NCBI RefSeq assembly: GCF_009762325.1
Contig: NZ_CP034348.1
Span: 3,602,501-3,666,500, forward strand
Source: Roseovarius faecimaris
GTDB lineage: Bacteria > Pseudomonadota > Alphaproteobacteria > Rhodobacterales > Rhodobacteraceae
DNA length: 64,000 nt
Direction of reading: 5' to 3'
This document shows positions 1 through 64,000 of the stretch, in pieces. How positions within the stretch are numbered: position 1 is the stretch's first letter; the number at the start of each line of letters is the position of its first letter. Below the pieces are notes generated by a model that was not told the origin of the DNA, did no database searches, and saw only the letters and a program-made list of their open reading frames with translations. The position numbers were made by a program, and so were the translations under genes.

Positions 1-109
1 CCGAGCGCTTGATCGTCTTCAGGAACTGCTTGGGGATGATCATATCGGTGTCGATATTCACCAGCGGCATCGGTGCCGCGATCCCGGTGAGTGTTTCAAA
101 CTTGTCCAT
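1..109 (-). CDS. leuD: 3-isopropylmalate dehydratase small subunit, 5' part only
   Basis: Only the first 36 codons are inside the window. They read [20 protein letters not shown] and continue with a [13 protein letters not shown] segment, the usual N-terminus of LeuD. LeuD is the swivelling small subunit that joins LeuC to isomerise 2-isopropylmalate to 3-isopropylmalate in leucine biosynthesis. Its ATG overlaps the leuC TAA stop by one base, so the two are translationally coupled. The rest lies beyond the left edge. Confidence 0.93.
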
Positions 110-1512
110 TACATCAACTCCCGCACATCGGTCAGTTTGCCCGTGATCGCCGCCGCCGCCGCCATTCCTGGGCTCACCAGATGGGTCCGGCCCTTATAGC
201 CCTGACGCCCCTCGAAGTTGCGGTTTGAGGTTGAGGCGCACCGCTCCCCTTCAGAGAGCTGATCGGGGTTCATCGCCAGGCACATGGAGCAGCCGGCAAG
301 CCGCCACTCAAAGCCCGCCTCGCGGAAGATATCGGCAAGCCCTTCTTCCTCGGCCTGCGCCCGCACAAGGCCCGAGCCGGGCACGACCATGGCGCGTTTC
401 ACCTTGATCTTCTTGCCCTTCAGGATCTCGGCCGCGGCGCGAAGGTCTTCGATCCGCCCGTTGGTGCAGGAGCCGATAAAGACCGTGTCGATCTCGATCT
501 CGCTCAGCGGTGTGCCGGGGGTCAGGCCCATGTAATCGAGCGAGCGTTGCGCGGCACCCACTTTGCCGCCTTCGAAATCGTCGGGGCTGGGGACATTGGC
601 GGTGATCGGCAGAACATCCTCGGGCGACGTGCCCCAGGTCACAACCGGGGCGATGTCTTCGCCCTTGATCGTGATCACCTTGTCCCAATGCGCGTCGTCA
701 TCGGAATAAAGCGTTTTCCACCAGGCCAAGGCCGCTTCCCATTGAGCGCCCTTCGGCGCATGCGGCCGACCCATCACATACTCGAATGTCTTCTCATCCG
801 GGGCGATCAGCCCGGCGCGCGCACCGCCTTCGATCGCCATGTTGCAGACGGTCATACGGCCTTCCATGGACAGGTCGCGAATGGCCTCGCCGCAATATTC
901 GATCACATAGCCGGTGCCGCCTGCCGTGCCGGTCTCGCCGATCACACTCAGGGTGATATCCTTCGCCGTCACGCCGGGGCGCAGCTTGCCGGTGATCTCC
1001 ACCTTCATGTTCTTCGATTTCTTCTGGATCAGGGTCTGCGTGGCCAGCACATGCTCCACCTCGCTTGTCCCGATCCCGTGCGCCAGCGCGCCAAAGGCAC
1101 CGTGCGTCGCGGTGTGGCTGTCGCCGCAAACCACGGTCATGCCCGGCAGGGTCCAGCCCTGTTCGGGGCCGACAATATGCACGATCCCCTGGCGCACATC
1201 GCTGACCGGGTAATAGTGAATGCCAAACTCCTTGGCATTCTTGTCGAGCGCGGCCACCTGAATGGCGCTGTCCTCGGTCATGTTCGCAGGATCCTCGCGG
1301 CCCGGCGTGGTGGGCACGTTGTGGTCCGGCACGGCGATGGTTTTCTCCGGTGCGCGCACCGTCCGGCCTGCCATGCGCAGCCCTTCAAAGGCCTGCGGGC
1401 TGGTCACCTCATGCACGAGGTGACGGTCGATATAAAGAAGGCAGGTGCCATCCTCGGCCTCATGAGCCAGATGCGCATCCCAGATCTTGTCATAGAGTGT
1501 CTTGGGGGACAT
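109..1512 (-). CDS. leuC: 3-isopropylmalate dehydratase large subunit
   Basis: 467 aa, the normal length of bacterial LeuC. This aconitase-family subunit carries the [4Fe-4S] cluster and acts with LeuD in leucine biosynthesis in the cytosol. The cluster cysteines are visible in GSCTNGR (about residue 347) and [10 protein letters not shown] (about residues 407 and 410). The N-terminal [12 protein letters not shown] and the [18 protein letters not shown] signature are also intact. The ATG is preceded by GGAGAGGACAC, a good ribosome binding site. leuD follows with a one-base overlap. The 178 bases upstream hold no other gene and must carry the promoter. Confidence 0.97.
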
Positions 1513-1690
1513 GTGTCCTCTCCCATAGCTGATTGGAATAAACGTACGACAGAGAGTGCCACCCTATAGGTGGGCAAGTATCGTCTGCGCTGCGCCAAAA
1601 AACCGCCAGGGCAGGCGCGCGCGGTCATCCATGTCGAAAATCCGTGTCATGCGGATGATCTACGCCCGAGATAGACAGACTTCAAGGATT

Positions 1691-2203
1691 CTATGCGCGG
1701 AGCAACCGCCGCCGCGCCGCAGAGAGCAACTGGCGGGAATAGAATATGTGCGGCCAAAGCAATGACTCGAACCCGAGCCCAAGCCTTGCCTGCCCGGTTT
1801 TGCGGTCGATCACCGGCATCACAACACTGCCGAACATCAGCTTTGTCCCGATCCCCTGCGCGGTTGAACCGGGCACCAGCATGAACCAGGATGACGTCCG
1901 CCCCGCCCGCATCAGAAGCTGGTTCTCCCCCCGCTCGACCATATGCCAGAGGGCAAAACGGTCTGCCTCGCCCGTCCCGACCCGCCGCGCCTCTGCATCC
2001 GTCGATGGCGCCCCTGCAAAAAAGCGGAGGATCAGCCGCTCGCACCGGAAAAGCGGTGTCGTATAGAAGGCCGTGATATAGTCGGCAAAGCTCACATCCC
2101 CGGCAATTGCGGCCTCAAAGCAATCGGTATAGACCCCGTCGCCCTGGCCCACCCTGTCCAGAAAACTGCCCGCCGGGGGCGGCACCTGCGCGACCGTACT
2201 CAT
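1691..2203 (-). CDS. Hypothetical protein, third gene of the petPR unit
   Basis: About 170 aa with no signal peptide or clear membrane segment. It starts a few bases after the petR stop, either at ATG 2203 or at GTG 2206; neither has a strong ribosome binding site, so translation is probably coupled to petR. The sequence holds a SWFMLVPGSTAQGIGTKLMF stretch and ends in an arginine-rich tail (SAARRRLLRA). I do not recognise the family. Being last in the petP-petR unit suggests co-regulation, but nothing in the protein shows a function. Confidence 0.7.
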   Translation of the reverse strand: MSTVAQVPPPAGSFLDRVGQGDGVYTDCFEAAIAGDVSFADYITAFYTTPLFRCERLILRFFAGAPSTDAEARRVGTGEADRFALWHMVERGENQLLMRAGRTSSWFMLVPGSTAQGIGTKLMFGSVVMPVIDRKTGQARLGLGFESLLWPHIFYSRQLLSAARRRLLRA

Positions 2204-2209
2204 CACGGA

Positions 2210-2911
2210 TCAATCCGGGGCCAGCATATACCCCTCACCGCGCACCGTTTGCAGGTAGCGCGGCTGTTTCGGGTCGGCCTCGATCTTGCGGCGCAGTCGG
2301 GTGATCTGCACATCCACCGCGCGTTCCTGCGCCTGGCCCTTGTCACGGCCCAGTTCCTCGACCAGCTTGCCCCGGCTGACGGGCTGGCGCAGATGCTCCG
2401 AAAAGATGCGCATAAGCTGCACCTCGGTCGCCGTCAGCCGCACCACCTGGTCGCCCATCAGCAACTCGGCACGCTCAATGTCATAGCGCACCGGCCCGAG
2501 GTTCAGCATCTTCGGCGTCACGCTTTCGGGCTCCGGCTCCGGCATCCGCCGCAGGATCGCGTTGATCCGCAGGAGAAGCTCCTTGGGTTCGAACGGCTTG
2601 GCCAGATAGTCATCCGCTCCCGCCTCCAGCCCTTCGATCCGGTCCTCCGTCTCGCCTTTCGCGGTCAGGAGCAGGATCGGCGTCTGAAGTGTCTCCCGCA
2701 GGGACCGGGTGAGCGACACCCCATCCTCGCCCGGCATCATCACATCCATGACAATCAGGTCGAACTCCAGCCCCGACAGGACCGACCGCGCATGCGCCGC
2801 ATCCCGCGCCACCGATACAAGAAAACCGTTGCGCTGAAGGAACTTGCGCAAGAGGCCGCGAATACGCTCGTCGTCATCGACAATCAGCAGATGGGGGGCT
2901 GGGTCGCTCAT
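2210..2911 (-). CDS. petR: OmpR-family response regulator, PetR type
   Basis: 233 aa. An N-terminal receiver domain (about residues 8-120; LIVDDDERIRGLL, phospho-acceptor Asp in LIVMDVMMPGEDG, conserved Lys in LLLTAKGE) is followed by a C-terminal winged-helix domain (about 140-230; VDVQITRLRRKIE, YLQTVRGEGY). It follows a MarR-family gene with a four-base start/stop overlap. That pair matches petP-petR, first described in Rhodobacter capsulatus near the cytochrome bc1 genes. No histidine kinase lies next to it. Here the neighbour is ilvE rather than petABC, so the name rests on the pairing. Confidence 0.9.
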   Translation of the reverse strand: MSDPAPHLLIVDDDERIRGLLRKFLQRNGFLVSVARDAAHARSVLSGLEFDLIVMDVMMPGEDGVSLTRSLRETLQTPILLLTAKGETEDRIEGLEAGADDYLAKPFEPKELLLRINAILRRMPEPEPESVTPKMLNLGPVRYDIERAELLMGDQVVRLTATEVQLMRIFSEHLRQPVSRGKLVEELGRDKGQAQERAVDVQITRLRRKIEADPKQPRYLQTVRGEGYMLAPD

Positions 2912-3405
2912 GACTCACCTTCTTTCAACGCATGGTATTGCCGACGCATATCCGGGTCCATCATTGCCTCCAGCACCTTGCGAAAGCCCGCCACCGCCTC
3001 CGGCCCCGCCGTGCGGTAGGCCGCGCGCATCCGCGCCCTTTGTGCATCGCTGAGCTTGCGTTCCAGCGCCGCGCCTGCCTCGGTCAGGGTCAGGTGCCGT
3101 TCACGACGATCCGCCTTGCCCACCCGGCTTTCCACCAGCCCATCCTCAACCAGCGTGCGCAGGACGCGGTTGAGCGATTGCTTGGTCACACCGAGGATGT
3201 TCAGCAGATTGTTCACCGTCGTGCCGGGGCTACGCGAGATAAAGTGGATCGCACGGTGATGCGCCCGCCCATAGGCCATGGTCGCCAGAATACGGTCCGG
3301 GTCCGCCGTGAATCCGCGATAGGCAAAGAACATCGCCTCGCTGCCCTGACGCAGCTGCTCATCGGTCAGAAACAGGAGCGCCTCGCCCCCAGGCCCGTCT
3401 GACAT
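2908..3405 (-). CDS. petP: MarR-family transcriptional regulator, PetP type
   Basis: 165 aa with a MarR winged helix in the middle (GTTVNNLLNILGVTKQSLNR as recognition region, then VEDGLVESRVGKADRRERHL as the wing). It overlaps petR by four bases. In Rhodobacter the PetP-PetR pair is a paired regulator, and the same arrangement is seen here. A promoter-like TTGGAA/TATTAT pair lies upstream, with a GTCA...TGAC inverted repeat in the spacer that could be an autoregulatory operator. Confidence 0.88.
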   Translation of the reverse strand: MSDGPGGEALLFLTDEQLRQGSEAMFFAYRGFTADPDRILATMAYGRAHHRAIHFISRSPGTTVNNLLNILGVTKQSLNRVLRTLVEDGLVESRVGKADRRERHLTLTEAGAALERKLSDAQRARMRAAYRTAGPEAVAGFRKVLEAMMDPDMRRQYHALKEGES

Positions 3406-3441
3406 GCCCCACCCCGTTCACTTTGCACCGCTTCATCTGTC

Positions 3442-3470
3442 ATAATACGTCAGCTTTGTTGACATTCCAA
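3442..3470 (-). promoter_or_regulatory. Putative petPR promoter with internal inverted repeat
   Basis: On the minus strand a TTGGAA -35-like hexamer (3465-3470) is followed after 17 bases by TATTAT (3442-3447). The spacer contains GTCA-ACAAAGC-TGAC, and wider TGTCA/TGACA half-sites flank it. MarR proteins often bind such repeats over their own promoter. This is read from sequence only. Confidence 0.45.
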
Positions 3471-3573
3471 GGTTCAACTGGTACCGAATCGCAGTTTTTG
3501 CGACATTTTATGTCCACATCGGGCATATTTTGCGCAACATATGAAAACCGCTAGGCCGAAAAGGAGGCTCGAT

Positions 3574-4440
3574 ATGGCTGGCTATGATGATCGCGACGGC
3601 ACCATCTGGATGGACGGGAAGCTGATTAACTGGCGCGAGGCCAATGTACATATCCTGACCCATGCGATGCACTACGCTTCGTCAGTCTTCGAAGGGGAGC
3701 GGGCCTATAACGGCAAGATCTTCAAAAGCCGGGAACATTCCGAGCGTCTGCATTTCTCGGCCGGAGAACTGGATTTCATTATCCCCTTCTCGGTAGACGA
3801 GATCGAAGCGGCCAAAACGGCGGTGCTTGAGGCCAACGGCCTGACCGACGCCTATGTGCGTGCAGTCGCCTGGCGCGGCGCTGGCGAGGATATGGGCGTC
3901 GCCTCGGCGCGGAACCCGGTGCACCTGGCCATCGCGGCCTGGGAATGGGGCGCCTATTACGGCGATGCCAAGATGAAGGGCGCCAAGCTCGATATCTCCA
4001 AGTGGAAACGCCCCAGCCCGGAAACGATCCCGGTCCATGCAAAGGCCGCCGGGCTCTACATGATCTGCACCACCTCCAAACACGCGGCCGAGGCCAAGGG
4101 CTGCTCCGACGCGCTCTTCATGGATTACCGCGGCTATGTGGCCGAGGCGACGGGCGCCAATATCTTCTTCGTCAAGGATGGCGAAGTGCACACGCCCCTG
4201 CCTGATTGCTTCCTCAACGGCCTCACACGACAGACCGTGATCGGCATGCTGAAGGATCGTCAGATCAAGGTGCATGAGCGCCACATCATGCCTGAAGAGA
4301 TGGAAGGGTTCGAGCAATGCTGGCTGACCGGCACCGCTGCGGAAGTGACCCCTGTGGGCCAGATCGGTGATTACACGTTCGAGGTGGGCGCGCTGACCCG
4401 GCAAATCGCCGAGGATTACGAGAAGCTGGTGCGCAGCTGA
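3574..4440 (+). CDS. ilvE: Branched-chain amino acid aminotransferase
   Basis: 288 aa, fold-type IV PLP aminotransferase. It transfers the amino group in the last step of valine, isoleucine and leucine synthesis. Visible motifs are GTIWMDGKLINWREA at the start, HYASSVFEGERAY, the PLP-lysine region, and EATGANIFFVKDG. I chose ATG 3574 because AAGGAGG lies just upstream; an earlier in-frame ATG at 3541 would add 11 unconserved residues and has no ribosome binding site. It is divergent from petPR and ends two bases from the convergent tetR gene. Confidence 0.96.
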   Translation: MAGYDDRDGTIWMDGKLINWREANVHILTHAMHYASSVFEGERAYNGKIFKSREHSERLHFSAGELDFIIPFSVDEIEAAKTAVLEANGLTDAYVRAVAWRGAGEDMGVASARNPVHLAIAAWEWGAYYGDAKMKGAKLDISKWKRPSPETIPVHAKAAGLYMICTTSKHAAEAKGCSDALFMDYRGYVAEATGANIFFVKDGEVHTPLPDCFLNGLTRQTVIGMLKDRQIKVHERHIMPEEMEGFEQCWLTGTAAEVTPVGQIGDYTFEVGALTRQIAEDYEKLVRS

Positions 4441-4442
4441 TC

Positions 4443-5030
4443 CTACCGCTGATACAGCATCAAAAAATCCCTCACCGCGCGGTCCACCTGCGCGGTGATT
4501 TCTTTTTCGGAGGGCGGATTGGCCACGCCCAGTAACCGCTCCAGCTGCGCCTCTCCCTTTACCAGCACGACAAACCGCTCCGCCGCCTCAGTAGGGTTGT
4601 CCAGCTCCATATGCCGCGATAACCAGGCCGCCAGCTTGGGCAGGGACTTCGCCTTGCCCTCCCCGATCAGCGTCTTGCCCAGTGTCGCATCGCCCCCTGC
4701 ATCGGCAATCGCCGCGCGGTTGATGGCCACCGAGGCGTCACCACAGACCAGTGTCAGAAGCTCCCGTCCAAAGGCATGCAGCCCCTCCTCCAGCGGCATG
4801 CTTGCAAAGTCCTCGGGCAAGGCCTTGTCCAGTGCCGTCGCATTTGCCCGAATCAAAGCGCCGAAAAATCCGGCCTTGTCCCCAAACCAGTTATAGAGCG
4901 TCTCCTTACTCGCGCTGGCCTTGCGGGCAATGGCGATCATCGACGCCCCGCGCCAGCCCTTTTCGATCAAGACACTGAGACCATGCGATAAAATCTCGCG
5001 CCTGCGGTCCTCCTGCTCGGTATCCTTCAC
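4443..5030 (-). CDS. TetR/AcrR-family transcriptional regulator
   Basis: 195 aa from a GTG start at 5030, preceded by AAAGGAG at ideal spacing. The frame stays open far upstream, but no upstream start has comparable support. The N-terminal helix-turn-helix is clear (REILSHGLSVLIEKGWRGAS, then SKETLYNWFGDKAGFFGALI), and the rest is a helical ligand domain. It is divergent from a small membrane-protein gene. Two 14-bp GTACC...GGTAC inverted repeats in the shared promoter region are likely operators, so it probably represses itself and its neighbour. Ligand unknown. Confidence 0.9.
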   Translation of the reverse strand: MKDTEQEDRRREILSHGLSVLIEKGWRGASMIAIARKASASKETLYNWFGDKAGFFGALIRANATALDKALPEDFASMPLEEGLHAFGRELLTLVCGDASVAINRAAIADAGGDATLGKTLIGEGKAKSLPKLAAWLSRHMELDNPTEAAERFVVLVKGEAQLERLLGVANPPSEKEITAQVDRAVRDFLMLYQR

Positions 5031-5070
5031 GGCTGAACTCCTTTGCTGAAAAGGGTGGGTTGACTTTAGC

Positions 5071-5108
5071 GTACCCATCGGTACGGTACAAGGCGTACCA
5101 TGTGGTAC
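5071..5108. promoter_or_regulatory. Tandem GTACC/GGTAC operators between tetR and a membrane-protein gene
   Basis: GTACCCATCGGTAC (5071-5084) and GTACCATGTGGTAC (5095-5108) are inverted repeats whose centres are 24 bases apart. They lie between the GTG of the TetR gene and the ATG of the divergent gene, with a TTGACT -35-like hexamer at 5060. Spacing on the same face of the helix fits TetR dimers binding as a pair. Confidence 0.6.
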
Positions 5109-5129
5109 GGCAACCCAAGGATAAGACCT

Positions 5130-5498
5130 ATGACCCAAGACACAGCTCAGGCCCAAAGTATCGGCGCCGCCTGTTTGATGCTGATCACCGTGCAGGGCAT
5201 CATGCTCGCCTCGCTCTATTTCGACGTCGCCCCGCACCCGCCACGTGTGATCCCGCTTTTCGCGATGCCGCCTTTCCTCGCGGTCTCGATCGGCACGGCC
5301 CTTTGCGCCATGCGCCTCACCGGCACCCGCATGGGCAACATCCTGGCCGGTCTCGCTGCGCTTTTCGCCCTGCTCAGCTTTGGCCCGCAGAAATACTTTG
5401 ACCCGGCTTTCCCTGAAATCTGGATCGCCGTCATCGCCAGTCAGCTTTCCGTGCTCGCCATTCTCTACGCGCTTGTCGCGCAAAGAGAGCCGTCATGA
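5130..5498 (+). CDS. Small integral membrane protein, divergent from tetR
   Basis: 122 aa. The start is ATG 5130 after CAAGGATAAG. About four hydrophobic segments are visible (ACLMLITVQGIMLASLYF, PLFAMPPFLAVSIGTALCAM, NILAGLAALFALLSF, IWIAVIASQLSVLAILYAL), so it is mostly membrane-embedded. I do not recognise the family. The paired operators upstream suggest that the TetR protein next door controls it; small membrane proteins beside TetR regulators are often export-related, but no transporter signature is visible. Confidence 0.75.
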   Translation: MTQDTAQAQSIGAACLMLITVQGIMLASLYFDVAPHPPRVIPLFAMPPFLAVSIGTALCAMRLTGTRMGNILAGLAALFALLSFGPQKYFDPAFPEIWIAVIASQLSVLAILYALVAQREPS

Positions 5499-5508
5499 CC
5501 CTTGCCAC

Positions 5509-5537
5509 AAAAAAGGCCGGGCAATTGCGGCCCGGCC
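5509..5537 (-). terminator. Rho-independent terminator of the first polyamine-type ABC operon
   Basis: Read on the minus strand, a perfect 8-bp stem (GGCCGGGC with GCCCGGCC, 7-base loop) is followed by six T. It lies 25 bases after the stop of the last permease gene, the correct place to end the operon. Confidence 0.88.
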
Positions 5538-5561
5538 AACTGATATCTCTGATCTCCCGGC

Positions 5562-6785
5562 TTATCCGGGCGACATTCCCCGCAGCCGTTCTGACCGGCG
5601 ACGCAGCAGCTCGACCGTGGTCAGCAGCAGGATCGACATCACCACGAGGATCGTGGCAACCGCCAGAATGGTGGGTGAAATCTGCTCGCGCAGCCCGGTG
5701 AACATCTGCCACGGCAGCGTCTTCTGCGACGCGGAGCCGACAAATAGCACCACGACCACCTCGTCAAACGACGTGATGAACGCAAACAAGCCCCCCGAGA
5801 TCACCCCCGGCAGGATCAGCGGCATCTGCACCCGGAAGAAGGTGGTCACGGGGTCCGCCCCCATATTCGCCGCCGCCCGCGTCAGGGACCGGTCAAAGCC
5901 CACCAGCGTGGCCGTCACAGTGATAATCACAAACGGAATGCCCAGCACCGCATGCGCCAGGATCACCTTGATATAGCCCACAAGGTTCTTGCCCAGGCCC
6001 ACCGAGTTTTCCAGGAAATTCCCGATATCCGAGTAGAAGAAGAACATGCCCGTGGCCGAGATGATCAGCGGCACGATCATGGGCGAGATCAGCACCGCCA
6101 TGATCGCGCGGCGCCCCGGCACATGGCTCTGACTGAGGCCAATGGCCGCCAGCGTGCCCAGGCTCACCGAGATGATCGTCGCAATGGGCGCGATGATCAG
6201 CGAGTTCTTGAAGCTGCGCTGCCATTCATTGTTGGTGAAGAAGTCGCGGTAATGCTTGAGGCTGTAACCCTCGGGATCGAACCGCAACATCTCGGGCGTG
6301 AAGGTAAAGAAGTCCTGCGCGTTGAAGCTGAGCGGCAGAACCACCAGGATCGGCGTGATCAGGAAGGTAAAGATCGCGCCACAGATTACGCGGAACGAAT
6401 AATGCCAGAGCACCTGACCGGGTGTCAGATACGGCACCAGCTTGGCGCGATACCGGCCCTCGCCGATCCAGTAGATGAACCAGCTGAAGAACCAGCCGGA
6501 AAGCAGACCCAGCACCAGCCCAGGCAGCCCGCCAAAGGTCGCGCCCAGCACGCCAAACAGCGCGATGATCGCCCAGCGGGCCAGCTTTTCCTGCTCGGCG
6601 CTCAGCACCTGCATGCACAGGAACCCGAGCCCCACCAGAAGCGCCGCTCCGATCAGCAGCCCCAGAAGGCTGGCACCCTGCGCCGTCCCGACGAAGAACC
6701 CGGCGATGCCCCCCGCCGCCGCCAGCACCGGCAGGGTGAAGGACAGGGGTTTTTTCTCGACATGTGTCAGTTTGAAGGTTGCCAT
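5562..6785 (-). CDS. Polyamine-type ABC transporter permease (PotC family) with N-terminal extension
   Basis: 407 aa, against about 260-280 for usual PotC/PotI proteins. The C-terminal 270 residues are a standard binding-protein-dependent permease, with the EAA loop in DRSLTRAAANMGADPVTTFF and RVQMPLILPGVISGGLFAF. About 130 residues come before it and hold roughly four extra hydrophobic segments (for example FTLPVLAAAGGIAGFFVG and LLGLLIGAALLVGLGFL). It is last of four genes (ATPase, binding protein, permease, permease) on the minus strand and is followed by a terminator. Confidence 0.9.
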   Translation of the reverse strand: MATFKLTHVEKKPLSFTLPVLAAAGGIAGFFVGTAQGASLLGLLIGAALLVGLGFLCMQVLSAEQEKLARWAIIALFGVLGATFGGLPGLVLGLLSGWFFSWFIYWIGEGRYRAKLVPYLTPGQVLWHYSFRVICGAIFTFLITPILVVLPLSFNAQDFFTFTPEMLRFDPEGYSLKHYRDFFTNNEWQRSFKNSLIIAPIATIISVSLGTLAAIGLSQSHVPGRRAIMAVLISPMIVPLIISATGMFFFYSDIGNFLENSVGLGKNLVGYIKVILAHAVLGIPFVIITVTATLVGFDRSLTRAAANMGADPVTTFFRVQMPLILPGVISGGLFAFITSFDEVVVVLFVGSASQKTLPWQMFTGLREQISPTILAVATILVVMSILLLTTVELLRRRSERLRGMSPG

Positions 6786-6790
6786 ATGCC

Positions 6791-8062
6791 CTACCCCAGC
6801 TTCACGTTGTCGATGCCGACAATCTTGTCATAGGCCCAATAAAGGATGAGAACCGCCGCCAGCAGGATCGTCCCAAGCGCGGCCGCCAGCCCCCAGTTGA
6901 GCGAGGATGAGATGTGATAGGCGATCCGGTTCGAGATAAAGACACCCTTTGTGCCGCCCACGATCTCGGGTGTGATGTAATACCCGATGGCCAGGATGAA
7001 GACGAGGATCGACCCCGCGCCGATCCCCGGCACCGATTGCGGGAAATAGACCCGCCAGAAGGCCGTCCAGTTGGTTGCGCCCAAGGACTTGGCGGCGCGC
7101 AGGTAACTCGGCGGTATGGTCTGCATCACCGAATACATCGGCAGGATCATGAAAGGCAGCAGGATATGCGTCATCGCCACGATCGTGCCGAACTGGTTGT
7201 TGATCATCACCAGCCGGTTCTCGTCCGCCACCATGCCGAGCCAGACCAGCACATCGTTGATCACGCCCTGCTGTTGCAGCATCACCTTCCAGGCGCTCGT
7301 TCGGACAAGAAGGGATGTCCAGAATGGTAAGAGTACCAGAATCATAAGCACGTTCGCGGTGCGCATCGGCAAGTTGGCAAGGATCCACGCAATCGGATAG
7401 CCCAGCAGGATGCACGACCCGGTGATGATCAGCGACATGATCAGCGTGCGCACGAAAAGTTTTACGAGGATCTGCTTGTCCTCGGGCTGTGACTGAATGC
7501 CTTCGGGCGTGCGCCGCATATCCACGGCGTTCAGGAAATACCCGTTGGTAATGGTCACCGAATGGGTCTTGATCGTGCGCCAGGTCTGAAGCTCGCCCCA
7601 GTCCTTGTCGATCTCGATAAGCTTGTCCTTGAAGGGCGCATCCGCAACCGGGTCGAGCTTTTTCATCTTCCGGCCCGATTTGCGGAAGAGCGACGACATG
7701 CCGGTTTGTTCATAGTTGAGCCGCGTGCCAAGCCGCGTATGTTCCTTGGCCTCGATGGCCGCCACCATATCGGTGACAAAGGCGGTAAAGACAGGCTCAT
7801 CGGGCAACTCACCACTATCAGCGTCCCAGTCCTGAAGCGCCTCGACCGTCAGCGGCAATGTATCGGCAACGATATTGTTCTCGACCGAGCGGAACAGCAT
7901 CGACGCAATCGGCACGATGAAGGAAATCAGCACGAAGATCAGCAGCGGTGCAATCAGCATCAACGCGCGCATCTTCTGGTTTCGCAAGGAACGCGCGAGG
8001 CTTTGCTTCAGCGGCGTACCATCGGCGGCCAGCATCGGGCCGGATTGAGCTGCGTCACTCAT
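6791..8062 (-). CDS. Polyamine-type ABC transporter permease (PotB family) with large periplasmic insert
   Basis: 423 aa from ATG 8062 (GGGGAC upstream). The C-terminal half is a normal PotB/PotH permease with the EAA loop in SYLRAAKSLGATNWTAFWRV. After the first membrane span (LMLIAPLLIFVLISFIVPIA) there is a hydrophilic stretch of about 150 residues (SVENNIVADTLPL to GIQSQPEDKQ) before the next span. E. coli PotB lacks it. The insert should lie in the periplasm, where it could contact the binding protein. The gene ends five bases before the second permease. Confidence 0.9.
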   Translation of the reverse strand: MSDAAQSGPMLAADGTPLKQSLARSLRNQKMRALMLIAPLLIFVLISFIVPIASMLFRSVENNIVADTLPLTVEALQDWDADSGELPDEPVFTAFVTDMVAAIEAKEHTRLGTRLNYEQTGMSSLFRKSGRKMKKLDPVADAPFKDKLIEIDKDWGELQTWRTIKTHSVTITNGYFLNAVDMRRTPEGIQSQPEDKQILVKLFVRTLIMSLIITGSCILLGYPIAWILANLPMRTANVLMILVLLPFWTSLLVRTSAWKVMLQQQGVINDVLVWLGMVADENRLVMINNQFGTIVAMTHILLPFMILPMYSVMQTIPPSYLRAAKSLGATNWTAFWRVYFPQSVPGIGAGSILVFILAIGYYITPEIVGGTKGVFISNRIAYHISSSLNWGLAAALGTILLAAVLILYWAYDKIVGIDNVKLG

Positions 8063-8089
8063 GATGTCCCCATCGGTTTGTTTTTGGTG

Positions 8090-8149
8090 GGAAGGGGCCA
8101 TAACAGCCCCTTCCGGAAATCAGAGGTAGGGTGCGTGATGTCACGCACC
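8090..8149. repeat. Hairpin plus dispersed palindrome between binding-protein and permease genes
   Basis: Two structures fill the gap. The first is a perfect 9-bp stem (GGAAGGGGC, 8090-8098, with GCCCCTTCC, 8106-8114, 7-base loop). The second is GTAGGGTGCGTGA...TCACGCACC at 8126-8149, one of four copies in the window. No T-run follows in the direction of transcription, so these are more likely to stabilise or attenuate the operon mRNA than to end it. Confidence 0.7.
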
Positions 8150-8160
8150 CCTTGATCGGC

Positions 8161-9252
8161 TTATTGCGCCAGCCACGCCTGGAATTTGGCGTCGATGTCG
8201 TCGCGGTAGTCGGCCCAGAACTCGTAGTTATAGAGGAAGGTCCGCTTCGCGTTTTCCGGATCGGTCGGCATATGCGGCGCCATGTCGATGCCCAGATCGG
8301 CATGCTGACCAACCAGCGGCGCCGAAGAGGCACGGGCCGGACCGTACGAGATGTACTTGGCCTGATCCGCCAGACGCTGGGTATCGGTGGCAAAGTAGAT
8401 GTAGTCCAGCGCGCGCTGGGTACGCTCTTCGCTCAGGCCGGTCGGGATGATCCAGCCGTCAAGGTCGAACACCTGCGCGTCCCACAGCATGGCGACGGGC
8501 TGTTTCTGCTCTTCGATCACGCTGAACAGACGGCCGTTATAGGTCGAGCCCATAACAACTTCGCCATCGGCCAGAAGCTGCGGCGTGTCCGCACCGGCGT
8601 TCCACCAGATCACGTCACCCTTGATGGTGTCGAGCTTGGCCAGCGCCTGGTTTTGGCCTTCTTCGGTGGCCAGAACGTCATAGACATCCTCGAACGCCAC
8701 GCCGTCACAGATCAGAGCCCATTCCATGTTATTGATCGGGCGCTTCTCAAGGCTGCGCTTGCCGGGATAGGTCTCGGTGTCGAACACGGCGCAGACATCG
8801 GTCGGCGGCGTGTCGCCCACCATGTCGGTGCGATAGCCGAAGGTGGTCGAGTACACGATCTGCGGAATGAAGCAGTCGGAAACCAGCAGGTCACCGAAAT
8901 CTTCCGACGCAGGGGTGCCATCGGGCGCCGGGGCCAGCTGCGTATCCGCGTCGATTTCCATCGCCAGGCCTTCGTCGCACAGACGGATGGCGTCGGCGGC
9001 CACCACGTCAACCACATCCCAGGTGATGTTGCCGGCTTCGTTCATGGCGCGCAGTTTGGCCACGGCTTCGGCCGAGCTGTCATCGTTGATGATGGTCACA
9101 CCGGTCTTTTCCGAATACGGATCATGATAGGCCAGCTTTTGCGACTTCGAATAGGCACCACCCCATGACACGATGGTCATTTCCTGGGCAGCCACCGCAC
9201 CTGCGGCAACGGTCAGCGCCGTTGTGGCAAGCAGTGTTTTGGTGAGTTTCAT
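8161..9252 (-). CDS. Polyamine-type ABC transporter substrate-binding protein (PotD family)
   Basis: 363 aa with a Sec signal peptide (MKLTKTLLATTALTVAAGAV, cleavage near AAQ). The mature part starts EMTIVSWGGAYSKSQ, typical of the PotD-related subgroup with SWGGAY rather than YNWSDYI, so the substrate may be a polyamine or a related cationic compound. Three cysteines are present, in RLCDEG, SDCFIP and ALICDGV. It sits between its ATPase and permease genes and is followed by strong hairpins, as expected for a protein needed in excess. Confidence 0.9.
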   Translation of the reverse strand: MKLTKTLLATTALTVAAGAVAAQEMTIVSWGGAYSKSQKLAYHDPYSEKTGVTIINDDSSAEAVAKLRAMNEAGNITWDVVDVVAADAIRLCDEGLAMEIDADTQLAPAPDGTPASEDFGDLLVSDCFIPQIVYSTTFGYRTDMVGDTPPTDVCAVFDTETYPGKRSLEKRPINNMEWALICDGVAFEDVYDVLATEEGQNQALAKLDTIKGDVIWWNAGADTPQLLADGEVVMGSTYNGRLFSVIEEQKQPVAMLWDAQVFDLDGWIIPTGLSEERTQRALDYIYFATDTQRLADQAKYISYGPARASSAPLVGQHADLGIDMAPHMPTDPENAKRTFLYNYEFWADYRDDIDAKFQAWLAQ

Positions 9253-9368
9253 TTCTCATCTCCCTAAGTTTACCCGTTACTCATAATCGGGGTCCCTGCC
9301 ACGGGCTTCAGCCTCGGGACCCGCTGTTCATCGCACCTGATCAGGCAGGCGCGATATCTCGAAAATCT

Positions 9369-10469
9369 TTATGCATCCAGCGCCCGGCAGTCTTCCGGCT
9401 GCCAGCCGATCTCAAGCTGCGTGCCGGGTTCCAGCCGCACCTGATTGGGCGCGTTCCGGGTCTTGACGATAAACTCGTCATTGCCCGCCACCCTCAGCCG
9501 CGTCCGGAAAATGTCGCCCATATAGATGAACTCCAGCACCTCGGCCTTGACCGTGTGCGAGCCTTCCTTGAGCCGCGACTTGTCAAACTCCACGCGCTCG
9601 GGACGGATCGACACCTTGGTGCGCTCACCTGCTGCGGTGACATTGACCGGCGTACAGTCGATCAACTCGCCATCGTCAAGCTGCACAAGTGCAATACCAT
9701 CCTTGATCTCTTTCACCGTGCCTTCCAGGGTGTTGTTTTCACCGATGAACTGCGCGACGAAACTGTTCTGCGGGTTCTCATACAGGACGTCGGGCGGGTC
9801 GATCTGCTGAATGCGGCCATCGTCAAACACCGCAACGCGGTCCGACATGGTCAGCGCCTCGGTCTGGTCGTGGGTCACATACACCGTCGTGATGCCCAGG
9901 CTATGCGCCAGATGGGTGATCTCGAACTGCATCTTCTCGCGCAGCTGCTTGTCGAGCGCGCCCAGCGGTTCGTCCATCAGCACCAGCTCCGGCTCGAACA
10001 CCAGCGCCCGCGCCAGGGCGACCCGCTGTTGCTGACCGCCCGAAAGCTGCGCCGGGCGGCGCCCGCCAAAAGAGCCCATCTCCACCATGTCCAGCGCGCG
10101 CTTCACTTTGGCTTCGCGTTCGGATTTGCCGATCTTGCGCACTTCCAGAGGGAAGCTCAGGTTCTCGGCAATCGTCATATGCGGGAACAAGGCGTAGTTC
10201 TGGAACACCATGCCGATCCCGCGCTTATGCGGCGGGATGTTGTTGATGCTCACACCGTCGAGAAGGATCTTGCCGTGTGTGGCTGTCTCGAACCCCGCGA
10301 GCATCATCAGGCAGGTGGTCTTGCCCGAACCCGACGGGCCCAACATGGTCAGAAATTCGCCCTTCGGCATCGACAGGTTCAGGTCTTTGACGACCAGCGT
10401 TTCCCCGTCATAACTTTTCTGCACGCGCTCAAATTCAACGAATGCATCGTTGCTCAACGTATCCGGCAA
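9369..10469 (-). CDS. Polyamine-type ABC transporter ATPase (PotA family)
   Basis: 366 aa. The nucleotide-binding domain has Walker A GPSGSGKTT, the Q-loop in MVFQNYALFPHM, signature LSGGQQQR, Walker B LVLMDEPLGALD and the switch His in VYVTHDQTEA. A C-terminal TOBE domain follows (about 280-360). The start appears to be TTG at 10469 with GGGAG six bases upstream; no ATG lies before the conserved region. It is the first gene of the four-gene minus-strand operon. Confidence 0.93.
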   Translation of the reverse strand: MPDTLSNDAFVEFERVQKSYDGETLVVKDLNLSMPKGEFLTMLGPSGSGKTTCLMMLAGFETATHGKILLDGVSINNIPPHKRGIGMVFQNYALFPHMTIAENLSFPLEVRKIGKSEREAKVKRALDMVEMGSFGGRRPAQLSGGQQQRVALARALVFEPELVLMDEPLGALDKQLREKMQFEITHLAHSLGITTVYVTHDQTEALTMSDRVAVFDDGRIQQIDPPDVLYENPQNSFVAQFIGENNTLEGTVKEIKDGIALVQLDDGELIDCTPVNVTAAGERTKVSIRPERVEFDKSRLKEGSHTVKAEVLEFIYMGDIFRTRLRVAGNDEFIVKTRNAPNQVRLEPGTQLEIGWQPEDCRALDA

Positions 10470-10648
10470 ATTAGACTCCCTGGTCTTTGTCGCGGGTTAG
10501 TCCCGCGTTCGCATGAGAATAAAGCGCCAAATTCAGCCGGATGCAAGCAGAGTGCGGCGTTTTCAGCTAAACTTGCGCCATTATCGGGCACATGAGCGGC
10601 AAGTGCTCTCGAATGCTCTCCAAATGGATAGGATTGATTCGTCACACC

Positions 10649-12019
10649 CTACCCCAACACGGCTGTTACGGCCTTGGCGGTCTTCGCAACGACCTCATCG
10701 GCCTCTTCGCGACTCAGGCAGAACGGTGGCGCAAAACCCAGGATATCCCCCTGCGGCATTGCCCGCGCGATCACCCCTTCACCGGCCAGCGCCGCAGCAA
10801 TCCGCGGCCCCACCTTGTCGCCCGCATCAAAGAAGCTCCGGCTCTCCTTGTCCTTCACGAACTCCACGGCACACAGCATCCCCTCGCCGCGCACCTCGCC
10901 CACATGCGGATGCGCCTCCAGCGCCGCGCCCATCTGCGTGTTGAGATAGGCGCCCACCTCGCCCGCGTTCTGGATCAGGTTCAGCTCATCCAGCAGCTTG
11001 AGGTTGGCCACGCCTGCCGCCGCGCCTACGGGATGCGCCGAATAGGTCCAGCCATGGCCAATCGGGCCATTCTCATCGGTGCCCTGCTCCAGCACGCTCC
11101 ACATCTTCTCGCTCACGATCGACCCGGACAGCGGCGCATAGGCCGAGGTCAGCCCCTTGGCGATGGTGATCAGGTCAGGCTTCAGCCCGTAATGCTCCGA
11201 GCCGAACATCGTGCCAAGGCGGCCAAACCCGGTGACCACCTCATCGGCGACGAGCAGGATATCGTGACGCTCCAGCACCTCCTGAATCGCCGCCCAGTAT
11301 CCTTCCGGCGGCGGCACGATCCCGCCCGTGCCCAGCACCGGCTCACCGATGAAAGCGGCAATCGTATCCGCTCCCTCGCGTGCGATCAGCGCCTCCAGCT
11401 CGGCCACGCAATGCGCCACGAACTGCGCTTCGCTCTGCCCCAAATCGGCACGGCGGAAGTAATACGGGGCCTCGGTATGGATCACCTGGCTCAGCGGCAG
11501 ATCGAATTTCTTGTGAAACAGCTCCAGCCCGGTCAGCGATCCGGTCATCAGCCCCGAGCCGTGATAGCCCCGCCAGCGGCTGATGATCTTCTTCTTCTCG
11601 GGCCGTCCGAGGATGTTGTTGTAATACCAGATCAGCTTGATGTTGGTCTCGTTCGCATCCGACCCGGAAAGACCGAAATAGACCTTGCTCATATGCCCCG
11701 GCGCGCGGTCGAGGATCATCTTGGCCAGCGTGATGGAGGCCTCGGTTCCGTGCCCGACATAGGCGTGGTAATAGGCCAGCTCCTTCGCCTGCTCGGCCAT
11801 CGCCTCGGCAATGTCCTGACGGCCATAGCCCACATTCACACAATACAGCCCGGCAAAGGCATCGAGCATCCGGTTGCCGTCGCGGTCCTCGATATGACAG
11901 CCCGTGCCGCCGGTGATCACCCTTTGCGCCAGTTCACCCCGCGCGAATTCCGCCAGATGCGTGGAGGGATGAAAGAAATTATCACGGTCCCATTGCTCCA
12001 ACTGGTCATTTCTCAGCAT
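10649..12019 (-). CDS. Class III (omega) aminotransferase
   Basis: 456 aa from ATG 12019, chosen for AAGGGGCAGGCAG upstream; the longer reading adds 15 unconserved residues. It is a PLP class-III aminotransferase, with the cofactor lysine in PDLITIAKGLTSAYAPL, the Asp in LLVADEVVTGFGRLG and the YHG motif in RGYHGSG. Enzymes of this group move a terminal amino group from putrescine, taurine, diaminobutyrate or beta-alanine to pyruvate or 2-oxoglutarate. Polyamine transporters on both sides favour putrescine or a derivative. An alternative is the diaminobutyrate aminotransferase of ectoine breakdown. Confidence 0.88.
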   Translation of the reverse strand: MLRNDQLEQWDRDNFFHPSTHLAEFARGELAQRVITGGTGCHIEDRDGNRMLDAFAGLYCVNVGYGRQDIAEAMAEQAKELAYYHAYVGHGTEASITLAKMILDRAPGHMSKVYFGLSGSDANETNIKLIWYYNNILGRPEKKKIISRWRGYHGSGLMTGSLTGLELFHKKFDLPLSQVIHTEAPYYFRRADLGQSEAQFVAHCVAELEALIAREGADTIAAFIGEPVLGTGGIVPPPEGYWAAIQEVLERHDILLVADEVVTGFGRLGTMFGSEHYGLKPDLITIAKGLTSAYAPLSGSIVSEKMWSVLEQGTDENGPIGHGWTYSAHPVGAAAGVANLKLLDELNLIQNAGEVGAYLNTQMGAALEAHPHVGEVRGEGMLCAVEFVKDKESRSFFDAGDKVGPRIAAALAGEGVIARAMPQGDILGFAPPFCLSREEADEVVAKTAKAVTAVLG

Positions 12020-12127
12020 CTGCCTGCCCCTTTTCATCATCTGGTGAGTCGTCCGCGCGACCATGCCCCGAAGCGCGCAGCCTGTGGTTCTGAATTTGCA
12101 CAGCTTGGCAGAAGATTCTTCTGTTCT

Positions 12128-12601
12128 TTATCCGATCAAAACCTCAAAGGGCGGCCCGCCGGGCCCTTTCACAGGCTTGGTCACCACATAGGTGAAATAC
12201 CGCGCCAGCCCCACATCGGCATCCAGCAGCGTATCCATCAGCACCTGATAGGCATCAATATCGCGGGTGATCACCTGCATGAGATAGTCAAACCCGCCGC
12301 CCAGCGCCCAACAGGCCGTGACCTCCGGCACGCGTTCAATATGCCGCTCGAACACCCGAAAGGCCTGCGCCGTGTGGTCGGTCAGTTCCACCGTCACGAA
12401 AACGGTGATCGCGGGCCCGAGCTTTTTCAGCGCGATCCGCGCGCCGTAGCCTTCGATCAGCCCCGCGCGCTCCAGCCTCCGCACCCGTTCCCAGCAGGGG
12501 CTGGCTGACAAGCCCACCTTCGCCGCCAGATCGGCATTCGTGATCCGCCCGTCCCCGGACAGGACCTTGAGAATGGCGATATCCCGTGCATCCAGCTTCA
12601 T
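12128..12601 (-). CDS. Lrp/AsnC-family transcriptional regulator
   Basis: 157 aa. The N-terminal helix-turn-helix (LDARDIAILKVLSGDGRITN, then KVGLSASPCWERVRRLERAG) is followed by an alpha/beta ligand (RAM) domain (ITVFVTVELTDHTAQAFRVF and a YLMQVITRDIDAY segment). It lies three bases after the nitrilase-family gene and upstream of the aminotransferase on the same strand, so it probably senses an amino acid or amine that these enzymes handle. Ectoine-degradation clusters carry an AsnC/Lrp regulator (DoeX), which fits the M24 protein nearby. Confidence 0.93.
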   Translation of the reverse strand: MKLDARDIAILKVLSGDGRITNADLAAKVGLSASPCWERVRRLERAGLIEGYGARIALKKLGPAITVFVTVELTDHTAQAFRVFERHIERVPEVTACWALGGGFDYLMQVITRDIDAYQVLMDTLLDADVGLARYFTYVVTKPVKGPGGPPFEVLIG

Positions 12602-12604
12602 GGA

Positions 12605-13366
12605 CTAGAGCTTGGCACAATCCTGGAGGAAGGGCAGCCGCTTTTGCATCCGCGCCACCTCATCCAGCGCGATGTCGGCCAGGATCACGCCTTCCTCGTC
12701 GCCCATCGCCGCGATGTCCCGGCCATCCGGCCCCACGATGCGGCTGCCGCCAAAATAGCGCGCTCCGTTTTCCTCTCCGGCGTGATCGGCATAGGCCAGG
12801 TAAATCCCGTTCTCATAGGCCCGCGCGCCCACGACCCGCTCGGCCACCATGCCCCAATCCGCGCCCAGCGCCGTCGGCACCAGCAAAAGCTGTGCACCGC
12901 CCTGTGCCGCCTGTCGGCCGCTTTCGGGAAACTCAACCTCGTAACAGATCACCATCGCCACGCGCCACGCGCCCAACTCGGCAAAAGTGACCGCTTCGCC
13001 GGTCCCAAAAGCCTCCACTTCAAAACTTCCCGGCGACGGCAACCGCTTGCGATGATTGGCCAGAAGCCGCCCCTGCGCATCATACAGCACCGCCGCGTTA
13101 TAGATCACATCCTCCGCCCGCTCCGGATAGCCAAAGGCAATGGCACAGCCCTGCCGTCGCGCCAGCGCCGCCACCGCCTGTCCGAACGGCCCGTCCGGCG
13201 CCTCCGCCAGCCGCTCCAGATCGGCGCCGACATTGTAACCGCTGGCAAACAGCTCCGGACACACCAGCAGATCCAGCGCCCGGCCCTCCAACTCCTGCTC
13301 AAGCCGGTCCAGCCGCTCCGCCCGGCTCCGCCCGGCCGCACGGCATTGATAGATGCCCAGTTTCAT
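12605..13366 (-). CDS. Carbon-nitrogen hydrolase (nitrilase superfamily)
   Basis: 253 aa from ATG 13366 (GGAGAAGGACGGGC upstream). The nitrilase triad is visible: Glu in LLVCPELFASGYN, Lys in NHRKRLPSPG and Cys in VAMVICYEVEFPE. The superfamily cleaves amides and carbamoyl amines. By size it resembles N-carbamoylputrescine amidase and omega-amidase groups, and polyamine context makes such an amide a reasonable substrate, but the sequence does not settle it. It is followed after three bases by the Lrp regulator and is divergent from the M24 gene. Confidence 0.88.
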   Translation of the reverse strand: MKLGIYQCRAAGRSRAERLDRLEQELEGRALDLLVCPELFASGYNVGADLERLAEAPDGPFGQAVAALARRQGCAIAFGYPERAEDVIYNAAVLYDAQGRLLANHRKRLPSPGSFEVEAFGTGEAVTFAELGAWRVAMVICYEVEFPESGRQAAQGGAQLLLVPTALGADWGMVAERVVGARAYENGIYLAYADHAGEENGARYFGGSRIVGPDGRDIAAMGDEEGVILADIALDEVARMQKRLPFLQDCAKL

Positions 13367-13513
13367 GCCCGTCCTTCTCCCGTTCGCGGCTGCCGCGCCA
13401 ATCTGCGCCCTCCGCACGCTTCGCGATGTCCCAAATGCGACGTGACACGCCGGATTTGAGGAGGCGCCGCGCCTACAAACACCTTTTGATAGGTCAAAAC
13501 ACCGGAGCACTCC

Positions 13514-14698
13514 ATGAGCACCAAAGACCTGCCCTTCTCACAGGGAGAATTCGACCGGCGCATCGCCAAGACCCGCGCGGCCATGGCCGAAGCGGGGCTC
13601 GATTGCATTTTCGTCACCGACCCGTCCAACCAGGCCTGGCTGACCGCCTATGACGGCTGGTCCTTCTACGTGCATCAGGGTGTGATCCTCGGGCTTGACG
13701 GCCCGCCCGTCTGGTGGGGCCGCTACATGGACATGATCGGCGGGCGGCGCACCTGCTGGATGTCCGACGATCATATCCTCGGCTATGGCGACCACTACGT
13801 ACAGTCGATCGAGCGCCACCCGATGCAGGACCTTGCCGCCCACCTGCGCGATCGCGGCTTTGCCAAGGCCCGGATCGGCGTCGAGATGGAAAACTATTAC
13901 TATTCGGCCAAGGCCCACGCCGTCCTGAGCGACGAGCTGCCTGACGCCACGCTTGTCGATGCCACGGCGCTGGTCAACTGGCAGCGCCTGATCAAATCGG
14001 ACGAAGAAATCGCCTTCATCCGCAAGGCCGCGCGCATCTCCGAGAAGGTCATCCAGACCGCCATCGACCGCGCCGAGGTGGGTCTGCGCAAAAACGACCT
14101 CGTCGCCGATATCTATCACGCCGGGATCACCGGGGTGGATGACATCTGGGGCGACTATCCGGCCATCGCGCCACTCACCCCCTCCGGCATTGACGCCACC
14201 GCCGCGCACCTGACATGGAACGGCGATCCGATGCGCCCGAACGAGGCCACCTTCTTTGAGCTGTCCGGCGTCTATCGCCGCTATCACGCACCGCTCTGCC
14301 GCACGGTTTACCTCGGCACCCCGCCCGACGATATGCGGCGCGCCGAAGAGGCCCAGATCGAAGGCATCGACGCCGGGCTCAACGCCGCCCGCGCCGGCAA
14401 CCGCACCTGCGACATCGCCCGGGCCTTCATGGACGTGCTGGCCAAACATGGCATCAAACGCGAGGGGCGCATGGGCTATCCCATCGGCCTCAGCTACCCC
14501 CCCGACTGGGGCGAGCGCACCGCCTCGATCCGGCTCGAAGACACCACCGTGCTCGAACCCGGCATGGTCTTTCACTTCATGCCCGCCCTCTGGATGGACA
14601 GCTGGGGGCTGGAGACCACCGAGACCATCCTGATCACCGAAGACGGCCCCGCTCAGGCGCTCGCCGACATGCCGCGCAAACTCTTCGTCAAGGACTAG
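13514..14698 (+). CDS. M24-family hydrolase resembling ectoine hydrolase (DoeA/EutD) and creatinase
   Basis: 394 aa, the size of DoeA/EutD. It has an N-terminal creatinase-type domain (about 1-160) and a C-terminal pita-bread domain. The Asp-Asp metal ligands of M24 aminopeptidases are missing: the region reads TFFELSGVYRRYHAPLCRT (Glu249, His258). His232 lies in TAAHLTW and Glu367/Glu370 in GLETTE. This is the metal-free pattern known for creatinase and, as far as I recall, for ectoine hydrolase. A role in hydrolysing ectoine or a similar cyclic amidine is plausible. No ectoine deacetylase or ectoine transporter is in the window. Confidence 0.82.
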   Translation: MSTKDLPFSQGEFDRRIAKTRAAMAEAGLDCIFVTDPSNQAWLTAYDGWSFYVHQGVILGLDGPPVWWGRYMDMIGGRRTCWMSDDHILGYGDHYVQSIERHPMQDLAAHLRDRGFAKARIGVEMENYYYSAKAHAVLSDELPDATLVDATALVNWQRLIKSDEEIAFIRKAARISEKVIQTAIDRAEVGLRKNDLVADIYHAGITGVDDIWGDYPAIAPLTPSGIDATAAHLTWNGDPMRPNEATFFELSGVYRRYHAPLCRTVYLGTPPDDMRRAEEAQIEGIDAGLNAARAGNRTCDIARAFMDVLAKHGIKREGRMGYPIGLSYPPDWGERTASIRLEDTTVLEPGMVFHFMPALWMDSWGLETTETILITEDGPAQALADMPRKLFVKD

Positions 14699-14718
14699 GC
14701 ACACGCCCCTCTCCCCCC

Positions 14719-14792
14719 TTCATTGTTCCGCAAATACTCCAGGGAGTTTGAGGGACAGCGTCCCTCATCGGGGGTTTGGGGGCCTCGCCCCC
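14719..14792. repeat. Dispersed CATTGTTCC...ATACTC element with two hairpins
   Basis: CATTGTTCCGCAAATACTCC is followed by two stems, GAGGGA/TCCCTC and GGGGGC/GCCCCC. Four further copies of the leading motif lie at 25472, 37352, 43707 and 45291; the 37352 copy keeps the same two-hairpin tail. This copy lies between convergent genes and could help end transcription. Confidence 0.7.
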
Positions 14793-14824
14793 AAGAGTGA
14801 ATGCGTGGCGAAAGCCACCCCATG

Positions 14825-14860
14825 AAAAAACGGAGGCCGCAACCAACGCTGCGACCTCCG
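14825..14860 (-). terminator. Rho-independent terminator of the 14.9-16.3 kb aminotransferase gene
   Basis: On the minus strand a stem CGGAGG(T)CGCA / TGCG(G)CCTCCG with an eight-base loop is followed by six T. It lies 26 bases beyond the aminotransferase stop codon. Confidence 0.85.
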
Positions 14861-14886
14861 CTCATTCGCGTTCCGGTCTGGCAGAG

Positions 14887-16284
14887 TCAGCTCGCCGCTT
14901 TCATCAGCCCTTCATCCGTCAGCCGCTTATGAGCCACATCGAGCGCCGTCCAGGCGCGCTCGATCAGCGTGTCCACCTCGTCCTTGGTGATCACCAGCGG
15001 CGGCGAGATCACCATCCGGTCGCCCACATGGCGCATGACCAGCCCGTTGCCAAAACAGGCCTCGCGACAGATCAGACCGGCAGTGCCCGCCTCAGCGGCG
15101 AACTTGGCGCGGCTTTCCTTATGCGGGGTCAGCGCGATGGAACCCATCAGCCCCGCGATGCGCGCCTCGCCCACCAGGGGATGATCGGTCAGCGTCTCCC
15201 ATTTTTCCTTGAGGTAAGGCGCCGTTTCCGTACCGGCACGCTCGACAATCCCTTCCTCATCCAGAATGCGCAGGTTCTCCAGCGCCACGGCACAGGCCAC
15301 CGGATGGCCCGAATAGGTATAGCCATGGGCAAACTCGCACTCGTCCATGACGCGCGCCACCTCATCCGAAACCACCGAGCCACCAATCGGCTGATAGCCC
15401 GAGCTCAGCCCCTTCGCGATCGTCATGATGTCGGGACGGATATCCAGTGTCTGCGACCCAAACCATTTGCCTGTCCGGCCGAACCCACAGATCACCTCAT
15501 CCGCGATCAGCAGGATCTCATGCGCGTCGCAAATCCGCTGGATCTCGGGCCAATAGGTTTCCGGCGGGATGATCACCCCGCCCGCGCCCTGAATCGGCTC
15601 GGCGATGAAGGCGGCCACATTGTCTTCGCCCAGATCGTGAATCGCCTGTTCCAGCTGCCGTGCGCGCTCCAACCCAAACTCCTCCGGGCTCATATCGCCG
15701 CCTTCGGCATACCAGTGCGGCTGCTCGATATGGTGGACATCCGGGATCGGCAGACCGCCCTGCGCATGCATCGCGGACATACCGCCCAGAGACGCGCTGC
15801 CCATGGACGACCCGTGATAGGCGTTCTTGCGGCTGATGATGATCTTCTTCGACGGCTTGCCCTTCTGTTCCCAATAGGTGCGGACAAGGCGCATATTGGT
15901 GTCATTCGCCTCCGACCCGGAACTGGCGAAAAAGACATGGTTCAGATCGCCCGGGGTCAGCTCGGCAATGCGGGCCGACAGCGCGATGGCCGGCACATGG
16001 GTCGTCTGAAAGAACGTATTGTAATAGGGCAACTCCTTCATCTGGCGCGCCGCGGCTTCGGCCAGTTCCGGGCGCCCATAACCCAGGTTCACGCACCACA
16101 GCCCCGCCATTGCATCCAGAAATTCGTTGCCCTCACTATCGGTCAGCGTGCTGCCCGAGGCCCGCGTGATCACGCGCACGCCCTTCTTGGCCAGGTCGGA
16201 CCCGTGGGTGAACGGATGCAGATGATGCGCCGCATCCAGTGCCTGCAATTCAGCCGTCGGCATGTGGTTTGTGATCGAAGTCAT
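14887..16284 (-). CDS. Class III aminotransferase, putrescine-pyruvate type
   Basis: 465 aa. Motifs include the PLP lysine in DIMTIAKGLSSGYQPIGG, the Asp in LLIADEVICGFGRTG, and KNAYHGSSMGSASLGGM, which is typical of SpuC-like putrescine-pyruvate aminotransferases. The enzyme would convert putrescine to 4-aminobutanal. Upstream at 16344-16360 is an AT-rich palindrome nearly identical to one in front of the putrescine transporter at 17.2 kb. The GntR gene lies between the two sites, so uptake and breakdown are probably co-regulated. The start has AAAGGGTGCCCC upstream. Confidence 0.9.
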   Translation of the reverse strand: MTSITNHMPTAELQALDAAHHLHPFTHGSDLAKKGVRVITRASGSTLTDSEGNEFLDAMAGLWCVNLGYGRPELAEAAARQMKELPYYNTFFQTTHVPAIALSARIAELTPGDLNHVFFASSGSEANDTNMRLVRTYWEQKGKPSKKIIISRKNAYHGSSMGSASLGGMSAMHAQGGLPIPDVHHIEQPHWYAEGGDMSPEEFGLERARQLEQAIHDLGEDNVAAFIAEPIQGAGGVIIPPETYWPEIQRICDAHEILLIADEVICGFGRTGKWFGSQTLDIRPDIMTIAKGLSSGYQPIGGSVVSDEVARVMDECEFAHGYTYSGHPVACAVALENLRILDEEGIVERAGTETAPYLKEKWETLTDHPLVGEARIAGLMGSIALTPHKESRAKFAAEAGTAGLICREACFGNGLVMRHVGDRMVISPPLVITKDEVDTLIERAWTALDVAHKRLTDEGLMKAAS

Positions 16285-16343
16285 GGGGCACCCTTTCTGT
16301 CATGAGCCTGCCCGCGTCGCGCGCGCGGGCGTTGCAGGACAGA

Positions 16344-16360
16344 ATATGATCAAATTTTTT
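16344..16360 (-). promoter_or_regulatory. Candidate GntR operator upstream of the aminotransferase
   Basis: On the minus strand this reads AAAAAATTTGATCATAT, with the palindromic core TTTGATCA. It matches the site at 17157-17172 in 15 of 16 positions. It lies about 60 bases before the aminotransferase start. Confidence 0.55.
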
Positions 16361-16388
16361 GCTGTCAATCGAATCAGCAATCCCACGT

Positions 16389-17069
16389 TCAGAGCTGTAA
16401 CGCGTGGCGAACCTGCTCCATTCCCTGGATCACATCTTCGCGAATGGCGCGCGCCGCGGATTCCGCATCGCGGGCATGCATCGCATCCAGCATGTCCTTG
16501 TGCTTGTCCGGCAGGTTCTGCGTTCCCAGCCGCCCGCACACCACCCGAAGCGACGGACCGAAGCGCAGCCAAAGCCCCTCCGCCAGATCGGCCAGAATAG
16601 GCGCATTGGCGATCTGGTAAATCTGGTGATGAAAGAGATAGTTCAGCTCCAGGTAATTGCGCAAATCCCCCCCCGCAATCGCCTCGTCCAGAACCCCATC
16701 GAGCCGCGTCAGCTCGGCCAGGTCATCCAACGTCGCGCGCTCTGTGGCGCGTAGGGTCAGATGCGGATCAAGCCATTGCCTTGCAAGAATAATCTCGCTG
16801 ATATTTCCCGCCGTCAGCACCGGCACACTGACCCGCCGGTTGCCCTGAAACTCCAGCGCCCCCTCCGAGATCAGCCGCCGGATCGCCTCGCGCACCGGGG
16901 TCATGCCCGCGCCCAGCCGCTCGGTCAGCCCCTGGATGGTCACCGCCTGACCCGGCGCCAGATCGCCGAACAGCACCAGCTTGCGCAGCTCGCGATAAAT
17001 CAGCTCATGCGCCGGCAACCGCGCCGGGGCGGTATCGGTCTGCGATGGTTGCAACGCGCTCTGCGGCAT
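16389..17069 (-). CDS. GntR-family transcriptional regulator (FCD subfamily)
   Basis: 226 aa. An N-terminal winged helix (ELIYRELRKLVLFGDLAPGQ, then LTERLGAGMTPVREAIRRLI) is followed by a helical FCD ligand domain. The domain's metal-binding pattern seems present: Asp in ARQWLDPHLTL and His in YLFHHQIYQ. CAGGAGACC precedes the ATG. It is divergent from the transporter operon and lies between two copies of an AAAAATTTGATCA motif, so it is the likely regulator of itself, the transporter and the aminotransferase. Confidence 0.92.
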   Translation of the reverse strand: MPQSALQPSQTDTAPARLPAHELIYRELRKLVLFGDLAPGQAVTIQGLTERLGAGMTPVREAIRRLISEGALEFQGNRRVSVPVLTAGNISEIILARQWLDPHLTLRATERATLDDLAELTRLDGVLDEAIAGGDLRNYLELNYLFHHQIYQIANAPILADLAEGLWLRFGPSLRVVCGRLGTQNLPDKHKDMLDAMHARDAESAARAIREDVIQGMEQVRHALQL

Positions 17070-17156
17070 GGGGTCTCCTGTTCAGCTCAAGCCAGCCATC
17101 ATTCGTCTTGCGAGTGTAACGACTGCGTGAAACCATTACCATATTGCCAGATGCGG

Positions 17157-17172
17157 AAAAATTTGATCAAAT
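17157..17172 (+). promoter_or_regulatory. Candidate GntR operator upstream of the putrescine transporter operon
   Basis: AAAAATTTGATCAAAT contains the perfect 12-bp palindrome ATTTGATCAAAT. It lies between the divergent GntR gene and the binding-protein gene, about 47 bases before the latter's start, and matches the site at 16344-16360. Confidence 0.6.
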
Positions 17173-17218
17173 CCGCGCACACGGCATCAAAAAGACTGCC
17201 GACCAGTGGGAGACCAAC

Positions 17219-18304
17219 ATGAAAAAACTGATTCTGACCACCACCGCCACCCTGGCGCTGGGCGCGTTTGCCGCCACAGCCGAAGAGGTGCGCGTTTATA
17301 ACTGGTCCGATTACATCGACGAAGCGCTCTTGGAGAAATTCGAGCAGGAAACCGGGCTTGAGCTGATCTATGACGTGTTTGACAGCAACGAAGTGCTGGA
17401 AACCAAGATGCTCGCCGGTGGCTCGGGCTATGACGTGGTGGTGCCCTCGGGGACCTTCCTGCAGCGCCAGATCTCGGCAGGGGCCTTTCAGAAGCTCGAC
17501 CTGTCGAAACTGCCCAACCACGCGAACATGTGGGACGCCATTGAAGAGCGCACCGCCAAATACGACCCCGGCAATGAATACTCGATCAACTACATGTGGG
17601 GCACCACGGGCCTCGGCGTGAATGTCGGCAAGGTCAAGGAAGTCCTGGGCGAGGATGCCCCGATCGACAGCATGAAACTGGTGCTCGATCCTGCGAATAT
17701 GGAAAAGCTTGCCTCCTGTGGCGTGCATTTCCTCGATGCTCCGACCGAGATCATCCCGATGACCCTGCAATATCTGGGTGAAGACCCCGACAGCCATGAC
17801 CCCGACGTCATCGCCAAGGCCGAGGATGTGCTCGTGGCCATCGCGCCCTACGTGCAGAAGTTCCACAGTTCGGAATACATCAACGCGCTGGCCAATGGTG
17901 ATATCTGCGTGGCGATCGGCTGGTCCGGTGACGTGCTTCAGGCCCGCGACCGCGCCGCCGAGGCCGACAATGGCGTCGAGATCGCCTATAACGCCTTCGC
18001 CGAAGGGTCGCTGATGTGGTTCGACCAGATGGCGATCCCGGCGGATGCCCCGAACCCCGACGGCGCGCACAAGTTCCTGAACTTCATCATGGACGCGCAG
18101 AACATGGCGGATGCCTCGAACTACGTCTACTACGCCAACGGCAACGAGGCGTCCAAGCCCCTGCTCGAAGAGGACGTGATCAACGATCCGGCGATCTATC
18201 CGACCGAGGAAACGATCAAGAACCTCTACACCACCACGCCCTATCCGGCGAAGGTGCAGCGGGTCGTCACCCGCCTCTGGACCAAGATCAAGTCGGGCAC
18301 CTGA
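17219..18304 (+). CDS. Putrescine/spermidine-binding periplasmic protein (PotD/PotF family)
   Basis: 361 aa from ATG 17219 (GGGAGACCAAC upstream). The signal peptide is MKKLILTTTATLALGAFAAT, and the mature protein starts EEVRVYNWSDYIDEALLEKF, the hallmark of PotD/PotF. Other family blocks are LAGGSGYDVVVPSGTFLQRQ and YSINYMWGTTGLGVN. It is the first gene of a plus-strand operon with an ATPase, two permeases and a PuuB-like oxidase, which makes putrescine the best guess for substrate. A strong hairpin follows. Confidence 0.94.
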   Translation: MKKLILTTTATLALGAFAATAEEVRVYNWSDYIDEALLEKFEQETGLELIYDVFDSNEVLETKMLAGGSGYDVVVPSGTFLQRQISAGAFQKLDLSKLPNHANMWDAIEERTAKYDPGNEYSINYMWGTTGLGVNVGKVKEVLGEDAPIDSMKLVLDPANMEKLASCGVHFLDAPTEIIPMTLQYLGEDPDSHDPDVIAKAEDVLVAIAPYVQKFHSSEYINALANGDICVAIGWSGDVLQARDRAAEADNGVEIAYNAFAEGSLMWFDQMAIPADAPNPDGAHKFLNFIMDAQNMADASNYVYYANGNEASKPLLEEDVINDPAIYPTEETIKNLYTTTPYPAKVQRVVTRLWTKIKSGT

Positions 18305-18325
18305 TCGCCTGACCTGACAAGACTG

Positions 18326-18353
18326 GCCTGCGCGGGGCGCCCCTCGCGCAGGC
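18326..18353 (+). repeat. Intercistronic hairpin after the binding-protein gene
   Basis: A perfect 9-bp stem (GCCTGCGCG with CGCGCAGGC, GC-rich loop) lies 22 bases after the stop codon. An A-rich rather than T-rich run follows, so it is not a canonical terminator. It probably protects the upstream mRNA or lowers readthrough so that binding protein exceeds the other subunits. Confidence 0.6.
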
Positions 18354-18391
18354 TCACCAAACAAAAAAACACAAAATGACAGGGACATGTG

Positions 18392-19516
18392 ATGGGCGAG
18401 AAGGTTTTTGAGCCGTGGAACGACCCGAATGAGTCACCACTCATTCAGTTCAAGAACGTCACCAAGCGCTTCGGCGACTTCACCGCCATCGACAACCAAT
18501 CCTTCGATATTTACGCGAAAGAGTTCTTTGCCCTGCTCGGCCCCTCCGGCTGTGGCAAGACCACGCTGATGCGCATGCTTGCCGGGTTCGAGACACCGAC
18601 CGAAGGCACGATCCTTCTGGGCGGACAGGACATCGCGCCGATCCCGCCCAACAAGCGCGCGGTGAACATGATGTTCCAGTCCTACGCGCTGTTTCCGCAT
18701 CTCTCGGTCTGGGAAAATATCGCCTTCGGCCTCAAACGGGATGGCAAGCCCAAGCCCGAGATCGATGCCCGCGTCGATGAGATGCTCAAACTCACCCGGC
18801 TGGAGAAATTCGCCAAGCGCAAGCCGCACCAGATTTCCGGCGGCCAGCGACAGCGCGTCGCCCTTGCCCGCTCCCTCGCCAAGGCGCCCAAGCTTCTCCT
18901 GCTCGACGAACCGCTGGGCGCGCTCGACGCCAAGCTGCGTCAGGACACCCAGTTCGAGCTGATGGATATTCAGGAAAAGACCGGCACCACCTTTGTCATC
19001 GTCACCCACGATCAGGAAGAGGCGATGACCGTCGCCTCCCGCGTGGCCGTGATGGACCATGGCAAGATCATTCAGGCCGACACGCCGCCGCGCATCTACG
19101 AGATGCCGAACTCGGTCTATGTGGCCGACTTCATCGGCGATGTGACCATCATCACCGGCACCGCCACGCCGCAGGGCGACGGCTATGACATCACCTTCGG
19201 TGAAGGCCAGCCGACGCTGCGTGCCAAATCCGACCGCAGCTTTACCAGGGATCAGATCTGTCACCTGGCCATCCGGCCCGAAAAGGTCGCCATCAGCGCC
19301 GACAAACCCGAGGGTGCTGCCAACGCGGTGCAGGGCAAGATCCTCGATATCGCCTATCTCGGCAACCTCTCCACCTATCACGTGGAGCTTTCGAACGGTC
19401 AGATCGTCAAGGCGCAGGCCGCCAACACCCGCCGCCTTTCGGCCCGGCCCTTCACGTGGGAGGATGACGTCTGGCTCAGCTGGACCGAAACCGCCGGCGT
19501 GCTGCTGGAGAGCTGA
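18392..19516 (+). CDS. Putrescine-type ABC transporter ATPase (PotA/PotG family)
   Basis: 374 aa from ATG 18392 (a GTG lies directly before it). Walker A is GPSGCGKTT, the Q-loop MMFQSYALFPHL, signature ISGGQRQR, Walker B LLLLDEPLGALD and the switch His in VIVTHDQEEA. A C-terminal TOBE domain covers about 285-370. The N-terminal FEPWNDPNESPLIQFKNVTK resembles PotG-type ATPases of putrescine systems. It stops three bases before the first permease gene. Confidence 0.94.
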   Translation: MGEKVFEPWNDPNESPLIQFKNVTKRFGDFTAIDNQSFDIYAKEFFALLGPSGCGKTTLMRMLAGFETPTEGTILLGGQDIAPIPPNKRAVNMMFQSYALFPHLSVWENIAFGLKRDGKPKPEIDARVDEMLKLTRLEKFAKRKPHQISGGQRQRVALARSLAKAPKLLLLDEPLGALDAKLRQDTQFELMDIQEKTGTTFVIVTHDQEEAMTVASRVAVMDHGKIIQADTPPRIYEMPNSVYVADFIGDVTIITGTATPQGDGYDITFGEGQPTLRAKSDRSFTRDQICHLAIRPEKVAISADKPEGAANAVQGKILDIAYLGNLSTYHVELSNGQIVKAQAANTRRLSARPFTWEDDVWLSWTETAGVLLES

Positions 19517-19519
19517 GAG

Positions 19520-20410
19520 ATGCGCCGCGCCACCCTCATCCTCGTCCCCTATCTCTGGCTGCTGGCACTGTTCCTGGTGCCTTTCCTGATCGTCCTCAAG
19601 ATCAGCCTGAGCGACACTGAACTGGCGATCCCCCCCTATACGCCAACGCTGGATTTCAGCACCGGCTGGCAAGGGATCAAAGAATTCTTATCGGCCCTCG
19701 ATTTTGAAAACTTCACCTGGCTCGCTTCTGACGACCTCTATTGGAAGGCCTATCTCTCCTCCCTCCAGATCGCCGTTATCGCCACCTTTCTGACGCTGCT
19801 GGTCGGCTACCCCATCGCCTATGGCATGGCCAACGCGCCCGAACATTGGCGGCCCACGCTGATGATGCTCGTGATCCTGCCCTTCTGGACCAGCTTCCTG
19901 ATCCGGGTCTATTCCTGGATGGGCATCCTGTCGAGCGAGGGCTATCTCAACCAGCTTCTGCTGGGCATGGGCCTGATCTCGGAGCCGCTCACGATCCTTA
20001 ACACGAATACCGCGGTCTATATCGGCATCGTCTACACCTACCTGCCCTTCATGATCCTGCCGATCTACTCGGCACTGGAACGGCTCGACGGCTCTTTGCT
20101 GGAGGCCGCCGAAGACCTCGGCTGCTCCCGGCTCAGCGCCTTCTGGCTGGTCACCATCCCGCTTTCCAAGAACGGCATCATCGCGGGCTGTTTTCTGGTC
20201 TTCATCCCCACCATTGGCGAGTTCGTGATCCCCTCGCTTCTGGGCGGGTCGCAAACGCTGATGATCGGCAAGGTGCTTTGGGAGGAATTCTTCAACAACC
20301 GCGACTGGCCCGTGGCCTCCGCCGTGGCGGTGATCCTGCTTCTCATCCTGATCATCCCGATCATCCTGTTCCAGCGCAACGAACAGAAAGCGCGGGAGGC
20401 AGACCAATGA
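19520..20410 (+). CDS. Putrescine-type ABC transporter permease (PotB/PotH family)
   Basis: 296 aa, the normal size, with about six membrane spans. The first is ATLILVPYLWLLALFLVPFL, and the EAA loop is in LEAAEDLGCSRLSAFWLV. It forms the heteromeric membrane channel with the second permease. Unlike the PotB-like permease at 6.8 kb it has no large periplasmic insert. The stop overlaps the ATG of a 28-codon open frame that bridges to the second permease. Confidence 0.93.
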   Translation: MRRATLILVPYLWLLALFLVPFLIVLKISLSDTELAIPPYTPTLDFSTGWQGIKEFLSALDFENFTWLASDDLYWKAYLSSLQIAVIATFLTLLVGYPIAYGMANAPEHWRPTLMMLVILPFWTSFLIRVYSWMGILSSEGYLNQLLLGMGLISEPLTILNTNTAVYIGIVYTYLPFMILPIYSALERLDGSLLEAAEDLGCSRLSAFWLVTIPLSKNGIIAGCFLVFIPTIGEFVIPSLLGGSQTLMIGKVLWEEFFNNRDWPVASAVAVILLLILIIPIILFQRNEQKAREADQ

Positions 20411-20493
20411 GCGCAACAAGAAAATGCACATTTTCTTGCCAAATTTCTGTGCAGAAATTTGCGCCTGCGGCCAGCGGAGGTGCTGACAAATGA
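20407..20493 (+). other. 28-codon bridging frame containing two palindromes
   Basis: A short frame (MSATRKCTFSCQ...) starts at an ATGA overlap with the upstream permease stop and ends at an ATGA overlap with the next permease start. Inside are two near-perfect hairpins: CAAGAAAATG/CATTTTCTTG (20417-20438) and AAATTTCTG/CAGAAATTT (20441-20460). GCGCAA/TTGCGC can close them into a three-way junction. Whether a peptide is made is unknown. It looks like a palindromic insert that kept translational coupling through the operon. Confidence 0.5.
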
Positions 20494-21305
20494 GACGCCT
20501 CACCTGGTTCAACACCACCTCACTCACCCTGGGCTTTGCCTTTCTCTACCTGCCCATGGTCATTCTCGTGGTCTACAGCTTCAACGAGTCGAAACTCGTC
20601 ACCGTCTGGGCCGGCTTCTCGACCAAATGGTATGGCGAATTGTTTCGCAACGAGGCGTTTCTCGATGCCGCCTGGGTCACGGTCAAGGTCGCCGTCGCTT
20701 CCTCCACTCTGGCCACCATCCTTGGCACCATGGCAGCCTATGTGCTGGTCCGCGCAGGCCGCTTCAAAGGCCGCACGCTTTTCTCCGGCATGATCTACGC
20801 CCCGCTCGTGATGCCCGAGGTGATCACCGGCCTGTCACTCCTGCTGCTCTTCATCGGCATCGGGCTGGACCGGGGCGTGTTCACCATCGTTCTCGCGCAT
20901 ACCACCTTCTCCATGTGCTACGTCTCGGTCGTCGTCTCTTCGCGCCTTGTCAGCTTCGACCGCTCGCTGGAAGAAGCCGCGCTTGATCTTGGCTGCTCGC
21001 CCATGTCAGCCTTCCGCCTGGTCACCCTGCCGATCATCGCGCCTGCGGTCATCTCGGGCTGGCTTCTGGCCTTCACGCTCAGCCTTGATGACCTGGTGAT
21101 CGCCTCCTTCACCTCCGGCCCCTCGGCCACCACCCTGCCGATCAAGATCTTCTCGGCGGTGCGCCTTGGCGTCTCCCCTGAGATCAACGCGCTCTCGACC
21201 ATCATGATCTCTATCGTCGCCGTGGGGGTGATCACCGCGTCGCTGATCACCAAACGCGCGGCCCTGCGCCAACAGGCGGAGGAACGCGCGGCGGTCAAGG
21301 CATGA
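20490..21305 (+). CDS. Putrescine-type ABC transporter permease (PotC/PotI family)
   Basis: 271 aa, standard length, with six membrane spans and the EAA loop in EEAALDLGCSPMSAFRLVTL. It begins RRLTWFNTTSLTLGFAFLYL. GCGGAGGTGCTGACAA gives a ribosome binding site inside the preceding small frame. It overlaps the PuuB-like gene by four bases, so transport and oxidation of the substrate are coupled in one operon. Confidence 0.93.
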   Translation: MRRLTWFNTTSLTLGFAFLYLPMVILVVYSFNESKLVTVWAGFSTKWYGELFRNEAFLDAAWVTVKVAVASSTLATILGTMAAYVLVRAGRFKGRTLFSGMIYAPLVMPEVITGLSLLLLFIGIGLDRGVFTIVLAHTTFSMCYVSVVVSSRLVSFDRSLEEAALDLGCSPMSAFRLVTLPIIAPAVISGWLLAFTLSLDDLVIASFTSGPSATTLPIKIFSAVRLGVSPEINALSTIMISIVAVGVITASLITKRAALRQQAEERAAVKA

Positions 21306-22627
21306 GCCGCATCTTCCCCGCCCATGCCTATTCCGAGGCCCCACGCGCACGCTGCTACTGGCCCTCCACAGCCAGCCCGCCCGACTTTCCCACCGCCACC
21401 GGAGAGGTCACGGCAGACATTGCCATTATCGGGGCGGGCTTTACCGGTCTGAACGCCGCGCTGCACCTGGCTGAGGCCGGGCGCGATGTGGTCGTGATCG
21501 AGGCCAAAACGCCGGGCTGGGGTGCCTCGGGGCGCAATGGCGGCTTCTGTTGCATGGGCGGGGCGGCGGCCCCGGACAAGGTCATGACCCTGCGCTATGG
21601 CGACGCCGCGCGCGCCGAGTTTCGCCGCGCCGAGAAAGAGGCGACCGACTACGTGCAGGCCCTGCTCGCCGAACGCGGGATCGACGCCGATCTGCATTCC
21701 GAAGGCGAAACCCTCATGGCACATTCCCGTGCCGCCATCGCCAATCTTGAATCCCAGGCCGAAAAGGTCGAGCGCGATCTTGGCATCACACCCACCTTCA
21801 TCCCCGAGGCCGAGCTTGGCGCGCATGGCATGTCCGGCCCGTTTTATGCGGCGCTGACCACCCCCGTGGGTATTGCCCTCAACCCGATGAAATACGTGGC
21901 GGGCCTTGCGCGTGCCGCGGCGAAGGCCGGGGCGCGTATCTTCACCCACTCGCCCGTTTCGGCCATCGACCGGAGTGATGCCTTCACGCTCACAACTCCA
22001 CAGGCCAGGATCCGGGCCAAGCGGCTCATCGTCGCCACCAACGGCTATTCTTCCGAGACTTTGCCGCGCTGGCTCGCGGGCCGCTACCTGCCGACGCAGT
22101 CAAACGTGATCGTCACCCGCGAACTCACGGATGACGAGATCGCCGCGCAAGGATGGTCCACCCATCAGATGTGCTATGATGAACGCTTCCTGACGCATTA
22201 CTTTCGCCTGATGCCCAACAAGCGGATGCTTTTCGGCATGCGTGGCGGGCTGTTCAGCTCCCGCGCGTCGGATGCGCGGATGCACAGCACCATCCGCAGA
22301 CATTTCCAGGAGACCTTCCCCGCCTGGGCAGATGTGGAAAGCCCCTATAGCTGGCACGGGCTCTTGGCCATCTCGCGCGATCTCACGCCGTTCACCGGGC
22401 CGATCCCCGGTATGCCGGGGGCCTTCACCTCGCTCTGCTATCACGGCAACGGGGTGGCCATGGGCTCTTATGCCGGTGCTCTGCTTGCCGATCTGGTGCA
22501 GGACAAACGCCCCTCCCGGCTCTATCCCGCGATCATGCAGCGGCCGCATTCGCGCTACTTGCTGGGCCGCCTCCGGCGCGCGACACTCTGGCCGATCTTC
22601 GCACTCTATGCCCTGCGCGGCGAGTAA
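21302..22627 (+). CDS. puuB: FAD-dependent amine oxidase, gamma-glutamylputrescine oxidase-like
   Basis: 441 aa of the DAO family. The FAD-binding motif is DIAIIGAGFTGLNAALHLAE, followed by GWGASGRNGGFCCMGG, and a C-terminal FTSLCYHGNGVAMGSYAGAL. In E. coli PuuB oxidises gamma-glutamyl-putrescine. Its place at the end of a putrescine transporter operon supports that reading, but puuA, puuC and puuD are absent from the window and related oxidases act on other secondary amines. The start overlaps the permease stop as ATGA. A dispersed palindrome follows the stop. Confidence 0.85.
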   Translation: MSRIFPAHAYSEAPRARCYWPSTASPPDFPTATGEVTADIAIIGAGFTGLNAALHLAEAGRDVVVIEAKTPGWGASGRNGGFCCMGGAAAPDKVMTLRYGDAARAEFRRAEKEATDYVQALLAERGIDADLHSEGETLMAHSRAAIANLESQAEKVERDLGITPTFIPEAELGAHGMSGPFYAALTTPVGIALNPMKYVAGLARAAAKAGARIFTHSPVSAIDRSDAFTLTTPQARIRAKRLIVATNGYSSETLPRWLAGRYLPTQSNVIVTRELTDDEIAAQGWSTHQMCYDERFLTHYFRLMPNKRMLFGMRGGLFSSRASDARMHSTIRRHFQETFPAWADVESPYSWHGLLAISRDLTPFTGPIPGMPGAFTSLCYHGNGVAMGSYAGALLADLVQDKRPSRLYPAIMQRPHSRYLLGRLRRATLWPIFALYALRGE

Positions 22628-22629
22628 CC

Positions 22630-22653
22630 GTAGGGTGCGTGATGTCACGCACC
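22630..22653. repeat. Dispersed GTAGGGTGCGTGA palindrome, copy 2
   Basis: GTAGGGTGCGTGA followed by TGTCACGCACC, three bases after the puuB-like stop and between two convergent genes. Other copies are at 8126, 27133 and 39916. Confidence 0.75.
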
Positions 22654-22659
22654 TTCTGC

Positions 22660-23598
22660 TCACCCCTGCGGCGTCTTCAGCGCCCGCGCCTGCCCGCGCT
22701 TCAGCCCCAGCTGCCGTTCCCGCCATATGATGATGATCCCCGCCAGGATCACCAACGCCGCCCCGAAAAGCATGGTTCCCGTCGGCACCTCGTCAAACAC
22801 CACATAACCGATCGCCAGCGCAAACAGCATGGACGCATAATCAAACGGCGCAACCACACTGGCATCCGCATAGCGATAGGCCGAGGTCAGGAAAATCTGC
22901 GCGGTTCCTCCGATCAGCCCCGCCAGCACCAGACAGACGATCACCCACAGATCCGGCAGGACCCAGCCGAAGGGAATCGTTAGCAGCGACAGCGAGGTTG
23001 AACTTAGCGAGAAATAGAACACGATGGCGCTCGTCTCCTCGGTCTTCACCAGCTTGCGGATATAGATCTGCGCCAGCGCCGCGCACATGGCCCCCATAAG
23101 CACCAGGATCGCGCCCAGCGCCTGGGCGGTATCCACCGCTTCCCCACTCAGCGCCGTCAACCGGGGCGACAGAACGATCAACACCCCGGCAAAACCAAGA
23201 CCCACGGCGCTGATCCGGAAAACACCCACCTTCTCCCCCAGAAACATCGCCGCAAAAACCACCGTCAGCAGCGGCGCGGCATAGCCCAGTGCGGTGACCT
23301 CCGGCAGCGGCAACAGGCCAAGCCCGGCAAAGCCCAGCCCCATCGCCACCGATCCCACAAACCCGCGTAGGAAATGCCCCATCGGCGAACGGATCTTGAG
23401 CCCGGTGCGCAGATCGCCCCGCCAGATCAGCCAGCCCAGGATCACCGGAATGGCAAAGAACGACCGGAAAAACACCGCCTGTCCGGGCGGCACCTGCTCC
23501 GACGCCGCCTTGATCAGCGCGGACATGATGATGAACAGCACCACCGCGCAAATCTTGAGCGCAATACCCTTGATCGGTTGATGGCCTGTATCGGTCAC
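22660..23598 (-). CDS. EamA/DMT-family transporter
   Basis: 312 aa from GTG 23598, preceded by GGAGG at ten bases. Ten hydrophobic segments form two EamA repeats (for example ICAVVLFIIMSALIKAA and ILVLMGAMCAALAQIYIRKL). Members are inner-membrane metabolite or drug exporters; the substrate cannot be read from sequence. The first codons overlap the 3' region of no other gene, and the tmpB stop lies 23 bases upstream, so it may be the third gene of the tmpA-tmpB unit. Confidence 0.88.
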   Translation of the reverse strand: MTDTGHQPIKGIALKICAVVLFIIMSALIKAASEQVPPGQAVFFRSFFAIPVILGWLIWRGDLRTGLKIRSPMGHFLRGFVGSVAMGLGFAGLGLLPLPEVTALGYAAPLLTVVFAAMFLGEKVGVFRISAVGLGFAGVLIVLSPRLTALSGEAVDTAQALGAILVLMGAMCAALAQIYIRKLVKTEETSAIVFYFSLSSTSLSLLTIPFGWVLPDLWVIVCLVLAGLIGGTAQIFLTSAYRYADASVVAPFDYASMLFALAIGYVVFDEVPTGTMLFGAALVILAGIIIIWRERQLGLKRGQARALKTPQG

Positions 23599-23621
23599 GC
23601 GTTGACGGTCCTCCAAAGACC

Positions 23622-24209
23622 TTACTGCGCGCCTCCGCAATGCGCGTCAACAACCCGCTGCACCATCGGCGCGAAATGCGCAAAACGCGGCGTCTCCATA
23701 TCCGGATGCTTGCCCGCATCATCCAGATACCGCACCGCCACGATCTTCTCCAGGTTCGGGTTCTGCTCGAACTCAGCCACTTCCTCGTCACTCATCGGCC
23801 CGCCCTGCAGGTTCAGCGAATGCACCGACGCCTCGCTCAGCCGATTGAAATACTCCGGTCGCGTCGCGCAGAGGTATCGCTTCGCCGCCACATGATAGCG
23901 CACGCAATCCGTCACCACCGAGGGAAAGAACCGCTCCAGCACCTGCGCGCCCGCTTCCTCATGATACCGGTCCTCGGTATCCTCCATCGAAAACGTCCCG
24001 AACTCCGATGTGAAATGCCCGATATCGTGCAACAACGCGGCGACGATGATCTCTTCGCTCTGCCCGTTTTGCTCGGCAATGGTCGCTCCCTGCAGCATAT
24101 GCTCGGCCATGGTCACCGGCTCGCCCAGATACTCCTCGCCACCGCGCCGCTCAAAGATATCTTCGAGAAACGCAACGATATTAGCCTGTGTCAGGGTCTC
24201 ATCCGTCAT
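23622..24209 (-). CDS. tmpB: HD-domain mixed-valent di-iron oxygenase, TmpB-like
   Basis: 195 aa. The HD ligands are His37, His61-Asp62 (LLHDIGHF), His83, His106 and Asp163/164. A YLGE motif (Tyr27, Glu30) matches the Tyr/Glu pair that marks PhnZ/TmpB oxygenases and is absent from ordinary HD phosphohydrolases. Family knowledge: TmpB cleaves (R)-1-hydroxy-2-(trimethylammonio)ethylphosphonate to glycine betaine and phosphate. It starts four bases after a gamma-butyrobetaine-hydroxylase-like gene, the known TmpA partner, first characterised in the Roseobacter-group genus Leisingera. PhnZ is the alternative. Confidence 0.85.
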   Translation of the reverse strand: MTDETLTQANIVAFLEDIFERRGGEEYLGEPVTMAEHMLQGATIAEQNGQSEEIIVAALLHDIGHFTSEFGTFSMEDTEDRYHEEAGAQVLERFFPSVVTDCVRYHVAAKRYLCATRPEYFNRLSEASVHSLNLQGGPMSDEEVAEFEQNPNLEKIVAVRYLDDAGKHPDMETPRFAHFAPMVQRVVDAHCGGAQ

Positions 24210-24213
24210 CCTG

Positions 24214-25493
<1,280 letters not shown>

Positions 25494-25513
25494 ACTCTCC
25501 GACAGGTGTCGCC

Positions 25514-26020
25514 CTATTCAGCCGCCTGCCGTTTTGGAAGCACCCAGTCGGCCCGCGGGAAATGACAGGTATAGCCATTCGGAAACCGCTCCAGATAATC
25601 CTGATGCTCCGGCTCCGCTTCCCAGAAATCGCCCACCGGCTCCACCTCGGTCACCACCTTACCGGGCCACAAACCGCTGGCATTCACATCGGCAATCGTC
25701 TCCTCGGCACAGGCCTTCTGCGCCTCGTCAACGTAATAGATCGCCGAGCGATAGCTCATTCCGACATCATTGCCCTGCCGGTTCAGCGTCGTCGGATCGT
25801 GGATCTGGAAAAACACCTCCAGCAACCGCCGATAACTGATCTTCTCGGGGTCGAACATGATCTCGATCCCCTCCGCGTGGGTGCCGTGATGGCGATAGGT
25901 GGCATGGGGCACATCCCCGCCGGTATACCCCACCCGGGTCGAGATCACGCCAGGCAGCTTGCGGATCAGGTCCTGCATCCCCCAGAAGCAGCCCCCGGCC
26001 AGAACAGCGCGTTCACTCAT
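25514..26020 (-). CDS. msrA: Peptide methionine-S-sulfoxide reductase
   Basis: 168 aa. The catalytic motif GGCFWGMQ is near the N-terminus. [20 protein letters not shown] and the [20 protein letters not shown] block are typical MsrA. The enzyme repairs the S-diastereomer of methionine sulfoxide in the cytosol; no signal peptide is seen. The ATG overlaps the msrB stop by four bases, so MsrA and MsrB are made together and cover both sulfoxide forms. Confidence 0.96.
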
Positions 26021-26466
26021 GTCACATCCTCCACTTGGTTCAGGTAATCGCCATAGCCTTGCGCCTCCATCTCGTCGCGATGGACAAAGCGCAGGCTGGC
26101 GGAATTGATGCAATAGCGCAGGCCGCCCCGGTCCTGTGGCCCATCCGGGAACACATGGCCCAGGTGGCTGTCACCATGGGCCGAGCGCACCTCGGTTCGG
26201 ATCATCCCGTGGCTGGTATCGCGCAGCTCGTTGATATGCGCAGGCTCGATCGGTTTGGTAAAGCTCGGCCAGCCGCACCCGCTCTCATACTTGTCCGATG
26301 AGGCAAAAAGCGGCTCGCCCGAGACGATATCCACGTAAATCCCCGGCTCCTTGTTGCCCAGAAGCGCCCCGGTGCCCGGCCGCTCCGTGCCACTCTCCTG
26401 TGTGACATAGTATTCCTCCGGGCTGAGGCGGGCGATGGCATCAGGGTCTTTGGTATAGCTCGGCAT
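26017..26466 (-). CDS. msrB: Peptide methionine-R-sulfoxide reductase
   Basis: 149 aa. The conserved CGWPSF block, the [10 protein letters not shown] motif and the catalytic Cys in [12 protein letters not shown] are present. The two CxxC pairs that bind structural zinc in many MsrBs are missing, so this is the zinc-free type. It reduces R-methionine sulfoxide. It is first in the msrB-msrA pair and has a divergent secreted glutathione peroxidase upstream, giving a small oxidative-repair cluster. Confidence 0.95.
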
Positions 26467-26609
26467 GTCACGACTCCTTGGCTCGGGAAAACTCTAGCAT
26501 GAAATGGGGCTTCACAACGAAAATCAAAGCATTGTTACATGCCGTTGACCTTTGGGTGATCCGGGGGCGCATATCCCGCGTATCACCCCCATATGTAAAG
26601 GAGGCCCGC

Positions 26610-27128
26610 ATGCGCGCACTCTTCGCCACCCTCTTGTCGTTTCTCGCCACACCGCTGATGGCGCTGAACCTCACCGCCCCGTTCGAAAACATCGACGGCG
26701 GCACGCTCACGCTGTCGCAATGGGCGGGTCAGCCGATCCTCGTGGTCAACACCGCCTCGCAATGCGGCTTCACCAATCAATATGCCGGGTTGCAGGCTCT
26801 CTATGACGCCTATCGCGACAAGGGGCTTGTCGTGCTTGCCGTGCCCTCGGACGATTTCAACCAGGAACTTGCCAGCAACGCCGAGGTCAAGGAATTCTGC
26901 GAGCTGCAATATGGCATCGACCTGCCCATGACCGGGATCACCCCCGTAAAGGGCGCCGGCGCGCATCCGTTCTTTGCCTCCGTGCGCCGCGAAGCCGGTT
27001 TTGAACCCGCCTGGAACTTCAACAAGATCCTGATCAGCCCCGACGGAACAATCGCCGCCACGTTCGGCTCTTCGGTCAAACCGCAATCCGCCAGGATCAC
27101 CTCCCGGATCGACGCTCTTTTGAACTGA
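26610..27128 (+). CDS. Secreted glutathione peroxidase family protein
   Basis: 172 aa from ATG 26610, with AAAGGAGG at ideal spacing. An N-terminal signal peptide is evident (MRALFATLLSFLATPLMALN), unlike the cytosolic BtuE type, so it should act in the periplasm. The peroxidatic Cys lies in NTASQCGFTNQY, and the Gln and Trp partners of the family are recognisable (WNFNKILI). It reduces peroxides, probably with thioredoxin-like donors. It is divergent from msrBA and ends before a dispersed palindrome. Confidence 0.92.
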   Translation: MRALFATLLSFLATPLMALNLTAPFENIDGGTLTLSQWAGQPILVVNTASQCGFTNQYAGLQALYDAYRDKGLVVLAVPSDDFNQELASNAEVKEFCELQYGIDLPMTGITPVKGAGAHPFFASVRREAGFEPAWNFNKILISPDGTIAATFGSSVKPQSARITSRIDALLN

Positions 27129-27132
27129 TCCG

Positions 27133-27156
27133 TAGGGTGCGTGATTTCACGCACCA
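27133..27156. repeat. Dispersed GTAGGGTGCGTGA palindrome, copy 3
   Basis: GTAGGGTGCGTGA followed by TTTCACGCACC, between convergent genes. An outer GTAGG/CCTAC pairing reaches to 27165. Confidence 0.75.
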
Positions 27157-27159
27157 ATC

Positions 27160-28137
27160 CTACCGCTGCTGGCTCAACAGGGTTGAACCACCCGTGTCCC
27201 GGCTGGGCGAGACCCCAAAGGCCTTGCGATACGTCTTGGAAAAATGCGAAGGCGCTCGAAACCCGCAGAGCACGCAAATCTCGGTCAGCGTCATATCGGT
27301 CTGCGCCAGCAAATACCGTGCCTTCTCCAGCCGCAGCCCCAGATAATACTTCTTGGGCGAGGTCCCGAGGTATTTTGAAAACAGCCGCTCCAACTGCCGC
27401 ACCGACAGGCCCACGACCCGAGCCACCTCACCGGGCGGCAGCGGGTCTTCTATGTTGTTGCGCATGATATCGACCGCCAGCATCAGCTTGGAATTACGCA
27501 GCCCCATGCGCCCCGCGACCGGCATACGCTGCGCATGGCTGTCGGCGCGCGGTGTGCCATAGACCATCTGATCCGCCACCCACCGTGCCAGCTCATCGCC
27601 ATAATCGCGCCCGATCCGGTCCAGCATCAGGTCCATCGAGCTGGCCGAACCCGCACAGGTGAACACCCGCCCATCGACCGCATAGATCACATCCTGCACG
27701 TCGATATCCGGAAACAGCTCGCGCATGGCACCGGCATATTCCCAATGGGTGGTCACCCGCTTGCCGCCCAGAAGCCCGGCCATGGCCAGGATAAACGCGC
27801 CGCTGCTCAACCCGCCCAGGTCGATCCCCCGCCGCGCCTCGCGCCGAAGCCAGCTCAGCACCCGCTTGCTGGCTCCTGCCTTCGCGTCGACCCCCGCGCA
27901 GACAATCAGCGTATCATCGCGGCGCAGGTCGATCAGCCCGCTCTCCACCCCGATCTTCACGCCGTTCCAGCTTTCCACCGGCTGGCCATCTTCGCTGATC
28001 AGCAACCAGTCGTAATACCGCTTGTCCCGGGTAAACCGGTTGGCCAACGCCAGCGCCTCCTGCGCGCAGGTCATCCCCAGCGGCGAAAAGCCGGGGATCA
28101 GCAGGAAAACATAACGCTTTGGCGTCTCGTCACTCAT
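27160..28137 (-). CDS. GlxA/AraC-family regulator, GbdR-like
   Basis: 325 aa. An N-terminal DJ-1/PfpI-like domain (about 8-190; YVFLLIPGFSPLGMTCAQEA, GGLSSGAFILAMAGLL) is joined to a C-terminal AraC helix-turn-helix (about 225-320; VARVVGLSVRQLERLFSKYL, LTEICVLCGFRAPSHFSKTY). GbdR of Pseudomonas, with this layout, activates glycine-betaine and dimethylglycine catabolism. Here the gene follows a dimethylglycine-dehydrogenase-like gene on the same strand at the end of a methylamine operon, with tmpAB nearby, so betaine or dimethylglycine is the likely effector. Confidence 0.88.
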   Translation of the reverse strand: MSDETPKRYVFLLIPGFSPLGMTCAQEALALANRFTRDKRYYDWLLISEDGQPVESWNGVKIGVESGLIDLRRDDTLIVCAGVDAKAGASKRVLSWLRREARRGIDLGGLSSGAFILAMAGLLGGKRVTTHWEYAGAMRELFPDIDVQDVIYAVDGRVFTCAGSASSMDLMLDRIGRDYGDELARWVADQMVYGTPRADSHAQRMPVAGRMGLRNSKLMLAVDIMRNNIEDPLPPGEVARVVGLSVRQLERLFSKYLGTSPKKYYLGLRLEKARYLLAQTDMTLTEICVLCGFRAPSHFSKTYRKAFGVSPSRDTGGSTLLSQQR

Positions 28138-28190
28138 CAGGTTCCACCCGCCCCGGGCCTGACCCGGGGCCTTGAGGTCAGGCCGCGGGG

Positions 28191-30656
28191 TTAGCTGCGC
28201 ATATTGGCCCCGTTGGCGTCATACAGCGGCGCGCCCTGCACTTCCGCATCATACATCTCGCCCAGGATCTCCACCTGAAGCACCGTGCCCGGCGCGGCTT
28301 TCTCGGTAGCGACATAGCCCATCGCCATGGATTTCCCGACCCGGTGCGCATAGCCCCCCGAACTGACATAACCCACCGCATCGCCACCGCTCAGGATCGC
28401 CTCATCGCCGGTCACGTCGATCCCGTCCACGTCAATGGTCAGCGTCACCAGCTTGCGGGCCACACCCTCATCGCGCAAGGCCTCTGTCGCCGCCTTGCCG
28501 ACAAACTCCTTGTTCCAGTTGATGAAAGCATCCATGCCGCTCTCGACCGCGTTGAAGTCGGGCCGGAATTCCAGCGTCCACACGCCCCAGCCCTTCTCCA
28601 GCCGCATCGACATCAGCGCCCGCGCCCCGTACCAGGTATAGCCCAGATCGGCACCCGCCTCCTCGATGCTGCTCGCCAGTTTCAGCAGGTATTGCGGACG
28701 ACAGTAAATCTCGTATCCAAGCTCGCCCGAGAAGCTGATCCGGTTCAGGATCACCGGCACACCGGCGACATAGGTCTGCCGCAGATCGCGGAACTTGAAC
28801 GCCTCGGCGCTCACATCCTCGCGCATCAGCCGCTGCAACAGCTCACGCGATTTCGGCCCGCTCAGCGCCACGCCATGCCAGTCATCCGACACATTGGCAT
28901 AGGTCACACCGTCGGGCAGGTCTTTCTCAAACCACCGCCGATGCGCCTCCTGCATCGCGCCCGACCCGAACAGCATGAAGTGATCATCGGCCAGGCACGC
29001 GACCGTCAGATCCCCATAAAGCCGCCCCTTCTCGGTCAACATCGGTGTCAGGGTCAGCCGCCCGGGTTTGGGGACATATCCGGCCAGAATAGTGTCTAAA
29101 TAGGCCCGCGCGCCCGCCCCTTTGAATTCGTGCTTGGCAAAGTTGGCGATCTCGATACCGCCAACCGCCTGCCGCACCGCCTTCACCTCGCGCGCGACAT
29201 AGTCAAAGCTCCTGTTGCGCTCGAATGTCGGCTCCTCATGGGCATCTTCCGGCCCGTCCGCAAACCACAACGCATGTTCCAGGCCAAAGCCCTGATCCAT
29301 GACCGCCCCCTTGGCGATCAGCCGGTCATAAAGCGCCGTCGTCTTCTGCATCCGCCCCTTGGGCAGCGTCTCGTTGGGGAAGGTCATGACAAAGCGCCGC
29401 TCGTAATTCTCGGTGCTCTTGACGGTGCCCCAATCCGGGCTGGCCCAGTCGCCGAACCGGGCCACATCCATCGCCCAGACGTCAATCGACGGCTCTCCGT
29501 CGATCATCCATTCGGCCATGGTCAGGCCCACGCCGCCGCCCTGACAGAACCCCGCCATCACGCCCACGGCGCACCAGTAATTTTTCATCCCCGGCACCGG
29601 GCCGATCATCGGGTTGCCATCGGGGCCAAAGGTGAACGGGCCGTTAATGGCATCCTTGATCCCCGCATTAGCCAGCGCCGGGATCCGCTCGAACCCCAGC
29701 TCCAGCCGGTCGGCAATCCGGTCCAGATCGGGCGGCAACAGCTCATGCCCGAAATCCCAGGGCGTGCCGGCCACTTTCCACGGCGTGCCCTTCGGCTCAT
29801 AGGTGCCCAAGAGCATCCCCTGCCGCTCCTGCCGGAAATAGATATTCGCCTCATAGTCGATCCCGCAGGGCAGGCGGCCGGCACCACCCGGCTCCATCCG
29901 CTCGACGATCTCGGGGATGGCTTCGGTGATCAGGTAATGGTGCTCCATCGGCTGCACAGGGATGTTGATCCCCTGCATATGCCCGACCTCGCGCGCCCAC
30001 AGCCCCCCGCAATTGACGATGATCTCGGCATTGATCACCCCTTTGGGCGTGGTCACATCCCAGCTCCCATCGGGCTTCTGTTTCGTCTCTGTGACACCGC
30101 AATGCGTGAAATATTGCGCCCCATGCACCCGCGCCGCCTTGGCAAAGGCGTAAGTTGCGCCCGACGGGTCCAGATCGCCATCCTGATCGTCCCAAAGGGC
30201 GGCATAATATTGCGAGGTATCAATCAGCGGATGCCGCTCAGCCAGTTCTTTCGGGCTGATAAACTCCTGGTTCAGACCCATGTACCGCGCCTTCGACCGC
30301 TCGCGCTTGAGGTAATCATACCACTCCTTGTTCGACGCCGCATAAAACCCGCCGGTCATGTGCAGGCCCACCGAATGCCCGCTCGTCTCTTCGATCTCCT
30401 TGTAAAGGTCGATCGTATAGCCCTGCAGGCGGCTGATATTCGGGTCCGAGGAAATCGTATGGATCTGCCCCGCCGCATGCCAGCTCGATCCGCTGGTCAA
30501 CTCGTCCCGCTCCAGCAGGACAACATCCTTCCAGCCGAATTTGGCCAGGTGAAACAGGATCGAACAGCCCACAACCCCACCACCAATAACCACCACCTTG
30601 GCGTGGCTCGGCAGTTGCTTGGCCCCTGCGGTTTCGTCTTTTTGAATCTCAGGCAT
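28191..30656 (-). CDS. Dimethylglycine/sarcosine dehydrogenase-type flavoprotein (DAO-GcvT fusion)
   Basis: 821 aa. The N-terminal FAD domain begins with KVVVIGGGVVGCSILFHLAK and has SSWHAAG, where the His carries covalent FAD in dimethylglycine and sarcosine dehydrogenases. The C-terminal 400 residues are a GcvT-type tetrahydrofolate domain (SGELGYEIYCRPQYLL, YGARALMSMRLEKGWG). Such enzymes remove N-methyl groups as formaldehyde and pass them to folate. It is followed by a GbdR-like regulator. The substrate could be dimethylglycine, sarcosine or another N-methyl amino acid. Confidence 0.92.
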   Translation of the reverse strand: MPEIQKDETAGAKQLPSHAKVVVIGGGVVGCSILFHLAKFGWKDVVLLERDELTSGSSWHAAGQIHTISSDPNISRLQGYTIDLYKEIEETSGHSVGLHMTGGFYAASNKEWYDYLKRERSKARYMGLNQEFISPKELAERHPLIDTSQYYAALWDDQDGDLDPSGATYAFAKAARVHGAQYFTHCGVTETKQKPDGSWDVTTPKGVINAEIIVNCGGLWAREVGHMQGINIPVQPMEHHYLITEAIPEIVERMEPGGAGRLPCGIDYEANIYFRQERQGMLLGTYEPKGTPWKVAGTPWDFGHELLPPDLDRIADRLELGFERIPALANAGIKDAINGPFTFGPDGNPMIGPVPGMKNYWCAVGVMAGFCQGGGVGLTMAEWMIDGEPSIDVWAMDVARFGDWASPDWGTVKSTENYERRFVMTFPNETLPKGRMQKTTALYDRLIAKGAVMDQGFGLEHALWFADGPEDAHEEPTFERNRSFDYVAREVKAVRQAVGGIEIANFAKHEFKGAGARAYLDTILAGYVPKPGRLTLTPMLTEKGRLYGDLTVACLADDHFMLFGSGAMQEAHRRWFEKDLPDGVTYANVSDDWHGVALSGPKSRELLQRLMREDVSAEAFKFRDLRQTYVAGVPVILNRISFSGELGYEIYCRPQYLLKLASSIEEAGADLGYTWYGARALMSMRLEKGWGVWTLEFRPDFNAVESGMDAFINWNKEFVGKAATEALRDEGVARKLVTLTIDVDGIDVTGDEAILSGGDAVGYVSSGGYAHRVGKSMAMGYVATEKAAPGTVLQVEILGEMYDAEVQGAPLYDANGANMRS

Positions 30657-30673
30657 ATCTTTCCCTCACCTGT

Positions 30674-31387
30674 TCAGAGTTCGTCTTTTGCAAAGATGTG
30701 GAACGACGCGCGGTTCACGGCGTCGGGCATCTCACACTCCAGTTTCACCACGCGCACAATGTCCTTCGGCCGTCGCAGCAGCACCGCCTCGGGCTCCATC
30801 GTGCACAGCCAGTCACCTTCGGCGTAAAGGTCATAGAAATCCGCTGTCTCCCGGGCGAGGTATTCCTCTTCCGTCTCGATCGGCGGATAGACATCCCGCA
30901 GGATGGCAAGCTGCGCCCGCCCCGCCGCGCGGATGCCAAAGGGCGTCGCGATCACCTCGCCGCCACCCGTCGTCGTCAGCGCCCCGTCGGACAGTGCCAG
31001 ATCATCCAGCAACCAGCCCCGTGGCGTCATCGGCTCTGCCCCAAGACCGCGCAGAATGGCAAAGGCGTCATGGGTCTCGCCCTCCCGCTCGGTCACAGTG
31101 CCGGGGATGATGTCGGTATTCCCGTCCAGATTGGCCACCCGCATCCGCCGCAGGGGCCAGAACCGCGTCGCCTCACCGGTGTCGATGCTGATCTCGATCA
31201 GGTGCTGATCATGCAGCTTATAGTAATAGCTGCCCAGATTGTCGATGACATCGCGCAGCACATAAATATGCGTCTGCGTCGCCGCCATAAGCCGGTCGCC
31301 CGAGCTCATCCCCCGGTCGGGCGTGGCCCATGCAACGCCGACAAAAAGAACAATTTGCGCAAGAATAGAGACGCATATGGCCCTCAT
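30674..31387 (-). CDS. Secreted protein of unknown function inside the methylamine operon
   Basis: 237 aa with a signal peptide (MRAICVSILAQIVLFVGVAWA, cleavage near ATPD), so probably periplasmic. The body has repeated short beta-like segments (THIYVLRDVIDNLGSYYYKL, LIEISIDTGEATRFWPLRRM) but no motif I recognise. Its ATG overlaps the stop of the PEP-mutase-like gene by four bases, and the dehydrogenase gene starts 17 bases later, so it belongs to the operon. A secreted orphan among cytosolic enzymes is unexpected. Confidence 0.8.
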   Translation of the reverse strand: MRAICVSILAQIVLFVGVAWATPDRGMSSGDRLMAATQTHIYVLRDVIDNLGSYYYKLHDQHLIEISIDTGEATRFWPLRRMRVANLDGNTDIIPGTVTEREGETHDAFAILRGLGAEPMTPRGWLLDDLALSDGALTTTGGGEVIATPFGIRAAGRAQLAILRDVYPPIETEEEYLARETADFYDLYAEGDWLCTMEPEAVLLRRPKDIVRVVKLECEMPDAVNRASFHIFAKDEL

Positions 31388-32208
31388 TCCGCCGCCCCCT
31401 TCGCCAGCAATGCATCCACCTCAGAGCCGGGTGCCGCCTCCAGGAAATCCGAGAAATCTCCATCGTTCAGGATATGCTTTGCCGTGTTGATCAGCGCCGC
31501 ATGCGTCACCCGCGCCAATGCGGAACCCAGCGAGATGCGCGCCACCCCGATGCCGGCGAACTCCGCGCGGCTGACCCTCGCAAACGGACCCACCGCCAGC
31601 GCATTCACCGGCTTCGCGGTTGCGGCGCAGATCCGCGCCAGATCCTCCATCGAGGGCGGCAGCGGTGCATAAAGGCAATCCGCCCCAGCCGCGTCAAAGG
31701 CCTGCAACCGGCGGATCGCCTCATTCGTGTCGTAGACCTCGTTCATCACTCCATCGGCCCGCGCGACAAAGACAAAGTCGCGCCCCAGCGCCCGCGCGGC
31801 AGCGGCCCCGGCCCGGATACGCTCCACCGCAAGCTCCGCCTCATACGCGCCGTGGTCAGACATCCGCGTGTCCTCAATCGAGATGCCCGCCAAGCCGATC
31901 TCACCGGCCAGACGCACAGTTTCGGCCACATCCTCAGGCGCGTCGCCATACCCGTTCTCGAAATCGCCCGACACCGGAAGCGATACGGCACTCACGATGC
32001 TTTCCGCATGGGCCAGCGCCTCATCGCGGCTCACATTGCCCATATCCGGCCGGCCCAGCGTGAAGGCATGCCCGCTCGACGTGGTGCCAATCGCCTGCGC
32101 CCCCAGGGCGGCCAGCACCTTGGCGCTGCCCACATCATAGGCGTTCATCAGGGTGAACGGGTCTCCGGGCTTGTGCAACTCTCTGAAAACCATGCCAATA
32201 TCATTCAT
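31384..32208 (-). CDS. Isocitrate lyase/PEP mutase superfamily enzyme
   Basis: 274 aa from ATG 32208. The barrel carries GDFENGYGD (metal-binding Asp/Glu), SIEDTRMSDHG and VFVARADGV. The KKCGH of isocitrate lyases and the DKxxPK loop of PEP mutases are both absent. It therefore fits the broad group of oxaloacetate-decarboxylase/carbon-carbon-lyase-like members with unknown substrates. It starts one base after the flavin oxidoreductase stop. In this operon it may split the carbon skeleton left after demethylation. Confidence 0.87.
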   Translation of the reverse strand: MNDIGMVFRELHKPGDPFTLMNAYDVGSAKVLAALGAQAIGTTSSGHAFTLGRPDMGNVSRDEALAHAESIVSAVSLPVSGDFENGYGDAPEDVAETVRLAGEIGLAGISIEDTRMSDHGAYEAELAVERIRAGAAAARALGRDFVFVARADGVMNEVYDTNEAIRRLQAFDAAGADCLYAPLPPSMEDLARICAATAKPVNALAVGPFARVSRAEFAGIGVARISLGSALARVTHAALINTAKHILNDGDFSDFLEAAPGSEVDALLAKGAAE

Positions 32209-32209
32209 C

Positions 32210-34186
32210 TCAAATCTCCAAACCTGCCTTGCGGCCTTCGTAAAACGCATAAGGTGCCTGACGCGGGGCCGCCGCATCGCCGATCAGTTTCAGCGCGACA
32301 CCCTCCAGCGCCTCCGACAGCGGATCAAAACTCCGGTTCGTCGTCGCCATGACCAGCGCCGCGGCGGCCTGTTCGCTCTCTTCTCCGGTCAGCAGGTTGC
32401 GCAGCGTCGCCCCCTGCCCATGCCAGGCGGCAATCGCGTGTTCGGTCAGAAACCGCACACCGCTCTGCGCCAGCTTCGCACGGATCGGAATATCGGCCGA
32501 GGTCCGGGCCAGTTCCTTGCCCACCATCGGATCAGGCGTCACCAGCGTCACCTGATGCCCCGCCTCCGCCAGGTGCCAGGCCGTGCCGACACCGCGCATG
32601 TTGCCGCCCTCGTCATAAACGATCACCGCATCGCCCAGACGCACCTCGCGGCGCATCACCTCTTCGGGACTCACCACATGGCCCAGCTCCCGGCCTGGAA
32701 GCGGCCCCAGATGCGGCAACCACCGCTGTGTGCCGTCCTCATCCGGCAGCGATCCGGTGGCCAGGATCACCACATCCGCCCCCCTGGCCCGCACCTCCGC
32801 GTCGTCGAGATAGGAGTTGAGGTGCAGCACCACGCCCAACCGCTCGAACTGCCGCTCATACCAGTCCATCAGGTCGCTGATCTGTGCGCGCCGCGGTTGC
32901 AGCCCAGCCAGCCGGAACTGCCCGCCTATCATCGGCGCGGCCTCATGTATCTCGACACGATGCCCACGCTCTGCCGCCACCCGCGCCGCCTCCAGCCCGG
33001 CAGGCCCCGCCCCGACAACAAGCACCTCTTTCGCCTGATTAGAGACTGAAAACCGGTCACCGCCCCACGCGTGCTCCCGCCCTACGGACGGGTTGATCAG
33101 GCACGAAATCCAATAGTCGCGCGACCTACGCCCCCAACACATCTGATTGCAGGAGATGCAGCCGCGAATGTCGCCCTCGCGCCCTTCACTCACCTTTCGT
33201 GCCAGATGCGGATCGGCGATCTGCCCCCGCACGATAGACACCAGATCGGCCTGCCCCGCGCTCAGCACGCTTTCGGCATTTTCAGGTGTGCGGATGCCGC
33301 TCTCGGCCTGCACCTTCGCATGGCGCAGCGCGCCTTTCAGTGCCGCCGTCGCATCCACGGTCAGCTTCTCGCCCAGCGCAAAGGTCGGCATCAGCCGCTC
33401 AAAGTCGAGATACCCGCCCGACCCGCAGGTGACATAATCCAGATGCCCCGTCGCGTCATGCCGCGCCACGATCTCGGTCAACTCGTCCAGACCGTGCAGA
33501 ACCGGATAGCTGTCCGTATAGCTCACCGACATGCCGATGATGAACGCCTCACCACAGGCCCGCCGCACGCCCTCAAGGATACGCATCGACATGCGCGTGC
33601 GGTTCTCCAGGCTTCCGCCCCACTGATCGTCACGCCGGTTGCTCCAGGGGGTCCAGAACTGCTCCAGCAGCGAATGATAAGCCGCCCAGATCTCGACCCC
33701 GTCAAACCCCGCCTTCTGACAACGCACCGCCGCCGCGACGAAAGCCGCGATCATCTCTTCGATCTCGGCTTCGCTCATCGCGTGGCTGCCGTCGCTGTCG
33801 TGATAGGAGGGCTGCCCGGACGGGCCCCAATGCGGCTGAAAACTCAGGTCGCTGTCGCCATGCGCGCCCACATGGTAAAGCTGCTGCAGAACAACCGCGC
33901 CTGCGTCCTGAACAGGCTCTAATATGGCCCGAAACGCCGGAATCACCGCATCGTCCTCGGCCCGGAAATTCCCCCGTGTCAGCACACCCGTGCGATGCAC
34001 CGGCACCGGCTCGGCCACGATCATGCCCGCCCCGCCAATCGCCCGCTCCAGAAGATACGCGCCATATTGCGCACCCGGCAGGCCACCATCCGACATATTC
34101 GCCGTATGCGCGCCAAAACTGATCCGGTTGCGCAGCGTCTTGTGCCGCAGCTGTAAAGGTTCCGTCAGACGGGGAAAGGACGTCAT
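32210..34186 (-). CDS. Old Yellow Enzyme-type demethylase (TMADH/DgcA-like, FMN, [4Fe-4S], FAD/ADP domains)
   Basis: 658 aa from ATG 34186, which overlaps the tdh stop by four bases. An FMN barrel (about 1-345) is followed by a CISCNQMCW...SC cluster motif (CxxCxxxC, fourth Cys 11 residues on) and a pyridine-nucleotide-disulfide-like domain ([20 protein letters not shown]). This is the layout of trimethylamine dehydrogenase, histamine dehydrogenase and DgcA of dimethylglycine catabolism. It should demethylate a tertiary amine. Dimethylglycine is one candidate, but the GcvT flavoprotein downstream could do that job too. Confidence 0.88.
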
Positions 34187-35226
34187 GCCTGCTCCCAATC
34201 CATCACGACCTTTCCGGAATTGCCCGAGATCATCGCGGCAAACCCCTCTTCAAAGTCGTCTATCGAAATCCGGTGCGTGATCAGCCCCGACACATCCAGA
34301 CCGCTCTGCACCAGCGCGATCATCTTGTACCAGGTCTCGAACATCTCGCGGCCATAGATGCCTTTGATATGCAGCATCTTGAAAATCACCGTGTTCCAGT
34401 CGACCGGGAACTCCGTCGGCGCGATGCCAAGCAAGGCCAGCTTGCCGCCATTGTTCATGTTGCGGATCATCTGCTGCATGGCGGCCGCCGCACCCGACAT
34501 CTCAAGACCCACGTCAAAGCCCTCGGTCATGCCAAGCCGCGCCATCACATCGGCCAACTGTTCCTGGCTCACATCGACCACATGCTGCACGCCCATCTTG
34601 CGCGCCAGATCCAGGCGATACGGGTTGATGTCGGTGATCACCACTTTCCGCGCGCCCACCTTCTGCGCCACCAGCGCACCCATGATCCCGATGGGCCCCG
34701 CGCCGGTCACCAGCACATCCTCCCCCACCAGGTCAAAACTCAGCGCCGTATGCACCGCGTTGCCGAACGGGTCGAAAATGGCCGCGATCTCATCGGGGAT
34801 ATCCTCCGGGATCAGCACGACATTGGCCTCGGGAATACAGACATATTCGGCAAAGGATCCGGGCCGGTTCACGCCGACACCTTTCGTGTTCCGGCACAGA
34901 TGCCCGCGCCCGGCGCGGCAATTGCGGCAGGTGCCACAGACCACATGCCCCTCGCCGCTCACCCGCTGGCCGATCTTGTACTTCACCGCCGCCGCGCCGG
35001 TCTCGACTATCGTGCCGACAAATTCATGCCCCACGACCATGGGCACCGGCACCGTCTTGGCGCTGAACTCGTCCCATTTCCAGATATGCACATCGGTGCC
35101 GCAAATGGCCGATTTGCGCACCTTGATCAGCACATCGCTCGGCCCCACCTCGGGCACCGGCACATATTCCATCCAAAGCCCCGGCTCAGGCCGGGCTTTG
35201 ACAAGGGCTTTCATCTGGTTCTGCAT
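34183..35226 (-). CDS. tdh: L-threonine 3-dehydrogenase or close homologue
   Basis: 347 aa zinc medium-chain dehydrogenase. The catalytic zinc site is in [14 protein letters not shown] and GHEFVGTI; the structural zinc cysteines are in [16 protein letters not shown]; the NAD motif is [13 protein letters not shown]. Tdh oxidises L-threonine to 2-amino-3-ketobutyrate. kbl, which cleaves that product, is two genes upstream in the same operon. A cysteine-synthase-like gene between them is unusual. Confidence 0.93.
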
Positions 35227-35230
35227 GGTC

Positions 35231-36148
35231 TCAACTCCACAAATCCGTGCTGAGGTACTTCAACCCGCTGTCACACACCACAAAGGCCACCGCGCCGCCC
35301 TTTTCCGGGCCTTGCAAAAGGCGGATCGCCGCGGCCAGGTTCGCCCCTGCCGAGTAGCCGCCAAAGATGCCTTCAGCGCGCGCCAACATCCGGGCATGAT
35401 CGGCGGCGTCCTTGCCTGAAACAGTCTCTCTTCCGGCCAAACTCACCCCTTTCAGGTGGGTCAGGTCCGGCATGTCATAGCCCCCGCCCTGGATCGGATG
35501 CTCTGCCATATCCGGCTCGACCGCGTAACAGCGCACACCCTTTGTGGCGAAATAGCGGGCGCACCCGCCCAGCGTCCCGCCCGAACCGACAAAGTCGCAA
35601 AATGCCGTCACCGCGCCACCTGATTGCTCCCAGATCTCGGGGGCCGTGCCATGTTCATGCGCCGCCGTGTTCTCCGGCCGCTCGAACTGATCGGCGCGAA
35701 ACGCCCCGCGCTCCGCCGTGATCCGTTGCGCTTCGGCCTCCACCAGCGCCAGATCGGCCCCCGACACCTCTCCGGGCTTCGACCCCGCCGCCTGCGGCAC
35801 CAGAACCACCTTAGCGCCCAGGCTGCGCATCATGCGCGCGCGCTCTTCCGAATTGCCCTTGCTCATCACGGCGACAAAAGGATGCCCCAGCACACCGCAG
35901 ACTATGGCAAGCCCCGTGCCCATATTGCCCGAGGTCAGCTCCACCACCACCTGCCCTTCGGCCAGAGCACCCGACGCGCGCGCCGCCTCGATCGTCGCCT
36001 TGGCCGCGCGGTCCTTCTTGGAAAACCCCGGATTGAGGTAATCCAGCTTCGCCAGAAGCCGCCCTTCAAGGCCCAATATGTCACTAACCCGGCCCAATTC
36101 GACCAGAGGCGTGTTGCCTATCGCGTCGATGATCGACGGATATGTCAC
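35231..36148 (-). CDS. Cysteine synthase-family PLP enzyme
   Basis: 305 aa from a GTG start that overlaps the kbl stop. It is a fold-type II PLP enzyme: the cofactor lysine is in [12 protein letters not shown], the substrate loop reads TSGNMGTG (TSGNTG in CysK), and the phosphate-binding glycines are in GSGGTLGG. The Asn-Met change and the tdh-kbl operon suggest that it is not the housekeeping CysK. It may perform a beta-replacement or beta-elimination on a substituted serine or threonine. Confidence 0.88.
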
Positions 36149-37341
36149 CCGATCACCCCCAGGTCGCGCCCCACCGCCTCGAATGCCTCAATCGCCCGGT
36201 CCAGCATCTCCCGCGTGAGCGCCGCGCTCATCTGCGTGCGGATCCGGTCCTGCCCTTTCGGCACCACCGGAAAGCTGAAGGCGGTCACATAGACCCCCCG
36301 CTCATCCAGCCTCGCGGCCATCTGCTGCGCCAGCTTCGGGTCGCGCAGCATCACCGGGATGATCGCATGCTCTCCGGGCAACAGCTCGAACCCCAGCTTG
36401 CCCATCCGGTCGCGGAAATAGGCGGCATTCTCCCACAACCTCGCGCGCAGCCCGTCACCCTCCTCCAACAGGTCAAACACTTTCAGCGACGCCGCCGCGA
36501 TCACCGGCGCCAGCGTGTTGGAAAAGAGGTAGGGCCTTGAGCGTTGCCTGAGCCAGTCCACCACCTGTGCGCTCGCCGCCGTATATCCGCCCGAGGCACC
36601 CCCCAGCGCCTTGCCCAGCGTGCCGGTCAGGATATCCACCCGCCCCATCACGCCGCAATGCTCATGCGTGCCCCGCCCGGTCGCACCCACGAACCCGGTC
36701 GAATGGCAATCATCCACCATCACCATCGCGTCATACCGCTCGGCCAGATCACAGATCTCGCCCAGACGCGCGAAATACCCGTCCATCGAGAACACACCAT
36801 CGGTGGCAATCAGCCTGTGCCGCGCGCCCTGCGCCTCCTGCAAACAGCGCTCCAGATCGGCCATGTCCGAATTCGCATAGCGGAACCGCTGCGCCTTGCA
36901 CAGCCGCACACCGTCGATGATGCTCGCATGGTTCAGCGCGTCCGAGATAATCGCATCCTCCGGGCCCAGAAGCGTCTCGAACAAACCGGCGTTGGCATCG
37001 AACGCCGCCGCATAAAGGATCGCATCCTCCATACCAAGAAAGCCCGCGATCCGCGCCTCCAGCGCCTTGTGCTCTTCCTGCGTCCCACAGATGAACCGCA
37101 CCGAGGCCATGCCAAACCCATACCGGTCCAGCCCCTCATGCGCGGCCCTGATGATCTCCGGGTGATCCGCCAGCCCGAGGTAGTTATTGGCGCACAGGTT
37201 GATCACCTCGCGCCCGTCCGACAGCCGCACCTCGCCCGCCTGCATCGAAGATATCACGCGCTCGCTCTTGTAAAGACCCTCCTCGCGCAGCCCCTCCAGC
37301 CGCCCGGCGATATCCTCGTTGAACCTTTCAGATGCGCGCAT
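36145..37341 (-). CDS. kbl: Glycine C-acetyltransferase (2-amino-3-ketobutyrate CoA ligase)
   Basis: 398 aa alpha-oxoamine synthase. The PLP lysine is in [16 protein letters not shown], with [16 protein letters not shown] and [17 protein letters not shown] blocks typical of Kbl. It splits 2-amino-3-ketobutyrate with CoA to glycine and acetyl-CoA, completing threonine breakdown with Tdh. The ATG at 37341 is preferred over 37347 because AAAGG is eight bases before it. The ribosome binding site overlaps the edge of a dispersed repeat. Confidence 0.95.
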
Positions 37342-37351
37342 GATCATGACC

Positions 37352-37412
37352 TTTCATTGTTCCGAAAATACTCCGGGGGAATCGCCTGAAAGGCGATGGG
37401 GGCAGCGCCCCC
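37352..37412. repeat. Dispersed CATTGTTCC...ATACTC element with hairpins, copy 3
   Basis: CATTGTTCCGAAAATACTC is followed by stems ATCGCC/GGCGAT and GGGGGC/GCCCCC. It fills the gap between the MttB-like gene and kbl, inside an operon, and ends at the MttB-like stop codon. Confidence 0.72.
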
Positions 37413-38930
37413 TTAATACCACGCCTCCGGTATCTCACGCTTGCGCCGGGCAATATAGTCCCTGAGCGCCTCATCCACGGCCTCGTCGATCGGCGGGGCC
37501 TCATACCCCTCCAGCATCGCGGTCCACCGTTCATAGGCACGTTGGCGCATGTCCTTCTCGCCCGCCTCTTCCCAGCTCTCCACATTCTCGGAATCGCTCA
37601 GCGCAGGTTCGTAAAACGCCGTCTGATAGTTCCGCATCGTATGCCCGCAGCCCAGGAAATGCCCGGCCGGTTCCACCTCCGCATAGGCGTCGCGCGCCAG
37701 CGCCTCGTCGCTGGCATCCAGGCCCCCCAACAGCTTCTGATAGGCGCCCAGGCGATCCGCATCCATCACCAGCTTCTCAAACCCGGTGCACAGCCCGCCT
37801 TCCAGCCATCCGGCCGCGTGCAGCACGAAATGCGCCCCTGCCACGGCTGTCGACTGCATCGAATCCGCACTTTCATAGGCCGCCTGCGCATCCTCGATCT
37901 TGCTCGCCGTCAGCGACCCGCCACAGCGCAGCGGCAATCCCACCCGCCGCGCCATCTGACCGATGGCATAGTTGCTCAGCACCGGCTCGGGCATCCCGAA
38001 CGTGGGCGCGCCGCTTTTCAGGCTCATCGAACTCAGGAAATTGCCCAGAACGAAGGGCGCGCCGGGCTTCACGATCTGCGCGAAGGCGCAGCACACCAGC
38101 GCCTCGGCCATCGCCTGTGTCACGCTTGCTGCCGTGCTCACCGGCCCCATCGCGCCGCTGAGGATAAACGGCACCAGCACAATCCCCTGACCGCGTCCGC
38201 AATAGACCTGGATCGCCTCGCTCACCACCTTGTCCACCAGCAGGGGCGAATTGGTGTTCACATTCCCCATGATCACACAATTCTGGTCCATGACCTCGCG
38301 CCCATGCAGAATCTCGGCCATGTCCACACTGTCCTGTGCCCGGCTCTTCTCGGTGATCGCGCCCAGATGCGGCTTATCCGACCAGCGCATATGCGTATAG
38401 ACCATGTCCAGATGCCGGTGGCTCACCGGCACGTCGCAGGGCTCACAGATCACCAGCCCTGTGTGATGCAGGTTCGGATGCAGATACGCCAGCTTCACCA
38501 GCTTCTCGAAACTCTCCATATCGCCATAACGACGGCCCCCCTTCAGGTCGCGCACAAAGGGCGCGCCATAGATCGGGGCAAAGACCTGATTGGCGCCGCC
38601 AATCCGCACATTCCGCGCCGGGTTCCGCGCCACCTGGGTGAACTCGCTCGGCGCTTGCCGACACAGCTCTCTGATCCAGGCCGCATCGGCGCGCAGGCGG
38701 TTGCCCTCCATCTTCGCGCCCGCGCGTTCCCAGATGCGATGCGCCTCCGGGTCATCGCGGAACTCGATCCCGACCTCTTCGATCAGCCAGTCAACCTGCT
38801 GCTCCAGCCTGACGATGGTCTGCTCGTCCATCACATCAAACACCGGCAATCGCCGCGCCACATGCGGTGAGGCCAGCGGCCCCGACCGGCTGCCGCCGCT
38901 GTCTCTCCGGGTCTTGCTGCGTCGCGCCAT
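37413..38930 (-). CDS. MttB-family (trimethylamine methyltransferase-like) protein, non-pyrrolysine
   Basis: 505 aa from ATG 38930 (GGGGAGTGACAGGG upstream). It matches the MttB superfamily along its length (for example FAPIYGAPFVRDLKGGRRYG, GNVNTNSPLLVDKVVSEAI, FGMPEPVLSNYAIGQMARRV). There is no in-frame amber codon, so it belongs to the non-pyrrolysine branch, which includes the glycine-betaine methyltransferase MtgB. No corrinoid protein or reactivase is in the window. It is first in the nine-gene operon and presumably removes a methyl group from a quaternary amine. A divergent LysR gene faces it. Confidence 0.9.
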   Translation of the reverse strand: MARRSKTRRDSGGSRSGPLASPHVARRLPVFDVMDEQTIVRLEQQVDWLIEEVGIEFRDDPEAHRIWERAGAKMEGNRLRADAAWIRELCRQAPSEFTQVARNPARNVRIGGANQVFAPIYGAPFVRDLKGGRRYGDMESFEKLVKLAYLHPNLHHTGLVICEPCDVPVSHRHLDMVYTHMRWSDKPHLGAITEKSRAQDSVDMAEILHGREVMDQNCVIMGNVNTNSPLLVDKVVSEAIQVYCGRGQGIVLVPFILSGAMGPVSTAASVTQAMAEALVCCAFAQIVKPGAPFVLGNFLSSMSLKSGAPTFGMPEPVLSNYAIGQMARRVGLPLRCGGSLTASKIEDAQAAYESADSMQSTAVAGAHFVLHAAGWLEGGLCTGFEKLVMDADRLGAYQKLLGGLDASDEALARDAYAEVEPAGHFLGCGHTMRNYQTAFYEPALSDSENVESWEEAGEKDMRQRAYERWTAMLEGYEAPPIDEAVDEALRDYIARRKREIPEAWY

Positions 38931-38962
38931 CCCTGTCACTCCCCTTGGTTTCAAATCAATCT

Positions 38963-39021
38963 ATCTGAAGGGGCGAACCTCGTGATCCTTGCAAAAGCTG
39001 AGGCTTTGGATAACTTCAGAT
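38963..39021. promoter_or_regulatory. Inverted repeats in the mttB-like/lysR divergent promoter
   Basis: ATCTGAAG (38963-38970) and CTTCAGAT (39014-39021) form a wide inverted repeat. AAAGC-TGAG-GCTTT (38994-39007) lies between them. LysR proteins bind such interrupted dyads near divergent promoters. Confidence 0.45.
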
Positions 39022-39022
39022 T

Positions 39023-39919
39023 ATGCAAGAGCTGTGGAAACTCGTCTCGTCCCCGCGTCACTTGCTGGTGTTCGAGGCCGCCGCCCGCACCGGCTCTTTC
39101 ACCCGTGCCGCGCAGGAGTTGAACGTACAGCAACCCGCCGTTTCCGCCTCGATCAAGCAGTTGGAGGTCTCGCTTGGCACGCCGCTTTTTGCCCGCGCGC
39201 ACCGGTCCGTGACCCTCACACAGGCGGGGGAGCGGCTCTTTGCCGATGTCTCCGCCGCCTTCGCCCGCATTCACCAGACCGCCAGCATGCTCAGCCAGCG
39301 CAGCGCGCAGGATCACGTCACCCTCTCGGCCTCCACCGCATTCGCACATTACTGGATGGTGCCGCGCCTTTCGGATTTTCACGCGGCTCACCCGGATATC
39401 GACCTGCGCCTGCAAACCTCGGACCGCGAGCCCGATATCGGCGCCGAAGGGATCAGCCTGGCCATCCGGCGTGGCCTTGGCGACTGGCCGGGATGCAAAA
39501 GCCATCTCATCGCGCTCGAGGTGATCATGCCCATCGCCGCCCCGCGCGTCATGGCCTCCGCCATCAACCTCGCGACGGTCGCCAACCTGCCAAATCAGTC
39601 TCTGATCCACCTCGAAGAGCCCATTCGCGACCGCCCAAGCTGGGCCGATTTCTTTCGCCACTGGAACGTGCCCTTCACCGAACCGCGCACCGGCCTGCGC
39701 CTCAACGACTACGCGCTTGTTCTGCAGGCGGCCATTGCGGGCGAAGGGTTCGCCTTCGGCTGGCAACATGTAACCGAAAGCCTGGTGTCGCGCGGCCTGC
39801 TCGCCGCGCGCCCGGAATGGGCCTGGACAACCGGCGCGGGCTTCTACCTGGTTTGGTCCGCCACCACCCCGCTCAGCCCGCAGGCCGAACAGGTACGCGA
39901 CTGGCTGATCTCGCTGTAG
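39023..39919 (+). CDS. LysR-family transcriptional regulator, GcvA-like
   Basis: 298 aa. The N-terminal helix-turn-helix is clear (LLVFEAAARTGSFTRAAQEL, QQPAVSASIKQLEVSLGTPL), followed by a substrate-binding domain. It starts at ATG 39023, divergent from the nine-gene methylamine operon, and is its probable activator; a GbdR-like regulator sits at the other end. GcvA controls glycine cleavage in E. coli, which would fit an operon that produces glycine. The TAG stop lies inside a dispersed palindrome. Confidence 0.92.
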   Translation: MQELWKLVSSPRHLLVFEAAARTGSFTRAAQELNVQQPAVSASIKQLEVSLGTPLFARAHRSVTLTQAGERLFADVSAAFARIHQTASMLSQRSAQDHVTLSASTAFAHYWMVPRLSDFHAAHPDIDLRLQTSDREPDIGAEGISLAIRRGLGDWPGCKSHLIALEVIMPIAAPRVMASAINLATVANLPNQSLIHLEEPIRDRPSWADFFRHWNVPFTEPRTGLRLNDYALVLQAAIAGEGFAFGWQHVTESLVSRGLLAARPEWAWTTGAGFYLVWSATTPLSPQAEQVRDWLISL

Positions 39920-39939
39920 GGTGCGTGATTTCACGCACC
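39916..39939. repeat. Dispersed GTAGGGTGCGTGA palindrome, copy 4
   Basis: GTAGGGTGCGTGA followed by TTTCACGCACC. The first bases supply the stop codon of the LysR gene. It lies between convergent genes. Confidence 0.75.
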
Positions 39940-39949
39940 TCTCACATCC

Positions 39950-40549
39950 TCAATAGAGCGTCTTGGCATACAGCTCATCAATCACCGACTGCTCGGTCGA
40001 TGGCACCTCGACCTGCCCATGATCCCGCACTATCTCATAGAGCGTCGCCACGGGCCGCTCCTCGGGCCATGTCTCGGGCTTCCACAGCCCGCCGCGCAAC
40101 GGGGCCTTCCCGCAATGTGAGAACACCTCGTCCACGCGAATACGCAACACCGTCTTGGGCAGCCGCCCGTTGATGGCGCAACGCTCCCGCAGCGCCTCAT
40201 CTTCCGAAATCTCCGCCCGCCCATTCACTCTCAGCGTCTCGTCCACCGTCGGAATCATGAAAATCAGCGCCACCGCCGGGTTCCGGATCAGGTTCAGCAA
40301 CCCGTCAATGCGGTTGTTCCCCGGCCGGTCCGGCAGGATCAGATGGTGATCATCCTCAACAATCACAAAGCCCGCCGGATCACCCTTGGGGGACGCATCC
40401 ATACGTTCACCATCGCTCGTCGCCAGCACCAGAAACGGCGAGGCCGCGATAAACGCCCGGCAATGATGGTCCAGATGATCGATCACCTTCACGGCGGCCC
40501 TCGGGCTCACCTCGCCATATATCTCGCGCAAGCGGTCTTCTGTCATCAT
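39950..40549 (-). CDS. Pyridoxamine 5'-phosphate oxidase-family protein
   Basis: 199 aa from ATG 40549 (AGGAG nine bases upstream). It has the split-barrel flavin fold: a conserved FLVLATSDGERMDASPKGDP stretch, then LPDRPGNNRIDGLLNLIRNP, as in the MSMEG_1061-type FMN-binding proteins. It is longer than simple PNPOx domains and is unlikely to be PdxH. Likely an FMN- or F420-like flavoprotein of unknown substrate. Confidence 0.85.
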   Translation of the reverse strand: MMTEDRLREIYGEVSPRAAVKVIDHLDHHCRAFIAASPFLVLATSDGERMDASPKGDPAGFVIVEDDHHLILPDRPGNNRIDGLLNLIRNPAVALIFMIPTVDETLRVNGRAEISEDEALRERCAINGRLPKTVLRIRVDEVFSHCGKAPLRGGLWKPETWPEERPVATLYEIVRDHGQVEVPSTEQSVIDELYAKTLY

Positions 40550-40587
40550 GACGGGCTTCTCCTAACCTATCGGGCGCCACTCTACAG

Positions 40588-40606
40588 GGTGGGGGTTCAC
40601 CCCACC
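40588..40606. terminator. Hairpin between hyuA and the PNPOx-like gene
   Basis: GGTGGGG pairs with CCCCACC across a five-base loop, just beyond the hyuA stop codon. No T-run follows on the minus strand, so terminator function is uncertain. Confidence 0.4.
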
Positions 40607-40610
40607 ACCC

Positions 40611-42611
40611 CTAGACGGCTATCCGGGGTCGGCCACTGGCCTCCACGGTGATCTCCGCCTCCAGGAACACCTCCCGCGCCTCGGCCTCGGCTTTGCGTAC
40701 ATCCCGCGTGGCGCTCACATGGATATCCTCCGCCCCGGCCGCCACGGCTTCGGTACGCGCGTCAGCCTCAAGATGCAGCTGCAGCGCGTCCATCGCCGCC
40801 TCGGCACTGGTGTAATCTTCCGGCCCGGTCCCCAGATGCACCCGGTACCGCCCCTCTGCGGGGGCCGTCACCGTGCCTGCACGCCGGATCGTCACCCGGC
40901 CCACCACGGCCCCGATGGCGTTGGCCACACCTGCGTGTTGCGGCAGATCCATGCGACAGCCCAGCCGTTCGCCCACCGCCGGATAATAGGTCGCCGCCGA
41001 GGCTCCAAGCCCGATCACCGGCACGTTCACCCCGGCCTCCAGCCGTACCAGCCCGCGATGCCCGTCCAGACCCCGCTGCATCAGAACATGCCGCGCCAGA
41101 TCGGCGGGGGGCAGGCCGAAATCCTGCTCTTCCTCGGCAAAAGCAGTCTCTAACAAGGCCAAAGCGGTCTGATGGGTCAACTGCTCCACGATCATCCGTG
41201 CCATCGCATCCGGCCCTTCGGCCACACGATTGCCCGCCCCGGTCCGCTTGCGCGCCAGCAGGGTCAGCGCCTTTTCCGCCGCCTGCCCATCCCAGGCGTC
41301 CAGCGTCCCGATCACATGGCTGGCATCCGACGGCGTGGCCCCCGCAACCTGCACCAGCCCGCGGCTCACCAGCCGCCTCAGCCCGGCCACCTCCATCCGC
41401 GTGCGCAACACCTTGCCCACAGGATGCACCATGTCGCCGATCCGCTCCAGCAGGGCGGCATCCTTCTCCGGCAATCCGCCCGCCTCGATCCCAGGCACCG
41501 CGCGCACAAACCGCGCGTCATGCTCACCTGGGGTGTCGCTGCGCAGCTGCTCATCCAGCACCTTATGCACCAGCTCCGGCGCATCCACAGCCATCAGGCT
41601 GACCGGCACCACCCGCCTCGGCCCGAGGGTGACACCCCCGGCCAGCCCCTCGTCGATCACATGCACCTCGCTGTCGCCGCCCAACCCTGTGGTGCGCATC
41701 GCCACCGCTTCGACCATCGTCCGCCAGGGACCAACCCGCGCACCGGCAGGGTCAATCGCGGGCTTGCCGTCACGCAGGACCGCCACATCGGTCGTCGTCC
41801 CGCCAATATCCGAGACCAGCGCATGATCCGCCCCGGTCATCCAGCGCGCGCCGACGATACTGGCCGCAGGACCGCTCAGGATCGTCTCGATCGGCCGCTC
41901 CCTGGCCTGCTCCGCACTGATCAGCGCCCCGTCGCCGCGCACCACCATCAGTGGCGCCTCAATGCCAAGCTCGCGCAGCTTGCCCTCGGCCTTCTCGATC
42001 AGCCGCGCGATCATCCCGATCAGCCGCGCATTCAAAAGCGCCGTGAGTGCCCGCTTCGGCCCGTTCAGCCGCGCCGACAGGTGATGCGAACAGCTCACCG
42101 GCTTGCCCGTGATCTCGCGGATCATCTCCATCGCGGCCAGTTCATGCGCCGGGTTACGCGTGGCAAACTGCGACGCCACGGCAAAGGCAGATGCGCCGAT
42201 ATCCGTCTCTAACCATGCCGAAAGTGCCTCTTTGTCCAGCGGCTTCGCCTCGCCGCCCGCATGGTTATGGCCACCTTCGATCACCAGCGCCGGATCGCCT
42301 CCCAGCGCCTCGCGCAACCCGTGCCCCTCCAGATCGCGCTCGCGAAATCCGATATAGACAAGTCCCACGCGCCCACCCTGACCCTCGACCAGCGCATTGG
42401 TCGCCAGCGTGGTCGACAGCGATGCCATGCCGATCTCGCGCACATCCGCGCCACTCTCTTGCAGAACCGCCTCAATCGCCGCGCCAATGCCAATCGCCAG
42501 ATCGTGCCGCGTGGTCAGCGCCTTGGCCGCGGCCACCACCTCCGCCTCGTCGCGGATCAGCACCGCATCCGTATAAGTCCCGCCCGTATCAACGCCCAAC
42601 AGCAACGCCAT
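40611..42611 (-). CDS. Hydantoinase/oxoprolinase family protein (HyuA type)
   Basis: 666 aa. The ATPase-like N-terminus reads LLLGVDTGGTYTDAVLI, with VSDIGGTTTDVAVLRDG in the centre. HyuA proteins usually pair with HyuB for ATP-dependent opening of N-methylhydantoin, 5-oxoproline or similar lactams, or for acetone and acetophenone carboxylation. No hyuB is adjacent, so the partner is elsewhere or the protein acts alone. The domain order is N-terminal hydantoinase, central ATPase, C-terminal beta-rich domain. Confidence 0.9.
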   Translation of the reverse strand: MALLLGVDTGGTYTDAVLIRDEAEVVAAAKALTTRHDLAIGIGAAIEAVLQESGADVREIGMASLSTTLATNALVEGQGGRVGLVYIGFRERDLEGHGLREALGGDPALVIEGGHNHAGGEAKPLDKEALSAWLETDIGASAFAVASQFATRNPAHELAAMEMIREITGKPVSCSHHLSARLNGPKRALTALLNARLIGMIARLIEKAEGKLRELGIEAPLMVVRGDGALISAEQARERPIETILSGPAASIVGARWMTGADHALVSDIGGTTTDVAVLRDGKPAIDPAGARVGPWRTMVEAVAMRTTGLGGDSEVHVIDEGLAGGVTLGPRRVVPVSLMAVDAPELVHKVLDEQLRSDTPGEHDARFVRAVPGIEAGGLPEKDAALLERIGDMVHPVGKVLRTRMEVAGLRRLVSRGLVQVAGATPSDASHVIGTLDAWDGQAAEKALTLLARKRTGAGNRVAEGPDAMARMIVEQLTHQTALALLETAFAEEEQDFGLPPADLARHVLMQRGLDGHRGLVRLEAGVNVPVIGLGASAATYYPAVGERLGCRMDLPQHAGVANAIGAVVGRVTIRRAGTVTAPAEGRYRVHLGTGPEDYTSAEAAMDALQLHLEADARTEAVAAGAEDIHVSATRDVRKAEAEAREVFLEAEITVEASGRPRIAV

Positions 42612-42660
42612 GCGCCCGCCCTCTCATCCGTTCCCAATGCGGTGTAGCGGGTTTGCGCGG

Positions 42661-43713
42661 CTATTCCAGCCCATTTGCGGCATCTGACAACCTTGAAACC
42701 GCCCAGCGCGCCGCATCCGCCACCGCCGGGTCCGGATCGTCGCACAGGTTCCGCGCCACCCGGCGCAACCCGGGCTCCCCCGAATTGCCAATCGCATAAA
42801 GGACATTGCGCACAAACCTGTCGCGACCAATCCGCTTGATCGGCGAGCCCGAGAAAAGCGCGCGGAACCCGGCATCGTCCAGCGCCGCCAGCTCCGCCAG
42901 CTTTGGCGCCTTCAGCTCCTCGCGCGCATGATATTTCACCTCGCGCGCCTGCACGGCAAACTTGTTCCAGGGACAGACCGCCAGACAATCGTCACACCCA
43001 TAAATCCGGTTGCCCATCAGGGCGCGTAACTCTTCCTCCACCGGCCCGTGATGCTCGATCGTCAGGTAAGAGATACAACGCCGCGCATCCAACCGATAGG
43101 GCGCCGGAAACGCCTCGGTCGGGCAGATATCCAGACAGGCCCGGCAGCTCCCGCAATGGTCGATTTCCGCTGGATCAGTCTCTATGTCCAGCGTCGTGAA
43201 CACCGATCCAATAAAGAACCAACTGCCCAGGTCGCGGCTCACCAGGTTCGTATGCTTCCCCTGCCAACCCAGCCCCGCCGCCTGCCCCAGCGGCTTCTCC
43301 GGCACCGGGGCGGTATCGACAAACACCTTCACCTCACCGCCCGCCTCTTCGATCAGCCACCGCGCCAGCCGTTTCAGCCGCTTCTTGACGATGTCATGAT
43401 AATCCCGGTTCCGTGCATAGACCGAAATCGCCGCCCGGCCCCTCTGCTCCAGTACCGCCAGTGGATCCTCCTCGGGCGTGTAACTCTCGCCCAGCATGAT
43501 CACTGACCGCGCCTCGGGCCACAGAACCTGCGGCGCGCCGCGCCAATGGGTCCGCTCCGCCAGCCAACCCATCTGCCCGTGATAGCCTTGGCTCAGAAAC
43601 GCCGCCAGCCGCTCCGGCACCTGAGGCACATCCCAGGGTCGGCACACCCGCGCCAGCTCGAACCCTTCCTCAAGCGCCCGCGCTACCAGCCTCTGTTTCA
43701 GCCCGTCTTTCAT
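42661..43713 (-). CDS. queG: Epoxyqueuosine reductase
   Basis: 350 aa from ATG 43713. Two ferredoxin-like clusters are visible ([16 protein letters not shown] and [14 protein letters not shown]) after an N-terminal cobalamin-binding domain, with the catalytic Asp in [21 protein letters not shown]-like C-terminus covers the last 50 residues. QueG makes queuosine in the wobble position of GUN-anticodon tRNAs. The start codon lies inside a copy of the CATTGTTCC-type repeat, so the repeat supplies the 5' end of the reading frame. Confidence 0.95.
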
Positions 43714-43729
43714 CGTTCCAGAAATACTC
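43707..43729. repeat. Dispersed CATTGTTCC...ATACTC element, copy 4
   Basis: CATCGTTCCAGAAATACTC with a preceding CTTT. On the minus strand its ATG is the queG start codon. Confidence 0.65.
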
Positions 43730-43734
43730 AAAAA

Positions 43735-43756
43735 AGAAAATTCGTACGAATTTTCT
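43735..43756. repeat. 22-bp perfect palindrome between gst and queG
   Basis: The palindrome has 11-base arms starting AGAAAATTCGT and centre GTAC. It lies between the gst stop and the queG start. Its AGAAAAT...ATTTTCT frame recalls the hairpin at 20417-20438. Confidence 0.7.
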
Positions 43757-43770
43757 CAACCCGCCCCGGA

Positions 43771-44436
43771 TCAGAAATCCAGATCGGCATAATGCGCCGG
43801 CGGCGGAAAACCCGGCACCTGATCCGACAGGATACCCCGAAATGCCGGGCGCGACTTGATCTTCGCATACCAGTCCTTGACCACATCCGACCGGTTCCAA
43901 TCCACGTCCGAAATGTAATCGAGCGCACTCAGATGCGCCGCAGCCGCAAAATCGGCCAGCGTCATCTTATCCCCCGCCAGCCAGCGCCGATGGTCCAGAA
44001 GCCACGCCATGTAATCCAGGTGATACTTGATCGCCCGCGCCCCCGATTTCACATTGCCGCTATCGGGAAAACCGCGCCCCATCACCTTCTTGTTGACCCG
44101 CTCATACAAGAGCTTTGAGGTCACCTCCTGATGGAACTTGTCATCGAACCATCCCACCAGCCGCCGCACCTCATACCGCCCCTCGGGCGAGGTCGGCATC
44201 AGCGCGGGCTCGGGATATTTCTCTTCGATATACTCGCAGATCGGCCCGCTCTCGGCCATGGTCCGCCCGTCGATCTTCAGCACCGGCACCTTGCCCGCCG
44301 GGTTGCGCCGCAGAAATTCCGGGCTTTCCTCCCAATAACGCTCCTCGACCAGCTCGCATTCGATCTTCTTTTCCGCGAGGCTCAACCGCACCTTGCGGCA
44401 AAACGGCGACAGGGGAACGTGATAGAGCTTGGCCAT
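43771..44436 (-). CDS. Glutathione S-transferase family protein
   Basis: 221 aa from ATG 44436. The thioredoxin-like N-terminal domain starts AKLYHVPLSPFCRKVRLSLA, with Ser/Cys at the glutathione site, NPAGKVPVLKIDGRTMAESG (cis-Pro, Glu-Ser), and a helical C-terminal domain ending in PPPAHYADLDF. Substrate unknown. The next gene on the strand (mtgA) ends 59 bases upstream. The queG gene follows after the palindromic gap. Confidence 0.93.
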   Translation of the reverse strand: MAKLYHVPLSPFCRKVRLSLAEKKIECELVEERYWEESPEFLRRNPAGKVPVLKIDGRTMAESGPICEYIEEKYPEPALMPTSPEGRYEVRRLVGWFDDKFHQEVTSKLLYERVNKKVMGRGFPDSGNVKSGARAIKYHLDYMAWLLDHRRWLAGDKMTLADFAAAAHLSALDYISDVDWNRSDVVKDWYAKIKSRPAFRGILSDQVPGFPPPAHYADLDF

Positions 44437-44495
44437 GGGCTGTTTGACTCTCAAACTGCGGGTTCCTGCTTCAATGCCCCGATTGGCATCGGTTT

Positions 44496-45227
44496 TCAAT
44501 CCTCGAAACAGGCGGCCCGCCCGTCGCGGCGGATCGTGGCCGCCCCATCCAGGATCTGTGCTGCCCGTTTACGCTGCTGCGCCGTGGGTTTCGAGGCCGA
44601 GCGTCCCTTCGGATTGGGCAGCACCATCGCCAGCCTTGCCGCCTGCGTCGGGCTCAACTCCCCCGGCCCCACTCCGAAATAGTGATAGGCCGCCGCATCG
44701 ATCCCAAACACCCCCTCATCGAACTCCGCCACGTTCAGATACACCTCGACGATCCGCCGCTTGGACCACACCAGTTCCACCAGCGGCGTGATCGCCGCTT
44801 CCAGCGCCTTGCGTGCCCAGCTCCGGCCATGCCAGAGGAACACGTTCTTCACCACCTGCTGCGAAATCGTCGAGGCACCGCGCCCCGAGCCCTCTTCCAG
44901 AGCGGCCCGGATCGCATCCATGTCAAACCCCCAATGCCTGCAGAAATTGGCATCCTCTGCCGCCACGACCGACCGCGCCATCACCGGGGCCACCGCGCTC
45001 ATCGGCACCCACTGATAATCGATCGCGCCCAGCCGCCGCGCTTCCTGGCCCATATAAAAGGTGCGCGGCGGGCTGATCTGGCTGAAAATCACCACCAGAA
45101 GCACAACCAGCACCGTCACGATCAGAAAAAGCCTCCAGATCCAACGCCTGAGCGATGAAAAAAGCCCCCGTCTCGGGGCTGACTTATCCGTCTTACCGGA
45201 GCTGCGTTTTGCCGCTTTGCGTGCCAT
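44496..45227 (-). CDS. mtgA: Monofunctional biosynthetic peptidoglycan transglycosylase
   Basis: 243 aa from ATG 45227. A basic N-terminus (KAAKRSSGKTDKSAPRRG) and a single membrane anchor (RLFLIVTVLVVLLVVIF) are followed by a GT51 domain, with the catalytic Glu in VVAAEDANFCRHWGFD, the GRGASTISQQVVKNVFLW block and RIVEVYLNVAEFDEGVFGI. It polymerises lipid II glycan strands on the periplasmic face and has no transpeptidase domain. Confidence 0.96.
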   Translation of the reverse strand: MARKAAKRSSGKTDKSAPRRGLFSSLRRWIWRLFLIVTVLVVLLVVIFSQISPPRTFYMGQEARRLGAIDYQWVPMSAVAPVMARSVVAAEDANFCRHWGFDMDAIRAALEEGSGRGASTISQQVVKNVFLWHGRSWARKALEAAITPLVELVWSKRRIVEVYLNVAEFDEGVFGIDAAAYHYFGVGPGELSPTQAARLAMVLPNPKGRSASKPTAQQRKRAAQILDGAATIRRDGRAACFED

Positions 45228-45290
45228 CGCTCCAGCTATACCGTCCCACCGCCGGTTGCAAAACCCCATCCGGCCCGCTCGCAGCCCAGG

Positions 45291-45340
45291 CTTTCATCTT
45301 TCCCGAAATACTCCCGCCGGAGGCTCCGCCCCCGCCACAG
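45291..45340. repeat. Dispersed CATTGTTCC...ATACTC element, copy 5 (diverged)
   Basis: CATCTTTCCCGAAATACTC is followed by a GC-rich inverted stretch (CCGCCGGAGGCTCCGC). It lies in the 224-base gap between mtgA and the gltB stop; nothing else was seen in that gap. Confidence 0.55.
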
Positions 45341-45451
45341 GCGCACCGGCCCGACCCTCGCGTCGCCTCACCCCTCGCTCCGAGGAGGAGGCGCAAGACG
45401 ACGACGAGACAAACCGGTGCGCGCCCCGCGCGCTCAATCAGAAAACAGACC

Positions 45452-48400
45452 CTACTCCGCCGGAACCGCTTCTCTTTCAATCCCGATCGGATGCGCCAGC
45501 TTGTCCAGCATTTCGATCGGACAGATCTGCAAGAAGTTCGCTTTCTCGCTATCCCAGTATTGCAGGATCTTCTGCGCCTTCAGGCTGCCGGTCTCCGCGG
45601 CATGCCGCTCGATCAGCTCTTCCAGCTCACCCATCCAATGCGGCTCGCTCACCGGACAGCTGACCACCGTCTCCGGGTTGATCAGGTTTGCCGCCCGCCC
45701 GTCCGGATCATAGAGATAGGCCATGCCACCGGTCATACCGGCGGCAAAGTTCGCGCCGATCTCACCCAGGATCACGGCGACGCCGCCGGTCATGTATTCA
45801 CACCCGTTAGAGCCACAGCCCTCGACCACCACCTTCGCACCCGAGTTGCGCACCGCAAAACGCTCACCGGCGCGGCCGCAGGCAAAGAGATAGCCATCGG
45901 TCGCCCCATAAAGCACCGTATTGCCGATGATCGTGTTCTCAGACGCCTCCAGCGGGCTCATCATCGGCGGGCGCACCACAATCGTGCCACCGGACAGACC
46001 CTTGCCCACATAGTCATTGGCATCCCCCGACACCTCGATCTTCAGGCCCGGCGCCGCAAACGCGCCCAGCGACTGCCCGGCACTCCCGGTCAGCTTCACC
46101 GTCAGGTGATTGGGTTGCAGGTTGTTGCGCATCCCGAAGTTGCGCACGATATGGCTGCTGACCCGCGTGCCCACGGTCCGGTGCGTGTTCTGCACCGCGT
46201 AATGCAACTGCATCTTCTCGCCATCGTTCAGGAACCGCGCCGCGTCGCGCACGATCTCGGCGTCCAGCGTATCGGGCACCTCATTGCGCGGCCGGTTGCG
46301 GTCATAGGTGATGTGGCTCGCCCCATCCACCGTGATCAGCATCGGGTTGAGATCCAGATCGTCCAGATGCGCCGACCCGCGCGAGGTCTGCGTCAGCAGA
46401 TCCGCCCGCCCGATCACATCGTCAAGCGACCGCGCCCCGATCGAGGCCAGAACCTCGCGCACTTCCTGCGCATAGAAGGTGATCAGGTTCACCACCTTGT
46501 CGGCATTGCCGGTGAACTTCGCGCGCAGGCTCTCATCCTGCGTACACACGCCCACCGGGCAGGTGTTGGACTGGCACTGGCGCACCATGATACAGCCCAT
46601 CGCGATAAGCGCCGCGGTGCCGATCCCGTATTCCTCGGCCCCCATCATCGCCGCCATCACAATGTCCCGCCCGGTGCGCAGCCCGCCATCCGTGCGCAGC
46701 GTGATCCGGTCCCGCAGCTTGTTCATGCTCAGCACCTGATGCGCCTCGGTCAGGCCCATTTCCCAGGGCAGACCGGCATATTTGATGCTCGTCGCAGGGC
46801 TCGCCCCCGTGCCGCCATTATGCCCGGAGATCAGGATCACATCCGCCTTGGCCTTGGCCACCCCGGCGGCAATCGTGCCCACGCCCGACTGCGCCACCAG
46901 CTTCACACAGACCTTCACCTGCGGATTGATCTGCTTCAGGTCATAGATCAGCTGCGCCAGATCCTCGATCGAATAGATGTCGTGATGCGGCGGCGGGCTG
47001 ATCAGGGTCACGCCCTTGGTCGAATGCCGCAGACGCGCGATCAGGTCGGTGACCTTCATCCCCGGAAGCTGCCCACCCTCACCGGGCTTGGCACCCTGGG
47101 CCACCTTGATTTCCAGTTCCTCGCAATGGTTGAGGTATTCCGCCGTGACGCCAAACCGCCCGCTGGCCACCTGCTTGATCTTGGCGCTGGGGTTGTCGCC
47201 ATTCGGCTCAGGCGTGAAATGCGCCGGGTCTTCCCCCCCCTCGCCACTGTCCGAGCGCGCTCCGATCCGGTTCATCGCCACGTTCAGGGTCTTATGCGCC
47301 TCTGGGCTCAGCGCGCCCAGGCTCATCCCCGGCGTGACAAACCGCTTGCGGATCGCCGTGACACTTTCCACCTCGTCAATGCTGATCGGCGCGCCCATCG
47401 GCTTGATCGCCAGCAGATCGCGCAGGTGGATCGGCGGGTTGGCCTGCATCGCCGCCGAATAGCGCTTCCACAGCTCATAGCTCGCCGTGTTGCACGCCAT
47501 CTGCATCATATGCATGGTCTGCGCGCCCCAGGCATGGCTCTCGCCCGATTTGCGCGCCTTGTAGAAGCCACCGATCGGCAGGATGTCCTGCCCCTGGCCA
47601 AAGGCCTTGTGATGCACCTCTTCCAGCTTGGTCTGAATACCGGTCAGACCGATGCCGCTGATCCGGCTGGTCAGCCCGGGGAAATACTCCGCACACATGG
47701 CACGGCTGAGGCCCACGGCCTCGAAATTCAGGCCCCCGCGATACGAGGAAATCACCGAAATCCCCATCTTCGACATGATCTTCAACAGACCCTGGTCAAT
47801 CGCATTGCGATACCGCGCCACCGCCTCGGTCAGCGTCCCGTCGATCAGCCCGCGCTCGATCCGGTCGTTGATGCTGTCCTCGGCCAGATAGGCGTTGACC
47901 ACCGTCGCGCCCGCGCCCACCAGCACGGCAAAATAATGCGGGTCGATACATTCGGCCGACCGCACATTGAGCGAACAGAACGTCCTGAGCCCCTTGCGCG
48001 TCAGGTGGCTGTGCACCGCCGACGTGGCCAGGATCATCGGCATGCCGATCCGGCTGTCGCTGACCCCTTCATCGCTCAGCACCAGATGTCCCGCGCCGCT
48101 GCGCACCGCATCTTCCGCCTCGGCCCGGATCCGTTCCAGCCCGGCCTGCAACGCGCCCTTGCCCGGCGCAAAGGTGCAGTCGATCCGCGCCACCTCGGCG
48201 TTGAACTCCTGCATCAGCGCATCCCACTGCGCATTACCCACAAACGGGCTTTCCAGCACCATGATCTCGGTCTGCGCACCGCTTTCATCCAGCACGTTCT
48301 TCAGGTTGCCGAACCGCGTCTTCAGGCTCATCACCCGGTACTCGCGAAGGCTGTCGATCGGCGGGTTCGTCACCTGGCTGAAATTCTGCCGGAAGTAATG

Positions 48401-49984
48401 GCTCAACGGGCGATACTGCTTGGACAGCACCGCACTTGGCGTGTCATCCCCCATCGACGCAATCGCCTCTTTGCCATCTTCGGCCATGGGCGCCAGGATC
48501 TGCTCCAGCTCCTCGATGGAATAGCCCGCCGCCGCCTGCCGCCGCCGCAGCTCCGCGCCGGTAAAGACAGGCTTCTCGGTGATGCCATAAAGCGTGTCTT
48601 CCAGATCGTTGATCTTGTCGACCCACTCCCCGAAGGGCAGCGCGCGCGCCAGTTTGTCCTTGATTTCGGTGTCGTGGTAGAGCTTGCCCTTCTGCATATC
48701 CACGGCCAGCATCTGACCCGGGCCAAGCGCACCTTTTTCGCGCACCGTTGCCTCGTCAATCGGCACCATCCCGGCCTCTGACCCGGCAATCACCAGCCCG
48801 TCACCCGTCACCACATAGCGCATCGGGCGCAAGCCGTTCCGGTCCAGCCCGGCGCAGACCCAGCGACCATCGGTCATGGCCAGAGCAGCAGGGCCATCCC
48901 ACGGCTCCATCACCGAGTTGCAATAGGAATACATGTCGCGCCAGGCCTGCGGCAGGTCCTCGGCCTGTTTCGACCAGCTTTCGGGCACCAGCATCGTCTT
49001 GGCCATCGGGGCCGACCGGCCCGCGCGCACCAGCACCTCGAACACCGCATCAAGCGCCGCACTGTCGGACATACCACCGGTGATGATTGGCTTGATGTCT
49101 TCGGCCTTGTCGCCAAACGCGCCGCTCGCCATGCGAATCTCATGGCTCTTCATCCAGTTCACGTTGCCCTTCAGCGTATTGATCTCGCCGTTATGCGCCA
49201 ACATCCGGAAGGGCTGCGCCAGCCACCATTGCGGGAAAGTGTTGGTCGAATAGCGCTGGTGATAGATCGCAAAGGCGGATTTGAACCGCTCGTCCTGCAG
49301 GTCCGGGTAGAACTCGCTCACCTGCTCGGCCAGCATCATGCCCTTGTAGATGATGCTGCGGCAAGACAGCGACGCGATATAAAGCTGCCCGATCCCGGCG
49401 CTCGCGGCGGCCTTCTCGATCCGGCGGCGGATCACATACAGCTCGCGCTCGAACTCCTCTTCCTCGATCCCCTTGTTGTTCGAGATCAGGATCTGTTCGA
49501 TCTCGGGCCGCGTCGCATTGGCCTTCTCACCCAGACAGGCCACATCCACCGGCACATGCCGCCAGCCATAGATCGTATGACCCATGCGCAGCACTTCGGT
49601 TTCCACGATGGTCCGACACGTCTCCTGCGCGCCGAAATCCGTGCGCGGCAGGAACACCTGCCCCACCGCCATCAGCTGATCTTCGCGCGGCTCATGCCCG
49701 GTGCGTCGTACCTGATCATAGAAGAACGGCACAGGGATCTGGATGTGAATGCCGGCCCCATCGCCGGTTTTGCCATCGGCATCCACCGCGCCCCGATGCC
49801 AGATCGCGCGCAGCGCCTCGATGCCCGCCTCGACCACACGGCGGCTCGGCTTGCCATCCTTGGCCACGACAAGGCCCACCCCGCAGGAGGAATGCTCCTC
49901 GCTCTCGTGATACATCCCGTTCTCGGACATCCACTTGCGCTTGGCGTCCTCGCGGGCCACCCAGTCTGCGTCATATGTGGTCAT
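45452..49984 (-). CDS. gltB: Glutamate synthase (NADPH) large subunit
   Basis: 1510 aa, full length. The Ntn glutaminase Cys is at about residue 34 (HSSCGVGLVVAKDG), so a short propeptide is removed. The central and FMN-binding domains are intact (ISGHNGGTGASPATSIKYAG), the 3Fe-4S cysteines are in MGCIMVRQCQSNTCPVGVC, and the C-terminal GXGXG beta-helix is present (GLSGGTIVVRPPM). With GltD it makes two glutamates from glutamine and 2-oxoglutarate. It lies downstream of gltD across a 166-base spacer full of palindromes. Confidence 0.98.
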   Translation of the reverse strand: MTTYDADWVAREDAKRKWMSENGMYHESEEHSSCGVGLVVAKDGKPSRRVVEAGIEALRAIWHRGAVDADGKTGDGAGIHIQIPVPFFYDQVRRTGHEPREDQLMAVGQVFLPRTDFGAQETCRTIVETEVLRMGHTIYGWRHVPVDVACLGEKANATRPEIEQILISNNKGIEEEEFERELYVIRRRIEKAAASAGIGQLYIASLSCRSIIYKGMMLAEQVSEFYPDLQDERFKSAFAIYHQRYSTNTFPQWWLAQPFRMLAHNGEINTLKGNVNWMKSHEIRMASGAFGDKAEDIKPIITGGMSDSAALDAVFEVLVRAGRSAPMAKTMLVPESWSKQAEDLPQAWRDMYSYCNSVMEPWDGPAALAMTDGRWVCAGLDRNGLRPMRYVVTGDGLVIAGSEAGMVPIDEATVREKGALGPGQMLAVDMQKGKLYHDTEIKDKLARALPFGEWVDKINDLEDTLYGITEKPVFTGAELRRRQAAAGYSIEELEQILAPMAEDGKEAIASMGDDTPSAVLSKQYRPLSHYFRQNFSQVTNPPIDSLREYRVMSLKTRFGNLKNVLDESGAQTEIMVLESPFVGNAQWDALMQEFNAEVARIDCTFAPGKGALQAGLERIRAEAEDAVRSGAGHLVLSDEGVSDSRIGMPMILATSAVHSHLTRKGLRTFCSLNVRSAECIDPHYFAVLVGAGATVVNAYLAEDSINDRIERGLIDGTLTEAVARYRNAIDQGLLKIMSKMGISVISSYRGGLNFEAVGLSRAMCAEYFPGLTSRISGIGLTGIQTKLEEVHHKAFGQGQDILPIGGFYKARKSGESHAWGAQTMHMMQMACNTASYELWKRYSAAMQANPPIHLRDLLAIKPMGAPISIDEVESVTAIRKRFVTPGMSLGALSPEAHKTLNVAMNRIGARSDSGEGGEDPAHFTPEPNGDNPSAKIKQVASGRFGVTAEYLNHCEELEIKVAQGAKPGEGGQLPGMKVTDLIARLRHSTKGVTLISPPPHHDIYSIEDLAQLIYDLKQINPQVKVCVKLVAQSGVGTIAAGVAKAKADVILISGHNGGTGASPATSIKYAGLPWEMGLTEAHQVLSMNKLRDRITLRTDGGLRTGRDIVMAAMMGAEEYGIGTAALIAMGCIMVRQCQSNTCPVGVCTQDESLRAKFTGNADKVVNLITFYAQEVREVLASIGARSLDDVIGRADLLTQTSRGSAHLDDLDLNPMLITVDGASHITYDRNRPRNEVPDTLDAEIVRDAARFLNDGEKMQLHYAVQNTHRTVGTRVSSHIVRNFGMRNNLQPNHLTVKLTGSAGQSLGAFAAPGLKIEVSGDANDYVGKGLSGGTIVVRPPMMSPLEASENTIIGNTVLYGATDGYLFACGRAGERFAVRNSGAKVVVEGCGSNGCEYMTGGVAVILGEIGANFAAGMTGGMAYLYDPDGRAANLINPETVVSCPVSEPHWMGELEELIERHAAETGSLKAQKILQYWDSEKANFLQICPIEMLDKLAHPIGIEREAVPAE

Positions 49985-50075
49985 GGGCTTGCTCCTTTGT
50001 CCGGCCGTATCGGTGACCGTCTGTTAACTCTCTGGGTCAGCGTTCCTGACCCGATCTGTCTCTTCTTTGCTCTTT

Positions 50076-50145
50076 GTTAACCGCGGTTAACGAAAGCTGG
50101 ATTTTGTACAAAACAGGGGGTGATTTTGTACAAAACGTACAAAAT
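50076..50145. promoter_or_regulatory. Palindrome cluster in the gltD-gltB spacer
   Basis: A perfect 16-bp palindrome GTTAACCGCGGTTAAC (50076-50091) is followed by two identical 12-bp palindromes TTTTGTACAAAA (50102-50113 and 50124-50135) and a half-site GTACAAAA (50137-50144). The two copies are 22 bases apart, about two helical turns. These look like protein-binding sites and may give gltB its own promoter control. Confidence 0.55.
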
Positions 50146-50150
50146 TCCGC

Positions 50151-51584
50151 TCATTCCGCCGCCACCGATTTTTCCGCATTCAGGTCGTCCAGAATGGCCG
50201 CTGCCGCGTCGCGGCCGTCACGGATGGCCCAGACCACCAGTGACGCGCCGCGCACGATGTCCCCCACCGCATAAACCCCCGGCATCGCCGTGCGCCCGGT
50301 GGTAAATTCGGCCTTGACCGTCCCCCAGCGGGTGACCTCCAATTCCTCTTGATTCCAAAGGGTTGGCAGATCTTCCGGCTCAAATCCCAGCGCCTTGATC
50401 ACAAGGTCCGCAGGTTCGTCCGTCACCGCCCCTTCAATCTCTTCGGGGCTTTGCCGCCCGCTCGCATCCGGCGCGCCCAGCCGCATCTGCTGCACCTTGA
50501 CCGTGCTCACCGGATCGCCAGAGAACCCTTTAGGTGCGCTAAGCCACTGGAAAACAACGCCTTCTTCTTCTGCATTCTGCACTTCTCGCTGACTGCCCGG
50601 CATGTTCTCCCGGTCGCGGCGATAAAGGCATTTGACCGATTTGGCCCCCTGCCGGATCGCCGTGCGCACACAGTCCATCGCCGTGTCGCCGCCGCCAATG
50701 ACAATCACTTGTTTTCCTTCAGCATTCAGCTCACCGCTTTCGAATTCGGGGACCGTGTCGCCAAAGCTCAACCGGTTGCTCGCCGTGAGGTAATCAATCG
50801 CCCTGACGATCCCTTTCGCACCCGCGCCCGGACCAGGCAGGTCACGCGATTTATAGACCCCCGTCGCGATCAACAACGCATTGTGTTTATTGCGGATTTC
50901 TTCAAAACTCAGATCGGTGCCGATGTCGCAGTTCATGACAAACTCGACACCACCCTGTTCAAGCTGCTCGATGCGCCGCATGACGACATCCTTTTCCAGC
51001 TTGAACCCCGGAATGCCATAGGTCAGCAGACCCCCGGCGCGGTCGTAGCGGTCATAGACCGTCACCTGCACACCGGCGCGCCGCAGCACATCCGCCGCCG
51101 CCAGCCCGCCGGGGCCTGCGCCAATAATGCCCACGGATTCAACGCGTTCCGCCTTGGGCGCAATGGTCTCAACCCAGCCTTCTTCCCAGGCGGTGTCGGT
51201 GATGTACTTCTCGACCGAACCAATCGTGACGGTGCCATGCCCGGATTGTTCAATCACGCAATTGCCTTCGCACAGCCGGTCCTGCGGGCAAATCCGGCCG
51301 CAGATTTCGGGGAAGGTGTTGGTCGCCTGGCTGATCTCATAAGCTTCCTTGAGCCGCCCCTCGGCGGTCAGGCGCAGCCAGTCGGGAATGTTGTTGTGCA
51401 GCGGGCAATGGCTCTGGCAATAGGGCACACCGCATTGGCTGCACCGGCTCGCCTGCTCTTTCGCCTTCGCGTCGGCATACTCGGCATAGATCTCGTTGAA
51501 GTCCTTGCGCCGCTCGTCGGCCTGCCGTTTCTCCGGCATGTCCCGTTCCACGGTCACAAAAGTCAGCATCGGTTGCTTCGCCAC
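50151..51584 (-). CDS. gltD: Glutamate synthase (NADPH) small subunit
   Basis: 477 aa. The start is GTG 51584, with GAGGAGG six bases upstream. Two N-terminal iron-sulfur motifs are visible (CSQCGVPYCQSHCPL and CGRICPQDRLCEGNC). The FAD site is VGIIGAGPGGLAAADVLRRA and the NADPH site VIVIGGGDTAMDCVRTAIRQ. It passes NADPH electrons to GltB. gltD comes before gltB here, the reverse of the E. coli order. Confidence 0.97.
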   Translation of the reverse strand: MAKQPMLTFVTVERDMPEKRQADERRKDFNEIYAEYADAKAKEQASRCSQCGVPYCQSHCPLHNNIPDWLRLTAEGRLKEAYEISQATNTFPEICGRICPQDRLCEGNCVIEQSGHGTVTIGSVEKYITDTAWEEGWVETIAPKAERVESVGIIGAGPGGLAAADVLRRAGVQVTVYDRYDRAGGLLTYGIPGFKLEKDVVMRRIEQLEQGGVEFVMNCDIGTDLSFEEIRNKHNALLIATGVYKSRDLPGPGAGAKGIVRAIDYLTASNRLSFGDTVPEFESGELNAEGKQVIVIGGGDTAMDCVRTAIRQGAKSVKCLYRRDRENMPGSQREVQNAEEEGVVFQWLSAPKGFSGDPVSTVKVQQMRLGAPDASGRQSPEEIEGAVTDEPADLVIKALGFEPEDLPTLWNQEELEVTRWGTVKAEFTTGRTAMPGVYAVGDIVRGASLVVWAIRDGRDAAAAILDDLNAEKSVAAE

Positions 51585-51648
51585 GGGCGGCCTCCTCACG
51601 AGATTTCAAATGCTTGATCTCTCTAGAGCAGCCGAGATGAAAATAAAA

Positions 51649-51663
51649 GTCACAACTTATGAC
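51649..51663. promoter_or_regulatory. Inverted repeat upstream of gltD
   Basis: GTCACAACTTATGAC is a dyad with one mismatch, in the AT-rich 222-base gap between gltD and uppP. It lies about 65 bases before the gltD start and could be an operator. Confidence 0.35.
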
Positions 51664-51806
51664 CTATTATTAAATAAATTCATCCGAGGCGCCCGCCCAA
51701 TCAAGGAAATCGCAATATTTTAGTTCCGATACGGACCCAAATCCTTCCTTTCCTCCAAGTCACATTGGTTTATAGCTGCAAAAAACAGTTGAGCAGGGTT
51801 TGGCTT

Positions 51807-52610
51807 ATGCCGCTTTTCCATCTGATTCTGGTGGCCGCGATCCAGGGGGTGACGGAGTTCCTGCCGGTATCGTCCTCCGGCCATCTGATCCTGCTGCCGC
51901 ATCTGACGGGGCTGGACGATCAGGGTCAGGCCATCGATGTGGCCGTGCATGTCGGGACGCTCTTTGCGGTGATTCTCTATTTCTGGTCCGATGTGAAGCT
52001 TGCCCTCTCGGGCCTGCCCCGCGCCCTCATGGGCCGGATCGACACGGAAGGCGCAAAGCTTGCGCTGCTGCTGATCATCTCCTCCATCCCGGTCGTCGCC
52101 TTCGGTCTGATCCTCAAGTTAACCGGGTTAAGCGATGCCATGCGCTCCATTGCCGTCATCGGCTGGACCATGCTGATCTTTGGCATTGTGCTCTACTGGG
52201 CCGACCAGGCGGGGGCCTCTGAACGTACCATGAAAGACTGGGACCTGCGCGATGCCATGGTCATGGGTGTCTGGCAGGCGATTGCCCTGATCCCCGGCAC
52301 CTCGCGCTCGGGCATCACGATCACCGGGGCGCGTTTTCTGGGCTATACGCGGCATGATGCGGCGCGGCTGGCAATGCTGATGTCGATCCCCACGATCATC
52401 GAAAGCGGCACGCTGCTGGCAGGCGAGACCGCTTATCAGGCAAATATCGGCCTGCTCCGGGATGGGGCGATTGCTGCAAGTTTCGCCTTTGTCGCGGCGC
52501 TGCTTTCGCTGGTGCTCATGATGCGCCTGCTGCGCTCGGTCAGCTTCACGCCTTACGTGATTTACCGCGTCATCCTGGGGCTTGTGCTTCTGTTTATCGC
52601 CTATAGCTGA
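51807..52610 (+). CDS. uppP: Undecaprenyl-diphosphatase (BacA/UppP)
   Basis: 267 aa from ATG 51807, the usual BacA start (MPLFHLILVAAIQGVTEFLP). The catalytic motifs are QGVTEFLPVSSSGHLIL (Glu, Ser) and ALIPGTSRSGITITGARFLG (Arg). Eight or so membrane spans follow. It recycles the C55 lipid carrier for peptidoglycan and gives bacitracin resistance. An upstream in-frame start would add 14 residues without support. Confidence 0.97.
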   Translation: MPLFHLILVAAIQGVTEFLPVSSSGHLILLPHLTGLDDQGQAIDVAVHVGTLFAVILYFWSDVKLALSGLPRALMGRIDTEGAKLALLLIISSIPVVAFGLILKLTGLSDAMRSIAVIGWTMLIFGIVLYWADQAGASERTMKDWDLRDAMVMGVWQAIALIPGTSRSGITITGARFLGYTRHDAARLAMLMSIPTIIESGTLLAGETAYQANIGLLRDGAIAASFAFVAALLSLVLMMRLLRSVSFTPYVIYRVILGLVLLFIAYS

Positions 52611-52619
52611 GGCAGGCGC

Positions 52620-53603
52620 TTACTCCGTGCGGAGGTTCGACGCACTTTCCTTAAGCGCCTCGAACTGTCCCGCGGGGCGGAACCGCCAGAGATAATCCGG
52701 CAGGATCGCCTCAAGCGCCGTTGGGCGAATTCCAAGATCGGCAAAGCCCTTGGCACCTTCGGAAACAACATTATCGACCCGGAGGCTCTTGACCTGATCA
52801 CGGGTGATCTGGGCGGGAACAAGGCCCCCCGAAACGATCGCAACCATGTCCATGAAAAACGCCATGATCCGCGCTATGCCAAACGGAATGTTCAGGATCA
52901 GGCGGCGGCGGCGCACCACCTGCAGCATCTGCTCCATCAGCTCACGGAAGGTGTTCACATCAGGCCCGCCAAGCTCATAGATGCCCGGTGCGGCCTTGCC
53001 TTCTGCGCCCAACTCGGCGGCGCGGGCCACGTCATCGACATAGACCGTCTGAAACTTCGTGTCGGCGCCCACAACCGGAAGCACCGGACCAAACCGCGTC
53101 ATGCTGGCGAACCGGTTAAAGAACTGATCCTCAGGCCCGAATATGACCGAGGGGCGCAGGATCACGGCATTCGGGAAGTGGTCCAAGATACCAGCCTCGC
53201 CTGCGGCCTTGGATTGGGCATAAAGGCTGTCCGCCTCGGCATCGGCCCCGATAGCAGACAGATGCACAAGATGGCTTACACCTTCTTCCGCGGCGATCCG
53301 CGCGATCCGTTCCGCGCCCTTGTCCTGAACAGCTTCGAAATTATTCTTGCCGCGCGCATCGAACGTACCGACGCAATTGACGACGGCATCTGCCCCCTGC
53401 ATCACCGCGCGCACGCTGTTGTCATCGCGGATATTACAGAAGACAGGTTCCACCTGCCCGACAACACCATAGGGTTTCACGTGCATCGCCTCATTGGGGC
53501 GGCGCACGGCGACCCGCACACGCCAGCCCGCCTTGGCCAGACGCCGTGTAATGTAACGGCCCACAAAGCCCGAGCCGCCATAGATGGTGACGAGTTTCGA
53601 CAT
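52620..53603 (-). CDS. NDUFA9-like NAD(P)-binding protein (atypical SDR)
   Basis: 327 aa from ATG 53603 (GGAGGGCAGCAC upstream). The Rossmann motif is [20 protein letters not shown], with [20 protein letters not shown] as in the complex-I NDUFA9-like group of alphaproteobacteria. The typical SDR YxxxK is degenerate ([11 protein letters not shown]). These proteins are thought to help complex I assembly or quinone-related steps; the exact role is open. Convergent with uppP. Confidence 0.88.
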
Positions 53604-53749
53604 GTGCTGCCCTCCAGGCTCAGTGGAATACCCCATCTTCCTATCGCCCCGTGCGGCGATGAACAAGATCATATGCTGATATGCCGCACGGGTAAAAACG
53701 CCGTTGACAGGACAATGGGACAGGGATACACGCCTGCTTCACGACACCT

Positions 53750-53835
53750 GCCCAGGTGGCGGAATGGTAGACGCGCTAGCTTCAGGTGCTAGTGTCCGTA
53801 TGGACGTGGAGGTTCGAGTCCTCTCCTGGGCACCA
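53750..53835 (+). tRNA. tRNA-Leu (anticodon CAG)
   Basis: 86 bases with encoded CCA. The acceptor stem is GCCCAGG/CCTGGGC, the anticodon arm CTAGC-TTCAGGT-GCTAG, a long variable arm (TGTCC...GGACG) typical of class II tRNAs, and the T loop GTTCGAGTC. Low-GC accessory DNA begins right after the 3' end, which is a common integration point. Confidence 0.97.
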
Positions 53836-54114
53836 AATTTCCCTCAGATTCATAATTATATCAGTTATTTAAATAGCTGCTTTCTAATTCTATCCACCCT
53901 GTCGTCCACCTTGGAGCAGGTGATGTGCTCCTACTTCCTGACTTGAACGGGCGGAAACCAGACTTTCTCCGCAGTTGCACGTTGATTGAGGCGGTGTTGA
54001 AGAAGCGGACATCCAGATCGCGTCGAATCCGAATGCTCCGCCGCACGGCGGCTCCGAGCCCATAGTGGAAGCGCTCTTGCAACGCCGCTTGCAGAAGCAT
54101 TTTTCATCTTCTGG
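53836..54114. other. Non-coding gap after tRNA-Leu
   Basis: 279 bases, AT-rich for the first 60 and then with fragments that resemble the degenerate repeats at 56-57 kb (GCGGACATCCAGATCG, GGCTCCGAGCCCAT). Short open frames on both strands have no ribosome binding site or recognisable content. I see no gene and no copy of the tRNA 3' end that would mark an att site. Confidence 0.5.
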
Positions 54115-55746
54115 TTAGGCGGTGAGCGGTATGGCGCTTGGTTTTCCGGATGCTGTTCGCTGAAAGTTGCGCAGCCTTGGTCTGAGTTTCCAGAGCGGTG
54201 GCGTAGTTGCAACGGTTGAAGCTGGCATCCCCGAAAGCAGAGCCCGCGCCTCATGCGCTTTCAAGCACATGCGAGCGGTTTCGCCATGAAAACTGGGGTC
54301 GCTGCGCAATTGTGGGAAGATGGCAAACATGTCTTCCCGCGCCTCGTCCGATATTGCAGAGATCCCCATGTCGGCCGCATGGAAGCTTTCTGTGGCCGCG
54401 CCCTCGGCATAGATCACCTCGTGCCGGTCAAACATGATGTGGAAATAGCTCACCAGTCTACGCTCCAAGATGCGCACATTACACCCGTCGACCAGATGCT
54501 TGGCAGCAACCAGAACCTCGTCAGTCCCGAACAGAAGCTCGGCCTTATAGCCCGTGAAAAGGACCCGGTGCTGCGGTGATACGATAAGCGGCCGACGCGC
54601 CCCGTCCATAACAGTTGAATTGATCGCAACGGGCGCGAACTTGCCGCGCCCTTCGACGGTGCTCTTCCCAATCCAGCGGATCGGCTGAAATCCATTGTCG
54701 CGGGTCAGAACCATATCGCCCTGTCGCAGTGTCTCGATTGCACGCTCACCCCGGTCCGTCATTATTCGTGTGCCAGGGGTGAAGCAGATAATGTTCTCGA
54801 TTTCCGAGAAGGTCACGACCGTGCCATCAGACATGGTGAAGTTACCCGAAAGCCCTCCGGCCGCGTCATCGGTGTTGGTAAAGGTGATGTCGTTGTAGCT
54901 GACATCTGGCGTCAGTTGCAATGTGTCGCCATTCGTTTCACCTGTCTCACCGCCGGTGATGGTGATCGTGGAACTTCCCGCCTCACCGAGGTCTTCCAGA
55001 ACGAAAAAGTCGTCGCCGTCGCCGCCATCGGCACTGTCGCCTTCGGCGAGGTATATCTCGTCGTCACCCAAGCCACCAAAAAGCTGGTCAGCGCCAGTGC
55101 CGCCGATGAGCGTGTCGTTGCCGTCCTCACCCAATACAGTATCGTCGCCAAAACCTGACACGACATAGTCATTGCCAGCTCCTGCCGTAACCGAGTCGTT
55201 GTTGCCGCCTGCGTTACCCGGCTGCAGCGGGTTGCCGTCGTTATTGTCGATCCGGTCGCCTTCGAGGTCCCCGGTATAATTTATGTCAATGACATCATCA
55301 CCACTCGTGCCTTCGACGATGTAATCGGGTGCGGGTTCTGACCCGAGGTTTTGAACGCCGATCCGACCGTTTCCGAACGCATCCATCTCGGCCTGCGTCG
55401 CATTGTCATCCGGCAAGAAGGCCAAGCGCGTCGTTTCGCCAGCTGACGGATAGTCCTGCACCGTGATGACATAAACCACATTACCTTCGAACTGGTCCGG
55501 CACTTGACCCGCGCCTTGGTTTTGTTGCGTTGGAAGCTCTCCAGACAACTCAAAGGTGAAGTCATAGGATATGCCGCCGATCTCAACCTGCGTATCTGGA
55601 TCAGGCGCGCCGCCATTCGTGTCGAGGATCAGATCGCCATTCGTGCCGGACTCCACGAATGTTATTTGCGTCGCCGGATCGCCAGTCAGGTTCAGCGCGG
55701 GATTGTTGGCGCTATTGCTGTCTGTTCTGGCCCAAAACGTCCACAT
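54115..55746 (-). CDS. RTX-type calcium-binding protein with C-terminal Hint domain
   Basis: 543 aa from ATG 55746 (a TTG at 55794 would add 16 residues; neither has a clear ribosome binding site). A 150-residue N-terminal beta region is followed by about four RTX nonapeptides (GAGNDYVVSG, GEDGNDTLIGG, GGLGDDEIYL). The Hint domain starts at NIICFTPGTRIMTDRGERAI and includes LIVSPQHRVLF. Roseobacters have many such proteins, thought to leave by type I secretion. The C-terminus is not an obvious secretion signal. It is the first gene after tRNA-Leu. Confidence 0.87.
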   Translation of the reverse strand: MWTFWARTDSNSANNPALNLTGDPATQITFVESGTNGDLILDTNGGAPDPDTQVEIGGISYDFTFELSGELPTQQNQGAGQVPDQFEGNVVYVITVQDYPSAGETTRLAFLPDDNATQAEMDAFGNGRIGVQNLGSEPAPDYIVEGTSGDDVIDINYTGDLEGDRIDNNDGNPLQPGNAGGNNDSVTAGAGNDYVVSGFGDDTVLGEDGNDTLIGGTGADQLFGGLGDDEIYLAEGDSADGGDGDDFFVLEDLGEAGSSTITITGGETGETNGDTLQLTPDVSYNDITFTNTDDAAGGLSGNFTMSDGTVVTFSEIENIICFTPGTRIMTDRGERAIETLRQGDMVLTRDNGFQPIRWIGKSTVEGRGKFAPVAINSTVMDGARRPLIVSPQHRVLFTGYKAELLFGTDEVLVAAKHLVDGCNVRILERRLVSYFHIMFDRHEVIYAEGAATESFHAADMGISAISDEAREDMFAIFPQLRSDPSFHGETARMCLKAHEARALLSGMPASTVATTPPLWKLRPRLRNFQRTASGKPSAIPLTA

Positions 55747-56298
55747 ATCGTCGATCCACTTGTAATTTCGCTTAACGGCGAAAACCGTTTCCAAAATGGA
55801 TACAGACTGTTGATGGCGGCGAGTGGGACCGTTTAAGTCGAATTTAAGATAAGTTATGTCACCAATACGGCGCCGTCACAGCTCGCAGAAGCGAAGGCCA
55901 CATCGCCGACGGGTGTGTCGCCGCCCGAACCCTTGATGAAGAATTTACCGCTGCCATCACGAAGCGATGTCTCGGCCTAAACCAAGTTCGGTGACGAATG
56001 GTGGAAAGTCCGCGCATGTCAGTGGTCCCGACATCTGCCACCGCCAAGATTGAGAGAGCGCAGCCAATGGCAGCAATGCGGGCTGCGACCGCTGAATCTC
56101 GGAATGGTGCTGAGTGTCCGGTTTGGGCCGGAACTGCACCGGCAATGTATCCTATTGATGTCGATGCGGCATCGCGGGAAATGTCGGCTTGGAGCCCAAA
56201 GCTCACGTTGGCTTTAATAACCGTCCGTTCGACAAGAGCACTGTGCAGTCGGAGGCAGATATTAGAAAGATCAGAGATTGGCGGTTGTTCGAGCAAAA
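55747..56298. other. Non-coding gap with a degenerate repeat
   Basis: 552 bases. The part 56040-56250 carries GCAGCCAATGGCAGCAATGCGGGCTGC and GTCGGCTTGGAGCCCAAAGC-like segments, which recur at about 56930-57010 and 57080-57170. Open frames here are low-complexity reads through the repeat and not credible genes. The first 50 bases should hold the promoter of the RTX-Hint gene. Confidence 0.5.
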
Positions 56299-56781
56299 TT
56301 AACGAAGAGTGATGGCGCCTTTAATGGTATTTTTGGCCGCGCCATTGGACCGATTCACCTTTGAAGTAAAGGTTCCGCCGCCGGATGCCTGCAGCCATAG
56401 ACCGGTTCCGCTATTCACTGTCCAGTAACCGTGTACCTGCCCCTGCGGATCCAGCCGCCGAGCGGTCCAGCCAAGAAGCACACGATCCCCTTCGAGCCCG
56501 TCAAATACGCAGACGCCATTGCCCTCAACCGCACCGCCACGCATTTCCATGACACCGAAGCAGGGGCCCGTGAGTTTACTCATCGGATTGGTCGCATCTG
56601 CCATATCGAACTTGGAGTAAACGGTACGCGTATTCATAATCGTGTGGTCAGCGCTAAATTCAGTTATCTCTGAATTGGATTGGCCCGTGGCGACCCCGTC
56701 GCTCTCATAAGCCTCAGCATAAGCTTTTGTACTAATGGATATGAGTATCGCGATCGTTGCAAATGCTGATCCAAATTGCAT
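56299..56781 (-). CDS. Small secreted protein of unknown function
   Basis: 160 aa with a signal peptide (MQFGSAFATIAILISISTKA, cleavage near AYA). The mature part looks beta-rich, ends in GGGTFTSKVNRSNG and AITLR, and contains two cysteines (GPCFGVMEM, NGVCVFDG) that could pair. The alternating pattern resembles small lipocalin-like or allene-oxide-cyclase-like barrels, but no family is certain. It stands alone between two repeat-filled gaps in the accessory segment. Confidence 0.75.
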   Translation of the reverse strand: MQFGSAFATIAILISISTKAYAEAYESDGVATGQSNSEITEFSADHTIMNTRTVYSKFDMADATNPMSKLTGPCFGVMEMRGGAVEGNGVCVFDGLEGDRVLLGWTARRLDPQGQVHGYWTVNSGTGLWLQASGGGTFTSKVNRSNGAAKNTIKGAITLR

Positions 56782-57298
56782 AGTCCGTCTCCGTTAAAAT
56801 CTATAAAACCTTTTTTAAACCGTAGAGACAATTGGGAGACTGAGCAACCCTAGCCTATAATAGACTATTGCAGCCTTGAAAGGCAGCTGCGTCCGCACTT
56901 CTGCAAGTTCAGTTGGCCCTAAACTTCGCGCACGCAGCGAATGTCGGCAATGTGGGCTGCGGCTGCAGCATCCTGGCGGGCCGGTGAACGGCAGAAATCG
57001 GGCCGATACCGCCAGTTGTCCGGGCTCGGCTGAATGTCTCAAAAGTCCGCACTCCCGACGTCGAACCCATGTCAGGTTTTGCACTCGCAGCGAATGACCG
57101 CAAAGCGGGCTGCCGCCGCAGCATCAAACCGATGGGTCAGATGTCGGCTCTGGGCCGTAAGCGCGGCTGGTGTCCGATAGGGCTTGCCCTTTTGAGACGC
57201 CAAAGTATCGTGTAACTAACTGTATCATATACATATTTTATTGCTTTTGAGACATTTATGCCTCATAATCTGAGATATCAATGAGACAGGTGGCACAG
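56782..57298. other. Non-coding gap with degenerate repeats and a res-like region
   Basis: 517 bases. Two degenerate copies of a GCAGCGAATG...GCGGGCTGC...GCAGCAT repeat lie at about 56930-57010 and 57080-57170. The last 110 bases are AT-rich with TGAGAC at 57193, 57248 and 57282 and an inverted CTCA-TAATC-TGAG at 57262-57274, just before the resolvase gene. No gene is seen. Confidence 0.5.
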
Positions 57299-57883
57299 AT
57301 GCTGATCGGCTATGCAAGGACTTCAACAATTGAACAAAAGGCGGGTTTGGATACCCAGCTTGAAGAACTGAAGAAAGCGGGCTGTGACAAGGTTTTCGAA
57401 GAACAGGTGTCCTCGGTTGATATCAAAGCCCGCACCCAGCTGGACGCTGCAATAGAATATATCAGGGAGGGTGACACGCTGGTGGTGACCAAACTGGACA
57501 GGTTGGCCCGCTCTGTCAGCCACCTCATGAAAATTTTGGACGACCTAACCACCAAATCAGCACACCTCAGGATATTGGGGTTGGGAATAGACACCGCAGG
57601 GCCGACAGGTAAGTTGATCCTGACGGTTCTTGGAGGCATGGCTGAGTTCGAGCGGGGTATAATGCTAGAACGCCAACGCGAGGGCATCGCAAAGGCTAAA
57701 GCTGCGGGCAAATACAAGGGTCGCAAACCCACCGCGCGCGCCAAGTCTGAAGAGGTCATACAACTACACACTGCCGGGACAGGGAAGGCTGAGATAGCTC
57801 GACAGCTAGGAATTGGGCGCGCATCGGTGTATCGTATTCTAAATAGTGCAATTGCCGCTAAATCCCAATGTGTAGAGACCTAA
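57299..57883 (+). CDS. Serine recombinase (resolvase/invertase family)
   Basis: 194 aa. The catalytic Ser is Ser9 in MLIGYARTSTIEQ, with TKLDRLARSVSHLMKI and GGMAEFERGIMLERQREGIA carrying the conserved arginines. A C-terminal helix-turn-helix follows (TGKAEIARQLGIGRASVYRI). The size and layout fit Tn3-type resolvases and invertases. The AT-rich region just upstream has spaced TGAGAC half-sites that could be its res site. No transposase of the same element is present, so it may be a remnant or a stand-alone recombinase. Confidence 0.93.
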   Translation: MLIGYARTSTIEQKAGLDTQLEELKKAGCDKVFEEQVSSVDIKARTQLDAAIEYIREGDTLVVTKLDRLARSVSHLMKILDDLTTKSAHLRILGLGIDTAGPTGKLILTVLGGMAEFERGIMLERQREGIAKAKAAGKYKGRKPTARAKSEEVIQLHTAGTGKAEIARQLGIGRASVYRILNSAIAAKSQCVET

Positions 57884-57919
57884 ATGGTCGCTGGCTTATG
57901 CTGTATTGAGGAAATTTAT

Positions 57920-58033
57920 ATGTTGAAATTCTTTTCTTTAAAACGCTGCGTATTCATCACGCTTCTTTCGCTCCTTGGATCACCTTCTATTGCTCAAGAA
58001 GATATTGATTGTTCAAAATTTGATGACCCAGAT
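57920..58033 (+). pseudogene. Small secreted protein truncated by an IS element
   Basis: The ATG at 57920 has GAGGAAAT upstream. The first 38 codons give a signal peptide (MLKFFSLKRCVFITLLSLLG, cleavage near IAQ) and a short mature start, EDIDCSKFDDPD. Reading then runs into the left end of the IS3-family element. The sequence right of the IS does not clearly continue the protein. The original product is unknown. Confidence 0.65.
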
Positions 58034-58067
58034 TGGCGTGCCCCCTTCGGGTGGTCCGGTTTAATTG

Positions 58068-58883
58068 TTAGTGCATCGTGGGCCTCTGGTCCATTGGAAC
58101 GATGCTTTTGGGCGCGGGTGGGCGGTAACCCAATGCGCTGTGGGGTCTGACCGTGTTGTAGTGGACGCGCCATTGCTCGATCAGGATTTGAGCCTCGCGT
58201 AAGGTATAGAAGATTTCGCCGTTGAGTAGCTCGTCGCGGAAACGGGCGTTGAAGCTTTCGCAATATCCATTCTCCCAAGGCGACCCTGGTTCGATGTAGG
58301 CCGTTTTTGCTCCGACGGCGGCGATCCAGTCTCGCACCTTCTGAGCGATAAATTCTGGTCCGTTGTCGGATCTTATCCACTCCGGCGGGCCACGCAGGAT
58401 GAACAGGTCGGTCAGTGCATCCAGCACATCGGTTGAGTTGAGTTTGCGATCGACGCGGATCATCAGCGCCTCCCTGGTGTATTCGTCGATGATGTTGAGC
58501 GTTCGATAGACGCGCCCATCAGCGGTTCGATCCTGCACGAAGTCATAGGACCAAACGTGGTTCGGTCGTTCGGGCCTGAGACGCACGCATGATCCGTCGT
58601 TCAGCCAAAGCCGCCCTTTCTTCTTCTGTTTCTGTGGAACCTTCAGCCCTTCACGCCGCCATATCCGTTCAACCCGCTTATGATTCACACACCACCCAGC
58701 GTTGTTCAGCAAACCAGTGACCATGCGATACCCATAGCGCCCGTACTGGTCGGCCAGCTCAATGATGTCGTCGGTCAATCGCGCTTCATCAGCACGGCCT
58801 TGGGGGACCTTGCGCTGCGTCGATCGATGCTGCCCAAGTGCGCGGCAGGCGCGGCGTTCAGACACGCCAAGCTCCTGCCGCAC
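58068..58883 (-). CDS. IS3-family transposase OrfB (catalytic part)
   Basis: 271 aa as an independent frame; as the frameshift product it extends upstream to about 58940. The DDE triad is visible: Asp in HVWSYDFVQDRT, Asp in WIRSDNGPEFIA and Glu in PWENGYCESFNARF. The N-terminal HTH_21 region (RYGYRMVTGLLNNAGWCVNH) is typical. All catalytic residues are intact. Confidence 0.95.
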   Translation of the reverse strand: MRQELGVSERRACRALGQHRSTQRKVPQGRADEARLTDDIIELADQYGRYGYRMVTGLLNNAGWCVNHKRVERIWRREGLKVPQKQKKKGRLWLNDGSCVRLRPERPNHVWSYDFVQDRTADGRVYRTLNIIDEYTREALMIRVDRKLNSTDVLDALTDLFILRGPPEWIRSDNGPEFIAQKVRDWIAAVGAKTAYIEPGSPWENGYCESFNARFRDELLNGEIFYTLREAQILIEQWRVHYNTVRPHSALGYRPPAPKSIVPMDQRPTMH

Positions 58884-58915
58884 ATGGTCGACGCATTTCC
58901 GGCGACGCGAAGGGC

Positions 58916-59194
58916 TCAGAAGTTTCCCTTTGCGGCTTCCGTCAGGATGAGCTTATCCAAGGTCAAATCGGACACCGCTCGACGCAGCCTTTGGTTCTCT
59001 TTCTCCAGCTCTTTCAGACGGGCAAGCTGAGACCGCTGCATCCCGCCATAGAGCTTTCGCCATCGATAGAACGTCTGTTGCGTCACGCCGATTTGGCGCA
59101 CTGCCTCGACAATCGTCGCGCCTTGCCCCTGCAGAACTTCAACCTGTCGAAGCTTCGAAACAATCTCTTCGGGCTTCTCTCGTTTTCCAGCCAT
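58916..59194 (-). CDS. IS3-family transposase OrfA
   Basis: 92 aa. A helix-turn-helix (EEIVSKLRQVEVLQGQGATI, then QIGVTQQTFYRWRKLYGG) is followed by a leucine zipper (LARLKELEKENQRLRRAVSD). It ends with EAAKGNF. The sequence near the end (AAAGGGAAAC on the coding strand) is a likely -1 slip site that joins it to OrfB. Confidence 0.94.
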   Translation of the reverse strand: MAGKREKPEEIVSKLRQVEVLQGQGATIVEAVRQIGVTQQTFYRWRKLYGGMQRSQLARLKELEKENQRLRRAVSDLTLDKLILTEAAKGNF

Positions 59195-59319
59195 CGCTGA
59201 TCCTCCAATTTGCGGGATAATCTATCCCAGTTGGTGGACCACTTTCAGGGGGCTACTCCAACTCCCTAATGGTGAATGTGAAATAGTACTTTTAATTGTG
59301 AAGCCGAAGGCGCGTCGAA

Positions 59320-60064
59320 TTGTCTGCACACATCGTTGATCTGAATACTGAAGTGGCGCTCAAGTCCGCCGTCTTTCGGGACCTTCCGCGAGACCAGGTT
59401 TTGCCTTTGATCCGCGACGCCAAACAACGCGAGGTTGAACGCGGCAGCACGACTTTTTTACCAGGGTGAAACCGCGCATTCGCTGTTCATCATGCTTGAT
59501 GGATGGGTCAAGCTTTATCGTCTGTTGCCCTGCGGAGTCGAAGCCGTCGTCTCGGTGCTCAGCAGAGAGGACGCATTTGGCGAAGCCAGCGCAATGCCGG
59601 GTGAGGTCTATTCGACGGGTGCCGAAGCGGTAGCGGACTCGCATATCATGCAGATTGACGCGCGGAGCCTGTGGAGCGCGATCAAGGAAAACCCGCAATT
59701 GTGCCATGCGCTTCTGGGCGCATCGGTGAGCCGCAACCGCGCGCTTGTCGATCAGCTGGAGCAGCTCAAATCCCATACAGGCGCGCAGAGAATCGCGGAT
59801 TTCCTTCTGGGGCTTTGCAAGACAGAACATGGTGCATGCACGGTTGTGCTGCCCTATGACAAGGGGCTGATCGCCAGCTGGCTTGGCCTGAAGCCCGAAA
59901 CCCTGTCACGTGCCTTCAAGCGCCTTCAGCCCTATGGCGTGAGCATCTCGAAGAACCGCGCCACGATCAAATCGGTCGAACGCCTGATCCGATTCGCAGA
60001 AGAAGACCCGTCCTCATCGCGCAAGGATGCCCCTTTGAAGAGCTCATCCTTCACCCAAAGCTGA
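59320..60064 (+). pseudogene. Crp/Fnr-family regulator with a frameshift
   Basis: The N-terminal frame starts at TTG 59320 (GAAGG upstream) and encodes SAHIVDLNTEVALKSAVFRD then QREVERGSTTF. It breaks at a run of six T (59454-59459). Removing one T gives FYQGETAHSLFIMLDGWVKL in the next frame. The rest has a cyclic-nucleotide-like beta barrel and a C-terminal helix-turn-helix (LIASWLGLKPETLSRAFKRL). No Fnr cluster cysteines are seen; it is of the DNR/FixK-like type. This may be a real mutation, slippage or a sequencing error. Confidence 0.82.
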
Positions 60065-60740
60065 CAGGATTCGCAATGTCGGCGGGACCGGTCAGGAACA
60101 AAACGCGTCAGGTGCATGGAAGGGCCGCAAACCGCCGCTTTGCGGTCTAATCGCGTGGCGCAATTGTGACGCTGCGTCGCGGTCGGCGGTCAATAAAAAT
60201 TACTGTCCCAGCCTGCTATTTTTGACAAATGTCAAGGCGAAGAAGGCCCAAAGAATTGATTACTTTAAGAGTCAGCAAGGGACCAAATGCGCCAAAGGCA
60301 ATAACAGACTCTTCCACGACGCAGTGCGGGGCTTCGGGTCCGAAGCACGCGGTTGCGTAGGTGCCGAGTTGAAACGTCTCGGGTCGGAGGTTCTGAGGAG
60401 CACCAGCGGATGAGAGGCACGACACGGCCGCTCACACTTGGTGTCACGAAGGCTGTCAGGGCTGCGGCCGGTGCGGTTTTATGTGCCCGGCAACAACTCA
60501 GATGGCATCGGCTGACAAAGTCGGTGTCGGTGAAACCCGCAGCTTCACCGACACCGCGCCTTTCCTGCCGGGCAGAACGCGCATCACTCAGCCACCCTGG
60601 CCACCGTTCAAAGCGCGGGCAAAGCTGTGGCGCCGCCCCCTCTTTCCGAGTATCAGACAATTTGAACCGACCGGGATGCAACTCTCCGATGTATCTCCTA
60701 TGTAACAGCGCAGGACGGTGCGCTCCTGAGGAAAAGAACG
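60065..60740. other. 676-base gap without a credible gene
   Basis: It holds a perfect Fnr/Dnr-like box TTGACAAATGTCAA (60232-60245), a 7-bp stem CCGCAAA/TTTGCGG (about 60128-60148) and a 13-bp perfect stem CGGTGTCGGTGAA/TTCACCGACACCG (60522-60556, 9-base loop). Open frames of up to 150 codons look like random reads: they are rich in Arg, Pro and Ser and lack ribosome binding sites. An unannotated RNA gene is possible. Confidence 0.5.
60232..60245. promoter_or_regulatory. Fnr/Dnr-type binding site
   Basis: TTGACAAATGTCAA is a perfect dyad with the TTGAC-N4-GTCAA form used by Crp/Fnr-family proteins. It lies 168 bases after the frameshifted Crp/Fnr gene, with no gene starting close by. Confidence 0.5.
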
Positions 60741-61352
60741 ATGGCAAACCATTTCTACAAACGCGATCTGCCGGATGGCCTGACGCTCGGACCGGTGGTG
60801 GCCATTGACTGCGAGACGATGGGGCTCAATCCCCACCGCGACCGGCTCTGTGTTGTGCAGATGTCTGGGGGGGATGGCGATGCGCATCTGGTGCAGATCG
60901 AGCAGGGCCAGACAAACGCGCCCAACCTCACGGCCATGTTGGAAGATCCGGACGTGCTCAAGCTATTTCACTTTGGCCGGTTTGACATCGCCGCGATGCT
61001 GAACGCCTTTGGCGCGCTGACCGCCCCGGTTTATTGCACTAAGATCGCCAGCAAGCTGGTACGGACCTATACGGATCGTCACGGACTAAAGTATCTCCTG
61101 CAAGAACTGCTTGGCGTGGACATCTCCAAACAGCAGCAAAGCTCTGACTGGGGTGCGGCAGAACTGACGGAGGCACAGCTTGACTATGCCGCATCCGATG
61201 TTCTCTATCTGCACCGTCTTCGCGAAGAGCTGGATGCCCGGCTTGCCCGCGAGGGCCGCACCGAGCTGGCGCAAGCCTGCTTCGATTTCCTGCCGACGCG
61301 GGCAAGGCTCGACCTTGTCGGCTGGCCCGAGATCGACATCTTTGCCCACTGA
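60741..61352 (+). CDS. rnd: Ribonuclease D-like 3'-5' exonuclease
   Basis: 203 aa, consisting of the DEDDy exonuclease domain alone; E. coli RNase D adds HRDC domains. The acidic motifs are VVAIDCETMGL (Asp, Glu), HFGRFDIAAM (Asp) and QLDYAASDVLYL (Tyr, Asp). It trims tRNA and other RNA 3' ends. It overlaps lptC by one base, and the rnd-lptC-lptA-lptB order is the usual one in Rhodobacterales. Confidence 0.93.
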   Translation: MANHFYKRDLPDGLTLGPVVAIDCETMGLNPHRDRLCVVQMSGGDGDAHLVQIEQGQTNAPNLTAMLEDPDVLKLFHFGRFDIAAMLNAFGALTAPVYCTKIASKLVRTYTDRHGLKYLLQELLGVDISKQQQSSDWGAAELTEAQLDYAASDVLYLHRLREELDARLAREGRTELAQACFDFLPTRARLDLVGWPEIDIFAH

Positions 61353-61966
61353 TGCAACTCGACGGCGATCTCTATTCGCGGGTCATCGCCTGGATGAAAA
61401 TCCTGTTGCCGCTGGCCGCGCTCGGGTTGTTGTCCACGCTTTTCCTCATATCCCGCACGGTGGACCCGACACAGCAGGTGATCGTTGACGAAATCGACCT
61501 CGAACAACGCGCCCATGAGCAGGGTGTGACCAACCCATCCTTTGCCGGGGTCACCGGCGGTGGTGACGAGGTGATGTTTCAGGCCGAACGCGCGCGTCCC
61601 GATCTGAGCAACCCCGAGCGCCTGATCGCCGATACTGTCATGGCGCGATTCCGCCTGACCGAAGGGACGATCGTTGATATCACCTCCGAGCATGCCGATA
61701 TGCATCAGAGCAACTTCACCGCTTCTCTGGACGGCAATGTGACGGTCACAACCTCCAATGGCTATCTGATCCACACCGACAGGATCGACGCGCGCTATGA
61801 TTACCTGCACGCCGAGACCCCGGGGCCGGTCGAAGGCTCGGGCCCTCCGGGCGAGATCACTGCGGGGAAAATGCGACTGGTCTCGAACGAAGAGACCGGC
61901 ATCGCAGAATTGGTGTTCACCGATGGGGTGAAACTGATATACAAGCCCAATGGTTCCAAGGACTGA
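61352..61966 (+). CDS. lptC: LPS export ABC transporter periplasmic protein LptC
   Basis: 204 aa with a single N-terminal membrane anchor (ILLPLAALGLLSTLFLI) and a periplasmic beta-jellyroll. The LptC-type strand pattern includes LTEGTIVDITSEHADMHQ and TASLDGNVTVTTSNGYLIHT. LptC receives lipopolysaccharide from LptBFG and passes it to LptA. The gene lies directly upstream of lptA, which starts four bases after the stop. Confidence 0.92.
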   Translation: MQLDGDLYSRVIAWMKILLPLAALGLLSTLFLISRTVDPTQQVIVDEIDLEQRAHEQGVTNPSFAGVTGGGDEVMFQAERARPDLSNPERLIADTVMARFRLTEGTIVDITSEHADMHQSNFTASLDGNVTVTTSNGYLIHTDRIDARYDYLHAETPGPVEGSGPPGEITAGKMRLVSNEETGIAELVFTDGVKLIYKPNGSKD

Positions 61967-61970
61967 TTAC

Positions 61971-62465
61971 GTGCACAGCCTCAAGACATTCGCCCTTTTG
62001 CTCTGCTTGATGAGCCTGCCCGCGATAGGCTGGGCGCAGGGTGCGCAAATCGCCTTTGGCAACACGCAGCAGGACGCCGACGCCCCGGTGGAGGTGACGG
62101 CCGACAATCTCTCGGTCAACCAGAACGACAACACGGCCGTGTTCACCGGAAATGTGCTGATCGGGCAGGGTGCGATGCGTCTGTCGGCGCCGCGCGTTCT
62201 GGTGGTCTATCTTGCCGATCAGTCGGGGATCAAACGGCTGGAAGCGTCCGGTGGGGTCACTCTGGTCAGCGGCGATGATGCCGCAGAGGCGACACGCGCC
62301 AAGTATGACATTGAGACAGGCATGATCGAGATGCAGGGCAATGTTCTGCTGGTCCAGGGCGTCAATGCGCTCACGGCGGACCGTATGTTTGTCGACACCC
62401 AAGCCGGCACCGCGCGGATGAGTGGACGGGTGAAAACCGTATTGCAGCCGGAAGGCGGGCAGTGA
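61971..62465 (+). CDS. lptA: LPS transport periplasmic protein LptA
   Basis: 164 aa from GTG 61971, which has AAGGA eight bases upstream; an earlier ATG (61950) inside lptC is less likely. The signal peptide is followed by a mature OstA-type beta domain (VEVTADNLSVNQNDNTAVFT, GNVLIGQGAMRLSAPRVLV). LptA bridges the periplasm for lipopolysaccharide. The stop overlaps the lptB start as TGATG. Confidence 0.94.
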   Translation: MHSLKTFALLLCLMSLPAIGWAQGAQIAFGNTQQDADAPVEVTADNLSVNQNDNTAVFTGNVLIGQGAMRLSAPRVLVVYLADQSGIKRLEASGGVTLVSGDDAAEATRAKYDIETGMIEMQGNVLLVQGVNALTADRMFVDTQAGTARMSGRVKTVLQPEGGQ

Positions 62466-63223
62466 TGGCCAGGCCCGAACTGCATATCGCGCATGAAAAC
62501 ACCGGCCTGCAAGTCAAGAACCTGCGCAAGAGCTATAACAAGCGCGTGGTGATCCGCGATGTTTCGCTGGAAACCCAGCAAGGCGAGGTAGTGGCCCTGC
62601 TCGGCCCGAATGGCTGTGGCAAGACCACGACCTTTTACGCCATTGCCGGGCTGATCTATCCCGAGGGCGGGCATGTTCTGATTGACGGGCGCGAGGTGAC
62701 CAACCTGCCGATGTATCGCCGTGCAAAGATGGGCATCGGGTATCTGCCGCAGGAGATGTCGATCTTCCGGGGCATGTCGGTCGAGGACAATATCCTCGCG
62801 ATTCTCGATATCTCTTATCCGAATCGCCATAAACGGCGCGAGCGGCTCGAAGAGCTGCTCTCGGATTTCTCGATCGAGCATTTGCGCCGGGCTCCGGCCC
62901 TGGCCCTGTCCGGCGGGGAGCGTCGCCGGGTCGAAATCGCCCGCTGCCTTGCGGCCAATCCGCGTTACTTGCTGCTCGATGAACCCTTTGCCGGGGTCGA
63001 CCCGATCTCGGTCGGCGATATCCGGCACCTCGTGGCTGACCTTAAAAAGCGCGGCATCGGTGTGCTGATCACCGATCACAATGTACGCGAGACGCTGGAG
63101 ATCGTTGACCGGGCCTATATCCTGCATGACGGTCAGGTTCTGATGTCGGGATCGCCCAGCGATGTGGTCGAGAACGAGAACGTGCGCCGGGTCTATCTGG
63201 GCGACAATTTTCGTATCTCTTAA
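62465..63223 (+). CDS. lptB: LPS export ABC transporter ATPase LptB
   Basis: 252 aa. Walker A is GPNGCGKTT, the Q-loop is in IGYLPQEMSIFRGM, signature LSGGERRR, Walker B YLLLDEPFAGVD, and the switch His is in LITDHNVRETLEIV. It powers LPS extraction with LptFG. The start overlaps the lptA stop. It is the last gene of the lpt run; a 247-base gap separates it from hpf. Confidence 0.97.
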   Translation: MARPELHIAHENTGLQVKNLRKSYNKRVVIRDVSLETQQGEVVALLGPNGCGKTTTFYAIAGLIYPEGGHVLIDGREVTNLPMYRRAKMGIGYLPQEMSIFRGMSVEDNILAILDISYPNRHKRRERLEELLSDFSIEHLRRAPALALSGGERRRVEIARCLAANPRYLLLDEPFAGVDPISVGDIRHLVADLKKRGIGVLITDHNVRETLEIVDRAYILHDGQVLMSGSPSDVVENENVRRVYLGDNFRIS

Positions 63224-63470
63224 AGGATCGTTCACGAAGCGCTGCGAAATGGTGCGCTGAACACCGATCATCATTGACAACAGCCTCGGAAAGCGCGTCA
63301 ATTGGGGTATGACATGTTGCACAATTGCGCCTCTGCTCCATACGCCCGCCTCGTCCGGGACTGGGCAAGGGCAAACCAGCGACAGGTCATCTTTCCTCAT
63401 TCAGGCCTGAAGGATCACTGGCGCGCCAGCACCATGACCCACGCCTGAAGACCCAATTGAAGGAGACGAA

Positions 63471-64000
63471 ATGCGCTATCAAATCAGTGGAAAACAGATC
63501 GATATCGGTGAAGCTTTGCAGACGCATGTCAAGCAGGACCTGGGCAGCGCTGTACAGAAATACGCGGAGCGCCCAACCGACGCGCACGTAATTTTTTCCA
63601 AAAGCGCCAACGAGTTCGTCTGTGAAATCATTGTGCACCTGTCCACCGGCCTGACCACCCAGGCCAAAGCGCATGCTCATGAAATCTATGAATCTTTTGA
63701 TAAATGCTGCGACAAGATCGAAAAGCAGCTGCGCCGCTACAAGCGCCGCCTGAAAGACCATCACAGAGACCGCGCTGAACCGGTTGAACTTATGGGCGCG
63801 TCCTCGTATATCCTCGCCTCTGAGACGGATGATCAGGAATCGGAGCCCGAGAGCCTGCAACCGATGATTGTCGCGGAGATGGAGACCAAGATCCCATCCC
63901 TGACAGTCGGAGAGGCGGTTATGCAGATGGAGCTTGCGGGCGCGCCGGTGCTGGTCTTCCGAAAGGAAGGGAAGGAAGGGCTGAACGTCGTATATCGCCG
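63471..64000 (+). CDS. hpf: Ribosome hibernation-promoting factor, long form (3' end outside)
   Basis: 176 codons are visible and the frame is open at the window edge. AAGGAGACGAA precedes the ATG. The N-terminal domain starts MRYQISGKQIDIGEALQTHV, with the basic KQLRRYKRRLKDH helix that lies in the ribosomal channel. After a linker (about 100-130) the C-terminal dimerisation domain begins at PMIVAEMETK. This long form makes 100S dimers by itself. In this group it usually lies before ptsN. Confidence 0.93.
   Translation, partial: MRYQISGKQIDIGEALQTHVKQDLGSAVQKYAERPTDAHVIFSKSANEFVCEIIVHLSTGLTTQAKAHAHEIYESFDKCCDKIEKQLRRYKRRLKDHHRDRAEPVELMGASSYILASETDDQESEPESLQPMIVAEMETKIPSLTVGEAVMQMELAGAPVLVFRKEGKEGLNVVYR

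Follow-up and report, generated by a model that had tools for sequence, protein, structure and literature searches.

Threonine degradation in Escherichia coli is encoded by a tdh-kbl operon, and marine Rhodobacterales carry many MttB paralogues without known substrates. The MtgBCD system of Ruegeria pomeroyi, as described in PMC12478193, uses a PF06253 methyltransferase whose methyl group reaches H4folate, with dimethylglycine and sarcosine steps to follow; the same paper reports as many as seven PF06253 ORFs in one genome and proposes that their methylated substrates are diverse. A further route, TmpA/TmpB (PDB 6npa-6npd), leads from a phosphonate to glycine betaine. The window analyzed here, a stretch of 64,000 nucleotides from Roseovarius faecimaris, contains a gene row in which components related to these systems stand side by side (table 1).

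Table 1. Features of the gene row and its flanks in the window
Feature	Coordinates	Strand	Model or match
LysR regulator, divergent from MttB	39023..39919	+	nearest models choline-sulfate regulator, GcvA
MttB-like (PF06253) corrinoid methyltransferase, putative second-set betaine demethylase	37413..38930	-	
Kbl, glycine C-acetyltransferase	36145..37347	-	TIGR01822
PALP, cysteine-synthase-like fold-type II PLP enzyme	35231..36148	-	Pfam
Tdh, L-threonine 3-dehydrogenase	34183..35226	-	TIGR00692
OYE/TMADH-type flavoprotein (OYE), putative N-methyl amino acid demethylase	32210..34186	-	Pfam
ICL/PEP-mutase-superfamily protein (PEPM)	31384..32277, start perhaps 32208	-	Pfam
Orphan (ORPH) with hydrophobic N-terminal helix	30674..31387	-	
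DMGDH-type FAD-GcvT fusion, window-type identity group	28191..30656	-	Pfam domains
GbdR-like GATase1-AraC regulator	27160..28137	-	Pfam
TmpA homologue (2-trimethylaminoethylphosphonate hydroxylase)	within 24214..25464, true start inside ORF	-	6npb
TmpB homologue	within 23622..24335, true start inside ORF	-	6npa

The nine ORFs of the row, between 38930 and 27160, are all encoded on the minus strand, as the initial annotation had described. By ORF ends, most neighbors overlap or stand only a few bases apart (MttB-Kbl 65 bases, Kbl-PALP -4, PALP-Tdh +4, PEPM-orphan -4, orphan-DMGDH +17, DMGDH-GbdR +53), and the Tdh and OYE genes share a 4-base overlap in which the OYE ATG (34186-34184 in the printed sequence) spans the Tdh stop. 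The OYE-PEPM spacing is -68 with the longest ORF and 1 base if PEPM starts at the internal ATG 32208; the run of 4-base overlaps and 1-4-base gaps reported earlier from Kbl to the orphan was borne out, for this one pair only with the internal start. Simple scans for promoters and terminators were uninformative: promoter-like sites numbered 0 (shuffles, 2.9) and terminator-like sites 8 (shuffles, 7.3). The TmpA, TmpB and divergent LysR genes lie outside 27160-38930 and were absent from the initial annotation.

Three of the encoded proteins are of demethylase type, as had been proposed: the MttB-like protein, the DMGDH-type fusion and the OYE. The first matches PF06253 over its full length (717.6 bits, residues 5-501, over the cut-off), and its gene has no in-frame stop and is therefore not that of a pyrrolysine enzyme. 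The DMGDH-type chain holds DAO, FAO_M, GCV_T and GCV_T_C domains, the four-domain architecture of the dimethylglycine dehydrogenases 4p9s and 5l46 (rat and human), its nearest solved relatives (E about 1e-172). Both enzymes of the E. coli tdh-kbl operon are present over curated NCBIfam cut-offs (Kbl, 659 bits vs 493; Tdh, 488.7 bits vs 458.35). PALP and OYE match Pfam families and are under the cut-off in all the NCBIfam models listed for them (25 of 29 and 25 of 52, respectively), including, for PALP, cysteine synthase (222 bits vs 344 for cysKM, 220 vs 387 for PRK10717). PEPM and the GbdR-like protein likewise match Pfam and are below the cut-offs of 5/5 and 24/24 NCBIfam models; the best PEPM score among the methylisocitrate lyase, PEP mutase and phosphonopyruvate hydrolase equivalogs was 76 vs 354, and the GbdR-like protein reached 287 bits vs 480 for NF052371. 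The LysR protein is below the cut-offs of all 25 NCBIfam models listed.

The genome matches PF06253 in nine places. Unlike MtgB of the MtgBCD system, the window MttB-like protein is joined to Kbl-PALP-Tdh and falls into its own 32-row clade of the tree, outside the canonical MtgB clade (support 100/100 and 98/99), which is the one adjoining mtgCD and includes 4yyc (L165). A canonical-clade MtgB paralogue of the same genome is 46% identical to it. The window DMGDH in turn belongs to a group, defined by sequence identity, whose members are 75-90% identical to it; the genome's core DMGDH is 51% identical. At one locus (L159) a DMGDH of 75% identity occurs, yet with an MttB from another clade. Elsewhere in the genome, one PF02607 match (MtgC-like, 236 aa) neighbors a 213-aa protein read by eye as a DUF1638 protein, and one non-DHPS-like PF00809 match (MtgD-like, 353 aa) neighbors a protein read by eye as MetF-like. 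By these relationships, MttB-DMGDH of the window is a second set beside the canonical-clade MtgB, the core DMGDH and the MtgC- and MtgD-like proteins.

In a survey of 295 genomes (294 genera), the window-type MttB-like gene was present in 21. Window-type DMGDH was found in all 21 of these and in 6 of the 274 others (Fisher p 4e-27), and it lay near MttB in 20 of 20 other loci read; the two form an almost perfectly co-conserved demethylation pair. Of the 20 loci from other genera, 18 had a LysR gene called next to this pair. The nine-gene set, which the initial annotation had taken together, was complete in only one of 80 related loci (L032), which rules out the nine-gene operon as a conserved unit. 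Pseudohalocynthiibacter aestuariivivens RR4-35 (L031) shares the row except that no OYE was found in it. Kbl-PALP-Tdh was complete in 57 of the 80 loci, which were picked by PALP, the PLP enzyme being the difference from the E. coli operon; neither MttB nor DMGDH was found in 47 of the 57. The trio is a conserved module of its own, predicted to convert threonine to glycine. Recurrent neighbors of the trio at L020, L033 and L036 were rejected as pathway genes, since their sequence starts look like leuC, leuD and housekeeping genes, and the PALP neighbors in Bosea and Mesorhizobium loci showed no shared theme.

The two modules meet in Roseovarius and relatives and again, differently built, in two other genera. 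In the latter (G256 and G176), an MttB paralogue is followed on one strand by DMGDH, GbdR, DddP (scanned in G176 only, read by eye in G256), ThrC, Kbl and Tdh, with identities to the window of 81-83% for DMGDH, 37-38% for the GbdR-like protein, 73% for Kbl and 60% (G256) or 82% (G176) for Tdh. Of the shared pathway postulated in the initial annotation, the link of Kbl and Tdh to demethylation therefore stands, as it recurs in this second row, and the nine genes as one unit do not. The same recurrence argues against a chance joining of threonine-operon and betaine-cassette genes that would share transcription and have no metabolic link, as does the presence of glycine-linked genes near the demethylation module in three further loci (below). 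Such a joining is improbable, even though cassette genes seem to have been gained and lost singly at the same locus: among the 20 window-type loci, some of them cut by contig ends, OYE was counted in 2, ORPH in 6, PEPM in 7, MttB in 8, DMGDH in 11, GbdR in 12 and PALP in 20.

The explanation that we favor, tentatively and with slightly less than even confidence, is that two modules ending in glycine and C1 units are joined in a putative operon under betaine-type regulators. For substrates, the OYE and PALP steps and the regulatory logic we infer the following. Module 1 would strip N-methyl groups from an alpha-amino-acid betaine, most likely glycine betaine or a close relative, with glycine betaine supplied, for instance, by TmpAB next door. 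The MttB-like protein would transfer the first methyl to the corrinoid protein MtgC, from which MtgD would pass it to H4folate (both encoded elsewhere). The DMGDH-type protein would oxidize the second methyl, which would leave as methylene-H4folate. For the last one, the candidate is the OYE in this row or, where soxBDAG adjoins the module, sarcosine oxidase. This sequence of steps, here proposed, is the one shared with MtgBCD. In module 2, Tdh and Kbl would turn threonine into glycine and acetyl-CoA, the PLP enzyme probably feeding them. Both routes would probably deliver glycine and C1-folate together, and the second set would operate in addition to the canonical MtgB and the core DMGDH, not in their place.

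The favored explanation is supported by the co-conservation of MttB and DMGDH, by a LysR-MttB-OYE-DMGDH row in which no Tdh or Kbl was called (L145), and by the single MtgC-like and single MtgD-like protein of the genome. It is supported as well by L130, where a LysR gene is divergent from a row MttB-DMGDH-GbdR-like-soxB-soxD-soxA-soxG (soxB over its cut-off; soxD, soxA and soxG below theirs, but each the best match), and by glycine cleavage genes (gcvTHP) near the module in L097 (annotated) and L148 (by cluster). Further support comes from residues Y94, N199, R309 and H345 of DhMtgB, put forward on the basis of docking in PMC6855144 as contacts for glycine betaine: all four are retained in the window protein, in an alignment read one column right of its own numbering, and several also in other MttB clades. 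Strong matches to TmpA (6npb, E 1.5e-155) and TmpB (6npa, E 9.5e-104) downstream of the row also count in favor. They are no more than about 2.7 kb away from GbdR in the window, and no more than about 2 kb away in L025, L026, L030 and L032; in the window, genes read (by reading alone) as msrA, msrB and GPx-like separate the Tmp genes from GbdR.

Several observations count against the favored explanation. TmpA was near MttB in none of 20 other genera, and G285, the second Roseovarius genome in the sample, had no hit for MttB, DMGDH or PALP under the thresholds applied. A canonical MtgB and a core DMGDH are already present, the latter kept in 20 of 21 MttB-positive genomes (143 of 274 others), which suggests a different substrate for the second set. 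Moreover, the ThrC beside Kbl and Tdh in G256 and G176 is a second copy, with another over the cut-off elsewhere, so that glycine convergence alone does not explain that row.

This extra ThrC also favors the single linear route of the initial annotation, in which the MttB-like protein, DMGDH and OYE would demethylate an N-trimethyl amino acid, the freed amino acid would be threonine or become threonine via PALP (as via ThrC in the sister row), and Tdh and Kbl would yield glycine and acetyl-CoA. We regard this route as possible but rather unlikely. The sister row joins MttB paralogue, DMGDH, ThrC, Kbl and Tdh on a single strand, and its Kbl falls with the window-lineage Kbls into a 22-row clade (SH-aLRT 100); at the thresholds used, the 60 loci set apart contained no MttB, OYE, PEPM, ORPH, DMGDH or GbdR (the other Kbl clade holds 38 rows). 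However, that 22-row clade also includes L060, whose locus lacks MttB and DMGDH, and the MttB of the sister row comes from a clade other than the window's. Kbl, PALP and Tdh were not called beside MttB-DMGDH in 19 of 20 MttB loci of other genera; the exception, L140, speaks for the route in that it keeps PALP-Tdh between MttB and DMGDH, with no Kbl found there. PALP was commoner with MttB (8 of 21 genomes vs 33 of 274, p 0.004), but p rises to 0.03 without the two physically linked genomes, to 0.04 within core-DMGDH genomes and to 0.15 with both restrictions, and 13 of the 21 MttB-positive genomes lack a PALP match (E 1e-80). TmpA co-occurs equally (8/21 vs 30/274) and is thus uninformative as a discriminator between the glycine betaine and linear readings; the likeness of both patterns means that lifestyle may explain them.

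An undescribed catabolic pathway for a homoserine- or threonine-type betaine such as N,N,N-trimethylhomoserine is decidedly unlikely. Three unrelated demethylases (corrinoid, FAD/folate and OYE) would remove the three N-methyl groups, PALP would convert the freed amino acid to threonine, a step for which the sister row has a dedicated ThrC, and Tdh and Kbl would give glycine and acetyl-CoA. Marine betaine lipids carry N,N,N-trimethylhomoserine as their head group, for which this pathway, if true, would provide a fate. Among the papers listed from the open-access library searched, none describes the operon in its title or at the start of its abstract; ten were listed for homoserine betaine and none for threonine betaine. 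More broadly, the analysis links one MttB paralogue to a DMGDH of its own and, for part of the lineages, to threonine cleavage. This narrows the candidate substrates to a short, testable list and points to a betaine route that runs parallel to the glycine betaine pathway.

Stachydrine clusters contain an OYE-type StcD, and a proline-betaine-like substrate would have the MttB-like protein produce N-methylproline for demethylation by the OYE. OYE relatives (62-63%) indeed adjoin glycine-betaine/proline ABC transporter genes (L160, L161), and one in Sinorhizobium fredii (L164) has as neighbors an MttB relative (52%) and two genes resembling GbcA and GbcB that score below their cut-offs. Such a substrate is nevertheless very unlikely: the OYE is in only 2 of the 20 window-type loci and DMGDH, for which we know of no role on proline, is the constant partner. 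A likelier candidate for such a betaine is another MttB paralogue of this genome (L133), whose neighbors resemble, from sequence starts, an aldehyde dehydrogenase, DHDPS and an enolase-superfamily enzyme. A flavin oxidoreductase beside MttB in Roseinatronobacter (L167) was rejected as the OYE counterpart (33% identity).

An enolase-superfamily gene recurs beside MttB-DMGDH (L097, L144, L152, L159); that of L144 has closer matches than 4h2h (HpbD), which stood low in its match list. The orphan, likely exported judging by eye from its hydrophobic N-terminal helix, has no Pfam or NCBIfam family, and its structure model (pLDDT 79) found no fold match in the PDB at E 0.001 or better; two weak matches to designed proteins, with no stretch passing, were dismissed. 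It was matched in 6 of 198 genomes including its own, only one of the others strongly. At L010 the order is Kbl-Tdh-orphan, and at L170 PEPM adjoins DMGDH without MttB.

The nine ORFs of the window row were present as described in the initial annotation. Kbl and Tdh passed curated cut-offs, the remaining functions were named at the family level only, and the GcvT protein is an FAD-GcvT fusion of the DMGDH type. The expectation that the nine-gene order is conserved as a whole was not borne out: genome contigs were scanned with the protein of PALP, a cysteine-synthase-like PLP enzyme, and the complete set was found at one (L032) of the 20 loci that qualified as window-type among the best 80 of 393 relatives retained.

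Genomic features discussed in the text
Feature	Location	Strand	Locus
Nine-gene row	window 38930-27160	minus	
PALP gene	window 35231-36148	minus	
MttB-DMGDH-GbdR-like-DddP-ThrC-Kbl-Tdh row	G176 C17		L175
MttB-DMGDH-GbdR-like-DddP-ThrC-Kbl-Tdh row	G256 C13		L172, L179
MttB paralogue with epimerase-like gene	G000 C2 ~333000		L133
MttB-like and DMGDH-like genes	G000 C2:1731209-1745460		L136, L188
Aminotransferase and transporter genes	window 8161-22627		
tRNA-Leu and ORF-poor region	window 53750-60000		
IS3 transposase	window 58068-58883		

The 20 window-type loci contained GbdR (12 loci), DMGDH (11), MttB (8), LysR (8), the PEP-mutase-superfamily protein PEPM (7), the orphan (6), TmpA (4) and the OYE flavoprotein (2), and since contig ends cut some of these loci the absences are upper bounds. 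A further locus (L029) looks like the window type by synteny and falls outside the window-type criteria. At the thresholds used, MttB, OYE, PEPM, the orphan, DMGDH, GbdR and TmpA were not found at the other 60 loci. Kbl, PALP and Tdh occurred together in 57 of the best 80 loci (tblastn), with MttB in 7 of these, DMGDH in 10 and neither in 47. PALP scores below all cysteine synthase cut-offs, and the reaction it carries out may belong to threonine breakdown generally in these bacteria.

The demethylation pair was surveyed in 295 genomes (294 genera), with window-type proteins defined by at least 72% identity for MttB and at least 75% for DMGDH. Window-type MttB was found in 21 genomes, all of them among the 27 with window-type DMGDH. 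DMGDH lies near MttB in all 20 other MttB loci and directly adjoins it in 16; the intervening genes are PALP and Tdh (L140), OYE (L145), or two genes of which one is of the enolase superfamily (L144, L152). At 18 of these 20 loci the gene calls include a divergent LysR gene. In Paracoccus sp. TOH the order is gcvT, gcvH, gcvP, then LysR<MttB>hydrolase>MLE>DMGDH>GlxA-type regulator, and in Mesorhizobium sp. 113-3-3, where MttB belongs to another clade, LysR<MttB>MLE>DMGDH>class II aldolase. The window's genus has one other genome in the sample, G285, and there neither MttB nor DMGDH nor PALP gave a match at the thresholds used.

The window's genome contains nine PF06253 places, and one MtgC-like and one MtgD-like protein are encoded elsewhere in it. 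The window MttB falls within a 32-row clade (100/100), separate from an 11-row canonical clade (98/99) that includes S. meliloti 4yyc, identical to L165, whose neighborhood is of the mtgC/mtgD type. All eight genomes compared have a canonical-clade member, including three (G199, G200, G204) in which the window MttB finds a best match of 47-50%. Four glycine betaine contact residues, proposed from docking in PMC6855144, are kept in the window MttB, several of them also in other clades. The core DMGDH of the window's genome shares 51% identity with the window DMGDH and is kept in 20 of 21 MttB-positive genomes versus 143 of 274 others (p = 4e-5); the window set therefore looks like an addition to the canonical set rather than a replacement.

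Six genomes (G120, G123, G160, G209, G211, G256) carry window-type DMGDH without window-type MttB, and their contexts were read together with that of a second DMGDH copy in G176. The 3.1-kb contig of G160 showed nothing, and the contexts L171, L173 and L174 contained neither a window-type Kbl nor a window-type Tdh; at L170, PEPM adjoins DMGDH and MttB is absent. One strand of G256 and of G176 carries, one after another, an MttB from a different clade, DMGDH of the window type, a GbdR-like gene, DddP, ThrC, Kbl and Tdh. DddP is over the cut-off in G176 (NF043017, 798 bits) and was identified by eye in G256; ThrC is over the cut-off in both genomes, each of which has another such ThrC elsewhere. 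This amounts to a betaine/DMSP gene row with the DMSP lyase DddP and a dedicated threonine synthase. Tdh identity to the window Tdh is 82% (G176) and 60% (G256), and the Kbl proteins of both genomes lie inside the 22-row window-lineage clade (SH-aLRT 100), G256 twice; this clade also includes a Kbl from a locus without MttB or DMGDH (L060). The rows and the Kbl clade together argue that the association of MttB/DMGDH with Kbl/Tdh is more than one accident, although the two rows may represent one event shared by descent.

PALP is commoner with MttB (8 of 21 MttB-positive genomes versus 33 of 274 others, p = 0.004; 0.03 without two linked genomes, 0.04 within core-DMGDH genomes and 0.15 with both restrictions; phylogeny ignored throughout). 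TmpA is equally enriched (8/21 versus 30/274, p = 0.002, phylogeny ignored), and it was not found near MttB in the 20 other MttB-positive genera. In the window, TmpA and TmpB homologues follow downstream on the same strand, past genes read as msrB and msrA; judging from how the solved proteins are named, this pair acts on 2-trimethylaminoethylphosphonate; the product is glycine betaine.

DMGDH oxidizes a dimethyl amine and loads the methylene on H4folate, OYE/TMADH flavoproteins are able to remove N-methyl groups as formaldehyde, and Tdh and Kbl convert threonine to glycine and acetyl-CoA. From such established family knowledge we infer each enzyme's step in the window row. MttB/MtgB takes a methyl group off a quaternary amine and hands it to a corrinoid protein, from which MtgD transfers it on to H4folate (PMC12478193). 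Betaine demethylation and threonine cleavage would be two branches that converge on glycine/C1, a reading we hold tentatively, at slightly under an even chance. It is preferred to a single linear route through all enzymes, which appears unlikely, because 19 of 20 other genera have the pair without adjoining Kbl, PALP or Tdh and because sarcosine-oxidase or glycine-cleavage genes lie near the pair in L130 (soxB, soxD, soxA, soxG after the module), L097 and L148. A homoserine- or threonine-betaine pathway is improbable. The individual parts are all of known kinds; for their combination, the second MttB/DMGDH set and the recurrent tie to Kbl and Tdh, no description was found in the titles and abstract beginnings of the open-access literature searched.

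Elsewhere in the window's genome, a further MttB paralogue (L133) lies amid genes that resemble those for an enolase-superfamily epimerase, an aldehyde dehydrogenase and a DHDPS-like deaminase (from sequence starts), perhaps for hydroxyproline betaine catabolism. Two divergent MttB-like genes and a DMGDH-like gene (L136, L188) are followed ~8 kb further by an MtgD-like gene with a MetF-like neighbor (by eye) in a one-carbon cluster. The window also encodes two class III aminotransferases and has polyamine-type ABC transporter genes (from sequence starts) together with a DoeA-like ectoine hydrolase that scored 576 bits against a cut-off of 613, and a tRNA-Leu is followed by a region with few clear coding ORFs and an IS3 transposase, possibly an island.
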